DNA from: Arbacia lixula
Lineage: Eukaryota; Echinodermata; Echinoidea; Arbacioida; Arbaciidae
NCBI GenBank assembly: GCA_963669155.1
Contig: OZ022592.1
Coordinates: 21,389,218-21,453,217, forward strand
Length of the DNA: 64,000 nucleotides
Direction of reading: 5' to 3'
Part shown: positions 1-64,000 of the stretch, in pieces
Numbering within the stretch: position 1 is the first letter of the stretch
Layout of the letters: the number at the start of each line of letters is the position of its first letter
Made by a program: the position numbers and the translations under genes
Notes under the pieces: generated by a model
The model's input: only the letters and a program-made list of their open reading frames with translations
What the model was told of the DNA's origin: nothing
Databases searched by the model: none

Positions 1-338
1 AATTATCAATGAAATTGATCGCTATTTTATAGAATATTACAATTGTGAATGTAATGGCATATTAATTGAAAATATTTAATCTATAAAGGATCGCTAATTG
101 AATTGAAAGAACTATCAAAATGTTCATTTATCTGTCTAATTAGTGCATCTTTCCGCAAGTACTAACCATAACGAAAGTATGTTTAAATAGGATGCCCTAT
201 ATAAGAATGTCCAAGCAAGCTAATGATAGTTAGTGATAATAGGTGTAGGTTAGATTAGGCTTATTGTTAGATTAGGAGTAGGCTAGGATTAGGACTAGGC
301 TATTCAAGTATGTATTAAGTAATTAATAGGATTTAATT
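1..338. other. AT-rich non-coding DNA
   Basis: No coding signal is visible. Positions 240-305 are a run of short TAGG/TTAGG-like words (such as GGATTAGGACTAGGCT) that could be degenerate telomere-like or simple-repeat sequence. Nothing else stands out. Confidence 0.5.
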
Positions 339-381
339 AAACGGGCATTCCCATTAAAAAGCGGAAATATTTTTTACAGTG
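339..381. repeat. Short mobile-element terminal fragment, copy 1
   Basis: This stretch begins ACGGGCATTCC and ends AAATATTTTTTACAGTG. Positions 710-784 begin ACGGGCGTTCC and end in nearly the same way, in the same orientation. ACAGTG preceded by a T-run looks like the end of a DNA transposon or MITE. The family is not identified. Confidence 0.4.
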
Positions 382-511
382 ATAGGAAGTCGACTTGAAT
401 TAACGGTTACCTTAACAAAGTCAATGTCAAAGAACAGGAATTCCATTAATTTAACAACATTTTATTACATGATAAATACAGGAAAGGACTGTCAATTTAC
501 AGAGCACTTAT

Positions 512-680
512 TAACGGGAACCTGTATTTTAATGAGGCTGTATAAAAACGGGAATGCGACACTGTTAAATAACAAGTCGGTCAATAACGGGAACCTGTAT
601 TTTAATGAGGCTGTATAATAACGGGAATGCGAAACTGTTCAATAACAAGGTGGTCAATAACGGGAACCTGTAAATTTACA
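512..680. repeat. 73-bp tandem repeat, about 2.3 copies
   Basis: The word TAACGGGAACCTG begins at 512, 585 and 658, a spacing of exactly 73 bp. The third copy breaks off after about 20 bases. The copies differ by a few substitutions. The repeat sits between the two ACAGTG-type ends at 339-381 and 710-784, so it may be internal sequence of one mobile element. Confidence 0.8.
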
Positions 681-709
681 CTGACTGTAAAAACACTGTA
701 TGAGGATTT

Positions 710-784
710 AAAAAAACGGGCGTTCCTGGCGTCCCGGACTGCCAGGAAATTTCCCGTAAAAAAACGGTAATATTTTTTACAGTG
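710..784. repeat. Mobile-element terminus with hairpin, copy 2
   Basis: The stretch holds a perfect 8-bp stem (TTCCTGGC at 723-730, GCCAGGAA at 741-748) and ends TATTTTTTACAGTG. It abuts the interior of a U repeat exactly at 784/785, so U sequence to its left has been lost or displaced. No target duplication could be identified. Confidence 0.45.
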
Positions 785-1380
785 CATGTTTATAAAGAGC
801 GTTATCATGTATGTTGTATCATTCCATACTGAATCCACAGCAAATGGTCGATGCTATCGTATCAGCTGTCTTCTAGTAGTTTGACTTTGGCATCAGAGCT
901 CGGATTCTTTTATCTAAGACTAGAACTTTTTTTTTGTTCAAATTACATTGTAGAGCAAACGTCTCAGCACCTGTGCTTAAATCTCTGCGTGGTACACGAA
1001 AGCTCAAGTTTGAAGTCGGACGAACTTTTGTAAAGTAGCTGATCAAGGTAAGATGGCCTTCTTTTAAACCAATCCTTCGTTTTACTTTGACCATGATGAC
1101 GACGCTGAACACATTTCTCTTTCCGTGAGAGAGAAAGGGGTGGGTGGGGCCAGTAACACAGTTGGAAAAAGAGAAAGGATGAGAAGAGAAGAGAAGAGAA
1201 AGAGAGAGAGAGAGAGAGTGGAAGGATGCAGAGAGTTCTCTTTTCTGCTTTTCCTTTGTCTCTGTCTCTGTATGTCTGTCTGTCTGTCTTTCTTTCATCC
1301 ATTTTCTCTCTCTCCCTCTCTACCCCCCCCCCCCCCCTCTCTCTCTCCGTCTCGCCCTATTCCTCATCTCCGTCTTAAAT
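785..1380. repeat. U repeat, partial unit (right part)
   Basis: This matches 3418-4141 of the next unit with an internal deletion. It starts inside the 92-residue ORF region (CATGTTTATAAAGAGC), which has stops here. It runs through the GA-rich then CT-rich low-complexity segment (about 1125-1350) to the hairpin that opens the next unit at 1381. It is truncated on the left by the mobile-element end at 784. Confidence 0.85.
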
Positions 1381-1418
1381 TAGAAGGTGATCTGTCGGTT
1401 ACGACAGATCACCTTCTA
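1381..1418. other. Perfect hairpin at a U-unit start
   Basis: Arms at 1381-1397 and 1402-1418 are 17 bp and perfectly complementary around a 4-base loop GTTA (stem core GGTGATCTGTCG). The same hairpin recurs at 63697-63734 and in decayed form at other U and V unit starts. Confidence 0.9.
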
Positions 1419-2660
1419 CATTGTTCTAATTTCGCTAGAATTTTCTTTCTTACTTTTATTCCATGCCCCCCACTTTTTTGTGGCATCTATATCTCAACAA
1501 TGCACCTGTCATGTTTCACCAAATTTTAATCATGTATAGGTATGTTTGTGAACATGTTCCCGCAACATTTCCAAGGTCATTTTATAATCGTGACGTCATC
1601 TACGAGCAATTTAATCAAAACCAATTATTTGATATATCTCTTGAACTAATAATTTATATGTTATGAAATTTGACATGCATGAAGTTAACGACGTGACAAT
1701 TAATTTCAATAAATGAAAACGCGCGCGTACGCGTACTTTAGCGCAATAACGCGCGCGCAAATTTTAAAAATGCTCTAAATCAACTAAAAATTGTTTTGCA
1801 TATGTTTCAGGCCATTTCTAGCATTTCAAAAATTTCCGCGCGTTAGCGCGTTTTTCCGTGCGTTACGCGTACACAGCCTCAAAATTCCGTTGTTTTTTTT
1901 TTTTTTTACTAATTTTATGTTTTTGACACTACTAACATCACATCCTGCAATTATTGAGCCATTTCCATGCATTAACATGGTCGTGCGGGTACGTTAAAGT
2001 TGAAAGTCTGCGCGTGCGTGAATACGATTTTTTGTGCAAATATTGCAAAAAACGTGACTGTCTTCAAGCGGCCATAGCTCCTCAGAATGGCTGATGACCC
2101 CCATTTTTTTTAATATTCGGAAAGAGTATGAAATATAGATGTGATTTTATTTGTCATTTTACTGTTATATACATCGCGACGTCATCAAATTGCCATATGA
2201 ATCAAAAAATGAATTTTCATGTATGACGTCCGATCTTTTTTCACTCGCTTTTCCGTATCTCAGTAATTCTTGATCATTTTTCTCCCAAGTTTCAGTATGT
2301 TGTGCCTAAGACATTGTTCTGTGGTAGGGTTGCCTTCATTTTTCATTTTTAACACGTCTTCAAGGTGTAAATTTGATTATAGGCATTAATATCAAAAGCG
2401 AACGTATGTACGTGTAATGTCAATGGGAGAGTCATTTATTTGAAATCATAATTGACATGACGATCTTTTAGGAGCTGTATGTTGCTTATGTTTTGACATT
2501 TTAATCTGTAATTTAGTATGTTGTAGCTGAGTATTCTAGCTTTTTGGGTCTTTGTCTCCGTTTATCAATCAGATGTCGGGATCATGGCCGAATTTCAGCT
2601 TCAATATCGACTTGTATAAATCATTCTAGACCCAGTTGTGTTTGCACGTGTTAAGTGAAT

Positions 2661-2736
2661 GGGAAGATTTGTGGCTCAATGTGTAAGGCGCTGTTTTAAG
2701 AACGCGAGGCCCCCGGCTCGAATCGTGGTGTGGGAA
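2661..2736 (+). other. tRNA-like Pol III module (in U)
   Basis: A box A-like word TGGCTCAATG (2673-2682) is followed about 35 bp later by a box B-like word GGCTCGAATCG. Box A here has lost one G of the consensus. The clover-leaf does not close well, so this is a tRNA-derived module and not a functional tRNA gene. Confidence 0.5.
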
Positions 2737-3238
2737 GAGTCAATTTTTCTATTCCTTTTGCAATGTTTACTTTGCCACCTTCTTCTGTTCTATCCATCAC
2801 TTTGTCATTCTCTTTGATATTTTCTTTCCCTTTTTTCCCTCTCATCCCTTTATCTTACATGACTATTAATTACATGTTGTCTACATTATATTTGAACACT
2901 TAGGCAAATCTTTGCAATGTTAGTATGTTGTAGGTGTGCTATGAGATTTCGTTCGCGTTGCCTTTGATTTCTTATGAATAGATAGTGTCACCGTGGAAGG
3001 TCCATGGTGTCACCGTGCATTACCATCCCATGTCTGTGAACGAAATTGACAATACAGACCACCTTATACTTGTCCACAAGTATGTCTCGTTCAACTTGTT
3101 TCTTGCAGAGTCAATTCTCTCAGCTTTATGTAGCTCACAACCGTACTCATATACTTGCTGATTACGTTACAGTGCTGCCGTGCGTTTTCTATGACCGCGA
3201 TATCAGCTAACATGAACATGATGACGAAATGATGTCAA

Positions 3239-3517
3239 ATGTTAAAATGTATGTCGCAATATCATACAAGGTCCTGGATGGTACGATCGAGGTTTCACCG
3301 GAAGTATCGCGCAACAAAGACAGAAAAAAATGTTATGAACTGTGGTCTCCTGCACAGGAAGAAAAGCAGCACAACAGTAGCTGAGTCATACACGCGAGCC
3401 AAAACGAAACCATTTACCATGTTTATAAAGAGCGTTATCATGTATGTTGTATCATTCCATACTGAATGCACAGCAAATGGTCGACGCTATCGTATCAGCT
3501 GTTTTCTAGTAGGTTGA
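3239..3517 (+). CDS. Hypothetical 92-residue ORF of the U repeat
   Basis: The ORF is ATG-started, basic, and present in all four well-preserved U copies at the same place (also 32870, 35567, 62927). I recognise no domain. Differences among copies are mostly amino-acid changing in this frame. An overlapping frame from 3247 (starting MYVAISYKVLDGTI, about 46 codons) shows some silent differences and could be the older reading frame, but it carries a TGA in the 32.9-kb copy. It may be a decayed exon carried by the repeat, or chance openness. Expression is not supported. Confidence 0.2.
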   Translation: MLKCMSQYHTRSWMVRSRFHRKYRATKTEKNVMNCGLLHRKKSSTTVAESYTRAKTKPFTMFIKSVIMYVVSFHTECTANGRRYRISCFLVG

Positions 3518-3842
3518 CTTTGGCATCAGAGTTCGGATTCTTTTATCTAAGACTAGAACTTACATAAGCTTTGTGATAACATAAGCCTTATACAATGTAG
3601 GAGACAGTAGATTTAATATTTTGCCCAGGCGGAAATTGCATTCTTTTCTTCTTATTTTTTCAAATTGCATTGTAGAGCAAACGTCTCAGCACCTGTGCTT
3701 AAATCTCTGCGTGGTACACGAAAGATCAAGTTTGAAGTCGGACGAACTTTTGTAAAGTAGCTGATCAAGGTAAGATGGCTTTCGTTTAAACCAATCCTTC
3801 GTTTTACTTTGACCATGATGACGACGCTAGACACATTTCTCT

Positions 3843-4115
3843 TTCCGTGAGAGAGAAAGGGGTGGGTGGGGCCAGTAAAACAGTTGAAAAAAGAGAAAGG
3901 ATGAGAAGAGAAGTGAAGAGAGAGAGAGAGAGAGAGAAAGAGAAGGAGAAAGAGAGACAGAGAGAGAGAGAGAGAGTGGAAGGATGCAGAGAGTTCTCTT
4001 TTTTCTGTTTTTCCTTTGTCTCTGTCTCTGTATGTCTGTCTGTCCGTCTGTCTCTCATCCATTCTCTCTCTCTCCCTCTCTATCCCCCCCCCCCTCTCTC
4101 TCTACGTCTCGCCCT
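3843..4115. repeat. GA-rich tract followed by CT-rich tract
   Basis: A purine run of GAGA-type repeats switches within about 60 bp to a pyrimidine run (CTCT, CTGT and a C-tract). The two halves are imperfectly complementary and could fold back. The same feature lies at about 1125-1350, 33472-33680, 36180-36475 and 63455-63665. Open frames on both strands here are low-complexity artefacts. Confidence 0.8.
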
Positions 4116-4177
4116 ATTCCTCATCTCCGCCTTTCTTTATTAGGTGATCTGTCGTAACCGAATAAGACGGTTAGTCA

Positions 4178-4377
4178 TTTTTTTTTAGTAAACAATTCAA
4201 ATATATGTTAAATGGCTAGTCAAAGTCAAATAGCCGCTTCTAAAAGTGTGAATGTTAAGATGCTAGACTCATATCAATGACGACTAAATTATTTTTAAGT
4301 GTTAACAGTAACAGTCAGGCACAAGAGCACCGTTGCTATGGCAACACCATTGTGCCCAAAATCCTGAAATTACAGAA
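4178..4377. repeat. 330-370 bp repeat family, left of the Penelope-like insertion
   Basis: After the U end the sequence enters a repeat family recognised by an X-box-like palindrome, GTTGCTATGGCAAC at 4332-4345. The same family continues at 5562 after the insertion and recurs at 36960-38200. Confidence 0.6.
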
Positions 4378-4423
4378 ATGTAAGAAATTGTACGGAAGAT
4401 GTTGATCATCGTGGTAGTAGTAT

Positions 4424-4441
4424 CGCCAGAGTAGTAATCTG
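4424..4441. repeat. Inverted terminal word of the Penelope-like element, left
   Basis: CGCCAGAGTAGTAATCTG; its partner is at 5531-5548 in inverse orientation with 17 of 18 bases matching. Both lie just inside the target duplications, with a 33-bp tail outside the left one. Confidence 0.8.
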
Positions 4442-4491
4442 TTGTCTCACGAAAAGGCAAACTGGAGATTGCGACGTTTCGACCGCTACTG

Positions 4492-5522
4492 CTAGTCTCC
4501 GTCAGGCAATGTGGACAATAGTCGCTGCGCGCGTCTTTTATAGCGTAAGCTGCGTTCCGAAGGTGCCGGAACCGCCGCGCTGCGATTGGTCGGCGCACTC
4601 GACCAATCACTAGCCGCGGACGATGCGACGTCCGGGCGGGTAGCGGACGTCGGGGAAAGCCCCTCGGTTGGCGGCGGCGTCGCGGGCGGGCGAACACTGG
4701 CGGTAGCTGCACAATTGCTACAGTGGTTAGAAGCGGGCGTCGGAAGGCGGTCAAGCGGAGAGTTACGGGTGGTCGCGGGTGGCGCATTGCGGCGGATGGT
4801 CGGAAGCCATTCCTCGGGGATCTCAATGCCGTTATCCCTATTGATGTTATTCGGATGTAAGCGGATTTGGATAGCCTCTTTAACACGCCGTGTGTACCAG
4901 TGCTTATCCCGCGCTATGCAGCTTCCCGCGTCCCAATTAGGAGGGTGATCTGCATTCCAAGCATGCTCTGCGACTGCCGAACTATCTATGCGTCGATGCT
5001 TGACATCTCTGCGGTGCTCTACCATTTTTTCGCTGACGGGTCTACCCGTTTCCCCGATGTACACCTTGTCACAAGTCCCGCATGGAATCTTGTAGACAAC
5101 GCCATCGAGTCTGTCGGGTATCGCGGGGTCCTTAGGGCGCACTAGCTGCTTACGAATGGTAGTATCGGACTTGAAAACGGCGCGTATGCTATGCTTCTCT
5201 AAACGTCGGCGAAGCTAGCGGGAAATCGAATCGACAAACGGTAGAACAACGGTAGACTTGTACTGCATAATCTCTTTGTTGGTAGAGTTCTTCCTCTTAG
5301 TCACGCGGTTGAGGAAAAAGCGCGGGTAACCATTGGAAACTAGAGCGGAAGCAATGCGTTGTTTCTCAATGGAAGTGCAGTGCGGCTTAGAAACAATGCG
5401 CGATGCCCTGTCATAAAGGCATTTAACGACCCCGCGTTTGACGGATTGGGGATGATGCGAATCGTAAGCTAGGTATTGTCGCGGTGCACCAGTGTATCGA
5501 GAAAGGCGATGCGGCTATTGTC
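4492..5522 (-). pseudogene. Penelope-like RT C-terminus plus GIY-YIG endonuclease, disrupted
   Basis: The minus strand starts with the RT tail (IAFLDTLVHRDN), typical of the end of a Penelope-like RT domain. It breaks frame near 5470, apparently with loss of the following VYRKPT-type segment, and continues in another frame. An in-frame TAG sits at 5215-5217. From about 5142 to 4492 the frame is open for 216 codons. Residues about 14-48 form the endonuclease core: VVYKIPCGTC (GIY position, with the CxxC of this family) and VYIGETGR (YIG plus conserved Arg). It continues with EH and AEHAWNADH histidines. The Pro/Ala/Ser-rich tail ends RRAQRLLSTLPDGD, like other elements of the group. The endonuclease nicks the target for RT priming in intact elements. 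Confidence 0.85.
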
Positions 5523-5530
5523 TTCCGTCT

Positions 5531-5548
5531 CAGATTACTACTCTAGCG
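5531..5548. repeat. Inverted terminal word of the Penelope-like element, right
   Basis: CAGATTACTACTCTAGCG is the inverse of 4424-4441 with one mismatch and directly abuts the right target-site duplication. It shows that the 5'-truncated end carries a short inverted copy of the element's 3' terminal sequence. Confidence 0.8.
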
Positions 5549-5920
5549 ATGTAAGAAATTGCCATATATTTCATATATGGTGACATAAAAACACAAACTT
5601 AGTGTTTTGGTATACATTTATCGAGGTGCTCAGTTGATTCTGATTGTAATTTAAGTCATAAGAAATCACGATTATGCCTAAAAATGGAAGTTGCCATGGA
5701 AACGATATGAACCGAAAAGGCAATTTTGTTAGAAAACCATTCAAATATATGTGAAGGCACAGCAAAAAACCTAATCTGAGTTTATAGTTTTATAAATATT
5801 TAGATGCCAGAATAGTAACAATCAAGATTGAGTCATTTCTAAGTGATAGCTGTCACACATAAAATGGCTGTTGCTATGAAAACACGATAGATTAAAAAAA
5901 TATTGAACTTAAGTTAAGCT
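5549..5920. repeat. 330-370 bp repeat family, right of the insertion
   Basis: This continues the host repeat from 4377. It has GTTGCCATGGAAAC (5690-5703) and a second Mg/X-box-like motif near 5870. It aligns with the units at 37016-38170 by eye, for instance through the shared words GCTCAGTTGATTCTGATTG and ATATTTAGATGCCAGAATAG. Confidence 0.65.
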
Positions 5921-6192
5921 TAAGTCAAGCTCTATGGGGGAGGGGGAACATAAATTACAAGTTTCAGGCTACCACCTATGCTCTATTGATGTCACTGTCC
6001 AACAAACCAAAAACCATTAGATAGAAGGTCAGCATAATTATCCATTACACCACAAAATTACCAAAAATGGACACAAACGGAAATACAGTCAGAAGGTCCG
6101 GTAGATGCATGTATGTTGCATGTTCAGAATGAGGATGTAAAGCATAAGATAAGATATCTGATACAGTTAGATATTACAATGTGGTTTTACAG

Positions 6193-6241
6193 ATGTGCAG
6201 GAAGAGTCTTTGGATAGTGACAGTGATGCAGATGACAATTA
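6193..6241 (+). other. Possible terminal exon remnant with acidic tail
   Basis: TGGTTTTACAG resembles a splice acceptor. The following frame reads VQEESLDSDSDADDN and then TAA at 6239-6241. The other copy (about 39210) reads the same with one substitution but runs on past the stop position. This may be the last exon of a decayed gene or transposase. No other exon could be linked to it. Confidence 0.2.
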
Positions 6242-6719
6242 AAGTGTACTTGTAAGGGAATTTGTTTTTACATTAAGCAACAATATTTGTCATGACCTGG
6301 ACCATAATTGTCAAAAAATCTTGAAGGCTTTCATCTAGAAAGCTTGAAATTCACATTGTCATGCCAACAACCAAGTACTTCACACTGATTTCAGAACACT
6401 GTGACATGTGATGACATTAAATGACTTGGATTTTTATTTTAGTCACCTAATATATGGAACTAAGCACTTTCATAGAGTTTTGACAGGGTAAAATTACAAA
6501 TATGTCATTTTATAAAATTCGATTAATTGATTGATTAGTTGTCATGACAATCGCTTCACACTAACATCAACTATAGGTTTGAGAGGAAACATGCACATTA
6601 TGATATCTTATGGTTTATTAGAAAGAAAACAAAAGGATTAAAGAGTGAACCGGGAGAGAGATAGGATTTTGATGTGTACCTCGTATGTGCTTTGCACTTC
6701 TACTTCATATATTATATCA

Positions 6720-7660
6720 TGCTGTTGTCATGGCAACTATCCAATTAGAAATGACCATAAACACCTAACAATACCATAATATTGATTTCCATCATTTAAA
6801 AACCTAAGCCATCATAATACCAGAAACTGATGGTAAGTTTTCTTCTCCCTATTTGTATAATATATTGAATATGTTCATTGAAATAACCTTCTCTGTAACT
6901 TTACCATAGCAATGACCATATTTTGACCGGGAACTTGACCTTAAATTACCAATATTCTAATGAAAATCAACTGGGTTCCTTGCAAAATGTATATTTAGAC
7001 AATAATCATTTTTTTTATGCTACCATATGGCAAATATAAGGCACTTTCTTATATTCCTGTAATTAAGTATTTGGGCACCACGGTGTTGTCATAGCAACAT
7101 TCGCTAATATGCGTGACAGTTATTAATTTAGGAATGACTAAATCTTGATTGTTGCTATTGTGGTATCTAGATATTCATGAAACTATGAACTAGAATTAGG
7201 TTTTTTGCTACTTATTTACATATATCTGAATGTTTTTTTCTAAAACAAAATGCCTTTTTTGTATATTGTTTCCATGACAACAACTATTTCTTGGTATGAT
7301 CATGACCTTACATGACTTAAATTCTGATCAGAATCAACTGGGCATAGCAACAGTCATTCTATGCGTGACAGTTATCACTTAAAAATGACTCAGTCTTGAG
7401 TGCTACTATTCTAGAATCTAAATATTTATCAAACTATAAACTAGGATGATTTATTTTCTGTGTGTTAACATATATTTAATGGTTTTCTAACAAAATTGTT
7501 TTTTGGGGTTCACATCGTTTCCATGGCAGCTTCCATTTTTAGTCATGATCGTGATCTCTAACGACTTAAATTACAATCGGAATCAACTGGGCACCTTGAT
7601 CAATGTATTCGCAGACACTTATTTTGTGTTTTCATGTCACCATGTCAGATATATATGGTA
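6720..7660. repeat. 330-370 bp repeat family, inverted units
   Basis: These units are the reverse complement of the 5549-5920 type, recognised by GTTGTCATGGCAAC (6724-6737), GTTGTCATAGCAAC (7085-7098) and the shared ATCTTGATTGTTGCTATT and TTTGCTACTTATTTACAT words. The family is therefore present in both orientations around 5920-6720. Confidence 0.6.
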
Positions 7661-7713
7661 ATTTCTTATACTTTGGTAATTTTAATATGATTTTTAACAC
7701 TTGGTTCCTTTTT

Positions 7714-8405
7714 GTCTCGCCTGAACAAAGTTCGGCAGAGACATAGTAATCACTTTTCCTGTTAGTCTGTTGGTCTGTTACAAACATTTTAAAGTTTTTG
7801 TTTAACTTGCTTTCATTTCTTTTTTTCTGCATCAATTGTGATCAACCTTGGTACAAATGATCCTTGGGTAATACCACATGTGTCTTCATGAGGATGATGT
7901 GGTCAATGGTCATCTAGGGGTCAAAAGGTCAAATGATATGAGGCCGTGTTCATCATTTTTCTCAAAGTTTTCGTTTGACTTGCTCTCATTTCTTTATTTC
8001 TGCATCAATTGTGATCACACTTGGTACAAATGATCCTTGGTTAATACCACATGAGTCTTCATTAAGATAATGTGGTCATAGGTTATCTAGGGGTCAAAAT
8101 ATCAAATGATATTAGACCATGTCCATCATTTTTTAAAGTATGTTATTAACTAAAAGACGTTTCTTTACTTCAGGTCGGATCAAACTTGACACAGATGTGC
8201 CGGGGCTTGTTCTTAAAGTTTTGGTTTAACTTGCTCTTAGGTTTTTTTTTTTGCATTAATTATGTTCATACTTGGTCCAAATGATCCTTGGGTAATACCG
8301 CATGTGTGTTGATGAGGGTGATGAGGTCAAAGGTCATCTAGGCACCATTTTAAATATTTGAAAAAAAACTTAGCATTGTTTATTGATTGCGAAATCAGGC
8401 GAGAC
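7714..8405. mobile_element. Possible MITE-like element with 11-bp terminal inverted repeats
   Basis: GTCTCGCCTGA (7714-7724) is the exact inverse of TCAGGCGAGAC (8395-8405). The interior holds three degenerate copies of a roughly 170-250 bp repeat (starting near 7796, 7968 and 8218), marked by GGTACAAATGATCCTTGG. A perfect 16-bp palindrome GTGGTTCGCGAACCAC (8408-8423) lies just outside the right end. No target duplication was found and no transposase is encoded. Most of it is deleted in copy B. Confidence 0.45.
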
Positions 8406-8561
8406 TCGTGGTTCGCGAACCACCTTTATCAATTTATTTCTTTTTTCTCTTCCATTTGCTCCGGGACTTTGCAATTTCTTAAACTCAGTTCAAACATGTT
8501 AAGTACAACAGTATGTACAAAGAACAAGTCACATATTCCAGGTTCAATGATGTAGAGCAAG

Positions 8562-8774
8562 ATGTATAGGTGTTCGCTGGGTGAAGGTCTCAAATCATCT
8601 CCCTTCCCTAAAAATTTCCCCTCGAGCCACATGAGAAACAACAGGATTCGGGGGTGTGGTCTAACTTATTGGGGTAACATTTGCATCTTGGATATGGGAG
8701 AAGCTAGGGGTGTTGCCTCTGCCTGGTGGCTTGACCAAGAGACAAAGAGAACGTTGTGGGAATTACTTGTATAG
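8562..8774 (+). CDS. Hypothetical 70-residue ORF shared by duplicated blocks
   Basis: An ATG-started ORF with no recognised domain. The copy at 40129-40341 differs by a single residue (K to N). The opposite strand is also open across part of it, so openness alone proves little. It could be an exon of a decayed element protein. Confidence 0.15.
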   Translation: MYRCSLGEGLKSSPFPKNFPSSHMRNNRIRGCGLTYWGNICILDMGEARGVASAWWLDQETKRTLWELLV

Positions 8775-9541
8775 ATGGAGATGCGTGGTCAATTTGTGGT
8801 TTGGGTGAGAGAGTGCTTAGAAGACTTATGATGTGGTCTGAGCAGGAGAGACGCAACAGAGATTGGTATGCATCATTGTCAATGTACCATTGAATTTCTG
8901 TGTGAAAGTTAACTATTCAATTTCTCTTATATCAAAAAAGATATCATTTGGGGGCAATGTTTAGCCATTTTTGGCAATGTCAGTTGATCTTTGGCCTATC
9001 AATTCTTTGACTTCCAATCTAAATTTAGTCATACAACCTTGTGTCAAGTTTGTTTGAAATGGGATTATTAAATTCAGTTATTTGGAAAGAAAGATTTTAG
9101 CAACTTTTTGCAAATATTTTAATAAAATTCATTCTTCCACGTTTCAGGAACTTTACCCCAAAATTTAATCAGTCTACCTCCATGCAATGATACATCATTG
9201 AATGTTTGGTTGGAATTGCATTTGGAGTTAGTGTGAAAACTATGGATTTGGGAACAATCTTTTATAGCCACTTTAAGCAAGGACATTGACATTAAGACCT
9301 CTGACATTTCAGTAATTATTGTACCAAATACTTCATCAGTCTACCTCCACGTCGTGATCCATCCTTGTACCATGTTTGGTTGAAATTGAATCATTGGATA
9401 TGGATTTATTTGAAAAATATTGATTGGGGGGCAAGTTTCAGCCATTTTGGCAAAGTAAAATGACCTTATGACCTCTGACCTTTCAAGAATCAAATAACTA
9501 ATATGTCATTATGGTTTGGGGATCTCAAGTGTCAGGTCACA

Positions 9542-9560
9542 GCCTCCCCCCCCCCCCCCT
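9542..9560. repeat. Poly-C tract
   Basis: A C-run within CCTCCCC...CTCTCC. The duplicate at about 41084-41110 has a longer C-run. The surrounding 9480-9711 is the right edge of the duplicated block. Confidence 0.8.
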
Positions 9561-9711
9561 CTCCTGACTTGATATACTCGTTGAATCATCAAAGGCAACT
9601 AAAAACAGTGTCTCCAACACGTGAAAGATTATCATATAGGCCTAGTCCGAATGAGATTTTAAAATGGCGACGTGCAATCCGTTGATGTCAATATATATTG
9701 CTATGCACAGA

Positions 9712-9949
9712 AGCAAACATGTAATCTGGAAACTGATGATGTTTTTAATTGGCGAGTAAATCCTTGGACACGATGGACCAGTAAGGCGGCAGCATGAATA
9801 TATCGTAATTATGTATATATCAATGAGGCAGTTCACACTGAAACTGTATGCAAAACTGTATAAACATAATCAGACCAGTAGGCTTATTTTATTAAATTAT
9901 TTCAATATTGGCTGCAGAGTTACCTGCGATATCCTAGTTGAGCATTGGT
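9712..9949. other. Non-coding DNA right of the duplication edge
   Basis: Copy A diverges from copy B after TATGCAC at 9711. No gene or repeat is recognised here. Confidence 0.4.
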
Positions 9950-10150
9950 TACATACCCCCCTCCCCCCCCCCCTACTACTCCCCTCCCTGCCCCCAACCA
10001 CGTCTCCGTATACCAACAATTCTTGAGTACCCATCCCCCCGCCCCAATGCCCAGGTATACCAAGTGTACCTAAGTACCCCTTCCCCGCCCCCACGTCCAC
10101 GTATACCAAATTTACATGAGTACCCCTCCCCACCTTCCTTTCCCCACATT
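9950..10150. repeat. Diverged C-rich minisatellite units
   Basis: Loose versions of the 10720-11945 repeat: GTATACCAA-type words separated by C-rich blocks about 40-55 bp apart. Confidence 0.6.
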
Positions 10151-10719
10151 CTCTTTTAAATGTATATTCCGTTTATTGAAACCACTTTCTATCTATTTTT
10201 ACAAATGTAAAAGGTTGGATAAAATAATGATAAATAAAATAAGCATACCTATAATATCTAAAACAAAATAACGAAAATACAAACTGTTATCTATGTCAAA
10301 TCACATCATAGTGGACTAAAATATAGCAAATCAAATGTTAATTTTGAGTTTGTTTATAGCATTTTAATTTGGTACCGGATAGAGTTCAATGGCGTATTGT
10401 TAAATCTGAAATAGATATTGAATTGAATTGAATCTGCAATATGATATTATTAAGCTACATATACTACAATAATGAATAGATATAAAAGTAGCTAGTTAAC
10501 ATGATGAAAGAAAGATAAGAGTACTTATAAATCATTTTACCGGTATACAAGGTGTACATTCGTGACACATAATTGGGAATTGAAAGATACTAGCTAATTT
10601 GGACTGCATTAAAGTGATACTTGAGAGGATTTTAAAAGAAGGTCATCTAAGAATCACACAATTTAAAATGTCATAGACCAAATATACGTAATGTTATAAT
10701 ACATGCTTCTATAGTCTTG
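10151..10719. other. AT-rich non-coding DNA
   Basis: I see no gene, RNA or repeat here beyond short A/T runs. Confidence 0.4.
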
Positions 10720-11945
10720 AGTTCCTTACATATCCCCGTATACCAAATAGTCTTGAATACCCCTTCCCCCCTCTTCACAAATCTCCGTATACCAAATAGC
10801 CTTAAGTACCCCCCCCCCCCCTCACAAATCCCTGGATACCAAATAGTCTTGAGTACCCCCCCCCCCTCTTCACAAATCTCCGTATACCAAATAGTCTTGA
10901 GTACCCCCACCCCTCCTCACAAATCCTCGTATACCAAATAGTCTTGAGTACCCCCCCCCCTCACAAATCTCCGCATACCAAATAGCCTTGAGTACTCCCC
11001 CCCCCCTCACAAATCCCCGTATACCAAATAGTCTTGAGTACCCCTCCCCCCCCCCTCCTCACAAATCCCCGTATACCAAATAGCCTTGAGTACCCCTCCC
11101 CCCCCCCCCTCCTCACAAATTTCCGTATACCAAATAGTCTTGAGTACCCCCCCCCCCCTCACAAATCCCCGTATACCAAATAGCCTTGAGTACCCTCCCC
11201 CCTCACAAATCCCCGTATACCAAATAGTCTTGAGTACCCTCCACCCCCCCCCCCCCTCTTCACAAATTCCCGTATACCAAATAGTCTTGAGTACCCCTCC
11301 CCCCTCCTCACATATCCCCGTATACCAAATAGTCTTGAGTACCCCCCCCCCCTCCTCACAAATCCCCGTATACCAAATAGCCTTGAGTACCCCCCCCCCT
11401 CCTCACAAATCCCCGTATACCAAATAGCCTTGAGTACCCTCCCCCCTCACAAATCCCCGTATACCAAATAGTCTTAAATACCCCTCCCCCCCCCTCCCCA
11501 CAAATCCCCGTATACCAAATAGTCTTGAGTACCCTCCCCCCTCCTCACAAATCCCCGTATACCAAATAGCCTTGAGTACCCTCCCCCCTCACAAATCCCC
11601 GTATACCAAATAGTCTTGAGTACCCCTCCCCCTCCCTCCTCACAAATCTCCGTATACCAAATAGTCTTGAGTACCCCCCCCCCCCTCCTCACAAATCCCC
11701 GTATACAAAATAGTCTTGAGTACCCCCTCCCCCTCCTCACAAATCCCCGTATACCAAATAGTCTTGAGTACCCCCCCCCCCCACATATCTCCGTATACCA
11801 AATAGTCTTGAGTACCCCCCCCCCCCTTCACAAATTCCCGTATACCAAATAGCCTTGAGCACCCTCCCCCCCCCCTCACAAGTCCCCGTATACCAAATAG
11901 TCTTGAGTACCCCCCCCCCCCCCACATATCCCCGTATATACAAAA
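10720..11945. repeat. C-rich minisatellite, about 26 units
   Basis: Units of about 43-55 bp follow the scheme ACAAATCCCCGTATACC, AAATAGTCTTGAGTA, then a run of 7-14 C with occasional T. Length varies mainly in the C-run and a CCTCCTC spacer. Substitutions such as TAGCCTTGAG mark subfamilies. Open frames rich in Pro-Ser are repeat artefacts. The G-rich strand has closely spaced G-runs and could form G-quadruplexes. Confidence 0.95.
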
Positions 11946-12276
11946 TAGTCTAGTCTAGGCAGCGCAGTGCTCGTGAGGGAGCGACCCAATCAGCATCGGT
12001 GCGATTTTGCACACGGCCCGAGCTAGTATACGGGTTGACACGTACGTACACACACGTAATATGTTTTGACGCCATACCACACTTGACTTGATTGAAAGAT
12101 GGGGAGTAGTCTAACGTTACCTGTGCTCTGACTACATGTTGCTTTTCTCATCGTATTTTACATCGTATTCTATTTGTCTCCCGGCCACTAAATGTATGTC
12201 CTACGCGACGTTATAACTAACTTTTAAACAATTTACTGTCTGCATTGAACAAGGCACAGTTAGAACTTCGCAATCG
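11946..12276 (+). promoter_or_regulatory. Candidate promoter and untranslated first exon of the TRIM-like gene
   Basis: The sequence turns locally CpG-rich after the minisatellite. A CCAATCAG box lies at about 11986-11993. A near-consensus splice donor, TCG|GTAAGT, sits at 12277. The coding exon downstream has a good acceptor just before its ATG (15324), so an untranslated exon here joined by a roughly 3-kb intron is plausible. No start site or TATA box is evident. This is inference from splice signals only. Confidence 0.25.
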
Positions 12277-14402
12277 GTAAGTAAAATCGAGAAACATTTG
12301 ATTTGACGACTCATAGATTTACATCACTAACTTGAGATCCTATACAAATCGTCACATATGAACTTTAATAGCCTCATGTAGACTAGTCTAAGTCCGTAGA
12401 ATCAGTCTCCAATATACGTTGAATGCGCTGAAAATGGATCTGGCATCCGGCATCTGACCTGTGAAAGCCTGAAGGCTTAATTTAGATAGTGTAGTCTAAC
12501 CTATGTAGCATTGAAAACAAAATAAAGAATGCCCCCAAAGAAGACGTGTTTCCTTCCTAAATTTGATCTAGTAGTGTAGGCTTTCTAGATCATAGACTAG
12601 CCCCAGGATGGCTGAGCGGGAGCGACTGCGTGACCGGGCTGGTCGCAGTAAGATGCAGACTAAAAGTAAAACAGTCTGTCATACCAGCAACAACGTTAGA
12701 CTACTATTTATTCGTTAAAAATAGGTCTTGATTTGTCCACATAACGTGGTGATGTCAACCTATACTAGATAGGCTAGGTCTATATAGATCTAGACTACAC
12801 GTATACTAGAGTACCTATATAGTTGGAGCTTGTTACATAGATCTAGAGGTCTAGATCTACTTGCCTAGAGTCTAGCTATCTGCCCGTAACTATAACAAAA
12901 TATGTAATTACATGTATCTAAAAAGTTAAGATTAAGACTAATTTACCCATAAACATTTAATAGAATTCCAAACACCTGCCCAGAAATTTTACTCGACTAG
13001 GTGTTGAAAAATTCTGAAAAATAATGTTTCGACTCAATCAATCTTGAATATATGCATTAGATTCTACAACCTAAATTCATTTGTTGACACTTTTGAAAAT
13101 TAATACAGATGATATGTACTATGTAGGTCAACAACTCGAATCGAGCTCAAATTGACGCATCTTTAATTCAGGGGATGTCATTTTTTAGGAGCAGGTTTTT
13201 GAAACATCTCATCAATCACTTTTATCATGATAATCCCGTGAATATTTAATCATTTTTTTCAGATTTTTGACACATTTTGATCTTATTCAGAACAACAATC
13301 AATGGTCATTGTGCATCACGTGTCACGTTACCCACGTGTTTTTGTACTAGAAGCATCAAGCATAGCAGTAATGTTGATACTTCTCAGTTGCGAGTGCATA
13401 CACAATGGTAATCGTTGTGTTCTGAATTGATCATCTGATACACACAAGCTCTTAGTTCAAAATTTGTGCAAATGTAAACATCTCATTTGATATCAAAATG
13501 ATTTATGAATTAAGAGACTACTAATTGATGGAATGTCACGACATTTGCCCCTTAGAAATAACACACTTTGACTTTATGATGTGTCAATTTCAGGTATAGC
13601 GAAGTCCGGATATGATCCCGAGTAAATCCTGAGGAAAATGTTAAAATTGCAAGTGCCACACAAATAAGTTAAATTGTTTATTTAAGCTTTAACAATTGAG
13701 GTCTATTTACGGATACATGTGTCCTCTGCGAAATAACACATCACCAAATGATGTGATCGTACTTAGGCAAGAGGCCAGCATTGAACAATAAGTAAACCCT
13801 GACAAAGTTAGAATATACTTAATTTATGAGATCTAAACCTATATACATTGACCCTAAAAGCCCCAGAATGAATGGACCTTTGCATAATTCCCTCTAACAT
13901 TTGGTCATTGGAATGACGCCATGATACATGTAACTCTAAGTTACTCTTGAGTGTAAATTTTGTTAGAAGTGTACTTTATTTTTAGTCTAACTTTACTTTA
14001 ATCTGACGGTACTATAGGACTACCTGTTCATCGATCGCTGGTCCTCTCTATACATTATCCTTGTCACTTTACCTAATATAAAGATTCATACCGAAAGGAC
14101 ATGGGTGTCACCGTGTGTGCAGTTCCGCGTTTTACTGGCCCATAAAGTAGATCATTTTTAGACTAATGTTTATCTAGTCTACTCTTGAAATAGTTCACTG
14201 AAGTAGCAGATATTTCATATTCAGGAAGGCTAATCTACCAAACTTGCCAAAGTCTGTTTACTCATATCAAGATAAGAGTACTGCTTTTCGAGTTTCATAC
14301 TGTGACCTCTTGATTAAAATCTACATTATCCCGTAATGGGGCATATAAATTCTACCCGGGCACAAGCATGACAAGTAGCACATGTGGTGGTCTGGCGATA
14401 TA

Positions 14403-14403
<1 letters not shown>

Positions 14404-14449
<46 letters not shown>
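14404..14449. repeat. (TG)n microsatellite
   Basis: About 22 TG dinucleotides with one TTTG interruption at the left. Confidence 0.95.
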
Positions 14450-14450
<1 letters not shown>

Positions 14451-15309
14451 GGAGGAGAGGGGTGGCTTCTTCTTCATCTTTGTTGTGTAATGTAGGCTCT
14501 CAAGTGATTTCTTTGCATCGTATACACATATTTATGTGTTACTTTAAAACGAAAGAAAAGACTAAGATCTGTAACTAAAATAGAAATTCAAAAACTTTAA
14601 AGATGAGTCATCTTGCAAATGTCGATAGTGAAATCTCTTACGTTACAATTTATTGGATTGAACAGGTGTACCTGCGTTAAGGGGCTTATTTACCTCTGCA
14701 AAACGGGACCTTTTTTTCATCTCGTAAAATTTGCTTGGGACCGGGTGGGGTTGAATTTTGTTTTATTACCTCAGAACAAAAACAAGAAACAAAATGATAA
14801 TAGATCAATGTTCATACAATCCTGCCGACGAAATAGTGTAGGCCCTATCAAAGAAAATAATTTCTTACGACAGAGATCCGTTCATGTAGGGCTGGAGTAT
14901 CGCCTTAAGGCCGAGAAAAAGGGCTACTAATTTTGTAATTTTTATTGTCTTATATCATGTTCGAGCTTTCCCCTTGAGTTCTTATTCCCCACATCTCTCT
15001 TTATGTGAACTTGCCCCCCCCCCCTATTCCTATTTCTTTTCTTGTATTTTCGTCACCGTGAACGTTGACCGATCTTCATCTGGTTTCCTCTCCCTCTCTA
15101 CATCATACCCCCCCCCCCCCCAACACACCCTATAGCGGTCTGTCTCTTTCCTTTTCTGTTGCACTCTCTCGCCCTTGTGCTCCCTCTAGTCTCCCTTCAC
15201 TCTTTCCTATTGTTCTCTTTCTTCCTCACATCCTCACGTGTTTCCTCACTCTCATAACCACTGCAATTAATTGCTATTATGCTTACATGAATTTTCTTTT
15301 CTTTCCATC

Positions 15310-15324
15310 TTACTCCATGCACAG
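15310..15324 (+). other. Splice acceptor before the TRIM-like start codon
   Basis: A pyrimidine-rich stretch (TTTTCTTTTCTTTCCATC) and ATGCACAG precede the exon. This sets the ATG at 15334 as the likely start and implies at least one upstream untranslated exon. Confidence 0.5.
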
Positions 15325-15333
15325 ACCGTCATC

Positions 15334-17010
15334 ATGGCCACATCATTCCCCTCTGCACCAAACGATGGGCTCAGAAGCAGGTGGGGGCATGACCAGTCAT
15401 GGTCATGTCTCAAACATTTCAAGCCCATCGAGTTTTATTGCCCAAGTCATAAGATCGCCCTTTGTCATTCATGCGCCCACAAGGAGCATCAGAAACCGTG
15501 CTCTTTTCATGACATAGAAGATAAAATTACGGAGTTGACGAAAGAACTGCAGGAGAGAAACGTGAACATCGAACAAGCGAAAGAAAATTTACGCAACTTC
15601 GATGCGAAATTGAAAGAATGCGAAGCCCACGCAGTAGAACACATGACGGCCGTGAAAGCGTCTTTACACACAAGTTTGGACGATGAGATGAAAAACATCG
15701 ATATTAAGCAGCGTATGAAGGAGAGTGCCATCAACGAAAAGGCAGACGATGATATTCGAATTATCAATGAGAGAAGGGAAGAGCAAATCAAGCAAAGTGT
15801 GGAGGAAGCAGAGCAGCAACGGGCATCTCTTAGAGATCTCCGGGGCGAGCTGCTCGGAGACGTCGATCGTATCGCCACCAAACTGAGCCAATACACTGAT
15901 CAACTAAAGGAAAAATCAACCGCCACATCGCACTACATCGAGGACAGCGAAGAACACATCCGCCTTCTTCAGAAGAGCAACAGGGAGCTTGTAAACTTCG
16001 CTGCCCTGGTGTTTGAGGTGCTGGACGAAACTCTACAAGGCATCGACATCGAGAAGGACGTCGCCTGTGCAGAGCGAGCAGTGCGAGCAGTGCACAAGGT
16101 TACGTGTAGCGTGAGCAATGTGAATGGTACCGTGCGTGGTAGGATTGACACGGGCGAGTGGGAACGCGTCCACACGATCAGTCCAGACCTGCGTGGATGG
16201 GTTAGAGGTTCAGTGTCTGATAATGAGATCGGTGTGCATGTGGGACGTTATGTTGATGGTAAGTATGTATTGAGAATCGTTGATGTAAACACACATCAAG
16301 AGACAGCACGTATCATTGCTGAAGAGGGATCCTACATTATGTCATGTGCTGCAGTCAGCAGTGAGCTGATCGTGTGTGGGAAGGAGAGGGAAGGCTGTAA
16401 AGGTGACCATCTGACCGGCTTGGTCAGTCTGTATGACAGACGAGGCCAGCCGGTCAGGGACATCACCATCCCTAGACATACTACACGTGACCATGCATGT
16501 GTGTATGTAGACGTGGACGGGGACGGGATGGTCGTCGCTGCAGAGAGGGAGCAACCACACATCTACGTGTTGAACCCGTCCGATGGGGCGATAGTCCGCT
16601 CCGTCACTCTACCGGATGAGTGGGAGGTGGACTGGGGTGGGATATCATCCCTGAAGGATTCATCAGGCGATGTGGTCGTGTGTACAGAGGAGGGTGTATA
16701 TTCCATCGTGTCTCGATCTGGCGCTGTGAAGACAACAATACGCGATGACGCGTGGGGGTGTGCGCGATGCAGCGTTGACATGGTGACAGGCGCACTGTAC
16801 GTCGCGTACTCTGATAAGACGCGTGGTGTGTACAGAGTGGATCGGTGTACGAGTGAAGGCGTCATCGCTGAGAGGGGCGTTGTAGAATATCCACGTAAAG
16901 GCATAGCGTGGTGTGGAGTCGCTATCACTCCTACAGGGAAGCTGGTCGTGAATGACGATGGAAGCAGAATCTTCATCTACAAACAATCCTTCAATCTCAC
17001 TCAGCCCTAG
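15334..17010 (+). CDS. TRIM-like protein: B-box, coiled coil, beta-propeller-like C-terminus
   Basis: The ATG at 15334 is the only ATG in the N-terminal open stretch, has strong context (ATCATGG), and lies 10 bp after a splice acceptor, giving 558 residues in one exon and a TAG at 17008. Residues about 25-59 form a B-box type 2 zinc finger (C25, H28, C36, C44, C47, then H49/H52 and H59). Residues about 62-215 are Lys/Glu/Gln-rich heptad sequence, a long coiled coil. Residues about 270-558 have repeating beta-strand-like segments (VYVDVDGDGMVV, DVVVCTEEGVYSI, GALYVAYSD) like the NHL/propeller part of TRIM2/TRIM3-like proteins. There is no RING upstream, so ubiquitin-ligase activity of its own is not supported; a scaffold or adaptor role is inferred. 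Codon use is GC-richer than the flanks. Such intronless-coding TRIM-like genes are abundant in echinoderms (family knowledge). Confidence 0.85.
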   Translation: MATSFPSAPNDGLRSRWGHDQSWSCLKHFKPIEFYCPSHKIALCHSCAHKEHQKPCSFHDIEDKITELTKELQERNVNIEQAKENLRNFDAKLKECEAHAVEHMTAVKASLHTSLDDEMKNIDIKQRMKESAINEKADDDIRIINERREEQIKQSVEEAEQQRASLRDLRGELLGDVDRIATKLSQYTDQLKEKSTATSHYIEDSEEHIRLLQKSNRELVNFAALVFEVLDETLQGIDIEKDVACAERAVRAVHKVTCSVSNVNGTVRGRIDTGEWERVHTISPDLRGWVRGSVSDNEIGVHVGRYVDGKYVLRIVDVNTHQETARIIAEEGSYIMSCAAVSSELIVCGKEREGCKGDHLTGLVSLYDRRGQPVRDITIPRHTTRDHACVYVDVDGDGMVVAAEREQPHIYVLNPSDGAIVRSVTLPDEWEVDWGGISSLKDSSGDVVVCTEEGVYSIVSRSGAVKTTIRDDAWGCARCSVDMVTGALYVAYSDKTRGVYRVDRCTSEGVIAERGVVEYPRKGIAWCGVAITPTGKLVVNDDGSRIFIYKQSFNLTQP

Positions 17011-19204
17011 CCAGGATGACGTAGTAAGCCGGTGACGTCACCGAATCACAATAACACATGAACACACGATTCAATACTCCGGTCGTTCTTTGCTGTCGAC
17101 AGATTCCATGCCTGCTCTCGCAGTTCAGTGATCTTAAATTGTCATGAACTATTCAAGTAGTTTCTCGAAGCAGTGCATTGAACTTATATACAGTGTGTGG
17201 CCGTTATTTCTAAATGTTCTGTATTTGTTTCCAAAGGCTATGTCAGCTTGCCGCATTACATTAATGTACATAGTTTGAAAATTAGTTTTGTTTCCATATT
17301 GTATTTTAGCTAACCGATTTACTGATATTTTGTTCGGACGTTATACTTCCACTTACATACAAGTTCCTGTTCCTCTTTTACATTGGCGACAATAGAACCT
17401 TTCTCTCAGATTATAATGTGTTCTCGCTTGTCGATCGTCTCCCACCAAACGACCGAGTTGTTGAGAAGATCTCGGAATGTAGATTGTAACATAAACAAAG
17501 CTAATGATAACCACTAGATGGCGCTATTGCACGTGATATGAAGATCTTATCTGTCAGGAAGGGTGGATTTGAATGACTTAATGCAACTGCCATAAAACGA
17601 GTGAAATCATCGCGTTTGTCTAAAAAACAAAAAATATGTGGTATGTTGTTCGAAAACTCCGTGCTCTAAAATATCCTTAACGCTAACAGTAAGGAAATTT
17701 AGATGTAAATGGCGCAATATAAGAAGGGATTTGTATTGGCATCATTATTTAAATCTTCCTATTTTCTTTCTTTCCTTCGATCATGTATTCTCTCTCGAAC
17801 TATATTTTTTTCAATTTCTCTCTCTCTTTCTCTCACACTGCCATTTTCGAACTCTTTCTTTCTAAGCATTCGATTTCTCCACGTGTTCGTTGTCTTATAT
17901 GTACTTTCTTTAATCTCTCTGTCTTTCTCTCTCACTTCCTCTCCATCCTTCTCCTTTCACATGCCCCTTTTCCAAATATGTGTCTTTCTGTTTCTGGCAT
18001 GCGTTTAACCTCCCCTCTCCCTGGCTCTATTTTATCTTATTTCTTCCATTTGAATAACCTAATTATCTTATATCGAGCAGCACTTTGTAAACTCGATGAG
18101 GTTTCAAGTCAAATATATAGAGTCAATCGGACGAAGTTCTCTGGGGGCAGTGACACGCCATAGTGCGTTTGTAACTTGCAAATTCGAATCCACTAACATC
18201 ATCGAGTGTAGGTTTTTTTTTAAACATGGGTCTCGCTGGTGATCCCAACATTAAGACGTGAGAAGCTTAATGTTTTACATGTTATATATGAGAAAACCCA
18301 CCAAGGACCCACTGTAAATATTGTGATTTTGAAGTTGTTTGTTTCACCCTGTGATATGAATTATCATACAACAAACTTTGTTCGGTAACGATGTTACTTT
18401 AACACACACGGGTCTAATCATCGTTTATTATCCATTTGATTTTAACTTGTCTAAGGTATAATCATTGAAAGAATCAGAACAATCAATACTTCAGTGCAGG
18501 TTCCCATTGTGTAGAGCCGTTTGTGTTTTAAATAGTCAGTTTTGATGTACATCCTGTATGTTTCATTTGCAAACTAAAACAAAAGTTGACATATAAAGAG
18601 TTTAGTGAGTTATCATGCACAAAATTATTTGTTCTTGGTTCTATATCATTTCACGTTAGTAAATATTAGGCGTACAAGTGGTTCATTCTTAATCCCTTGG
18701 ATAAAGATGATGGTGATTGTATCAAAATAGTCGGCGCGCATACCCGTGCCTATGCTGGCAAACTGACTGTGTGCGTCGGAGGTTGAACACCATCGATTGT
18801 CAATATTCACTGTATGGCATTTCTCTTTAAAGAAGTATCGGCAGACAGGGTGGCTTATTTGCAAAAGTCATGAAGGATACATACTCTAACGATAACGTTT
18901 ACGTTGATGAGATCTCACAGTCATAGCTTCAAGAACCTTTTCAGGAAAAAGTTATTATTGTTTATGTTTGAAACACGCAGTATCGTAGCAACTATAGTCT
19001 ACATTCAAACACAGTATAGCAGCGGACATCGGCGCAGTGCTGCCACTCCACGCACTGTTCTGATGACCGCGGACAGTGTGAAGCGGAGAATGGCGATGTG
19101 TGCTGATTGCGGTCCCGTCCTCAAGGTTTCAAGAATCGCGGAGTTTTTGGACGAACACCTCGAAATTAAGCGATCGTTATATTCTAGGTCAAAGCCATTT
19201 CCAG
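17011..19204. other. 3' flank of the TRIM-like gene, non-coding
   Basis: No AATAAA was located close after the stop codon. 17760-17960 is T/C-rich simple sequence. 19020-19180 is GC-richer and open in one frame, but without exon signals. No gene is called. Confidence 0.4.
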
Positions 19205-19212
19205 CGTTATTA

Positions 19213-19490
19213 CGGGAGGGGGGGGGGGGGTTCTCAAACAGTATCTCTTTGCATTTCCCGTGGTCCCGGCCCCCCCCCCCCCCCCCAAAAAAAAAAAAAA
19301 AAAAATAATAATAATAATAAAATAAATGAAATAAATAAAATTAAAGAAAATTAAAAAAATAAAAAATAAAAAATAAAAAAATAAATAAATAAACAAAATA
19401 AAATAAATAAATAAATGAATAAATAAAAAGAAAATAAAAATAAATAAAAATAAATAAAAAAATAAATAAAAAAAATAGAAAAAAGGGCTA
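19213..19490. repeat. Low-complexity G-run, C-run, A-run and AAATA-type repeats
   Basis: A G-run at about 19217-19229, a C-run at 19270-19286, an A-run at 19287-19305, then (AAT)n and AAATA/AAATAAAT repeats to about 19478. Open frames here are artefacts. Confidence 0.95.
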
Positions 19491-20560
19491 CTCTGCCTTT
19501 TAACGAAAGGACTGATTTTTTTTCTTTTTATCAATTTCTTTAGTAATGTGGGTAAATCTTAATTTTTTATTTCGTATGCTGTGCAATGTGTATTCAGCTG
19601 TCATCCATTATCTGCAGTAATAATGCATTTGTTGTATTTTGTGAACTATTATATTTTAAGATAATTTGTTTGCCTTTCTAATATAAATTAATTTAGTGAT
19701 TATGTTCTTGAAATCCAGTATGTCATCCGAACAGGCATAACTGGTACAGTATCTCACATTGAATTCTTATTCCCGATAAATAACAAAGTGAATCGCTTTG
19801 ATATACCCTACAAGGTTGAATTTACAGAAGTGTATTCCTGATAGATTGTCTTCTGTCAAAGGTGTACATCTTTATAAGTCCATTGATTTACACTATTAAA
19901 AATGATTAGCAGCACATTATCTGAACTAGGACGTGTGTATCACATGCTGGATCATAAAGCTCTTTTACATAAATGGTAGATACCTTTTAACTTAGGGGTA
20001 CATACACGTGACAGTCTAAATCAGTTCTCTCTGCGCTCATTATTTGCATTATAGTATTTCACACTTGTCGAACTTGCTTCGTTTATATATTCTTTGTTCT
20101 TTGTAGTGCACAATGTGTCTTTGTATCAAACGTTTAGAATGTCGAAAATATTTGTTTTAGTTTTATCACAAGCACTACATTGTTCAAAGTAACATTAGGT
20201 GTTACCTCATCGTTGAAATTGAAAGTGTGTTCATGTTCTTATCGACACATTGTTACCATAGTTACTTGTGCGTGAGCTTATGACACAAACTGATTACGTT
20301 TTTCGTCAAGGAAGAGAAACATTCAGCAACATGTCGCCTCTTTAATACCATGGTGTTAATGACCACAGCTTCATTTGTCTGCTTAGCGGTGAAAGTTCGT
20401 AGCTTTGTGACGAAATGCGGAAGGGGAGACTATCATTGTCACGTTGTGCATTATGTTCAATATACTGATTATGTAAATAAAACCATTACTAAATATATTA
20501 ATGAAAAGACGACTGATCGACGGTTTTGTAATAATTTCCGCTTTCAACTAAAGGAGTAAG
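19491..20560. other. AT-rich non-coding DNA
   Basis: No gene, RNA or clear repeat. A 69-codon ORF at 20350-20559 has no recognised motif. Confidence 0.4.
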
Positions 20561-20561
20561 A

Positions 20562-20848
20562 GAGGGTAAGAGACAGGATCGATGAGAAAGAGAAGAAATC
20601 AGAGAGAGAGAGAGGGAGTGTGAGGTAGAGAGAGAGAGAGAGAGGGAGGAAGTGTGAGATAGAGAGAGAGGGAGTGTGAAATAGAGAGAGAGAGGGAGGG
20701 AGGGAGAAAGTGTGAGATAGAGAGAGAGAGAGAGGGAGGGAGTGTGTGAGAGAGAGAGAGAGGGAGGGAGTGTGAGAGAGAGAGAGAGAGAGAGGGAGGA
20801 AGTGTGAGATAGAGAGAGAGGGAGTGTGAAATAGAGAGAGAGAGAGTA
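20562..20848. repeat. GA-rich tandem repeats
   Basis: GAGAGA tracts alternate with GGGAGTGTGAGATAGA-like words several times, giving a loose 30-45 bp higher-order period. Confidence 0.9.
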
Positions 20849-20849
20849 A

Positions 20850-21580
20850 TGTAACCAGAAGGTCAGAAGGTATTATACTTGTCCATTTTGTCTCTAAATG
20901 TCACATACTTTCTTCTCTGATCATGCTGTTTTTTGCCAAAAGCAAACTGTCCATTCCAGTGGACCAGCCCCGTTTACTCAACATAATTCAACTTTTAACA
21001 CATTAAGCTTATACACTGCAGTGCATCATAAATATGTCTTTGTAAAACAAGCTTGAAGGAGACAACATCTACATCTACATCTAGAATGAGAAACCTGCTT
21101 TGCCATGACATGATCACCACCTAGACCATGTATGTGGCCTATTGCCATGAAAACAAGCTCAGACAATTGTGGATTTTGTTGCAAATTTCTCTACATTATT
21201 TACATTGTCGAGTTTTAAAGTCACATCACTATTCAAAGGGGGGAGGGGTATAGAAAATGTAAGATGACGTCATGCAACATATATATTGAGCTTTGCTATG
21301 ATCACACATCTGATGGAGAAATTCAATGTCCCTCAGCCCCAGTCAGTTTGCTTTCTACCAATAGGGGAAGGTAAAATACTCAAAGAACTGCTCAAATCGA
21401 TGAACATAGGTTTCTTCACACATATAACAGTGACTTCATACACGTTTAAGCATGACAGATCGTATATAAGCATTCAAAAGTTGGCCTAAGAAACCATGAT
21501 AGTCAATTTACAATGGATGCCATTTACATATGAATGTATGATTCTACACACAACTGATCAAAACAATTTAGGGTGAAATC
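20850..21580. repeat. Dispersed repeat C, copy 1
   Basis: From TATTATACTTGTCC (about 20870) to AATTTAGGGTGAAATC (about 21580) this matches 30484-31190 closely, in the same orientation. A fragment of the 50-bp repeat (AACCAGAAGGTCAGAAGG) directly precedes it, as if 29770-30483 had been deleted. A 65-70 codon ORF (21286-21489; 30898-31107) is kept in both copies, but has no recognised domain. Confidence 0.8.
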
Positions 21581-21785
21581 TGCAAATTGATAATTAACTC
21601 GTCAAGCAATGTATATGAGGTTTATTTTGATTATTTTACAAGTATAATATTTAGCTCAGGTTCCAGGCTGTGTTTCTTACTGACGCACGTCTACCAAAAG
21701 AGCTGGATCTGGATACGTATGTTTCATCTTTGTTCCAGTCTTCCCTCATGGGATGGTCAGAGCACAAAATAAAGGGGGTTACTGT

Positions 21786-22165
21786 TCAATACTCCGAAGA
21801 TTCGTTACTCCGAAGGTTCGTTTAATTTTCCGAAGGCTCGTAATTCCGTAACACATAAATTGCCTATACCTCGATGCTCGTTAGTAAAAAAAAAAAAAGG
21901 GCTCCTTAATCTGAGCAATTGTGGCGTTATTCCGAAGGTTCGTTAAACCGAAAACGATTTAGGGTTCGTTACTCCTAGGGTTTGTTAATCCAAAAACGAA
22001 ATGAGGTTTGCTTTTCCGAAGGTTCGTTATTCCGAAAACGAAATAAGGTTAAAAAAAAATAATAATGACCTTCCGGAGTAACAAATCTTTGGAATAACGA
22101 ACCTTATTTTGTTTTCGGCCTAATGAACCTTCGGAATAGTGAACCTTCGGAATAACGAGTGCTTC
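21786..22165. repeat. Palindromic array of CCGAAGGTTCGTTA words
   Basis: The left half carries repeated TCCGAAGGTTCGTTA and CCGAAAACGAAAT. After an A-rich centre near 22052 the right half carries the reverse complement (GGAATAACGAACCTT, GAACCTTCGGAATA). The whole could fold into a large imperfect hairpin. It may be a foldback mobile element. No coding sequence. Confidence 0.8.
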
Positions 22166-22261
22166 CGGTGAAGGGTGCCTAGTCTGTGTATTGATAACTT
22201 ATTCTGCTTAACATGCATCCACACACTCCACAGCATAGGACAGGGGTTGATATTCGTTGTA

Positions 22262-23689
22262 TTTTTTTTTTTAAATCCTTTTATTCAAATATATAGATAT
22301 ATAGAATACAAGGTAACACAGAGCCCAGGATACATGTTTATCAACAAAATACAGGGCATAATTTACAAAGTACATTTACAAGAGAAAATTAACAAACGCT
22401 TGACAAACATAATACGAGGTAAAACTATCTCGGAGTACAGAATATATAGATGGGATTATTGGGAATATAACATACCAGAATGATGACAAAGCTTCGTTAT
22501 TGAACACAGTCCTGAATGTATATATTCATAAACATAATCAAATTTAACATCAACTTTATTTTCAAATTTATGGCAATTTTACGAGTGATATCTTTTTGTC
22601 TCACATTGAGCATATAGACATTTTTGGAAATATAAATTCACACTCTATAATTCTTAATCAGCTAATTGCATCGAATGCAAGTTTATTCTTAAATCGGGGA
22701 ATAGTGGTACTGTAGTAAACAATATCAAGTGCTGATCAATTGCATAATATCTTATATTCGTTGACCTAATTGCATTAAACATTACCTTTATTTCTAATAT
22801 TTACAACATATATTAGACGAGTATTCCAAGTGGTTTATTGCCTTTGTTTTCAACTGACTATATAATCACTGAATACATTGACAAACATAATTTCATATAC
22901 TAAATAGTACTTAATCAAACCATTACAGAAAATCAAATGTAAGTTCACAATACAACGTAAACAAAATTGTCGCAATTTCAATTATAAATCATGGCGAACA
23001 TGGGGTTTGTAATTATTAAGTAAGGACGCAGTAATTGTGTAGTTGATTATGACATGGGTATAGTGTGCAATTCCCGATTATTTCCAATATAGTACATACA
23101 GTATTTACAATATATGTTGAACATATCATTACAAATGGTTTATCACTTTTGTGTTCCCTTTGTTGAATTAGTTGACAAACGTAGTTTCATACTTAACAAT
23201 TTTAATACATCATTGCAGAGAATCAAATGGGCGTACAACGTAATACAACTGTCGCAATAAGGATTTGCAATTCCAAAACTGGAAAAAATAGGAGTGGGGA
23301 ACATTATATTAATCCAGTAATGTCATGTCTGTCCAGGCAGGGTCTGATCTTGAGTTAAATATTACATATGATCCAATGAGTGCTAATTGACTTAATTTTG
23401 TTATGATACCCTTGCATGATTTTTCACCCACGAATCGAAAGATCTTCTTAATTTGCTGTTTGTTTTCTTTTGAGATCACTCCCCTGCTTCCAACCTCAAA
23501 ACATATTAGGTGGGATTCAATGTTTTTTGCTTCGATGTCATTATTTAATTGGCAACAACGCTCCAATTTCCTTTCCCTGGCTCTATACATATTGGGCTCA
23601 AAGGGGACTGTGAGTTCTATGAGGACTACCTGCTGTACGTCTTCATTGACAAGGTGTAGTACTATATCGGGTTTTTCTGTGGTTGCCAT
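22262..23689 (-). mobile_element. 3' part of a minus-strand retroposon-like element
   Basis: On the minus strand the coding remnant ending at 23309 is followed by about 1 kb of 3' sequence. It then has an AATAAA-type signal (reverse of TTTATT at about 22281) and a 12-base poly(A) (T-run near 22262-22272). This is the layout of a retroposed 3' end. Its upstream part lies at 28733-28810, displaced by the LTR element at 23690-28727. Confidence 0.5.
23309..23689 (-). pseudogene. Retroelement-associated C-terminal domain, split by an LTR insertion
   Basis: The 126-codon frame contains KPDIVLHLV, then VVLIELTVPFEPN and a basic helix (RARERKLERC). This resembles the PD...(I/V)ELTVP...K domain found at the C-terminus of many uncharacterised invertebrate retroelement proteins, probably PD-(D/E)XK nuclease-like; the assignment is from memory. 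The frame does not start here: the same frame continues at 28733-28810 (VSGGTVPPNVM) on the other side of the LTR element. A TGA lies about 28 codons upstream there, so only a domain-sized piece is open. Confidence 0.55.
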
Positions 23690-23950
23690 TGTAATATGTG
23701 CACACTTGGCATTCCATACGTTGCACCTTCATTATGCGCACTTGGCATTCCATATGCTATACTTGCCTTCAGCCTTCATGCTCTCACATGCATGCCTACT
23801 GTACATGCATACCCCATGTATGTGACACACTGCAGACTACACTTGTACACAGAGATATGGGTTGCAGTGCACCCTATTAAAGAACTCATCATGACTAACC
23901 AGTTCCTGTCTAACTTGCTCATCTTGTGAAGTAAGCAGCATATCATTACA
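23690..23950 (+). repeat. 5' LTR, 261 bp
   Basis: Begins TGTAATATGTGCACACTTGG and ends AGCAGCATATCATTACA, with 6-bp terminal inverted repeats. It contains an internal near-repeat of CACTTGGCATTCCATA. CCCTATTAAAGA near 23870 may serve as a promoter-like AT element. Identical to 28467-28727. Confidence 0.97.
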
Positions 23951-23961
23951 TGGTGGCAGCG
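23951..23961 (+). other. tRNA primer-binding site
   Basis: TGGTGGCAGCG starts at the first base after the LTR. Its complement, CGCTGCCACCA, matches from memory the 3' end of a tRNA-Leu (AAG-type), with 11 bases paired. Confidence 0.75.
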
Positions 23962-24174
23962 TTTAAAGGACCTTGTCATGGAATATGAGTGTGATTTTGT
24001 GGACCTCTCTTCAGTTAATTGGCCTTGCACCTGTGGATAGTTTTTCATAGGACTCATGCAGTGCTGACCTAGTGCAGTCCCATATGAACGCTATGCTGTG
24101 AGTATTGGTACACTCATATAGAGCCTTGGTGATTTTTATGAACATTGCTGTTGATACCGTGTACAACTACAACA

Positions 24175-25407
24175 ATGACTGAGTCTATAGTACCCCGCAT
24201 GGACTGGAGTAATCCAGATAGGCCGAACGCTATTAAGATATTTCATCAACAGTGTGAGCTGTATTTCTCAGTAAAGAATGTTGCTCCAAATAAGCAAGTG
24301 GACCACATTTTGCTTTTCGCGGGTGCCACTGGTCTCAAACTGTATAATTCATGGGGTCTCCCTGACGAGGAGAAGAAGAATGCCAAAGTGGTGTGGAGCA
24401 AGTTCGAAACACAACTCCAGCCAAAAACAAACTTCAGGGTAGCCAGGTTGTACCTTCAGAGATACATCCAGCAGGCACACGAAACGGCTGATGATTTTGT
24501 GTCGCGTTTGAAATTGCAAGCTTACAGTTGTGACTTTCGCGATGACACGGAGTTGCAGGAGCGTGTTATCGAGCAGTTCATTGCTGGTACCCGGCACACG
24601 GAGCTACAGAAGGAGCTGCAAGGGAAAGACAAAACCCTCTCGATCGACAAAACATTGGAAATAGCGAGGACATTTGAGGCGTCTGAAATTCACATGGCTC
24701 AGCTAGCTCGCGTGCAGCCTGACAGCGCTGCCATCAACGCGATGTCCACACGCCCTAAACAGTCTTCTTGTCCAAACTTTGGTCGTCATCACGCTCGAGA
24801 GCCTCGTCAAGCTTGCCCAGCATATGGCAGCAGGTGTTCAAACTGTGGAAAGCCCAACCACTGGCACAAAGTGTGTCGCTCGCAGCCCAGGAACCAGCAG
24901 CCACACACACGTGACCCATCACAGCGTGGGTATAAATCGCATAGCTACCGTCAACGTAATTCTTCACAGCAAGGATCTACATCGCGTGGCTACCAGCAGC
25001 AGAAGAAAGTCAATGTTATTGACAGCGAGACAGCCACCTCTCAACTCAACGAAGCATTCAACGTTATGCAGTTCGACGAAATCGTGGTGTCGAATATCAG
25101 CACCCTGTCTACCGATGATCGCAAGGACTCCGCAATGACGTACGTTGAAATTCAGCGTGACAGACATACGATCGTGCACATTCGTTCCAAAGTCGATACT
25201 GGTGCCGAAGGAAATACGCTTCCCCTTCGCATGTATCGCAAGATGTTTCCAACTCATCTTACGCCTGACGGATACCCAGATCACAGTTATGTGCACCATA
25301 GAGACACGAAACTGACTGCGTACAACGGCACTCTGATTGAACACTACGGCGCAGTGCAACTCCCATGCCGCTACAGAGGGACGCCATGGTCCAGCAGTAC
25401 CTTCTAA
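24175..25407 (+). CDS. Gag-protease of the Ty3/Gypsy element
   Basis: Start chosen at the ATG 24175 (MTESIVPRMDW); the frame upstream has no ATG. Capsid-like helical sequence fills about residues 10-180. Two zinc-knuckle-like motifs follow: the first reads CPNFGRHH...CPA, with Phe where the second Cys is usual, and the second is a good CSNCGKPNHWHKVC. A basic Gln/Ser-rich linker leads to the aspartic protease, whose active site DTGAEGN lies at about residues 341-347. The frame stops at a TAA (25405-25407) after TPWSSSTF, where related proteins continue. Homologous protein resumes in the same frame right after the stop. In the particle Gag forms the core and binds RNA, and the protease cleaves the polyprotein. 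Confidence 0.85.
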   Translation: MTESIVPRMDWSNPDRPNAIKIFHQQCELYFSVKNVAPNKQVDHILLFAGATGLKLYNSWGLPDEEKKNAKVVWSKFETQLQPKTNFRVARLYLQRYIQQAHETADDFVSRLKLQAYSCDFRDDTELQERVIEQFIAGTRHTELQKELQGKDKTLSIDKTLEIARTFEASEIHMAQLARVQPDSAAINAMSTRPKQSSCPNFGRHHAREPRQACPAYGSRCSNCGKPNHWHKVCRSQPRNQQPHTRDPSQRGYKSHSYRQRNSSQQGSTSRGYQQQKKVNVIDSETATSQLNEAFNVMQFDEIVVSNISTLSTDDRKDSAMTYVEIQRDRHTIVHIRSKVDTGAEGNTLPLRMYRKMFPTHLTPDGYPDHSYVHHRDTKLTAYNGTLIEHYGAVQLPCRYRGTPWSSSTF

Positions 25408-25604
25408 ATTGTCAAATCAGAAGGACCAGCCATCATTGGCCTGCAGACTTCCACGCAGTTGAAGCTAGTCACTATGCATACACACATCGATGGAATCCAA
25501 CACAGAGCGACTATAAGCTCCACAGCAGATCTAGTCGCACAGTACCCTGACCAGTTCGACAAAATAGGACATTTTTCAGGGGGGTATCACATCGTGTTGG
25601 ACAG
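25408..25604 (+). pseudogene. Protease-RT linker between stop and frameshift
   Basis: The gag frame continues with IVKSEGPAIIGLQTS and ends GGYHIVLDS, typical of the spacer before the RT domain. At about 25604 the homologous reading moves to another frame (PVVHAPRRCPIHM), consistent with a small deletion. The piece has no start codon of its own. Confidence 0.75.
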
Positions 25605-28220
25605 CCTGTCGTACATGCACCTCGGAGATGCCCAATTCACATGCATGACGAGCTCAAAAGCGAACTCGACCACATGGTAGCTCAAGGTGTGATCACCAAA
25701 GTCACTGAGCCTACACCATGGGTAAACAGCATAGCACTCTCCAGGAAAGGTAATGGCAAACTCAGAGTATGTTTGGATCCCAAAGACTTGAATCGCGCGA
25801 TCAAACGTTGCCATTATCGCACAGCTACCACCGACGAAGTGACACACAAACTCTCGGGATCGCAGTACTTCAGCAAACTGGACGCGAAGAATGGCTATTG
25901 GTCAATCAAACTAGACGATGAGAGTTCGCTGTTAACAACTTTCAATAGCCCATTCGGTCGTTACAGATACCTCAGGATGCACTTTGGCCTCGCAATGTCG
26001 CAAGATGTGTTTCAACGACACATGGACGCTATCCTGGAGGAATGCCCAGGCACAGTCGGAATCGCCGATGATATCATTGTGTTTGGCAAGAGCGAAGCTG
26101 AGCACGATGACAATCTCCACAACCTCATGGCAGTGGCAGCCAAACGGGGTCTACAGCTGAACAGTGCTAAGTGCTCCGTGAAAACCCCTCAAATCTCCTT
26201 CTTTGGGATGATCTACGATGCCCAAGGAGTACACCCAGACCCACAAAAAGTGGAAGCAGTGAAATGTATGCCTCCTCCAGGAAACAAGACGCAACTTCGT
26301 GAGTTCCTGGGGATGATTACGTACCTGAGCCCCTTCATCCCGAATCTGTCTGCGCAAAAAGCTTGCCTGCGTGAACTACTGAAACAGGACTGTGACTTTC
26401 AGTGGTCCCCATCACACCAGCAGGCATTCAATGAGCTACGCGACCAAATTTGCACGGATGCAACACTCGCATACTTCGATTCTACGAAGCCCACCACTGT
26501 ACAAGTGGATGCTTCACTTCAGGGATTGGGAGCCGCTCTCATGCAGGACGGGAAGCCCATCGCGTACGCCTCCAAGGCCCTCAGCGAAGCAGAGCAGCGC
26601 TACACCAATATCGAACGCGAACTTCTTGCCGTCGTTTTTGGGTGTGAACGATTCCATACTTACCTGTACGGCCAGACCTTCGTGGTCGAGTCGGACCACA
26701 AACCGCTGGAGATGATTCAACGCAAACCATTGACTGCTGCCCCTCCTCGACTACAGAGGATGTTACTCCGTCTTCAGCCCTATGACCTAACAATTCGCTA
26801 CAGCCCGGGCAAGGATGTCCCCGTAGCAGACTGTTTGTCACGACGCCCTCTCGACAATGCAGAACACATGCACCTGGATTTGCAGATACATTTTGTGCAG
26901 TTTGCTCCAGACCGTCTCGGTGAACTCAAGCGAGAAACTGCCAATGATGCCGAGTTAACCACACTCTGCAAAGTGATCATGCGCGGATGGCCCGACCAAC
27001 GTCGTGAACTAATGAAAACGCTCTGTGCATACTGGGCCTTTCGTGACGAGCTCGCAGTGGAGGATGGCCTTGTTTTGAAAGGAGAGCGAATCGTAATACC
27101 CCAAACAATGCGAAAATACATCCTCTCAAAGCTACACGAGGGCCACCAAGGCGTCGAGAAAACGCGCCTTCGAGCCAAGGGAGCGGTGTATTGGCCGTCC
27201 ATCAACGATGACATCGAGACAACGGTCAAAGATTGTACAGCCTGTATGGAGTTCAAGCCAGCGCAACAGCACGAGAAACTTCTACAGCATGAAGTACCCA
27301 CTCGCCCTTGGCAGGTACTAGGAACTGACCTGTTCAGTTTTGAAGGGAACACCTATCTCATCATAGCGGACTACTTCTCCAAGTTTCCCTTCATTCGCAA
27401 GATGCCACAGGAGTGCACAAGCAATGCCGTTATAAATGCAACACGGCAGTTGTTTGCTGAGCAAGGGATCCCCGAGAAGATCATTAGCGACAACGGCAAG
27501 CACTTCGACTCGTCGGCATACAAGGACTTTGCCACAAAGTGGGGCTTTGTGCACATCACATCCTCACCCCACTACCCGCAATCGAACGGCTACATTGAGC
27601 GTACCATTCAAACTGTCAAAAATGCGCTCAAGAAAGCAAAAGCAAGCGGGATCGACCCAAATATGGCTATGTTGTGCATCAGAGCCACTCCACTTGACAG
27701 CCATATTCCCAGCCCTGCTGAGCTTCTCTATGGCAGGAAAATGAAAGACAACCTCCCAACACGCATTCGCAACAGAGACCCTGGTCGCGACGAGGTCTAT
27801 CACCGGATGCAACAGAGGCAACAGACACAAAAGGATCACCACGACAGGACAGCTCGTGACCTTCCGCCCCTCATACCTGGACAGCCAGTTCGGGTCCAGG
27901 ATCACAGAACGGGGTACTGGTTTCCTGCTACCGTTCGCGAGCAATGCCCCGAGCCTCGGTCTTACCTCGTTGAGACACCAACAGGTGGTGTCTTGCGCAG
28001 AAATAGACGTCACCTCGCTGATGTCCAGCCCGAGCGTGTTCCCTCTGACGATGAGACGAAGCCATCACTCCCTACCTTAACGCCTCTGGATGCTGCAACC
28101 GTGCCCCCCAACAGCGGCAATCGCCATCAGTCACTGCCCAACAGCCCACAGAATGCAACTGGTGGGCAGAGCACTCGTAGCGGTCGCCGCATCAGGAAGC
28201 CAGAAAAGCTGACTTATTAA
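25605..28220 (+). CDS. Pol of the Ty3/Gypsy element: RT, RNase H, integrase
   Basis: Open from the frameshift to the TAA at 28218; first ATG at 25641. Counting from that Met: RT has FSKLDAKNGYW (D81) and IADD (141-144). RNase H has D290, E327 and D352. Integrase has a zinc-binding H499/H502...C532/C535 and the catalytic triad D563, D617, E653, followed by the GPY-type tail to about residue 770. All catalytic positions are intact. The usual LRMPFGL reads LRMHFGL. The protein lacks its own start and would need gag-frame continuity, which the TAA at 25405 and the shift near 25604 destroy. Confidence 0.93.
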   Translation, partial: PVVHAPRRCPIHMHDELKSELDHMVAQGVITKVTEPTPWVNSIALSRKGNGKLRVCLDPKDLNRAIKRCHYRTATTDEVTHKLSGSQYFSKLDAKNGYWSIKLDDESSLLTTFNSPFGRYRYLRMHFGLAMSQDVFQRHMDAILEECPGTVGIADDIIVFGKSEAEHDDNLHNLMAVAAKRGLQLNSAKCSVKTPQISFFGMIYDAQGVHPDPQKVEAVKCMPPPGNKTQLREFLGMITYLSPFIPNLSAQKACLRELLKQDCDFQWSPSHQQAFNELRDQICTDATLAYFDSTKPTTVQVDASLQGLGAALMQDGKPIAYASKALSEAEQRYTNIERELLAVVFGCERFHTYLYGQTFVVESDHKPLEMIQRKPLTAAPPRLQRMLLRLQPYDLTIRYSPGKDVPVADCLSRRPLDNAEHMHLDLQIHFVQFAPDRLGELKRETANDAELTTLCKVIMRGWPDQRRELMKTLCAYWAFRDELAVEDGLVLKGERIVIPQTMRKYILSKLHEGHQGVEKTRLRAKGAVYWPSINDDIETTVKDCTACMEFKPAQQHEKLLQHEVPTRPWQVLGTDLFSFEGNTYLIIADYFSKFPFIRKMPQECTSNAVINATRQLFAEQGIPEKIISDNGKHFDSSAYKDFATKWGFVHITSSPHYPQSNGYIERTIQTVKNALKKAKASGIDPNMAMLCIRATPLDSHIPSPAELLYGRKMKDNLPTRIRNRDPGRDEVYHRMQQRQQTQKDHHDRTARDLPPLIPGQPVRVQDHRTGYWFPATVREQCPEPRSYLVETPTGGVLRRNRRHLADVQPERVPSDDETKPSLPTLTPLDAATVPPNSGNRHQSLPNSPQNATGGQSTRSGRRIRKPEKLTY

Positions 28221-28458
28221 TAGATCTCATTGACAGAAGAACATTAAGATCTCTGTTTTTTTTTTGATAAATATGTCAGGATAAATAATCAAGTTAGATT
28301 GGGTCAGTAACAGAATTTGGACAGCTTATAGACATATATCTCCGGTAAGCTGATCGAGATATGGACGCAGCCCTGGAAAGAGTTTATTGGGATTTCTGAA
28401 CTTTTGAGAGTTTTAGACAATTCTTTGGACTGTAATTTCTTTTCTTTAATTTTGTTGT

Positions 28459-28466
28459 AAGGGGGA
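28459..28466 (+). other. Polypurine tract
   Basis: AAGGGGGA directly precedes the 3' LTR; expected plus-strand primer site for reverse transcription. Confidence 0.85.
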
Positions 28467-28727
28467 TGTAATATGTGCACACTTGGCATTCCATACGTTG
28501 CACCTTCATTATGCGCACTTGGCATTCCATATGCTATACTTGCCTTCAGCCTTCATGCTCTCACATGCATGCCTACTGTACATGCATACCCCATGTATGT
28601 GACACACTGCAGACTACACTTGTACACAGAGATATGGGTTGCAGTGCACCCTATTAAAGAACTCATCATGACTAACCAGTTCCTGTCTAACTTGCTCATC
28701 TTGTGAAGTAAGCAGCATATCATTACA
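28467..28727 (+). repeat. 3' LTR, 261 bp
   Basis: Same length and, by eye, same sequence as 23690-23950. Followed by the target duplication GCCAT at 28728-28732. Confidence 0.97.
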
Positions 28728-28732
28728 GCCAT

Positions 28733-28810
28733 TACGTTTGGGGGAACAGTACCACCACTTACTCTGATATGACAAGAAACATCTAGAAAGAAGCGAGACC
28801 CGACTCCCTG
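28733..28810 (-). pseudogene. Upstream piece of the split retroelement domain
   Basis: On the minus strand the frame reads through VSGGTVPPNVM into the target duplication and matches the frame of 23309-23689. A TGA ends the open stretch on its upstream side near 28813. The two pieces are one interrupted coding remnant. Confidence 0.5.
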
Positions 28811-28833
28811 CACGGTTCACGCTGACAACTTTA

Positions 28834-29298
28834 AAGGGAAAATCCACCCTAAAGCTACATTGGTTTTGATTATAGCAGAACAATGCAAGCTACATAAATG
28901 TTTGAGGGAAGGTTTGACGAAATTCCCTCAGAGGATAAGAAAGTCATGACTTCTTTCAAAGTTTAAATGTGTGACGTCACTTGTGAGCTGCCTTCCATAT
29001 GTTGTGTGCTGAAAAATTCCATCAATTGTCCTCTTTCTAGGTTTTAATGAAGGATCAATGTTTTGTGTGTAAAAACATGTTGAATGGCATATACACAGGT
29101 AAAAAGCGAGTTGTAATTTTCAAATAAACAATACACAATAGCAGGGTACCTCGCAAGTGATGTCACAATATCAAGAACGTGCACATTCATAATTTTGCTA
29201 TCCTTTGACAAGCTCTGTCAAACTTTCACTTATTCTATTTCTTTCATGTTTCTGCTTTCATTTTAAACTGACTTCACTTAAGGGTGGACTTTCCCTCT
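28834..29298. mobile_element. MITE-like element with about 18-bp terminal inverted repeats
   Basis: AAAGGGAAAATCCACCCTAA at the left is nearly the inverse of TTAAGGGTGGACTTTCCCT at the right, about 465 bp apart. The interior (GAAATTCCCTCA, AAGAAAGTCATGAC, GTGACGTCAC) resembles short AGGGAAAATCCACCC repeats I recall from sea urchin DNA. No ORF of note and no clear target duplication. Confidence 0.6.
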
Positions 29299-29530
29299 CA
29301 GAAAATAGTCGTACACAAAGACATATTGTATTTCCTGTTCATTGGACAAATGCAATTTAATGTCAAACCTTTTATACGAAAAAAAAAATACAGATCACTT
29401 TATTTTCATCAGCAACATGCCAGAGCAAAGTACATGTACATAGTATACCACATGAATCAGTTACAATAAGAGACCAGTCTACAGCCACAGAGAAATACTT
29501 TCATGTTTCACTCCAACCAGAGGGTCACCA
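29299..29530. other. Non-coding spacer
   Basis: AT-rich, with an A-run near 29380. No gene is seen. Confidence 0.4.
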
Positions 29531-29768
29531 ATCCAACCAGAAGGTCAGAGAAGTAGCTTTCAATGGGTACACATTGACCAATCCAACCAGAAGGTCAGAG
29601 AAGTAGCTTCCAATGGGTACACGTTGAACAATCCAACCAGAAGGTCAGAGAAGTAGCTTCCAATGGGTACACATTGAACATTCCAACCAGAAGGTCAGAG
29701 AAGTAGCTTTCAATGGGTACACATTGACCAATCCAACCAGAAGGTCAGAGAAGTAGCTTTCAATGGGT
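29531..29768. repeat. 50-bp tandem repeat, about 4.8 copies
   Basis: ATCCAACCAGAAGGTCAGAG begins at 29531, 29581, 29631, 29681 (ATCC as TTCC) and 29731, an exact 50-bp spacing. Copies differ at only a few sites. Confidence 0.95.
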
Positions 29769-30483
29769 AAATATTATCTATATCTGTGAGTTCCAATCTG
29801 GTTTCCTCCCATTTCCACTATTAGGCCAATTTTTCGCTGATGACAATGAAATGAAAGAAAATACTGTGTAAGAAATCACTTGAAATAATAAAACTGAAAA
29901 CTGACTTTGGGCAGAATTATACTCATTTCAAGTAAGTATGGACGAGTCTTCCATAACCTCGTGGTTCCTCTTGCTTTGAGACCAGAGACCATAATAGGTA
30001 GAAGCACACAGCACGGCTTTTCACACTGCACAGTAATGGTTGAGTGATACTTTGAGCATTACAATATGGTATACAAATGATCCCTCGAAACAGGGTGGTT
30101 GAAACACGAGCAGGGATAGTTTGGCACACTTCCTGCAAAGGTTCATGAGGAGAATTCATTCAAGTTGAGTCTTTTCAATGAATACAATATTTAAAAAGTT
30201 CCCTCTTATACCATGACGTACAATTGAAATTTGAACTCTGTAATAGCCCTGCATGTATTCAGATTCACTGTGAGTTTCATAAAATAATACATGTACTTGG
30301 TACTGCGTCATTTCATTAATCTCCACTTAATCAATTTCCATGCATGAATATAATCCAAGCCTATTAGAATAGCTTTGGTGTAACAGCAACGTATTGTCTG
30401 AAATGCCTGAATGCTATAATTATGTATACATATAGGTGCAATGCCACGTGAGCACTTCAAACATGTACTACTGTTCTCTATCA
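29769..30483. other. Non-coding DNA inside repeat C region
   Basis: AT-rich. A copy of this stretch is absent from the 20.85-kb version of repeat C. No gene is seen. Confidence 0.4.
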
Positions 30484-31190
30484 TATTATACTTGTCCATT
30501 TTGTCTCTAAATGTCACATACTTTCTTCTCTGATCATGCTGTTTTTGTCAAAAGCAAACTGTCCATTCCAGTGGACCGGCCCCGTTAACTCAACATAATT
30601 CAACTTTTAACACATTAAGCTTATACACTGCAGTGCATCATAAATATGTCTTTGTAAAGCAAGCTTGAAGGAGACAACATCTACATCTACATCTAGAATG
30701 AGAAACCTGCTTTGCCATGACATGATCACCACCTAGACCATGTATGTGGCCTATTGCCATGAGAACAAGCTCAGACAATTGTGGATTTTGTTGCAAATTT
30801 CTCTACATTATTTACATAGTCGACTTTTAAAGTCACATCACTATTCAAAGGGGGGAGGGGTATAGAAAATGTAACCTGACGTCATGCAACATATATATTG
30901 AGCTTTGCTATGATCACACATCTGATGGAGAAATTCAATGTCCCTCAGCCCCAGTCAGTTTGCTTTCTACCAATAGGGGAAGGTAAAATACTCAAAGAAC
31001 TGCTCAAATCGATGAACATAGGTTTCTTCACACATATAACAGTGATTTCATACACGTTTCAGCATGACAGATCGTATATAAGCATTCAAAAGTTTAAGAA
31101 ACCATGATAGTCAATTTACAATGGATGCCACTTACATATGAATCTATGATTCTACACAGAACTGATCAAAACAATTTAGGGTGAAATCTG
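30484..31190. repeat. Dispersed repeat C, copy 2
   Basis: Matches 20870-21580 in direct orientation with few differences, including the 65-70 codon ORF at 30898-31107. The copies diverge after GGGTGAAATCTG. Confidence 0.85.
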
Positions 31191-31410
31191 GGTGGTGAGT
31201 CAAGCTATTACACACAGAGCAGTACAGAAACAATTTCACCTCAAACATAAAGATGTTTCGTCTATACACAACATGGTCACACACAAACAATGGGAGGGTA
31301 TACTGAAATGACTATATCTACACAAAGATTCCCCCACTGTGAAAGAAATAGAACTTGAGCTCAACAGAATACAATCTCCCTGCAATCTAACCTGTATAGG
31401 GAAGCCACCT
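31191..31410. other. Non-coding spacer
   Basis: No gene or repeat recognised between repeat C and the 70-bp array. Confidence 0.4.
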
Positions 31411-32060
31411 GTCTATAAAGGCCACTCTTCTCTTTTTAATACACCTGCATCTAAAGTGGCCTTGATATACTGGTACACCTGTCTATAAAGGCCACTCTTC
31501 TCACTTCAATACACCTGCATCTAAAGTGGCGTTGATATACTGATACACCTGTCTATAAAGGCCACTCTTCTCACTTCAATACACCTGCATCTAAAGTGGC
31601 CTTGATATACTTGTACACCTGTCTATAAAGGCCACTCTTCTCACTTCAATACACCTGCATATAAAGTGGCCTTGATATACTGATACACCTGTCTATAAAG
31701 GCCACTCTTCTCACTTCAATACACCTGCTTCTAAAGTGGCCTTGATATACTGGTACACCTGTATATAAAGGCCACTCTTCTCACTTCAATACACCTGCAT
31801 ATAAAGTGGCCTTGATATACTGATACACCTGTCTATAAAGGCCACTCTTCTCACTTCAATACACCTGCTTCTAAAGTGGCCTTGATATACTGATACACCT
31901 GTCTATAAAGGCAACTCTTCCCACTTTAATACACCTGCATCTAAAGTGGCCTTGATATACTGATACACCTGTCTATAAAGGCCACTCTTCTCACTTCAAT
32001 ACACCTGCATCTAAAGTGGCCTTGATATACTGATACACCTGTCTATAAAGGCCACTCAAT
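31411..32060. repeat. 70-bp tandem repeat, about 9 copies
   Basis: GTCTATAAAGGCCACTC recurs at 31411, 31481, 31551, 31621, 31691, 31761, 31831, 31901, 31971 and 32041 without any length change. Substitutions are few. It ends abruptly where U sequence begins at about 32065. Its CTTTATAGACAGGTGT and CACTTTAGATGCAGGTGT words form two related halves of 30-40 bp. Confidence 0.97.
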
Positions 32061-32290
32061 CGAAGAGCCATTTATTTGAAATCATAATTGACATGACGAT
32101 CTTTTAGGAGCTGTTTGTTGCTTATGACTCTTTACTCTGTAATTTAGTATGTTGTAGCTGACTCTTCTAGCTTTGGGGGTCTTTGCCTCCGTTTATCAAT
32201 CAGATTTAGGGATCATGGCCGAATTTCAGCTTGAATATCGACTTCTATAAATCATTCTAGACCCAGCTGTGCTTGCACGTGTTAAGTGAA

Positions 32291-32368
32291 TGGGAAGATT
32301 TGTGGCTCAATGGGTAAGGCGCTGTTTTAAGAACGCGAGGCCCCCGGCTCGAATCGTGGTGTGGGAAG
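32291..32368 (+). other. tRNA-like Pol III module (in U)
   Basis: Box A-like TGGCTCAATGG and box B-like GGCTCGAATCG spaced as in a tRNA, but with poor acceptor pairing. Confidence 0.55.
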
Positions 32369-32869
32369 AGTCAATTTTTCTATTCCTTTTGCAATATTTA
32401 CTTTGCCACCTTCTTCTGTTCTAATCCTCACTTTGTCATTCTCTTTGAGATTTTCTTTCCCTTTTTTCCCTCTCACCCCTTTATCTTACATGACTATTAA
32501 TTACATGTTGTTTACATTATATTTGACCATTTAGGCAAATCTTTGCAATGTTAGTATGTTGAAAGTGCGCTATGAGTTTTCGTTCGCGTTGCCTTTGATT
32601 TCTTATGAATAGATGGTGTCACCGTGGAAGGTCCATGGTGTCACCGTGCATTACCATCCCATGTCTGTGAACGAAGTTGACAATACAGACCACCTTATAC
32701 TTGTCCACAAGTATGTCTCGTTCAACTTGTTTCTTGCAGAGTCAATTCTCTCAGCTTTATGTAGCTCACAACCGTACTCATATACTTGCTTATTACGTTA
32801 CAGTGCTGCCGTGCGTTTTCTATGACCGCGATATCAGCTAACATGAACATGATGACGAAATGATGTCAG

Positions 32870-33148
32870 ATGTTAAAATGTATGTCGCAATATCATACAA
32901 AGTCCTGGATGGTACGATCGAGGTTTCACCGGAAGTATCGCGCAACAAAGACAAAAAAGAATGTTATGAGCTGTGATCTCCTGCACAGGAAGAAAAGCAG
33001 CACAACAGTAGCTGAGTCATACACGCGAGCCAAAACGAAACCATTTACCATGTTTATAAAGAGCGTTATCATGTATGTTGTATCATTCCATACTGGATGC
33101 ACAGCAAATGGTCGACGCTATCGTATCAGCTGTCTTCTAGTAGTTTGA
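32870..33148 (+). CDS. Hypothetical 92-residue ORF of the U repeat, copy 2
   Basis: Same position and length as 3239-3517. It differs at a handful of residues (R to K, N to S, G to D, E to G). The overlapping alternative frame has TGG changed to TGA here. No domain is recognised. Confidence 0.2.
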   Translation: MLKCMSQYHTKSWMVRSRFHRKYRATKTKKNVMSCDLLHRKKSSTTVAESYTRAKTKPFTMFIKSVIMYVVSFHTGCTANGRRYRISCLLVV

Positions 33149-34988
33149 CTTTGGCATCAGAGTTCGGATTCTTTTATCTAAGACCAGAACTTACATAAAC
33201 TTTAGTGATAACGTAAGCCTCATACAATGTAGGAGACAGTAGATTTAATATTTTGCGCAGGTGGAAATTGCATTTTTTTTCTTCTAATTGCATTGTAGAG
33301 CAAACGTCTCAGCACCTGTGCTTAAATCTCTGCGTGGTACATGAAAGCTCAAGTTTGAAGTCGGACGAACTTTTGTAAAGTAGCTGATCAAGGTAAGATG
33401 GCCTTCGTTTAAACCAATCCTTCGTTATACTTTGACCATGATGACGACGCTGGACACATTTCTCTGTCCGTGAGAGAGAAAGAGATGGGTGGGGCCAGTA
33501 AAACAGTTGAAAAAAGAGAAAGGATGAGAAGAGAAGAGAAAGAGAGAGAGAGAGTAAAAGGAGGCAGAGAGTTCTCTTTTCTGTTTTTCCTTTATCTCTG
33601 TCTCTGTATATCTGTCTGTCTGTCTGTCTCTCATCCATTCTCTCTCTCTCCCTCTCTACCCCCCCCCCCCCTCTCTCTCTCTCTCCGTCTCGCCCTATTC
33701 CTCATCTCCGTCTTTCTTTATTAGGTGATCTGTCGGTTACGACAGATCACTTACTAATTTCGTTGGAATTTTCTTTCTTATTTTTATTCCATGCCCCCCA
33801 TTTTTTGTGTGGAAACTTTATCTCAACAATGCACATGTCATGTTTCACCAAATTTCCATCATGTATAGGTATGTATGTGAACATGTTCCCGCAACATTTC
33901 CAGGGTAACTTTATAATCGTGACGTCATCTACGAGCAATTTAATCAAAATCAATTATTGGATATATCTCTTGAACTAATAATTTATATGTCATGAAATTT
34001 GACATGCATGAAGTTAACGACGTGACAATTAATTTCAATGAATGAAAATGCGCGCGTACGCGTACTTTAGCGCAAAAGCGCGCGCAAATTTTAAAAATGC
34101 TCTAAATCAACTAAAAATTGTTTTGCATATGTTTCAGGCCTTTTCTAGCATTTAAAAAAATTCAGCGCGTGCGCGGGCGTTCGCGCGTTTTTCCGTGCGT
34201 TACGTGTACACAGCCTCAAAATTCCTTTTTTTTCTACTAATTGCATGTTTTTGACACTACTAACATCACATCCAGCAATTATCGAGGCATTTCCATGCAT
34301 TAACATGGTCGTGCGGGTACGTTAAAGCTGAAAGGTTGCGCGTCCGTGAATACGCTTTTCTGTGCAAATATTGTAAGAAAACGTGACTGTCTTCAAGCGG
34401 CCATAGCTCCTTAGAATGGCTGATGACCCCCATTTTTTAACATTCGGAAAGAGTATGAAATGTAGATGTGATTTCATTTGTCATTTTACTGGTAAATACA
34501 TCGCGACGTCATCATATTGCCATATGAATCAAAAAATGAATTTTCATGTATGACGTCCGATTTTTTTTTTACTCGTTTTTGCGTATCTCAGTAATTCTTC
34601 ATCTTTTTTCTCCCAAATTTCAGTATGTTGTGCCTAAGACATTGCTCTATGGTAGGGTTGCCTTAATTTCTCATTTTTAACACGTCTTCAATGTGTAAAT
34701 TTGATTATAGGCATTAATATCAAAATCAAACGTATGTACGTGTAATGTCAATGGGAGAGTCATTTATTTGAAATCATAATTGACATGACGATCTTTTAGG
34801 AGCTGTATTTTACTTATGTTTGGACATTTTACTCTGTAATTTAGTATGTTGTAGCTGACTCTTCTAGCTTTTGGGGTCTTTGCCTCCGTTTATCAATGAG
34901 ATGTCGGGATCATGGCCGAATTACAGCTTGAATATCGACTTCTATAAATCATTCTAGACCCAACTGTGCTTGCGCGTGTTAAGTGAAT

Positions 34989-35068
34989 GGGAAGATTTGT
35001 GGCTCAAAGGGTAAGGTGCTGTTTTAAGAACGCGAGGCCCCCGGTTCGAATCGTGGTGTGGGAAGAGT
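34989..35068 (+). other. tRNA-like Pol III module (in U)
   Basis: Box A-like TGGCTCAAAGG and box B-like GGTTCGAATCG, the latter close to the tRNA consensus. Not a functional tRNA by pairing. Confidence 0.5.
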
Positions 35069-35566
35069 CAATTTTTCTATTCCTTTTGCAATGTTTACTT
35101 TGCCACCTTCTTCTGTTCTATCCATTACTTTGTCATTCTCTTTGAGATTTTCTTTCCCTTTTTTCCCTCTCATCCCTTTATCTTACATGACTATTAATAA
35201 CATGTTGTTTACATTATATTTGACCATTTAGGCAAATCTTTGCAATGTTAGTATGTTGAAAGTGCGCTATGAGCTTTCGTTCGCGTTGCCTTTGATTTCT
35301 TATGAATAGATGGTGTCACCGTGGAAGGTCCATGGTGTCACCGTGCATTACCATCCCATGTCTGTGAACGAAGTTGACAATACAGACCACCTTATACTTG
35401 TCCACAAGTATGTCTCGTTCAACTTGTTTCTTGCAGAGTCAATTCTCTCAGCTTTATGTAGCTCACAACCGTACTCATATACTTGCTAATTACGTTCTAG
35501 TGCTGCCTTGCGTTTTCTATGACCGCGATATCAGCTAACATGAACATGATGACGAAATGATGTTAG

Positions 35567-35845
35567 ATGTTAAAATGTATGTCGCAATATCATACAAGGT
35601 CCTGGATGGTACGATCGAGGTTTCACCGGAAGTATCGCGCAACAAAGACAAAAAAAAATGTTATGAACTGTGGTCTCCTGCACAGGAAGAAAAGCAGCAC
35701 AACAGTAGCTGAGTCATACACGCGAGCCAGAACGAAACCATTTACCATGTTTATAAAGAGCGTTATCATGTATGTTGTATCATTCCATACTGAATGCACA
35801 GCAAATGGTCGACGCTATCGTATCAGCTGTTTTCTAGTAGTTTGA
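35567..35845 (+). CDS. Hypothetical 92-residue ORF of the U repeat, copy 3
   Basis: Equivalent to 3239-3517 with three residue changes. No recognised domain. Confidence 0.2.
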   Translation: MLKCMSQYHTRSWMVRSRFHRKYRATKTKKNVMNCGLLHRKKSSTTVAESYTRARTKPFTMFIKSVIMYVVSFHTECTANGRRYRISCFLVV

Positions 35846-36249
35846 CTTTGGCATCAGAGTCCGGATTCTTTTATCTAAGACCAGAAGTTAAACTTTGTGA
35901 TAACGTAAGCCTCATACAATGTACAATGTAGGAGACAGTAAATTAAATATTTTGCCCAGGCGGAAATTGGATTCTTTTCTTCTTTTTATTTTCTAATTGC
36001 ATTGTAGAGCAAACGCCTCAGCACCTGTGCTTAAATCTCTGCGTGGTACATGAAAGCTCAAGTTTGAAGTCGGACGAACTTTTGTAAAGTAGCTGATCAA
36101 GGTAAGATGGCCTTCGTTTAAACCAATCCTTCGTTTTACTTTGACCATGATGACGACGCTGGACACATTTCTCTTTCCGCGAGAGAGAAAGGGGTGGGTG
36201 GGGCCAGTAAAACAGTTAAGAAAAATAGAAAGGATGAGAAGAGAAGAGA

Positions 36250-36296
<47 letters not shown>

Positions 36297-36370
36297 AGAA
36301 AGAGAGAGAGAGAGTGGAAGGATGCAGAGAGTTCTCTTTTTTCTGTTTTTCCTTTGTCTCTGTCTCTGTA

Positions 36371-36427
<57 letters not shown>

Positions 36428-36544
36428 CATTCTCTCACTCTCTCCCTCTCTACCCCCCCCCCCCCCTCTCTCCGTCTCGCCCTATTCCTCATCTCCGCCT
36501 TTCTTTATTAGGTGGTCTGTCGTAACCGAATAAGACGGTTAGTC

Positions 36545-36959
36545 AATTTGATCTACACTAGTACTAGTACTAGGGTAAAGAGGTTGTTATACCAACAACG
36601 TTAGTCTAAAAGCTAGACAGAGATATTTCGAGGAAATTTCAATGTTCATCCAATATCGCGTCGCTCTCGCATATCACGTACATTGTATCTACGAGCGCAA
36701 ATACAAACACACGCACGCGAAGGTGAACCGCACCTGGGTATTTCGCAATACCAGCGGTTGGAAGTCCCGCTTTACATTCGCGTTGTCTAGTATTTCAGAC
36801 CCCTGCATGAATTTAGAGAGAAAAAAGTACTACACCTGCATAGGCCATGGGCCAGAAACCGAAAAGGCCCCTCCCCTTAGCCACAATTTCAAACAATGTT
36901 TTTATGTAGGCAGGACCCTCAGCTTTCAGAATCTGCCTGTTTGCCATTGCATTGGTGGT
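36545..36959. other. Spacer with an unsupported 136-codon ORF
   Basis: An ATG ORF runs from 36642 to 37052 but has no recognisable domain, and its end runs into the repeat family. The stretch is slightly GC-richer than its flanks. No counterpart was seen in copy A, so it is an insertion or a deletion in A. Confidence 0.3.
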
Positions 36960-38200
36960 GGGTGTGGCCACTATGGCCGTTACCGTGGTAACATGTCAAT
37001 GAAATTTGGGAATTTAAAGAAGTTACGAAATTGTCATATTTTTCTTAAATGATAACATAAAAAGACAAAATTGGTATGTAAGTATACATTTCAAGAGTTT
37101 CCCAATTAATTCTGATAGTAATCTAAGCCATTTAAGGCCACGGTCATGCGCAAAAATGGTTATTGCCATGGAAACGATATGAACCGAAAAAGGCAATTTT
37201 GTTAGAAAACCACTCAAATATATGTGAATGCACAGCAAAAAACCTAATCTCAATTTATAATTTTATAAATATTTAGATGCCAGAATAGTAACAATATGTA
37301 AATACACAGCAAAAAACATAATTCTAGTTTATGTTTGTATGAATATTAAGATGCCAAAATAGCAGCAATCAAGATTGAGTCATTTTAAAGTGATAACTGC
37401 AACGCAATAACGATTGTCGCTATTTGACAACACCACGGTGCCAAAAAATATTGAACTTACAGAAATAAAAACACAAAATTGGTGTCTATCAAGGTGCTCA
37501 GTTGATTCTGATTGCAATCTAAGTCGTGTATTAAAGGTCATGATCATACCTAAAAGAGTTGTTGTCATGGAAACAATATATAAAAAGGCATTATGTTAGA
37601 AAAATATTCAAATACATGTAACTACGCAGCACAAAACCTAATCCTTCGTTCTATTTTTATGAATATTTACATGCCAGAATAGTAGAAATAAAAATTTAGT
37701 CATTTCTATGTGATAACTGTCATACATGAAACGACTGTTGCTATGACACCACAATGATGTCAACAATATTAAAATTACAGAATTATAAGAAAGTGTCATA
37801 TATTTCCCATATGGTGAATTAAAAACACAAACTAGGTGTCTAGGTATACATTTTTTCGAGGTGCACAGTTAATTTTGATTGCAATCTAATTCATTTAAGA
37901 TCACAATTATGCCTAAATTAGTAGTACAGTAGTATAGTAGTTGCTGCCATGGAAATGATGTGAACAAAAAAAGCAAATTTGTAAGAAAACCATTCAAATA
38001 TATATAGAATTATTTCGCACAAAACCTTATCCTAATTTATATTAGTATGAATATTTAGATGCCAAAATGTAAGTAATCATGATTGAAGTATTTCTAAGTG
38101 ATAACTCTCATACCTCAAATGACTGTTGTTATGGCAACACCATGGCGGCAAAAATAAAATTGATATGCTAATTACATACAAAGCAATTCCGAGGTAAAGT
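36960..38200. repeat. 330-370 bp repeat family, several units
   Basis: Motifs recur about every 320-390 bp: GTTGTCATGGAAAC, GTTGTTATGGCAAC (38125-38138), GATGCCAGAATAGTA and GTGCTCAGTTGATTCTGATTG. GTTACCGTGGTAAC at 36979-36992 is a perfect palindrome at the left edge. Matches 5549-5920 directly and 6720-7660 in inverse. Confidence 0.75.
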
Positions 38201-38940
38201 GAGGCACTTTGATCTCTTGTACTTTCTAATTGTCATTGTCATAGTATCTCACCAATCAAGAATGACAATTCCAGAACATGGTTAACATACATATCATTTC
38301 ACCATATATAATCTATTATCTCAAATTTATTGATTGATCGCAATCAAGATCTGAAATATTTTTTAAGTTGTGGTAATGCCAAATACAAGTTGTTACTAGG
38401 GCAAAGGCACGATCGAATATAAAATAATTTGCCATTATCATTATTTGTTTCATTATCATTTGTTTTTCTTTTCTTTTGGTTTGTTTGGATGGAGGAGCTA
38501 CGTACCACTAAACATACCCATGTAGATAGTAATGTATGTATTTTTGTTCTCTGGTTGATTGCAATCAATATTTTGGTCATATTGTTAGCTGATTATTGTG
38601 GGCATTCTGAAAGTGGTTATGCTAACATAATATTTAGATAAGGGAAGTTCAGAAAAATTCATGCCTTGAAAACAAAATATAAGTATAAGTATAAGTAAAC
38701 AATATAATACAATATATAGAGATACATACCAGAATCTTCTAAATTAAATGCAATAAAATGTTCAAGTTATCCTAATCAATTAAAGTCATGGTCAGGTCAA
38801 GGATTGTTGCTACACCAACTCGTGATTTGGGGAACTTTTATTTGAAAACTAGTTTACTGAAACCAAAATATTGTTTCTCAAGTAACTAGGTATTGGACTG
38901 TTATAGCTATCTTGTTGATTGCAATCAAGATGTTGATAGC
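38201..38940. other. AT-rich non-coding DNA
   Basis: No gene. Short ORFs near 38344-38641 lack motifs. No match to copy A was seen. Confidence 0.4.
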
Positions 38941-41262
38941 TTAAGTCAAGGTCTATGGGGGAGGGGAGCATAAATTACAAGTTTCAGGCTTTCACCTATG
39001 CTCTATTGATGTCACTCTCCAACAACCCAAAACCATTAGATAGAAGTTCAGCATAATTGTCGATTACACCACAAACTTACCAAAAATGGACACAAACGGA
39101 AATACAGTCGGAGGGTCCGTTAGATGCATGTATGTTGCATGCTCAGGATGAGGATGTCCACCATAAGATAAGATACCTGATACAGATAGATATTACAATG
39201 TGGTTTTACAGATGTGCAGGAAGAGTCTTTGGATAATGACAGTGATGCAGATGACAATTCATCTGAAAAGCTTGAAATTCATATTTCTATGCACTTTCAG
39301 TGTGTCTTTTGGTGTTAAAGTGGGTGAAATGTATATATTTGACTGAGACATTGCCATGCCAACAACCAAGTACTTCACACTGATTTCAGAGCACTGTGAC
39401 ATGTGATGACATTAAATGAATTGAATTTTTTTTTTAGTCGCCTAATATATGTAACTAAGCACTTTCATAGAGTTTTAACAGGGTAAAATTACAAATATGT
39501 CATTTTATGAAAATCGATTACTTGATTGATTAGTTGTCATGACAATGGCTTCACACTAACATCAACTATGGTTTTGAGAGGAAACATGCACATTATGATA
39601 TCTCATGGTTAATTAGAAAGATTTAGGATTAGGTTTTTTGCTACTTATTTACATATATCTCAATGGTTTTCTAAAACAAAATGCGTTTTTTGTATATTGT
39701 TTCCATGACAACAACTATTTCTTGGTATGATCATGACTTTACATGACTTATATTCTGATCAAAATCAACTAGGCACCTTGCAAAATGTATACTTACACAC
39801 TTATTCTGTGTTTTTATGCATTAATTGTGTTCATACTTGGTCCAAATGATCCTTGGGTAATACCGCATGTGTGTTGATGAGGATGATGAGGTCAAAGGTC
39901 ATCTAGGCACCATTTTAAATATTTGACGAAAAAAAACTTAGCACTTTTATTGATTGCGAAATCAGGCGAGACTCGTGGTTCGCGAACCACCTTGTTCAAT
40001 TTATTCCTCTTTTCTCTTCCATTTGCTCTGGGACTTTGCAATTTCTTAAACTCAGTTGAGACATGTTAAGTACAACAGTATGTACAAAGAACAAGTCACA
40101 TATTCCAGGTTCAATGATGTAGAGCAAGATGTATAGGTGTTCGCTGGGTGAAGGTCTCAACTCATCTCCCTTCCCTAAGAATTTCCCCTCGAGCCACATG
40201 AGAAACAACAGGATTCGGGGGTGTGGTCTAACTTATTGGGGTAACATTTGCATCTTGGATATGGGAGAAGCTAGGGGTGTTGCCTCTGCCTGGTGGCTTG
40301 ACCAAGAGACAAAGAGAACGTTGTGGGAATTACTTGTATAGATGGAGATGCGTGGTCAATTTGTGGTTTGGATGAGAGAGTGCTTAGAAGACTTATGATG
40401 TGGTTTGAGCAGGAGAGACGCAACAGAGATTGGTATGCATCATTGTCAATGTACCATTGAATTTCTGTGTGAAAGTTAACTATTTAATTTCTCAGTCTAT
40501 CATTTGGGGGCAATGTTTAGCCATTTTTGGCAATGTCGATTGATCTTTGACCTATGAATTCTTTGACTTCCAATCTAAATTTAGTCATACAACCTTGTAT
40601 CAAGTTTTTTTGAAATGGGATTATTAAATTCAGTTATTTGGAAAGAAAGATTTTAGTAAAATTCATTAATCTTTCACGTTTCAGGAACTTTACCCCAAAA
40701 TGTAATCAGTCTACCTCCATGCAATGATACATCATTGCATGTTTGGTTGGAATTGCATTTGGAGTTAGTGTGAAAACTATGAATTTGGGAACAATCTTAT
40801 ATAGCCAATTTAAGCAAGGACATTGACATTAAGACCTCTGACATTTCAGTAATTATTGTTCCAAATACTTCATCAGTCTACCTCCACGCCGTGATTCATC
40901 CTTGTACCATGTTTGGTTGAAATTGAATCATTGGATATGGAATTATTATGAAAAATATTGATTGGGGGGCAAGTTTCAGCCATTTTGGCAAAGTAAAATG
41001 ACCTTATTACCTCTGACCTTTCAAGAATCAAATAACTAATATGTCATTATGGTTTGGGGATCTCAAGTATCAGGTCACAACCTCCCCCCACCCCCCCCCC
41101 CCCCCCCCCTCCTGACTTGATATACTCGTTGAATCATCAAAGGCAACTAAAACCGTGTCTCCAACACGTGAAAGATTATCAGATAGGCCTCGTCCGAATG
41201 AGATTTTAAAATTGCGATGTGCAATCCGTCGATGTCAATATATATTGCTATGCACCATGGCC
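38941..41262. repeat. Repeat block, copy B of a segmental duplication
   Basis: Matches 5930-9711 in order, with two deletions relative to A. Contains the palindrome GTGGTTCGCGAACCAC at 39975-39990 and the 70-codon ORF at 40129-40341. Similarity ends at TATGCAC (41262), shortly before the assembly gap. Confidence 0.8.
40129..40341 (+). CDS. Hypothetical 70-residue ORF, second copy
   Basis: One residue different from 8562-8774. No recognised domain; could equally be a chance frame kept by recent duplication. Confidence 0.15.
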   Translation: MYRCSLGEGLNSSPFPKNFPSSHMRNNRIRGCGLTYWGNICILDMGEARGVASAWWLDQETKRTLWELLV

Positions 41263-41300
41263 GGAAATCCCGGGGGGGGGGGGGGACGCCCCCCCCCCCT
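41263..41300. repeat. G-run and C-run hairpin at the gap edge
   Basis: CATGGCCGGAAATCCC is followed by a 13-14 base G-run, ACG, and a C-run of about 12. The runs can pair into a strong hairpin, a likely cause of the sequence break at 41301. Confidence 0.8.
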
Positions 41301-41500
41301 NNNNNNNNNNNNNNNNNNNNNNNNNNNNNNNNNNNNNNNNNNNNNNNNNNNNNNNNNNNNNNNNNNNNNNNNNNNNNNNNNNNNNNNNNNNNNNNNNNNN
41401 NNNNNNNNNNNNNNNNNNNNNNNNNNNNNNNNNNNNNNNNNNNNNNNNNNNNNNNNNNNNNNNNNNNNNNNNNNNNNNNNNNNNNNNNNNNNNNNNNNNN
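41301..41500. other. Assembly gap of exactly 200 N
   Basis: The round length suggests a default scaffolding gap of unknown true size. Confidence 0.99.
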
Positions 41501-41843
41501 CCTAACCCTAACCCTAACCCTAACCCTAACCCTAACCCTAACCCTAACCCTAACCCTAACCCTAACCCTAACCCTAACCCTAACCCTAACCCTAACCCTA
41601 ACCCTAACCCTAACCCTAACCCTAACCCTAACCCTAACCCTAACCCTAACCCTAACCCTAACCCTAACCCTAACCCTAACCCTAACCCTAACCCTAACCC
41701 TAACCCTAACCCTAACCCTAACCCTAACCCTAACCCTAACCCTAACCCTAACCCTAACCCTAACCCTAACCCTAACCCTAACCCTAACCCTAACCCTAAC
41801 CCTAACCCTAACCCTAACCCTAACCCTAACCCTAACCCTAACC

Positions 41844-41875
<32 letters not shown>

Positions 41876-44800
41876 AACCCTAACCCTAACCCTAACCCTA
41901 ACCCTAACCCTAACCCTAACCCTAACCCTAACCCTAACCCTAACCCTAACCCTAACCCTAACCCTAACCCTAACCCTAACCCTAACCCTAACCCTAACCC
42001 TAACCCTAACCCTAACCCTAACCCTAACCCTAACCCTAACCCTAACCCTAACCCTAACCCTAACCCTAACCCTAACCCTAACCCTAACCCTAACCCTAAC
42101 CCTAACCCTAACCCTAACCCTAACCCTAACCCTAACCCTAACCCTAACCCTAACCCTAACCCTAACCCTAACCCTAACCCTAACCCTAACCCTAACCCTA
42201 ACCCTAACCCTAACCCTAACCCTAACCCTAACCCTAACCCTAACCCTAACCCAACCCTAACCTAACCCTAACCCTAACCCTAACCCTAACCCTAACCCTA
42301 ACCCTAACCCTAACCCTAACCCTAACCCTAACCCTAACCCTAACCCTAACCCTAACCCTAACCCTAACCCTAACCCTAACCCTAACCCTAACCCTAACCC
42401 TAACCCTAACCCTAACCCTAACCCTAACCCTAACCCTAACCCTAACCCTAACCCTAACCCTAACCCTAACCCTAACCCTAACCCTAACCCTAACCCTAAC
42501 CCTAACCCTAACCCTAACCCTAACCCTAACCCTAACCCTAACCCTAACCCTAACCCTAACCCTAACCCTAACCCTAACCCTAACCCTAACCCTAACCCTA
42601 ACCCTAACCCTAACCCTAACCCTAACCCTAACCCTAACCCTAACCCTAACCCTAACCCTAACCCTAACCCTAACCCTAACCCTAACCCTAACCCTAACCC
42701 TAACCCTAACCCTAACCCTAACCCTAACCCTAACCCTAACCCTAACCCTAACCCTAACCCTAACCCTAACCCTAACCCTAACCCTAACCCTAACCCTAAC
42801 CCTAACCCTAACTAACCCTAACCCTAACCCTAACCCTAACCCTAACCCTAACCCTAACCCTAACCCTAACCCTAACCCTAACCTAACCCTAACCCTAACC
42901 CTAACCCTAACCCTAACCCTAACCCTAACCCTAACCCTAACCCTAACCCTAACCTAACCCTAACCCTAACCCTAACCCTAACCCTAACCCTAACCCTAAC
43001 CCTAACCCTAACCCTAACCCTAACCCTAACCCTAACCCTAACCCTAACCCTAACCCTAACCCTAACCCTAACCCTAACCCTAACCCTAACCCTAACCCTA
43101 ACCCTAACCCTAACCTAACCCTAACCCTAACCCTAACCCTAACCCTAACCCTAACCCTAACCCTAACCCTAACCCTAACCCTAACCCTAACCCTAACCCT
43201 AACCCTAACCCTAACCCTAACCCTAACCCTAACCCTAACCCTAACCCTAACCCTAACCCTAACCCTAACCCTAACCCTAACCCTAACCCTAACCCTAACC
43301 CTAACCCTAACCCTAACCCTAACCCTAACCCTAACCCTAACCCTAACCCTAACCCTAACCCTAACCCTAACCCTAACCCTAACCCTAACCCTAACCCTAA
43401 CCCTAACCCTAACCCTAACCCTAACCCTAACCCTAACCCTAACCCTAACCCTAACCCTAACCCTACCCCACCCTAACCCTAACCCTACCCAACCCCACCC
43501 TACCCACCACCCACCCAACCCTAAACCCTAACCCTAACCCTAACCCTACCCTACCTAACCCTAACCCCCACCCCACCCTAACCCACCCTAACCCTAACCC
43601 TAACCCTAACCCTAACCCTAACCCTAACCCTAACCCTAACCCTAACCCTAACCCTAACCCTAACCCTAACCCTAACCCTAACCCTAACCCTAACCCTAAC
43701 CCTAACCCTAACCCTAACCCTAACCCTAACCCTAACCCTAACCCTAACCCTAACCCTAACCCTAACCCTAACCCTAACCCTAACCCTAACCCTAACCCTA
43801 ACCCTAACCCTAACCCTAACCCTAACCCTAACCCTAACCCTAACCCTAACCCTAACCCTAACCCTAACCCTAACCCTAACCCTAACCCTAACCCTAACCC
43901 TAACCCTAACCCTAACCCTAACCCTAACCCTAACCCTAACCCTAACCCTAACCCTAACCCTAACCCTAACCCTAACCCTAACCCTAACCCTAACCCTAAC
44001 CCTAACCCTAACCCTAACCCTAACCCTAACCCTAACCCTAACCCTAACCCTAACCCTAACCCTAACCCTAACCCTAACCCTAACCCTAACCCTAACCCTA
44101 ACCCTAACCCTAACCCTAACCCTAACCCTAACCCTAACCCTAACCCTAACCCTAACCCTAACCCTAACCCTAACCCTAACCCTAACCCTAACCCTAACCC
44201 TAACCCTAACCCTAACCCTAACCCTAACCCTAACCCTAACCCTAACCCTAACCCTAACCCTAACCCTAACCCTAACCCTAACCCTAACCCTAACCCTAAC
44301 CCTAACCCTAACCCTAACCCTAACCCTAACCCTAACCCTAACCCTAACCCTAACCCTAACCCTAACCCTAACCCTAACCCTAACCCTAACCCTAACCCTA
44401 ACCCTAACCCTAACCCTAACCCTAACCCTAACCCTAACCCTAACCCTAACCCTAACCCTAACCCTAACCCTAACCCTAACCCTAACCCTAACCCTAACCC
44501 TAACCCTAACCCTAACCCTAACCCTAACCCTAACCCTAACCCTAACCCTAACCCTAACCCTAACCCTAACCCTAACCCTAACCCTAACCCTAACCCTAAC
44601 CCTAACCCTAACCCTAACCCTAACCCTAACCCTAACCCTAACCCTAACCCTAACCCTAACCCTAACCCTAACCCTAACCCTAACCCTAACCCTAACCCTA
44701 ACCCTAACCCTAACCCTAACCCTAACCCTAACCCTAACCCTAACCCTAACCCTAACCCTAACCCTAACCCTAACCCTAACCCTAACCCTAACCCTAACCC

Positions 44801-45632
44801 TAACCCTAACCCTAACCCTAACCCTAACCCTAACCCTAACCCTAACCCTAACCCTAACCCTAACCCTAACCCTAACCCTAACCCTAACCCTAACCCTAAC
44901 CCTAACCCTAACCCTAACCCTAACCCTAACCCTAACCCTAACCCTAACCCTAACCCTAACCCTAACCCTAACCCTAACCCTAACCCTAACCCTAACCCTA
45001 ACCCTAACCCTAACCCTAACCCTAACCCTAACCCTAACCCTAACCCTAACCCTAACCCTAACCCTAACCCTAACCCTAACCCTAACCCTAACCCTAACCC
45101 TAACCCTAACCCTAACCCTAACCCTAACCCTAACCCTAACCCTAACCCTAACCCTAACCCTAACCCTAACCCTAACCCTAACCCTAACCCTAACCCTAAC
45201 CCTAACCCTAACCCTAACCCTAACCCTAACCCTAACCCTAACCCTAACCCTAACCCTAACCCTAACCCTAACCCTAACCCTAACCCTAACCCTAACCCTA
45301 ACCCTAACCCTAACCCTAACCCTAACCCTAACCCTAACCCTAACCCTAACCCTAACCCTAACCCTAACCCTAACCCTAACCCTAACCCTAACCCTAACCC
45401 TAACCCTAACCCTAACCCTAACCCTAACCCTAACCCTAACCCTAACCCTAACCCTAACCCTAACCCTAACCCTAACCCTAACCCTAACCCTAACCCTAAC
45501 CCTAACCCTAACCCTAACCCTAACCCTAACCCTAACCCTAACCCTAACCCTAACCCTAACCCTAACCCTAACCCTAACCCTAACCCTAACCCCTAACCCT
45601 AACCCTAACCCTAACCCTAACCCTAACCCTAA
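41501..45632. repeat. Telomere repeat array (CCCTAA)n
   Basis: About 4.1 kb of nearly perfect CCCTAA hexamers, the C-rich strand reading away from the gap. Small slips (such as CCCAACCCTAACC near 41870 and 42250, and ACTAACCC near 42810) and one noisy patch at 43465-43600 interrupt it. The TTAGGG telomere type is usual for deuterostomes and many other animals, but not for most insects. No TTAGGG-oriented array is present on the left of the gap. Confidence 0.99.
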
Positions 45633-46333
45633 CCCGTACCCTAACCCGTACCCTAACCCGTACCCTAACCCGTACCCTAACCCGTACCCGTACCCGTACC
45701 CGTACCAGGACCCGTACCCGTACCCGTACCCGTACCCGTACCCGTACCCGTACCCGTACCCGTACCCGTACCCTAACCCGTACCCGTACCCGTACCCGTA
45801 CCCGTACCCGTACCCGTACCCGTACCCGTACCCGTACCCGTACCCGTACCCTAACCCGTACCCGTACCCGTACCCGTACCCTAACCCGTACCCTAACCCG
45901 TACCCGTACCCGTACCCGTACCCGTACCCGTACCCGTACCCGTACCCGTACCCGTACCCGTACCCGTACCCGTACCCTAACCCGTACCCGTACCCGTACC
46001 CGTACCCGTACCCGTACCCGTACCCGTACCCGTACCCTAACCCGTACCCTAACCCGTACCCGTACCCTAACCCGTACCCGTACCCGTACCCGTACCCGTA
46101 CCCGTACCCGTACCCTAACCCGTACCCTAACCCGTACCCTAACCCGTACCCTAACCCGTACCCTAACCCGTACCCGTACCCGTACCCTAACCCGTACCCG
46201 TACCCTAACCCGTACCCGTACCCTAACCCGTACCCGTACCCTAACCCGTACCCTAACCCGTACCCGTACCCGTACCCGTACCCGTACCCGTACCCGTACC
46301 CGTACCCGTACCCGTACTCGTACCCGTACCCGT
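45633..46333. repeat. Variant telomere repeats (CCCGTA)n mixed with CCCTAA
   Basis: From 45633 the hexamer CCCGTA (TACGGG on the other strand) alternates with CCCTAA and then dominates, in runs of up to about 17. Hexamer register is almost fully kept; exceptions are CAGGACC near 45706 and CTCGTA near 46316. The block ends at CCCGTCTTCC, where unique sequence begins. Placement between pure telomere and subtelomere matches the proximal variant zone of real telomeres. Confidence 0.97.
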
Positions 46334-46421
46334 CTTCCTTAGCTTAATCTTCAGTCTAATTTTTAGTTCTCTGTGCGATTTTTTTCCACATAGCCCATAA
46401 ATCACTTGAAAAATATTTATT
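46334..46421. other. Telomere-satellite junction
   Basis: 88 bp of AT-rich sequence without recognised repeats join the variant hexamers to the first V unit. Confidence 0.6.
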
Positions 46422-46452
46422 AGGTGGTCTGCCATGCCATGGCAGATCACCT
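46422..46452. other. Hairpin at V unit 1 start
   Basis: AGGTGGTCTGCCATG and CATGGCAGATCACCT pair over 15 bp (one G-T wobble) around a single base. Two weaker copies follow at 46484 and 46547. Confidence 0.85.
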
Positions 46453-47800
46453 CTTGTTTTTGTCCGATTTTTCTTTCTTTATTAGGTGGTCTGCCATGCA
46501 GATCACCTTTTGTTTTCGTCCGAATTTTCTTTCTTTATTATTTATTAGGTGGTCTGTCGTGCACCGACAGATCACCTTCTAATTTCGTCAGAATCTTCTT
46601 TCTTATTTTTATTCCTTGCCCCCCACTTTTTTGTGGCATGGATATCTCAAGAATGCACGTGTCATGTCTTATGATATTTTTACCATGTATAGGTATACAT
46701 GTGAACTTGCGAAAATAACATTTTCAAGGTCATGGCATAATCGTGACGTCATCTACGAGCAATTTAATGAAAACCTATTAACGTTCATATCTCCAGAACT
46801 GATCATATTTAGCCAATGAAAATTAATATGCATAAAATTAATGATGTGACAATAAATTTTAATGAATAAAAACGCGCGCGTACGCGTGCGTTAGTGCAAA
46901 ATCGCGCGCGCAAAATTTTAAAATGCTCCAAATCAACTCAAAATTGTTTTGCATATGTTTCAGGTCATTTCAAACATCTCAAAAATTTCCGCGCGTGTGC
47001 GCGCGTTCGCGCGTTTTTTCGTGCGTAACGCGTACGCAGCCTCAAAATTCCATGTTTTTACTGGTTTCATGTCTCTGACACTACAAACAACACATCCTGC
47101 AATTTTGAGCCATTTCCATGCCATAACAAGGTCGTGCGGGTACGTCAAAGTTGAAAGTCTGCGCGTGCGTCAATACGTTTTCGTGTGCAAATATTGCAAA
47201 AAACATGACTACCTTCAATCGGTCATAGCTCTTTAAAATGGCCGGTGACCCCCATTTTTTTTTTAATATTTGGAAAGAGTGGGAATTGTAAATGCTATTT
47301 CATGTATCATTCGGTCGTTAAAAACATCGTGACGTCATCATATTGCCATATGAATCGAAAAAAATAACTTTCATGTATGACGTCATAAACGTTTTTACCC
47401 GTTCTTGCGTATCTCAGTAATCCTTGGTCAATTTTCTTCCAAATTTCAGTATGTGATAGCTGGGACATTGCGCTATGTAAAATTTGCCCTAATTTATTAA
47501 TAGACTACCATCTTCATGGTATAAATTTGATTATAGGCATATATGTCAAAATCGGTCGTATGCATGTTTTATGTCAATGGAAGGGGTTTTTATGAAATGA
47601 CATGACGAGCTTCTAGGAGCTGTATCTCTCTCATGTTCAATTCTGTTACTCTGAAAAGTTAGTATGTTGTAGCTGAGTCTACTAGCTTTCGAGGACGTCA
47701 TCTTTGTTTTAAATCAAATGTCGCGATCATAGCGAAATTTTAGCTTGAATATCAATTTCTTAATCATTCTAGCCCCCGCTGGGCATTACGTGTTAAGTGA

Positions 47801-47881
47801 ATGGGAAGATGTGTGGCTCAATGGGTAAGGCGCCGCGTTTGAAGACCTCGAGGCCCCTGGTTCGATTCCCGGAGTGGGTAG
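47801..47881 (+). other. tRNA-like Pol III module (V1)
   Basis: Box A-like TGGCTCAATGG and box B-like GGTTCGATTCC, the best match to tRNA promoter consensus in the window. The T-arm pairs 4 of 5 bases; the acceptor stem is not convincing. Confidence 0.6.
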
Positions 47882-48237
47882 GGTCAATTTTTGTATTCCT
47901 TTTGCAATGTTTATTTTGTCATCTTCTTCTGTTCTATCCCTCACTTTGTCATTCTCTTTGAGATTTTCTTTCCCATTCGTTTTCTCTCGCCCCTTTACCT
48001 TACGTGGCTATTAATTACATGTTAGCACAATATACATGTAACCATTTCGGCATGTGTCTGAAATGTTAGTAGACATTGTAGGTGCGCTATGAGCTTTCTT
48101 GAGCGGAGTCTCTGATTGCTTATGAATAGATGGTGTCACGATTGAAGGTCCATATCACCGTGCATTTTCTAGCCCATGTCTGTGCATGAATTCGCCAATG
48201 CAGACCACCTTATACTTGTCCACAAGTATGTCTCGTT

Positions 48238-49860
48238 TATTTATTTATTTTTATTCCAAATTTTTGTGGCATGGATATCTCAACAATGCATTGGCCATTT
48301 TTCATTAAATCTTTATCATGCATGGGTATATACGTGAACATGTTCCAGCAACATTTTCAAGGTCATGACGTCATCGTGACGTCATGCACGAGCAATTTGA
48401 TGAAAATCTATTATTTCATGTAGCTCTAGAAATGATCATTTCTGTGTAATGAAATTTAATATGGATATAATTAATAAGTAGCCAATTAATTTCATTGAAA
48501 AAAAACGCGCGCGTACGCGTACGTTAGTGCTAAAACGCGCGCGCAAAATTTTAAAATGCTCCAAATCAACTTAAAATTGTTTTGCATATGTTTCAGGCCA
48601 TTTCTAGCATTTCAAAAATTTCCGCGCGTACGCGCGCGTTCGCGCGTTTTCCGTGCGTAACGCGAACAAAACGTCAAAATTCCGTTTTTTTTACTGCATT
48701 CATGTTGCTGACACTACATACAACATATCCTGTCATTTTGAGCCATTTCCATGCAATAACAAGGTCGTGCGGGTGCGTCAAAGTTCAAAGTCTGCGCGTG
48801 CGTCAATACGTTTTCGTGTGCAAATATAGTAAAAAACATGACTACCTTCAATCGGCCATGGCTCTTCAGAATGGCTGGTGACCCCCAATTTTTTTTCAAT
48901 ATTCTGAAAGAGTGGGAAATGTAGATGTGATTTAATGTTCGATTTACCTTCTAAATTTATGTTGATGTCATCATATTGCCATATGAATCGAAAAAATGAT
49001 TTTTCATGTATGACGTCATGAACTTTTTTACCCGCTTTTGTGTATCTCAGTAATCCATGGTCAATTTTCTCCCAAATTTCAGTATGTTGTAGCTGAGACC
49101 TCGCTCCATAGTAGGAGTTGCCTTCATTTTTCATTTTGATGACGTCTTCATGGTGTAAATTTCATTATACGCATGAATGTCAAAATCGCACTTCCGTGTT
49201 ATGTCAATGGAAGTGGTATTTATGAAATGACATGACGAGCTTCTAGGAGATGTATCTCACTAACATGTCAAGCTTTCACTCTGAAATTTCAGTATGTTGT
49301 AGCTGAGTCTACGAGCTTTCCGAAACGTTGTCTCCATTTTTTAATCAGATGTCGGGATCATGATGAAATTTCAGCTTGAATATCGATTTCTTAATCATTC
49401 TAGCCCCTGCTGGGCATTACGTGTTAAGTGAATGGGAAGATTTGTGGCTCAATAGGTAAGGCGCCGTTTTAAGATCTCGAGGCCCCCGGTTCTATTCCTG
49501 GCGTGGGTAGGGTCAACTTTTGCATTCCTTTTGCAATGTTTATTTTGCCATCTTCTTCTGTTCTATCCCTCACTTTTTCATTCTCTTTGAGATTTTCTTT
49601 CCAATTCTTTTTTCTCTCGCCCCATTCTCTTACATGACTATTAATCACGTTAGCATAAACATGTTACCATTTAGGAAATTCTCTGAAATGTTAGTATAAT
49701 AGGTGCCCTATGAGCTTTCTTGAGCGATGTCTCACATTGCTTATGGATAGACGGTGTCACGAATGAAGGTCTATAGTTCACCGTGCATTTTCCAGCCCAT
49801 GTCTGTGCATGAATTTGCCAATGCAGACCACCTGATACTTGTCCACAAGTATGTCTCGTT
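48238..49860. repeat. V satellite unit 2
   Basis: Lacks the hairpin and starts with a TTTATT-rich stretch. Holds paired TGACGTCA sites near 48366-48386, the CpG tract at about 48504-48545, and a tRNA-like module at 49434. Shares private features with unit 4 (TTTAATGTTCGATTTACC; AATAGGTAAGGCGCCG). Confidence 0.92.
49434..49510 (+). other. tRNA-like Pol III module (V2)
   Basis: Box A-like TGGCTCAATAGG; box B reads GGTTCTATTCC, one change from consensus. Confidence 0.5.
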
Positions 49861-49913
49861 AGGTGGTCTGCCATGCAGATCACCTCTTGTGTTTGTCCGA
49901 ATTTTCTTTCTTT

Positions 49914-49944
<31 letters not shown>

Positions 49945-51125
49945 TTCCAATTTTTTGTGGCATGGATATCTCAACAATGCATGGGCCATTTTTCATGAAA
50001 TCTTCATCATGCATGAACATGTACGTGAACATGTTCCAGCAACATTTTCAAGGTCATGACGTCATCGTGACGTCATCTACGAGCAATTTAATGAAAATCA
50101 ACTATTAGATATATCTCTTGAACCAATCATTGATATGTAATGAAATTTGACATGCATGAAATTAATGATAAGGCAATTAATCTTAATAAATGAAAACGCG
50201 CGCGTACGCGTACGTTAGTGCAAAAACGCGCGCGCAAAATTTTAAAATGCTCCAAATCAACTCAAAATTGTTTTGCATATGTTTCAAGCCATTTCTAGCA
50301 TTTCAAAAATTTCCGCGCGTGCGCGCGCATTCGCGCGTTTTTCCGTGCGTAACGCGAACGGAACGTCAAAATTCCGTTTTTTTACTGGATTCATGTTACT
50401 GACACTACATAAAACACATCCTGTCATTTTGAGCCATTTCCATGCAAAAACAAGGTCATGAGAGTGCGTCAAAGTTGAAAGTCCGTGCGTGCGTCAATAC
50501 GCTTTTGTGTGCAAATATTGCAAAAAACATGACTACCTTCAATCGGCCATAGCTCTTCAGAATGGCCGGTGACCCCCATTTTTTTTTAAATATTTGGAAA
50601 GAGTATGAAATGTAGATGTCATTTCATGTGTCATTTTACCGGTAAGTACATGGTGACGTCATCATCTTGCCATATGAATCGAAAAAATGAATTTTCAATT
50701 ATGACGTCATAAATTTTTTTACCCGCTTTTGCATATCTCAGTAATCCTTGGTCATTCTTCTCCCAAATTTCACTCTGATGTAGCCGAGACCTTCTTCTAT
50801 ATATAACTATTATTTATTTGTCATTTAGATGACGTCTTCATGGTGTAAATTTCATTATACGCATTAGTGTCATATAATCGGGCGCATGTACGTGTTATGT
50901 CAATGGAAGGGGTATTTATGAAATGACATGACGACCTTCTAGGAGCTGTATCTCACTAACGTTTGAATCTGTTAATCTGAAATTTTATAATGTTGTAGCT
51001 GAGTCTACGAGCTTTCCGAGACGTCTCTATTTTTTAATCAGATGTCGGGATCATGGTGAAATTTCAGCTTGAATATCGATTTCTTAATCATTCTAGCCCC
51101 TGCTGGGCATTACGTGTTAAGTGAA

Positions 51126-51210
51126 TGAGAAGATGTGTGGCTCAATGGGTAAGCCGCAGTTTTAATACATGTACTCGAGGCCCCCGGTTCGATTCCTGGC
51201 GTGGGTAGGG
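51126..51210 (+). other. tRNA-like Pol III module (V3)
   Basis: Box A-like TGGCTCAATGG and box B GGTTCGATTCC, with an altered anticodon-arm region. Confidence 0.55.
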
Positions 51211-51454
51211 TCCCGGGGGGGGGGGGGGGCACTCAAATTATATTTTGATGGGGGTGTGCCTCACGAAACCCTGAAATGGGGGTCTAAGGAACTGACTACA
51301 AGGGTAAAATCCGCGTAAAATGTGGGGTCTTAGGAACTAAAAATACACCGCCCGGCATTGTGAAAAACAGGGTCTACAGAACGATCCTCGCTGCACATGC
51401 GACGCGCGTTGTGTTTACGTCAGGGTTTTCTTGCAGCTCGCTCGGCCGGCGGGT
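51211..51454. mobile_element. Insertion/replacement within V unit 3
   Basis: A sequence starting CCCGGGGG... then GGCACTCAAATTATATTTTG and containing repeated GGGGTCT(A/T)AGGAACT words interrupts the unit. It ends near TCGGCCGGCGG. About 330 bp of normal unit sequence (between GGGTAGGGTC and GTGCATGAATTTGCC) is missing. It resembles G-run-started short repeats common in marine invertebrates. No ORF. Confidence 0.6.
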
Positions 51455-51512
51455 CAGTGCATGAATTTGCCAATGCAGACCACCTTATACTTGTCCACAA
51501 GTATGTCTCGTT

Positions 51513-53128
51513 TATTTTTATTCCTAATTTTTGTGGCATTGATATCTCAACATTGCATGGACAATTTTTCATGAAATCTTTATCATGCATTGCTATATAC
51601 GTGAACATGTTCCAGCAACATTTTCAAGGTCATGACGTCATCGTGACGTCATCTACGAGCAATTGAATGAAAATCTATTATCTCATGTAGCTCTAGAACT
51701 AGTCATCTCTGTGTAATGAAATTTGGCATGCATATAATTAATTAGTAGCCAATTAATTTCAATGAATAAAAACGCGCGCGTACGCGTACGTTAGTGCAAA
51801 AACGCGCGCGCAAAATTTATAAATGCTCCAAATCAACTCAAAATTGTTTTGCATATGTTTCAGGCAATTTCTAGCATTTCAAAAATTTCCGCGCGTGCGC
51901 GCGCGTTCGCGCGTTTTTCCGTGCGTAACGCGAACAAAACGTCAAAATTCTGTTTTTTTTACTGGATTCATGTTACTGACACTACATACAACACATCCTG
52001 TCATTTTCAGCAATTTCCATGCAATAACAAGGTCGTGCGGGTGCGTCAAAGTTCAAAGTCTGCGCGTGCGTCAATACGTTTTTGTGTGCAAATATTGCAA
52101 AAAACATGACTACCTTCAATCGGCCATAGCTCTTCAGAATGGCTGGTGACCCCCAATTTTTTTTCAATATTCTAAAAGAGTGGGAAATGTAGATGTGATT
52201 TAATGTTCGATTTACCTTTTAAATTTATGTTGATGTCATCATATTGCTATATGAATCGAAAAAATGATTTTTCATGTATGACGTCATGAACTTTTTTACC
52301 CGCTTTTGTGTATCTCAGTAATCCATGGTCAATTTTCTCCCAAATTTCAGTATGTTGTAGCTGAGACCTCGCTCCATAGTAGGAGTTGCCTTCATTTTTC
52401 ATTTTGATGACGTCTTCACGGTGTAAAATTCATTATACGCATGAATGTCAAAATCGCACTTCCGTGTTATGTCAATGGAAGTGGTATTTATGAAATGACA
52501 TGACGAGGTTCTATGAGATGTATCTCACTAATATGTCAAGCTTTCACTCTGAAATTTCAGTATGTTGTAGCTGAGTCTACGAGCTTTCCGGAACGTTGTC
52601 TCCATTTTTTAATCAGATGTCGGGATCATGGTGAAATTTCAGCTTGAATATCGATTTCTTAATCATTCTAGCCCCTGCTGGGCATTACGTGTTAAGTGAA
52701 TGGGAAGATTTGTGGCTCAATAGGTAAGGCGCCGTTTTAAGATCTCGAGGCCCCCGGTTCGATTCCTGGCGTGGGTAGGGTCAACTTTTGCATTCCTTTT
52801 GCAATGTTTATTTTGCCATCTTCTTCTGTTCTATCCCTCACTTTGTCATTCTCTTTGAGATTTTCTTTCCAATTCTTTTTTCATTCGCCCCATTCTCTTA
52901 CATGACTATTAATCACGTTAGCATAAACATGTTACCATTTAGGAAATTCTCTGAAATGTTAGTATAATAGGTGCCCTATGAGCTTTCTTGAGCGCTGTCT
53001 CACATTGCTTATGGATAGTTGGTGTCACGAATGAAGGTTTAAAGTTCACCGTGCATTTTCCAGCCCATGTCTGTGCATGAATTTGCCAATGCAGACCACC
53101 TGATACTTGTCCACAAGTATGTCTCGTT
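51513..53128. repeat. V satellite unit 4
   Basis: Starts with TTATTTTTATTCC and no hairpin, like unit 2, to which it is closest. CRE-like pair near 51633-51652, CpG tract about 51773-51812, tRNA-like module 52701-52780. Confidence 0.92.
52701..52780 (+). other. tRNA-like Pol III module (V4)
   Basis: Box A-like TGGCTCAATAGG and consensus box B GGTTCGATTCC. Confidence 0.55.
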
Positions 53129-54506
53129 AGGTGGTCTGCCATGCCATGGCAGATCACCTCTTGTTTTCGTCCGAATTTTCTTTCTTTATTTATTTTTATT
53201 CCAAATTTTTGTGGCATGAATATCTCAACAATGCATGAACCATGTTTCATGAAATTTTAATCATGTATGAATATATATGTGAACATGTTCCAGCAACATT
53301 TTCAAGGTCATGACGTCATCGTGACGTCATCTACGAGCAGTTTAATGAAAAACTATTACCTCATGTAGCTCTAGAACTGGTCATCTCTGTGTAATGAAAT
53401 TTGGCATGCATATAATTAATGAGTAGCTAATTAATTTCATTGAAAAAAACGCGCGCGTACGCGTACGTTAGTGCAAAAACGCGCGCGCAAAATTTTAAAA
53501 TGCTCAAAATCAACTCAAAATTGTTTTGCATATGTTTCAGGTCATTTCTAGCATTTCAAAAATTTCCGCGCGTGCGCGCGCGTTCGCGCGTTTTTCCGTG
53601 CGTAACGCGAACAAAACGTCAAAATTCCGTTTTTTTTTACTGGATTCATGTTACTGACACTACATACAACACATCCTGTCATTTTGAGCCATTTCCATGC
53701 AATAACAAGGTCGTGCGGGTGCGTCAAAGTTGAAAGTCTGCGCGTGCGTCAATATGTTTTTGTGTGCAAATATTGCAAAAAACATGACTACCTTCAATCG
53801 GCCATAGCTCTTCAGAATGGCCGGTGACCCCCAATTTTTTTTTAATATTTAGAAAGAGTATGAAATGTAAATGTCATTTCATGTGTCATTTTACCGGTAA
53901 GTACATGGTGACGTCATAATATTGCCATATAAATCGTAAAAATGAATTTTCAATTATGACGTCATGAACTTTTTTACCCGCTTTTGCATATCTCAGTAAT
54001 CCTTGGTCAATTTTCTCCCAAATTTCACTATGATGTAGCCGAGACCTTCTTCTATAAATAACTTTCATTTATTTGTCATTCAGATAATGTCTTCATGTTG
54101 TAAATTTCATTATACGCATTGGTGTCATAATCGGACGCATGTACGTGTTTTGTCAATGGAAGGGGCATTTATGAAATGACATGACGACCTACTAGGAGCT
54201 ATATCTCGCTGATGTTTGAATCTGTTACTCTGAAATTTTAGTATGTTGTAGCTCAGTCTACTAGCTTTCGGAATCGTCTGGTCCACTTTTTTATCAGATG
54301 TCGGGATCATTGTGAAATTTCAGCTTGAATATCGATTTCTTTATTACTCTAGCCACTGCCTTCGGGCATTACGTGAAAAGTGAATGCGAAGATTTGTGGC
54401 TCAATGGGTAAGGCGATGTTTTATGAACGTGCATTTACCAGCCCATGTCAGTGCACGAATTTGCCAATGCAGACCACCTTATACTTGTCCACAAGTATGT
54501 CTCGTT
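53129..54506. repeat. V satellite unit 5, shortened
   Basis: Opens with the palindromic hairpin at 53129-53159. Closest to unit 3 by private variants. After the box A word (54400) it jumps to GTGCATTTACCAGCCCATG, losing box B and about 270 bp. Confidence 0.9.
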
Positions 54507-55826
54507 ATTTATTTATTTTTATTCCAAATTTTTGTGGCATGGATATCTCTTCAATGCATGAGCCATTTTTCATGAAATCTTCATCATGCATGTACATGTA
54601 CATGAACATGTTCCAGCAACATTTTCAAGGTCATGACGTCATCGTGACGTCATCTACGAGCAATTTAATGAAAATTGATTATCGGATATATCTCTTGAAC
54701 CAATCATTGATATGTAATGAAATTTGACATGCATAAAATTAATGATAAGCCAATTAATCTCAATAAATAAAAACGCGCGCGTACGCGTACGTTAGTGCAA
54801 AAACGCGCGCGCAAAATTTTAAAATGCTCAGAATCAACTCAAAATTGTTTTACATATGTTTCAGGCAATTTTAAGCATTTCAAAAATTTCCGCGCGTGCG
54901 AGCGCGTTCGCGCGTTTTTCCGTGTGTAACGCAAACAAAACGTCAAAATTCCGTTTTTATACTGGATTCATGTTAATGACACTACATACAACACATCCTG
55001 TCATTTTGAGCCATTTCCATGCAATAACAAGGTCGTGCGGGTGCGTCAAAGTTGAAAGTCTGCGCGTGCGTCAATACGTTTTTGTGTGCAAATATAGTAA
55101 AAAACATGACTACCTTCAATCGGCCATAGCTCTTCAGAATGGCCGGTGACTTCCAATTTTTTTTTAATATCTGGAAAGAGGATGAAATGTAGATGTCATT
55201 TCATGTGTCATTTTACCGGTAAGTACATGGTAACGTCATCATATTGCCATATGAATCGAAAAAATGAATTTTCAATTATGACGTCATGAACTTTTTTACC
55301 CGCTTTTGCATATCTCAGTAATCGTTTGTCAATTTTCTCCCAAATTTCACTATGTTGTAGCTGAGACCTTCACCTATAGTTACCTTTCATTTATTAGTCA
55401 ATTTCATGACGTCTTCATGGTGTAAATTACATTATACGCATTGGTGTCATAATCGGACGCATGTACGTGTTATGTCAATGGAAGGGGTATTAATGAAATG
55501 ACATGACGACCTACAAGGAGCTATATCTCGCTGATGTTTTAATCTGTTATTCTGAAATTTTAGTATGTTGTAGCTCAGTCTACTAGCTTTTAGAATCGTT
55601 GCTCCACTTTTTTATCAGTTTCGGGATCATGGTAAAATTTCAGCTTGAATATCGATTTCTTAATCATTCTAGCCACTGCTGGCGGGCATTACGTAAAAAG
55701 TGAATGCGAAGATTTGTGGCTCAATGGGTAAGGCGATGTTTTATGAACGTGCATTTACCAGCCCATGCCAGTGCATGATTTTGCCAATGCAGACCACCTT
55801 ATACTTGTCCACAAGTATGTCTCGTT
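54507..55826. repeat. V satellite unit 6, shortened and last
   Basis: Has the same internal deletion as unit 5 (GCGATGTTTTATGAACGTGC), so the shortened form was itself duplicated. The array ends exactly at the unit boundary word TGTCTCGTT (55826). Confidence 0.9.
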
Positions 55827-57402
55827 ATGCTTGTTATTAGTGAGAGAACTTTCTGTTTCTGGGCTTATTTTAATTAGAAGGTATATGAGTAGTAAAGATA
55901 GCATGCTCAATCCTGTTAATCCACCTGAATTATACCTGCAGCAGATTACTGAATATAATTACATGTAGTAAGAATAAATACATGTAAGAATCGTGGGTTG
56001 ATATTATCCTATGCAGGTTTCCAATGTAATGTTCTTTTTATTGATTTGCAGGATGGAGCAGGCTATCGTACCCCAACTACTGGGTATATGCCTTATTTTT
56101 TTTTTCTCAAACTTTTATTAAAATGTTCACATGTATTGTTAATAGGAGTCAAAATTTTGATTACTCCAGGCATGTGAGAGAGAAGGGGATTATAAAAAGA
56201 GAGAAAGGGGGTGATGAAGAGAAATGTGAACAAACATAAGAAGAGGGGAAAGAGAAAGTTGGTGTAAGGAGGGGAGGGCAGGGAGAGAGGTGGTTGGCAT
56301 AAGGAGGGGAAAGGATGTAAAAAGGTATTGAGAATAACATATAGAGTATGAGAGATCCAGAAATGTCAAAAGAGAAAGACTGAGAAAAGGGAGTACACAA
56401 ATACTTATTTTGGCCTAGATGTGTGTTCTAGAATTCTCAAATAATGTCTATACTCTGTTCCTCATCTCTCCTTCTATTTCTCTCACACACTCAATATTTA
56501 TCTCTTCATCTGTGATCTGTCCATCGCTTTCACGCTCGCACTATTCAAATTTCATGTAGGCTTCACAGCATACAACGCACGAAACAACTCACTGCACATT
56601 ACATGAAAATATGCATATGGGACTTCGTACGAATTTACCCTTCGTATTGGGAGACGGTGGGGGGAAAAATCTGATTTCGACCCGATTAAACACGAATCAC
56701 CCCAAAAATGTATATATCTTAGCTAGATATATTAATTTCCAACTCGGATATGGTTTGAATTAGCGGGCTCAACATTTTTGTGTGCGTGAAAAGAGACAGT
56801 TTCTAAAGAAAACAATCTCGACTTATTCGGGAGACGTGTAGGGGGAAAAAAATTATCGGATCTACTTTCACGGTCTGCATACGGAAAAGGCACACACACA
56901 CGTTCGTATATTTTAATACGCGCACACACACACGCACACACACAAAAAAATAGTGATGAAAATGTGAAATATAGCATTGATAACGCAACTATTTCTACCT
57001 GTTAAGCCTATTGATTATTATTTATGACATCATTAATATATCACAGGTAAAGAAATATACACACAACTATTAATTACATGAGTTTTCACCCTTTGAAAAT
57101 AAAAGCTAATATTTCTCTGGAGCTCTGTATATGATTTTCTGTGGGACACCCGGGGCCGTGATGAGAGGATAGCCATGACGTTACGTCACATAGACTGAGT
57201 GGATTTCGTGACTGGTTTTCATGCCCGGAAGAGAGGCCATTTTTGTGGTACTTTAGTTGAGGATATCAAGAGGCTAGACGATTTTTGTGATATCATATGT
57301 TGATAAACAGATTATAAATAGCATAAGCTTTCACTAGATACAAAATTCATGGATATTTTTTTCCCTCTTATATCAACTTTAAAGTTGCACTGCTGCGAGA
57401 AA
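55827..57402. other. Non-coding DNA right of the satellite
   Basis: 56165-56390 is purine-rich (GAGAGAAGGGG). 56885-56945 holds a CA-rich run. No gene is supported. Confidence 0.4.
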
Positions 57403-57425
57403 CCTAACCCTAACCCTAACCCTAA
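57403..57425. repeat. Short internal telomere tract
   Basis: About four CCCTAA units in the same orientation as the large array, followed directly by a CpG-rich stretch (57426-57530) with GGCCATGGCCGGCCGGCC. Confidence 0.9.
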
Positions 57426-58329
57426 GCGCAGCCCGGGTAGGGCTATACGCTAGGCCTTATAGGCTAGGCGCGCGCGGCCATGGCCGGCCGGCCACTGCAC
57501 TGCGTGCCTGCTGAGCACTGCACTGCATTTTGTTTTTGTTTTTTACAGCAAACTTGATGTGGACGTGACCTTGCCCAAAATCATACTGTAATTGTTGCCA
57601 TAAATGTCTCCTAGATCTATTCCTTGAATTCCGTAGCCCACTTAGCCTGACCAGAGCGTTGTGTGCATTTATGCAGCATTCAACCAGAACCAGAATTAGA
57701 TCTACATTAGATCTAGACCGATAATAATTGTCTAACCTCGCTCGCTATAGCTGCGAGCTGCAGTGCAATGCATAGCATGCAGTGCGTGCGGCCAGCGCGG
57801 CCGGCCCGGGCCCGGCCGCGCCATGCATGGTGATATGCGTATTAGGTACAGTACTCGCCTGCCCCGAATATGACAACCTCTGCCATTGGCTTTTGGTCTG
57901 ACACATGTGTATTTAAAGCTAAAACGCAAACGCAAAGTTTGACCAATGAACATAATTCTAACATCATCGGAAAGCTTAGAAAAAACTGCACAATGACTCA
58001 TGGGAACTAAGCTGAACGATACCATCAAGCGAAATGGTTCGTGTGGGAAATCGTTTGTAGTGACATAAAGTAGGACTTTACGTTGAGTTTCATCCTGTTT
58101 TTTTTTTATATGAAAGGGATATTTTTGACCCCAAAACGCGAATAAAATTAACATCCATGTAAAGATTTCAATTATTGAATGGAAATAATATGATACCATC
58201 AGCAATATATCATTGGAACTAAGGATAAAAGTGTGAATTTTTTTCAGGAAAGACAAATTTGTTAACAAACATGCAATTTCCAATGGTATTTACATAGAGT
58301 GGTAGACACGCGCGGAAAGCACGCGCAGT
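57426..58329. other. CpG-rich patches and non-coding DNA
   Basis: GC-rich patches at 57426-57530 and 57740-57830 share words such as GGCCGGCC and GCAGTGCGTGC in inverse and direct arrangement. A 183-codon ORF on the minus strand crosses the second patch without a recognised domain. No gene is called. Confidence 0.4.
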
Positions 58330-59235
58330 TAGTGTCCCATAGGATTCGATATGGGGTTTTGTAATAAGTGGAAACATATTATGTGAGAACATGGTATCTA
58401 AAAAGTCGTTAGTGTTCTCATGGATTCCATAGTTAAGAAGATTTATATTAAAGTCGCCCATGATATATATTTCTTTCTTTTCACTTTCCAATATTTGTAG
58501 TACAGATTGCATTTTCTCATTGAAAGAAGACACATCAGAATCAGGCGGTCGATATATACAACCAATGATAATAGATTGATCCTTTTGAGGGATTTCCACA
58601 AAGATAAGTTCATAGTCGTTAACAGAACATGATAAATCAGAACGATATATATATGTAAAGTCATTTTGTATATAAAGGGCAACTCCACCACCTATCCTGT
58701 GTGGTCTACACAAATTTATAAGAGAATAATTTTCAATATCATACATATTGATATTTATATTACTATTAAACCAAGTTTCAGATACTGCAACTACACTGAA
58801 ATCGTGATCAAGGGATGACAATAATAATTGTAATTCATCAAATTTATTTTTTAAACTTCTTGCATTCAGGTGTAACATAGAAAATGCAAATTTCTTATTA
58901 TGAATTTTACTATTGAAATCTTCGCAGAAAACATACTTTGAAGCATTATCTAAACTTAAATTAGAGCCATCATCTGACAATACATTCTGTTCGTATTCAT
59001 TCAGCTGATCAAAGGAGTTTGGATTAAATGGATTTATTTTCAAATGTTGTAATTTATCTAAATTGGTATGGGTATTTAAGTGGAAAAAAAACATACATGG
59101 TCAAGTAAAACTCATCGTCATCAATAACATAATTGAATGGGAAAATATTGGATAAACACTTCATGCATAACCATGGCTCAGTAGAAGATGATAAAGAAGA
59201 TAAAGATGAGTTGTCGCAATTTACACACACACACA
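58330..59235 (-). pseudogene. Non-LTR retrotransposon fragment: AP-like endonuclease domain
   Basis: On the minus strand an N-terminal piece (CxxC and WLCMKCLSNIFPFN, 59110-59216) is followed, after a one-base frame change at the T-run near 59083-59090, by a 291-codon frame. That frame carries the endonuclease motifs HLNARSL, SETWF (catalytic Glu, about residue 106), GGGVALYI, IIGCIYRPP and IMGDFNINLL (GDFN, about 213-216). This is the EEP/APE-type nuclease at the N-terminus of ORF2 in CR1/L2/Jockey-like elements. Similarity stops after PLITKP (about residue 248). The reverse transcriptase is absent. The stray 5' piece is unusual because LINE copies normally lose their 5' part. Confidence 0.8.
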
Positions 59236-59242
59236 CACATTC
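59222..59242. repeat. (AC)n microsatellite
   Basis: A short CA run; it encodes the CVCVCV stretch of the minus-strand frame, so the frame upstream of it is unreliable. Confidence 0.9.
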
Positions 59243-59401
59243 ACACAAGTAAGTTAAACAGAACAAAATAATCAACAAAATAAGAAGAGTAATGTTACAA
59301 CTGAGACAGAGGCATGGCAGTACCCTGACAAAAAAAAAATAACAGTCAAAGTCTGTATGACACAAACCGGCACATAGTGTTCAACAAGTTCAAATAGTAT
59401 T

Positions 59402-59680
59402 CAGTCGATCGATCTATCTATAACCTATCTATCTCTCTGTCGGCCTATATATTTATATCAAACTACCTATCTCTTCATTTAGTTGTATATTCATTAATAG
59501 CTGTCTATCTCAATCTATCTATCTAACTATCTATCTATCTATTACTCTCTATCTCTCTATTTAGGTATATATATATCTCTGTCTGTCTATCTATCAAACT
59601 ATCTATCTCTCGATACATTTGTAAATTTATCGCATTAAATTTATCATCTTCATGTATATCTCTCAATCTATCTCTCAAGC
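59402..59680. repeat. CTAT-type microsatellite region
   Basis: Interrupted (CTAT)n and CTCT words over about 280 bp. Confidence 0.85.
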
Positions 59681-62387
59681 GGTAGCAGAAATTATGTTAT
59701 GTTAAGACATTCATTTTAGGAAATATTGCCGTGATAAAACTGGACTCGATATCAAACAGTATCACCAAAAATAATAATATACGGATCTGATTCAGATAGC
59801 CTTTGGATAAGGCCTCGCGCTATAGGTACTCGATTTTTTCAGATAATTTTTGAATACTGTATAATGACTTTACAATAAAATATATTTTTTTCTTAGTACA
59901 ATATTTTTACGGAATATTATCTTGTGTGATTCGTGTTTATATCTCCTCCTGTTTGACCGCAAATCACAAATTCCCGCCCAATTGAATCGAGAGAGTTATG
60001 AGGTTGGAGCATTCAAACAACTATACTGAACAATTTCAGAATTGTATAACTACTAAACTTAAGTGTTTCAAAGCGAACTACTAAGTTAATACTGTAAAAC
60101 AATGAAGAGCAAAAACTGATATCCCTGTCCAATCCGCCGCGCCAAAACAAAAAGGAAGATCTCGAAAAATAGTTTGCGCGATGACTGCCATAGAATACGA
60201 AAGAGTATAGTCTAGATAACCACATACTAGTACAGCATGAAAGGTTACACGTGTAAGGCAGTGGAAGAATCTTTACAACATAACCATCACAGGTACAGAC
60301 CGGTATTGTGAAATGATAACAAAAAATAATAAGGAGTTTTGACACCCCTCTGCATTTTATAAAAAAAAAACATCGATCTCACAATTTGTTTTAGGGATAG
60401 GTTCGTTTTTTCGTTTCAAATTTTCGCGTCTTTATTTTCCTCCAAATCAACAAAATATCATCAGGTACAACACACACACACACACACAATTTTCGTTGTT
60501 TTGAGAATATTACTTTTCGAGGAAGGGGGCGGGGTTGTCAGGGTTCTCGCGGCACTCCTTTAGCAAAATAAAGGGGGAGAGGGGTAGCGCAATCCCCTTA
60601 GAAAACTAAAGAGGCTGAACTAGTAAAATTGCCAATATTCTTGTTACTTGCGTCTCCTCCTACGTTTTTGGGAACTGTTCTAAGTATCATAAGTTTTGTT
60701 ATCATTTGTCATTATTATAGGATCATGCGTTCATCATCGTTTCGTCTGCCAAATCGTTCGTTATAAAAGCGATGCATTTTATTTTTCAACCTTTTCTTTG
60801 AAGTACATGCATCGTTTGCCAGGTTTAAAAAATGATGCAATGATCTGCCCAGCTTGAATTTTTCAAAAGCACGGATTTCCTGTCTTTTCACTGCAGATGA
60901 AAAGAAAGCCCTATGTCGATCAAGCGCCAACTAATAATCCTCCACTATATTCAATGGAGCTTCAATCCCGGATTCTACCTCAATAATAGACCGGCCCGAT
61001 AACCTGTATACGCATGAATGACTTGGTGGATACCACAAACGAGACGGCTTACAACATTGTAAGCTATTCAATTTCGGGCCATGTACTGTGTATAACAGCG
61101 ATCCATCGATAGCGCGCGTGAGTGCTGCATATTATGCACAAAAGCAATAATGTATAGAGCGAGTTCGGAATTCGCTGCTTCTAAAGGAATTATATTCGGC
61201 GCAGACAGATCCAGGAAAGGGAATCTAAAGTCTCACAAAATATCGTTAACTGACTTGTTTGTGTTTGTATACGAATATCCTCATCGGAATCAACATAAAA
61301 TGGAAATGTACGTTATGCTCTGTAAAAATAAACTTTTGCGAAAAGAAAAGTTTGTAAATGAAAGAAATATGTACTTTTACGCCCGTAATGCAGTTTGGAT
61401 ACCAGCGTCTGTGTAATATAAAATGCTTTCAATGATAAATCTGGCTTCATGACAAACGCAGGCGCACTCGCGATAAACAGACAGTAAAATGAACGACATA
61501 TGGGCAGCAATAGTTCTCCCTGATCAATATCCCTGAAAGGACTGGTTTAGACAAATTTTCATTACGTTATTAACTATGAAACTATACTTTTGTCACTTGA
61601 ACATAACTTGCCCGCGGGGAAGGGCCTATACGGAAGTTTAGTGCAGAGGGCGGGCAACGCCATGGTATAATAGTATCCACCGAATTCGACCAGTGAACTC
61701 GACACATGTGTATACGCGCATGCAAATTGGCAGTGCTACATGTACATGCTGTATGCATCAGTGAAATGGAGCGTGAAGGAACGCATCTTCAGAAGTCGCC
61801 GACCGATCGATAAAGACCAGTAAAGTAAGTTTGCTGAACAAAAGAACGATTGCGTAATACAAATCCATGTGTGAAGTTCGGAGGTCACTAATGCATCGTG
61901 CTGGATTTCTTCTCCCAATAATGCATGTCGAAGAGATGAATCCTTCATGTTCAGTTGCTTTTTGTCATCCCTCTCTTTCTGAGCTTATATCTTTGCTATT
62001 TGTGAACCATTTTAAAGATTTTTGTGTCATTGTAAAGCTAAGAAAACGATATACAACTTTGTTACGGATTGTTTGATAAGTTTTTTTTTTAAAAATGATT
62101 TTTTTGACAGGAGAATACTGTGCTTCGATTTTTTTTTGCAAAAAAAAGAACAATAAATTTTAGACAGAAATTGATTAAAATCATGAATCATATGAGAAAA
62201 ATAATCTCACAGTGCCACAAAGCATGAAATTTTTTACAACTTTCATGTACAAATGTTGGCTCTACGATGCTCCAGTCCGGAGATATAAGCGTTAGAAAAC
62301 GGACCTACGTTTCGATTTTCTTCAAATCGTCGAACGGGAGAAAACCTCCGGCACAGAGGGGTTTTACCCCCGGCAAGTTAAGAGTTA
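59681..62387. other. Non-coding DNA
   Basis: Small ORFs (such as 60715-60930 minus, which starts at TTG, and 61150-61416 plus) show no domains. A CA run lies at 60470-60488. Nothing else supports a gene. Confidence 0.4.
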
Positions 62388-63696
62388 AGAGCGCGAGGCC
62401 CCCAGTTTGAATCGTGGTGTTGAAAGAGTCAATTTTTCTATTCCTTTTGCAATGTTTACTTTGTCACTTTCTTCTGTTCTATCCCTCACTTTTGTCATTC
62501 TCTTTGAGATTTTCTTTCCCTTTTCCCTCTCACCCCTTTATCTTTCATGACTATTAATTACATGTTGTTTACATTATATTTGACCATTTGGGCAAATCTT
62601 TGCAATGTTAGTATGTTGTAGGTGTGCTATGAGCTTTCGTTCGCGTTGCATTTGATTTCTTATGAATAGATGGTGTCACCGTGTAAGGTCCATGGTGCCA
62701 CCGTGCATTACCATCCCATGTCTGTGAACGAAGTTGACAATACAGACCACCTTATACTTGTCCACAAGTATGTCTCGTTCAACTTGTTTCTTGCAGAGTC
62801 AATTCTCTCAGCTTTATGTAGCTCACAACCGTATTCATATACTTGCTAATTACGTTACAGTGCTGCCGTGCGTTTTCTATGACCGCGATATCAGCTAACA
62901 TGAACATGATGACGAAATGATGTCAGATGTTAGAATGTATGTCGCAATATCATACAAGGTCCTGGATGGTACGATCGAGGTTTCACCGGAAGTATCGCGC
63001 AACAAAGACAAAAAAAAATGTTATGAACTGTGGTCTCCTGCACAGGAAGAAAAGCAACACAACAGTAGCTGAGTCATACACGCGAGCCAAAACGAAACCA
63101 TTTACCATGTTTATAAAGAGCGTTATCATGTATGTTGTATCATTCCATACTGAATGCACAGCAAATGGCCAATGCTATCGTATCAGCTGTCTTCTAGTAG
63201 TTTGACTTTGGCATCAGAGCTCGGATTCGTTTCTCTAAGACTAGAACTTTTTTTGTTGTTCAAATTGCATTGTAGAGCAAACGTCTCAGCACCTGTGCTT
63301 AAATCTCTGCGTGGTACATGAAAGCTCAAGTTTGAAGTCGGACGAACTTTTGTAAAGTAGCTAATCAAGGTAAGATGGCCTTCGTTTAAACCAATCCTTC
63401 GTTATACTTTGACCATGATGACGACGCTGAACACATTTCTCTTTCCGTGAGAGAGAAAGGGGTGGGTGGGGCCAGTAACACAGTTGGAAAAAGAGAAAGG
63501 ATGAGAAGAGAAGAGAAGAGAAAGAGAGAGAGAGAGAGTGGAAGGATGCAGAGAGTTCTCTTTTCTGCTTTTCCTTTGTCTCTGTCTCTGTATGTCTGTC
63601 TGTCTTTCTTTCATCCATTTTCTCTCATTCCCTCTCTACCCCCCCCCCCCCTCTCTCTCTCTCCGTCTCGCCCTATTCCTCATCTCCGTCTTAAAT
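62388..63696. repeat. U repeat, partial unit C
   Basis: Starts inside the tRNA-like module (only the T-arm part remains, GCGAGGCCCCCAGTTTGAATC) and continues through the ORF (62927-63205) and the GA/CT segment to the next hairpin. Confidence 0.88.
62927..63205 (+). CDS. Hypothetical 92-residue ORF of the U repeat, copy 4
   Basis: Equivalent to 3239-3517 with changes at about six residues. No recognised domain. Confidence 0.2.
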   Translation: MLECMSQYHTRSWMVRSRFHRKYRATKTKKNVMNCGLLHRKKSNTTVAESYTRAKTKPFTMFIKSVIMYVVSFHTECTANGQCYRISCLLVV

Positions 63697-64000
63697 TAGA
63701 AGGTGATCTGTCGGTTACGACAGATCACCTTCTACATTGTTCTAATTTCGTTAGAATTTTCTTTCTTACTTTTATTCCATGCCCCCCACTTTTTTGTGGC
63801 ATCTATATCTCAACAATGCACCTGTCATGTTTCACCAACTTTAATCATGTATAGGTATGTTTGTGAACATGTTCCCGCAACATTTCCAAGGTCATTTTAT
63901 AATCGTGACGTCATCTACGAGCAATTTAATCAAAACCAATTATTTGATATATCTCTTGAACTAATAATGTATATGTTTTGAAATTTGACATGCATGAAGT
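63697..64000. repeat. U repeat, next unit, cut by window end
   Basis: Opens with a perfect 17-bp hairpin (63697-63713 with 63718-63734, loop GTTA), identical to 1381-1418. The following sequence matches 1419-1690 closely. The unit continues beyond the window. Confidence 0.9.

What the first reader, a model, noticed from the sequence alone, without database searches (positions are those of the whole stretch)
41263..46421. A chromosome-end telomere sits inside the scaffold after a default-size gap
The C-rich strand (CCCTAA) reads away from the gap, pure repeats come first, then variant repeats, then satellite. That is the polarity of a left chromosome end. A head-to-head fusion would show TTAGGG on the left of the gap, and none is there. 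The left side ends in a hairpin-prone G-run/C-run. A scaffolding mis-join is the simplest reading; a fusion with one telomere lost is the alternative.
Basis: partly seen in the sequence, partly recalled or inferred. Interest (0 to 1): 0.85.

Follow-up and report, generated by a model that had tools for sequence, protein, structure and literature searches.

The report
Real telomere, misplaced by genome assembly
A genuine chromosome-end telomere appears inside a scaffold most likely because the scaffold's last piece, which carries it, was attached with the telomere facing inwards; this looks like an ordinary assembly error and not an unusual chromosome.

Summary
A 200-N gap (41301-41500) is followed by 4.1 kb of CCCTAA repeats, 0.7 kb of CCCGTA/CCCTAA variants and about six satellite units; no TTAGGG run lies to the left. 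The window is C17:21389218-21453217 of a 21,499,267-bp scaffold. The telomere-bearing contig (68,550 bp) is the scaffold's last piece, unless 5 kb that read N hide a gap, and the scaffold's free end has no telomere. Turning that contig round would put the telomere at the end with correct polarity. The left side stops inside an ordinary ~32-kb repeat unit; in four other copies unit sequence follows, directly in two and after an interruption in two. So it looks like an assembly break, not a fusion scar. Which chromosome the contig belongs to is uncertain: its unit copy is the most divergent of five on C17, C20's end has a related copy in plus orientation, and its neighbours' orientation does not fit a simple reversal. 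Artefact about 0.92; reversed in place about 0.55. Low interest.

The parts
1..32345 (+). one ~32.3-kb unit of the subtelomeric tandem array (used here as the reference unit)
   Evidence: related copies in the same orientation in the contigs left (Ca) and right (Cc) of this one
32056..41281 (+). next, truncated array unit; its last 1.4-1.5 kb align at 92-94% to four other copies
41263..41300 (.). GGAAATCCC, G-run, C-run at which contig Cb stops; a copy in contig Ca has the same GGAAATCCC plus G-run, with a C-run some bases further on, at the start of a ~250-bp insert after which the unit resumes
41301..41500 (.). 200-N scaffold gap (C17:21430518-21430717)
41501..45632 (-). telomere array; C-rich CCCTAA on the + strand, G-rich TTAGGG on the - strand running towards the gap; noisy patch 43461-43585
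45633..46332 (-). proximal variant zone, CCCGTA mixed with CCCTAA; the exact 27-mer of the junction occurs once in the genome as held
46628..55828 (+). V satellite, six copies spaced 1.3-1.7 kb, about 80% identical to reference-unit positions about 1424-3091
58219..59100 (-). frame with an endonuclease/exonuclease/phosphatase domain (9.7e-07; endonuclease-reverse transcriptase model 2.7e-06) in the spacer between V satellite and first unit
62385..64000 (+). start of the first array unit in the telomere-bearing contig Cc, same orientation as in Ca and Cb

Best explanation
The array is a genuine, old chromosome end: purer repeats distal, variant repeats proximal, then subtelomeric satellite and a subtelomeric tandem array. 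The contig that carries it is the last contig of scaffold C17 and was put there in the wrong orientation, so the telomere faces the 200-N gap instead of the scaffold's free end. Shown: the position as last contig (with 5 kb unread), the gap, the polarity, the missing telomere at the free end, and that the left contig stops inside a repeat unit. Inferred: that the contig belongs to this chromosome and was reversed in place, because nearly identical tandem units give a scaffolder little information on orientation.
For: C17 is 21,499,267 bp and the contig after the gap runs 21430718-21499267; no run of N other than 5,000 that abut the window, and no telomere run after the array. Left polarity at the right end of a scaffold is what a reversed terminal contig gives. 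The left neighbour (Cb) stops inside a unit: four other copies align to within 19-58 bp of its end; unit sequence follows there directly in two, after ~250 bp in one and after ~1.8 kb of other sequence in one. In Cc the telomere lies 5' of plus units, so a right-arm telomere of that layout needs minus units; two pieces on the main-chromosome side are minus: the contig end at C17:21244218-21257258 (0 bp plus, 3,473 bp minus at 85% identity and 250 bp or more) and the copy at 21154045-21155989. Unbroken copies covering 1,900 or more of the 2,101-bp unit core number 6 among those scored, all on C17 from 21.15 Mb on (40 of 1,482 candidates scored). The first 70 kb of C17 show no unit match of 150 bp and no telomere run, 5 kb of them reading N.
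Against: Ca and Cb, placed just before Cc, have their units plus (58,216 and 50,819 bp plus, 0 minus, same cut-offs; rows under 85% dropped), so reversing Cc alone leaves it opposed to them; Ca and Cb would have to be reversed or misplaced too. The C20 copy, 10.7-13.9 kb from C20's right end, is plus, so units near right ends are not minus as a rule in this assembly. Cc's unit copy is the most divergent of the five plus copies on C17 (3.3-3.8% from the others, which differ by 1.1-2.9%), and over 600 bp it is about as far from the C20 copy (31/589) as from the C17 copies (28/589 to 31/576). No reads or Hi-C were available.
Confidence: 0.55

Rival explanations
1. The telomere contig is a real chromosome end from another chromosome, or from the other haplotype, that shares this subtelomeric family and was joined to C17 by repeat or Hi-C signal (a mis-join in the strict sense).
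For: The unit family also lies 10.7-13.9 kb from the right end of C20 (in two pieces, 94-95%) and, more diverged, on C21, C62, C63 and C356. Cc's copy is the outlier among the five plus copies on C17. As it stands Cc's orientation agrees with Ca and Cb. A 1-kb piece at the start of Ca is an inverted 90.7% copy of a piece near the end of the contig before it, which looks like unresolved duplicate or haplotype contigs.
Against: It is placed as the last contig of a scaffold end rich in the same array, where a reversal supplies the missing end. The Cc copy is no closer to the C20 copy than to the C17 copies in the 600 bp compared.
Confidence: 0.37
2. A real interstitial telomere: two chromosomes fused, one telomere was lost and the other stayed inside.
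For: The array does stand next to non-telomeric sequence in the scaffold.
Against: There is a gap and no continuous sequence across the junction. The left flank is a unit that goes on, with or without an interruption, in four other copies. Only 68.5 kb lie beyond the gap, largely telomere, satellite and array units with spacers.
Confidence: 0.04
3. A new telomere added at a broken end in some cells or in one haplotype (chromosome healing, or programmed DNA elimination), giving a telomere-capped version of an internal site.
For: The contig starts with telomere and continues into the same sequence family as its neighbour.
Against: A freshly healed end should have pure repeats directly on the broken sequence (general knowledge); here 0.7 kb of variant repeats and six satellite copies come next. 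The exact telomere-variant junction is unique in the genome as held.
Confidence: 0.03

Closest known systems
TTAGGG-type chromosome end with a proximal variant-repeat zone and subtelomeric satellite (general knowledge)
   Same: purer repeats distal, variants proximal, satellite next; C-rich strand as at a left end
   Different: placed next to a scaffold gap 68.5 kb from a right scaffold end with the wrong polarity; the exact CCCGTA junction was found once in this genome
Internal telomere as assembly artefact (giraffe T2T assembly, maternal chr11; PMC12621783, passages read)
   Same: telomere repeats lie a short way inside a sequence whose own tip has none
   Different: there about 18.8 kb supported by a single read lay beyond the telomere; here a whole terminal contig seems reversed or misplaced behind a 200-N gap
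Interstitial telomeric sequence left by chromosome fusion (general knowledge)
   Same: telomere repeats away from a scaffold end
   Different: no head-to-head arrays, no continuous junction, left flank is an ordinary repeat unit

Membership tests
Functional chromosome-end telomere (TTAGGG) | kilobase array of TTAGGG with one strand polarity | tested here: met
   4.1 kb, one polarity
Functional chromosome-end telomere (TTAGGG) | degenerate repeats and subtelomeric repeats on the proximal side | tested here: met
   CCCGTA zone, V satellite and array units on the side away from the gap; but a noisy patch lies inside the array at 43461-43585 and the distal 1.96 kb has 8 small defects
Functional chromosome-end telomere (TTAGGG) | DNA actually ends there (reads stop, Bal31 sensitive) | not testable with these tools
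   no reads available
Fusion-type interstitial telomere | head-to-head arrays or continuous sequence across the junction | tested here: not met
   200 N at the junction, no TTAGGG run on the left
Fusion-type interstitial telomere | flank on the other side is a distinct chromosomal or subtelomeric edge | tested here: not met
   flank is mid-unit sequence; unit follows at that point in four other copies, in two of them after an interruption
Scaffold artefact: reversed or misplaced terminal contig | contig is terminal in its scaffold and bounded by a default-size gap | tested here: met
   a 5-kb stretch that reads N right of the window could hide another gap
Scaffold artefact: reversed or misplaced terminal contig | free end of the scaffold lacks a telomere | tested here: met
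Scaffold artefact: reversed or misplaced terminal contig | orientation agrees with neighbours after reversal | tested here: inconclusive
   agrees with two minus pieces on the main-chromosome side, disagrees with Ca and Cb as placed

The most novel reading that the evidence does not exclude
The telomere really lies inside the chromosome, kept after a fusion or insertion into a living subtelomeric array, with subtelomere on both sides.
Probability: 0.04. Interest if true: 0.55.

Novelty: not a real feature. Interest (0 to 1): 0.1.

Why it matters
It warns against reading this scaffold as a chromosome fusion. It points to a checkable correction of C17's right end, and it shows that the telomere of this end sits on a ~32-kb subtelomeric array family whose units carry a gene-sized open frame. 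A second telomere array lies about 405 kb inside the 55.6-Mb scaffold C1, so the ends of this assembly deserve a general check.

Tried and rejected
Fusion: rejected from the left-flank test. Freshly healed end: disfavoured by the variant zone and satellite. RNA genes in the window: no Rfam match at the gathering cut-offs and no tRNA. Contig of clear C17 ancestry: tested by unit divergence, inconclusive. A genome-wide list of all telomere arrays with their distance from scaffold ends, and a genome-wide search with the V satellite, could not be obtained: the server did not answer. So how often this assembly has inward telomeres rests on this array and the one on C1. The species was not identified. 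The size (607.0 Mb) is near the bat star Patiria miniata v3.0 (608 Mb, N50 23 Mb, PacBio plus Hi-C scaffolded with 3D-DNA, many overlapping contigs, no clear set of scaffolds matching n=22; passages of PMC13317027 read), but that is a guess from size alone. A search for papers giving 607 Mb did not name it (listing). The other paper searches were seen as listings; I recognised nothing in them about a telomere of this genome. PMC10394057 and PMC6117089 were seen as passages only.

Changed after checking against the calls: the insert in the Ca copy is about 250 bp, not 214; the Cc copy has about 1.8 kb of other sequence before the unit resumes; the plus orientation of the C20 copy is now told. 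Because of the last I lowered reversal in place from 0.60 to 0.55 and raised the first rival from 0.32 to 0.37.

Full report
What is there. The window is C17:21389218-21453217 of a 606,990,701-bp genome in 590 contigs. At 41301-41500 there are exactly 200 N. From 41501 the sequence is CCCTAA repeats, from 45633 a mixture of CCCGTA and CCCTAA, and from about 46333 non-telomeric sequence followed by six satellite copies (46628-55828). The control of reversed letters shows that the repeat is far above chance (4,687 forward and 5,529 reverse matches against 0 and 116). One thing was missed: the distal 1.96 kb of the array has 8 small defects and is followed by a 125-base noisy patch (43461-43585), while the next 2 kb have one defect. 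My reading is thinner read cover towards a real end, which is inference; it also means that 'pure repeats first' is only roughly true.

Where it sits. C17 is 21,499,267 bp long. The gap is at 21430518-21430717, so the telomere contig (Cc, 68,550 bp) is the last piece of the scaffold. I fetched all of it; 21453218-21458217 reads N, probably because that stretch is withheld, and could hide a gap. No telomere run lies at the free end. The first 70 kb of C17, of which 5 kb read N, have none either. A second gap of exactly 200 N lies at 21359215-21359414, and a 5,200-N stretch of unclear nature at 21270095-21275294.

What lies on both sides. The contigs Ca (21275295-21359214), Cb (21359415-21430517) and Cc share a tandem array of ~32-kb units in the same orientation (aligned bases 58,216, 50,819 and 26,293 plus and 0 minus, counting matches of 250 bp or more at 85% or more; a few short rows at 76-80% on the other strand fall under that cut). 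The V satellite next to the telomere is about 80% identical to part of the unit, so telomere, satellite and array form one subtelomere. On the main-chromosome side the contig before Ca carries unit sequence mostly in the opposite orientation (21244218-21257258), and so does one more copy at 21154045-21155989. Two 2-kb samples between these, at 21222218 and 21196218, show no unit match of 150 bp or more.

The left edge of the gap. The last 1.4-1.5 kb of Cb align at 92-94% with four other copies, to within 19-58 bases of the end. What follows at that point differs. In the first Ca copy and in the preceding Cb copy the unit simply goes on. In the second Ca copy there is an insert of about 250 bp whose opening, GGAAATCCC and a G-run with a C-run a little further on, matches the end of Cb, and then the unit resumes. 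In the Cc copy about 1.8 kb of other sequence comes first. So Cb stops inside a unit, at a homopolymer-rich insert, and the neighbour to expect on its right is more unit. That removes the main support for a fusion.

Reading. A chromosome end at the right of a scaffold must show TTAGGG towards the right. Here the last contig shows it towards the left. Reversing that contig in place cures the polarity and supplies the missing end, and it brings its units into the orientation of the minus pieces on the main-chromosome side. Three things speak against this. Ca and Cb are plus and would have to be reversed or misplaced as well. C20 (20,868,200 bp) has a copy 10.7-13.9 kb from its right end that is also plus, so orientation near right ends is no firm guide. 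And origin is open: over 2.1 kb the Cc copy differs by 3.3-3.8% from the other four plus copies, which differ by 1.1-2.9% among themselves, and over 600 bp it is about as far from the C20 copy as from the C17 copies (31/589 against 28/589 to 31/576). So I give about 0.55 to a reversal in place, 0.37 to a contig from another chromosome or haplotype, and 0.07 to anything biological. The first two are both artefacts of assembly.

How general. The exact telomere-variant junction occurs once in the genome. Of the other arrays I could place only two, from the first 100 places listed: a run of five repeats at C1:343950, and a long TTAGGG (+) array from C1:405001, about 405 kb inside a 55,639,544-bp scaffold and next to N whose nature I cannot tell. 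Repeated attempts to list the rest did not complete. In the unit-core search only 40 of 1,482 first-look candidates were scored, so copy numbers are lower bounds.

Known precedent. In the giraffe assembly paper (passages) telomere repeats about 18.8 kb inside a contig tip were traced to a tip resting on one misplaced read, and the authors offer a routine to detect internal telomeres. As far as I can see nothing in this window goes beyond that class of error; the literature searches made are named under Tried and rejected.

Noticed in passing
window 15271-17010 (+), and C17:21377031, 21335300, 21310188, 21468059: Units of the subtelomeric array carry a 579-codon frame with a weak B-box zinc finger match (18.1 bits, below the Pfam cut-off of 24.1); five copies at 85-100% identity, one of them matched in two pieces.
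   Followed up: partly
L003, G000:C1:405001 onwards: A second long telomere array, TTAGGG on the + strand, about 405 kb inside a 55.6-Mb scaffold, directly right of N.
   Followed up: partly
window 45633-46332: Variant telomere repeat CCCGTA in 0.7 kb next to the satellite; the exact junction with CCCTAA occurs once in the genome as held.
   Followed up: partly
C17:21265061-21266062 and 21275295-21276293: A 1-kb piece near the end of one contig and the start of the next are inverted copies at 90.7%, as if duplicate or haplotype contigs had been placed tail to tail.
   Followed up: partly
C17:21462010-21463807 (contig Cc): At the same point of the unit where Cb breaks off, the Cc copy has about 1.8 kb of other sequence, with a 375-codon frame at 21462214-21463338, and a Ca copy has a ~250-bp insert: a spot of repeated insertion.
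   Followed up: no
window 24142-28220 (+): Two long frames that look by eye like a retroelement (reverse transcriptase and integrase type; no family search run); the stretch had no match among the other C17 copies (frames).
   Followed up: no
G000:C21 (13.2-19.9 Mb), C62, C63, C356: Many diverged relatives of the unit core, mostly 69-92% identical, on C21 and on C62, C63 and C356; also short matches at 74-77% on C4, C6, C7, C9, C11 and C20.
   Followed up: no
window 46421-46570: Three near copies of a short element (GGTGGTCTG...AGATCACC, an inverted repeat) between the telomere variants and the satellite, seen by eye.
   Followed up: no
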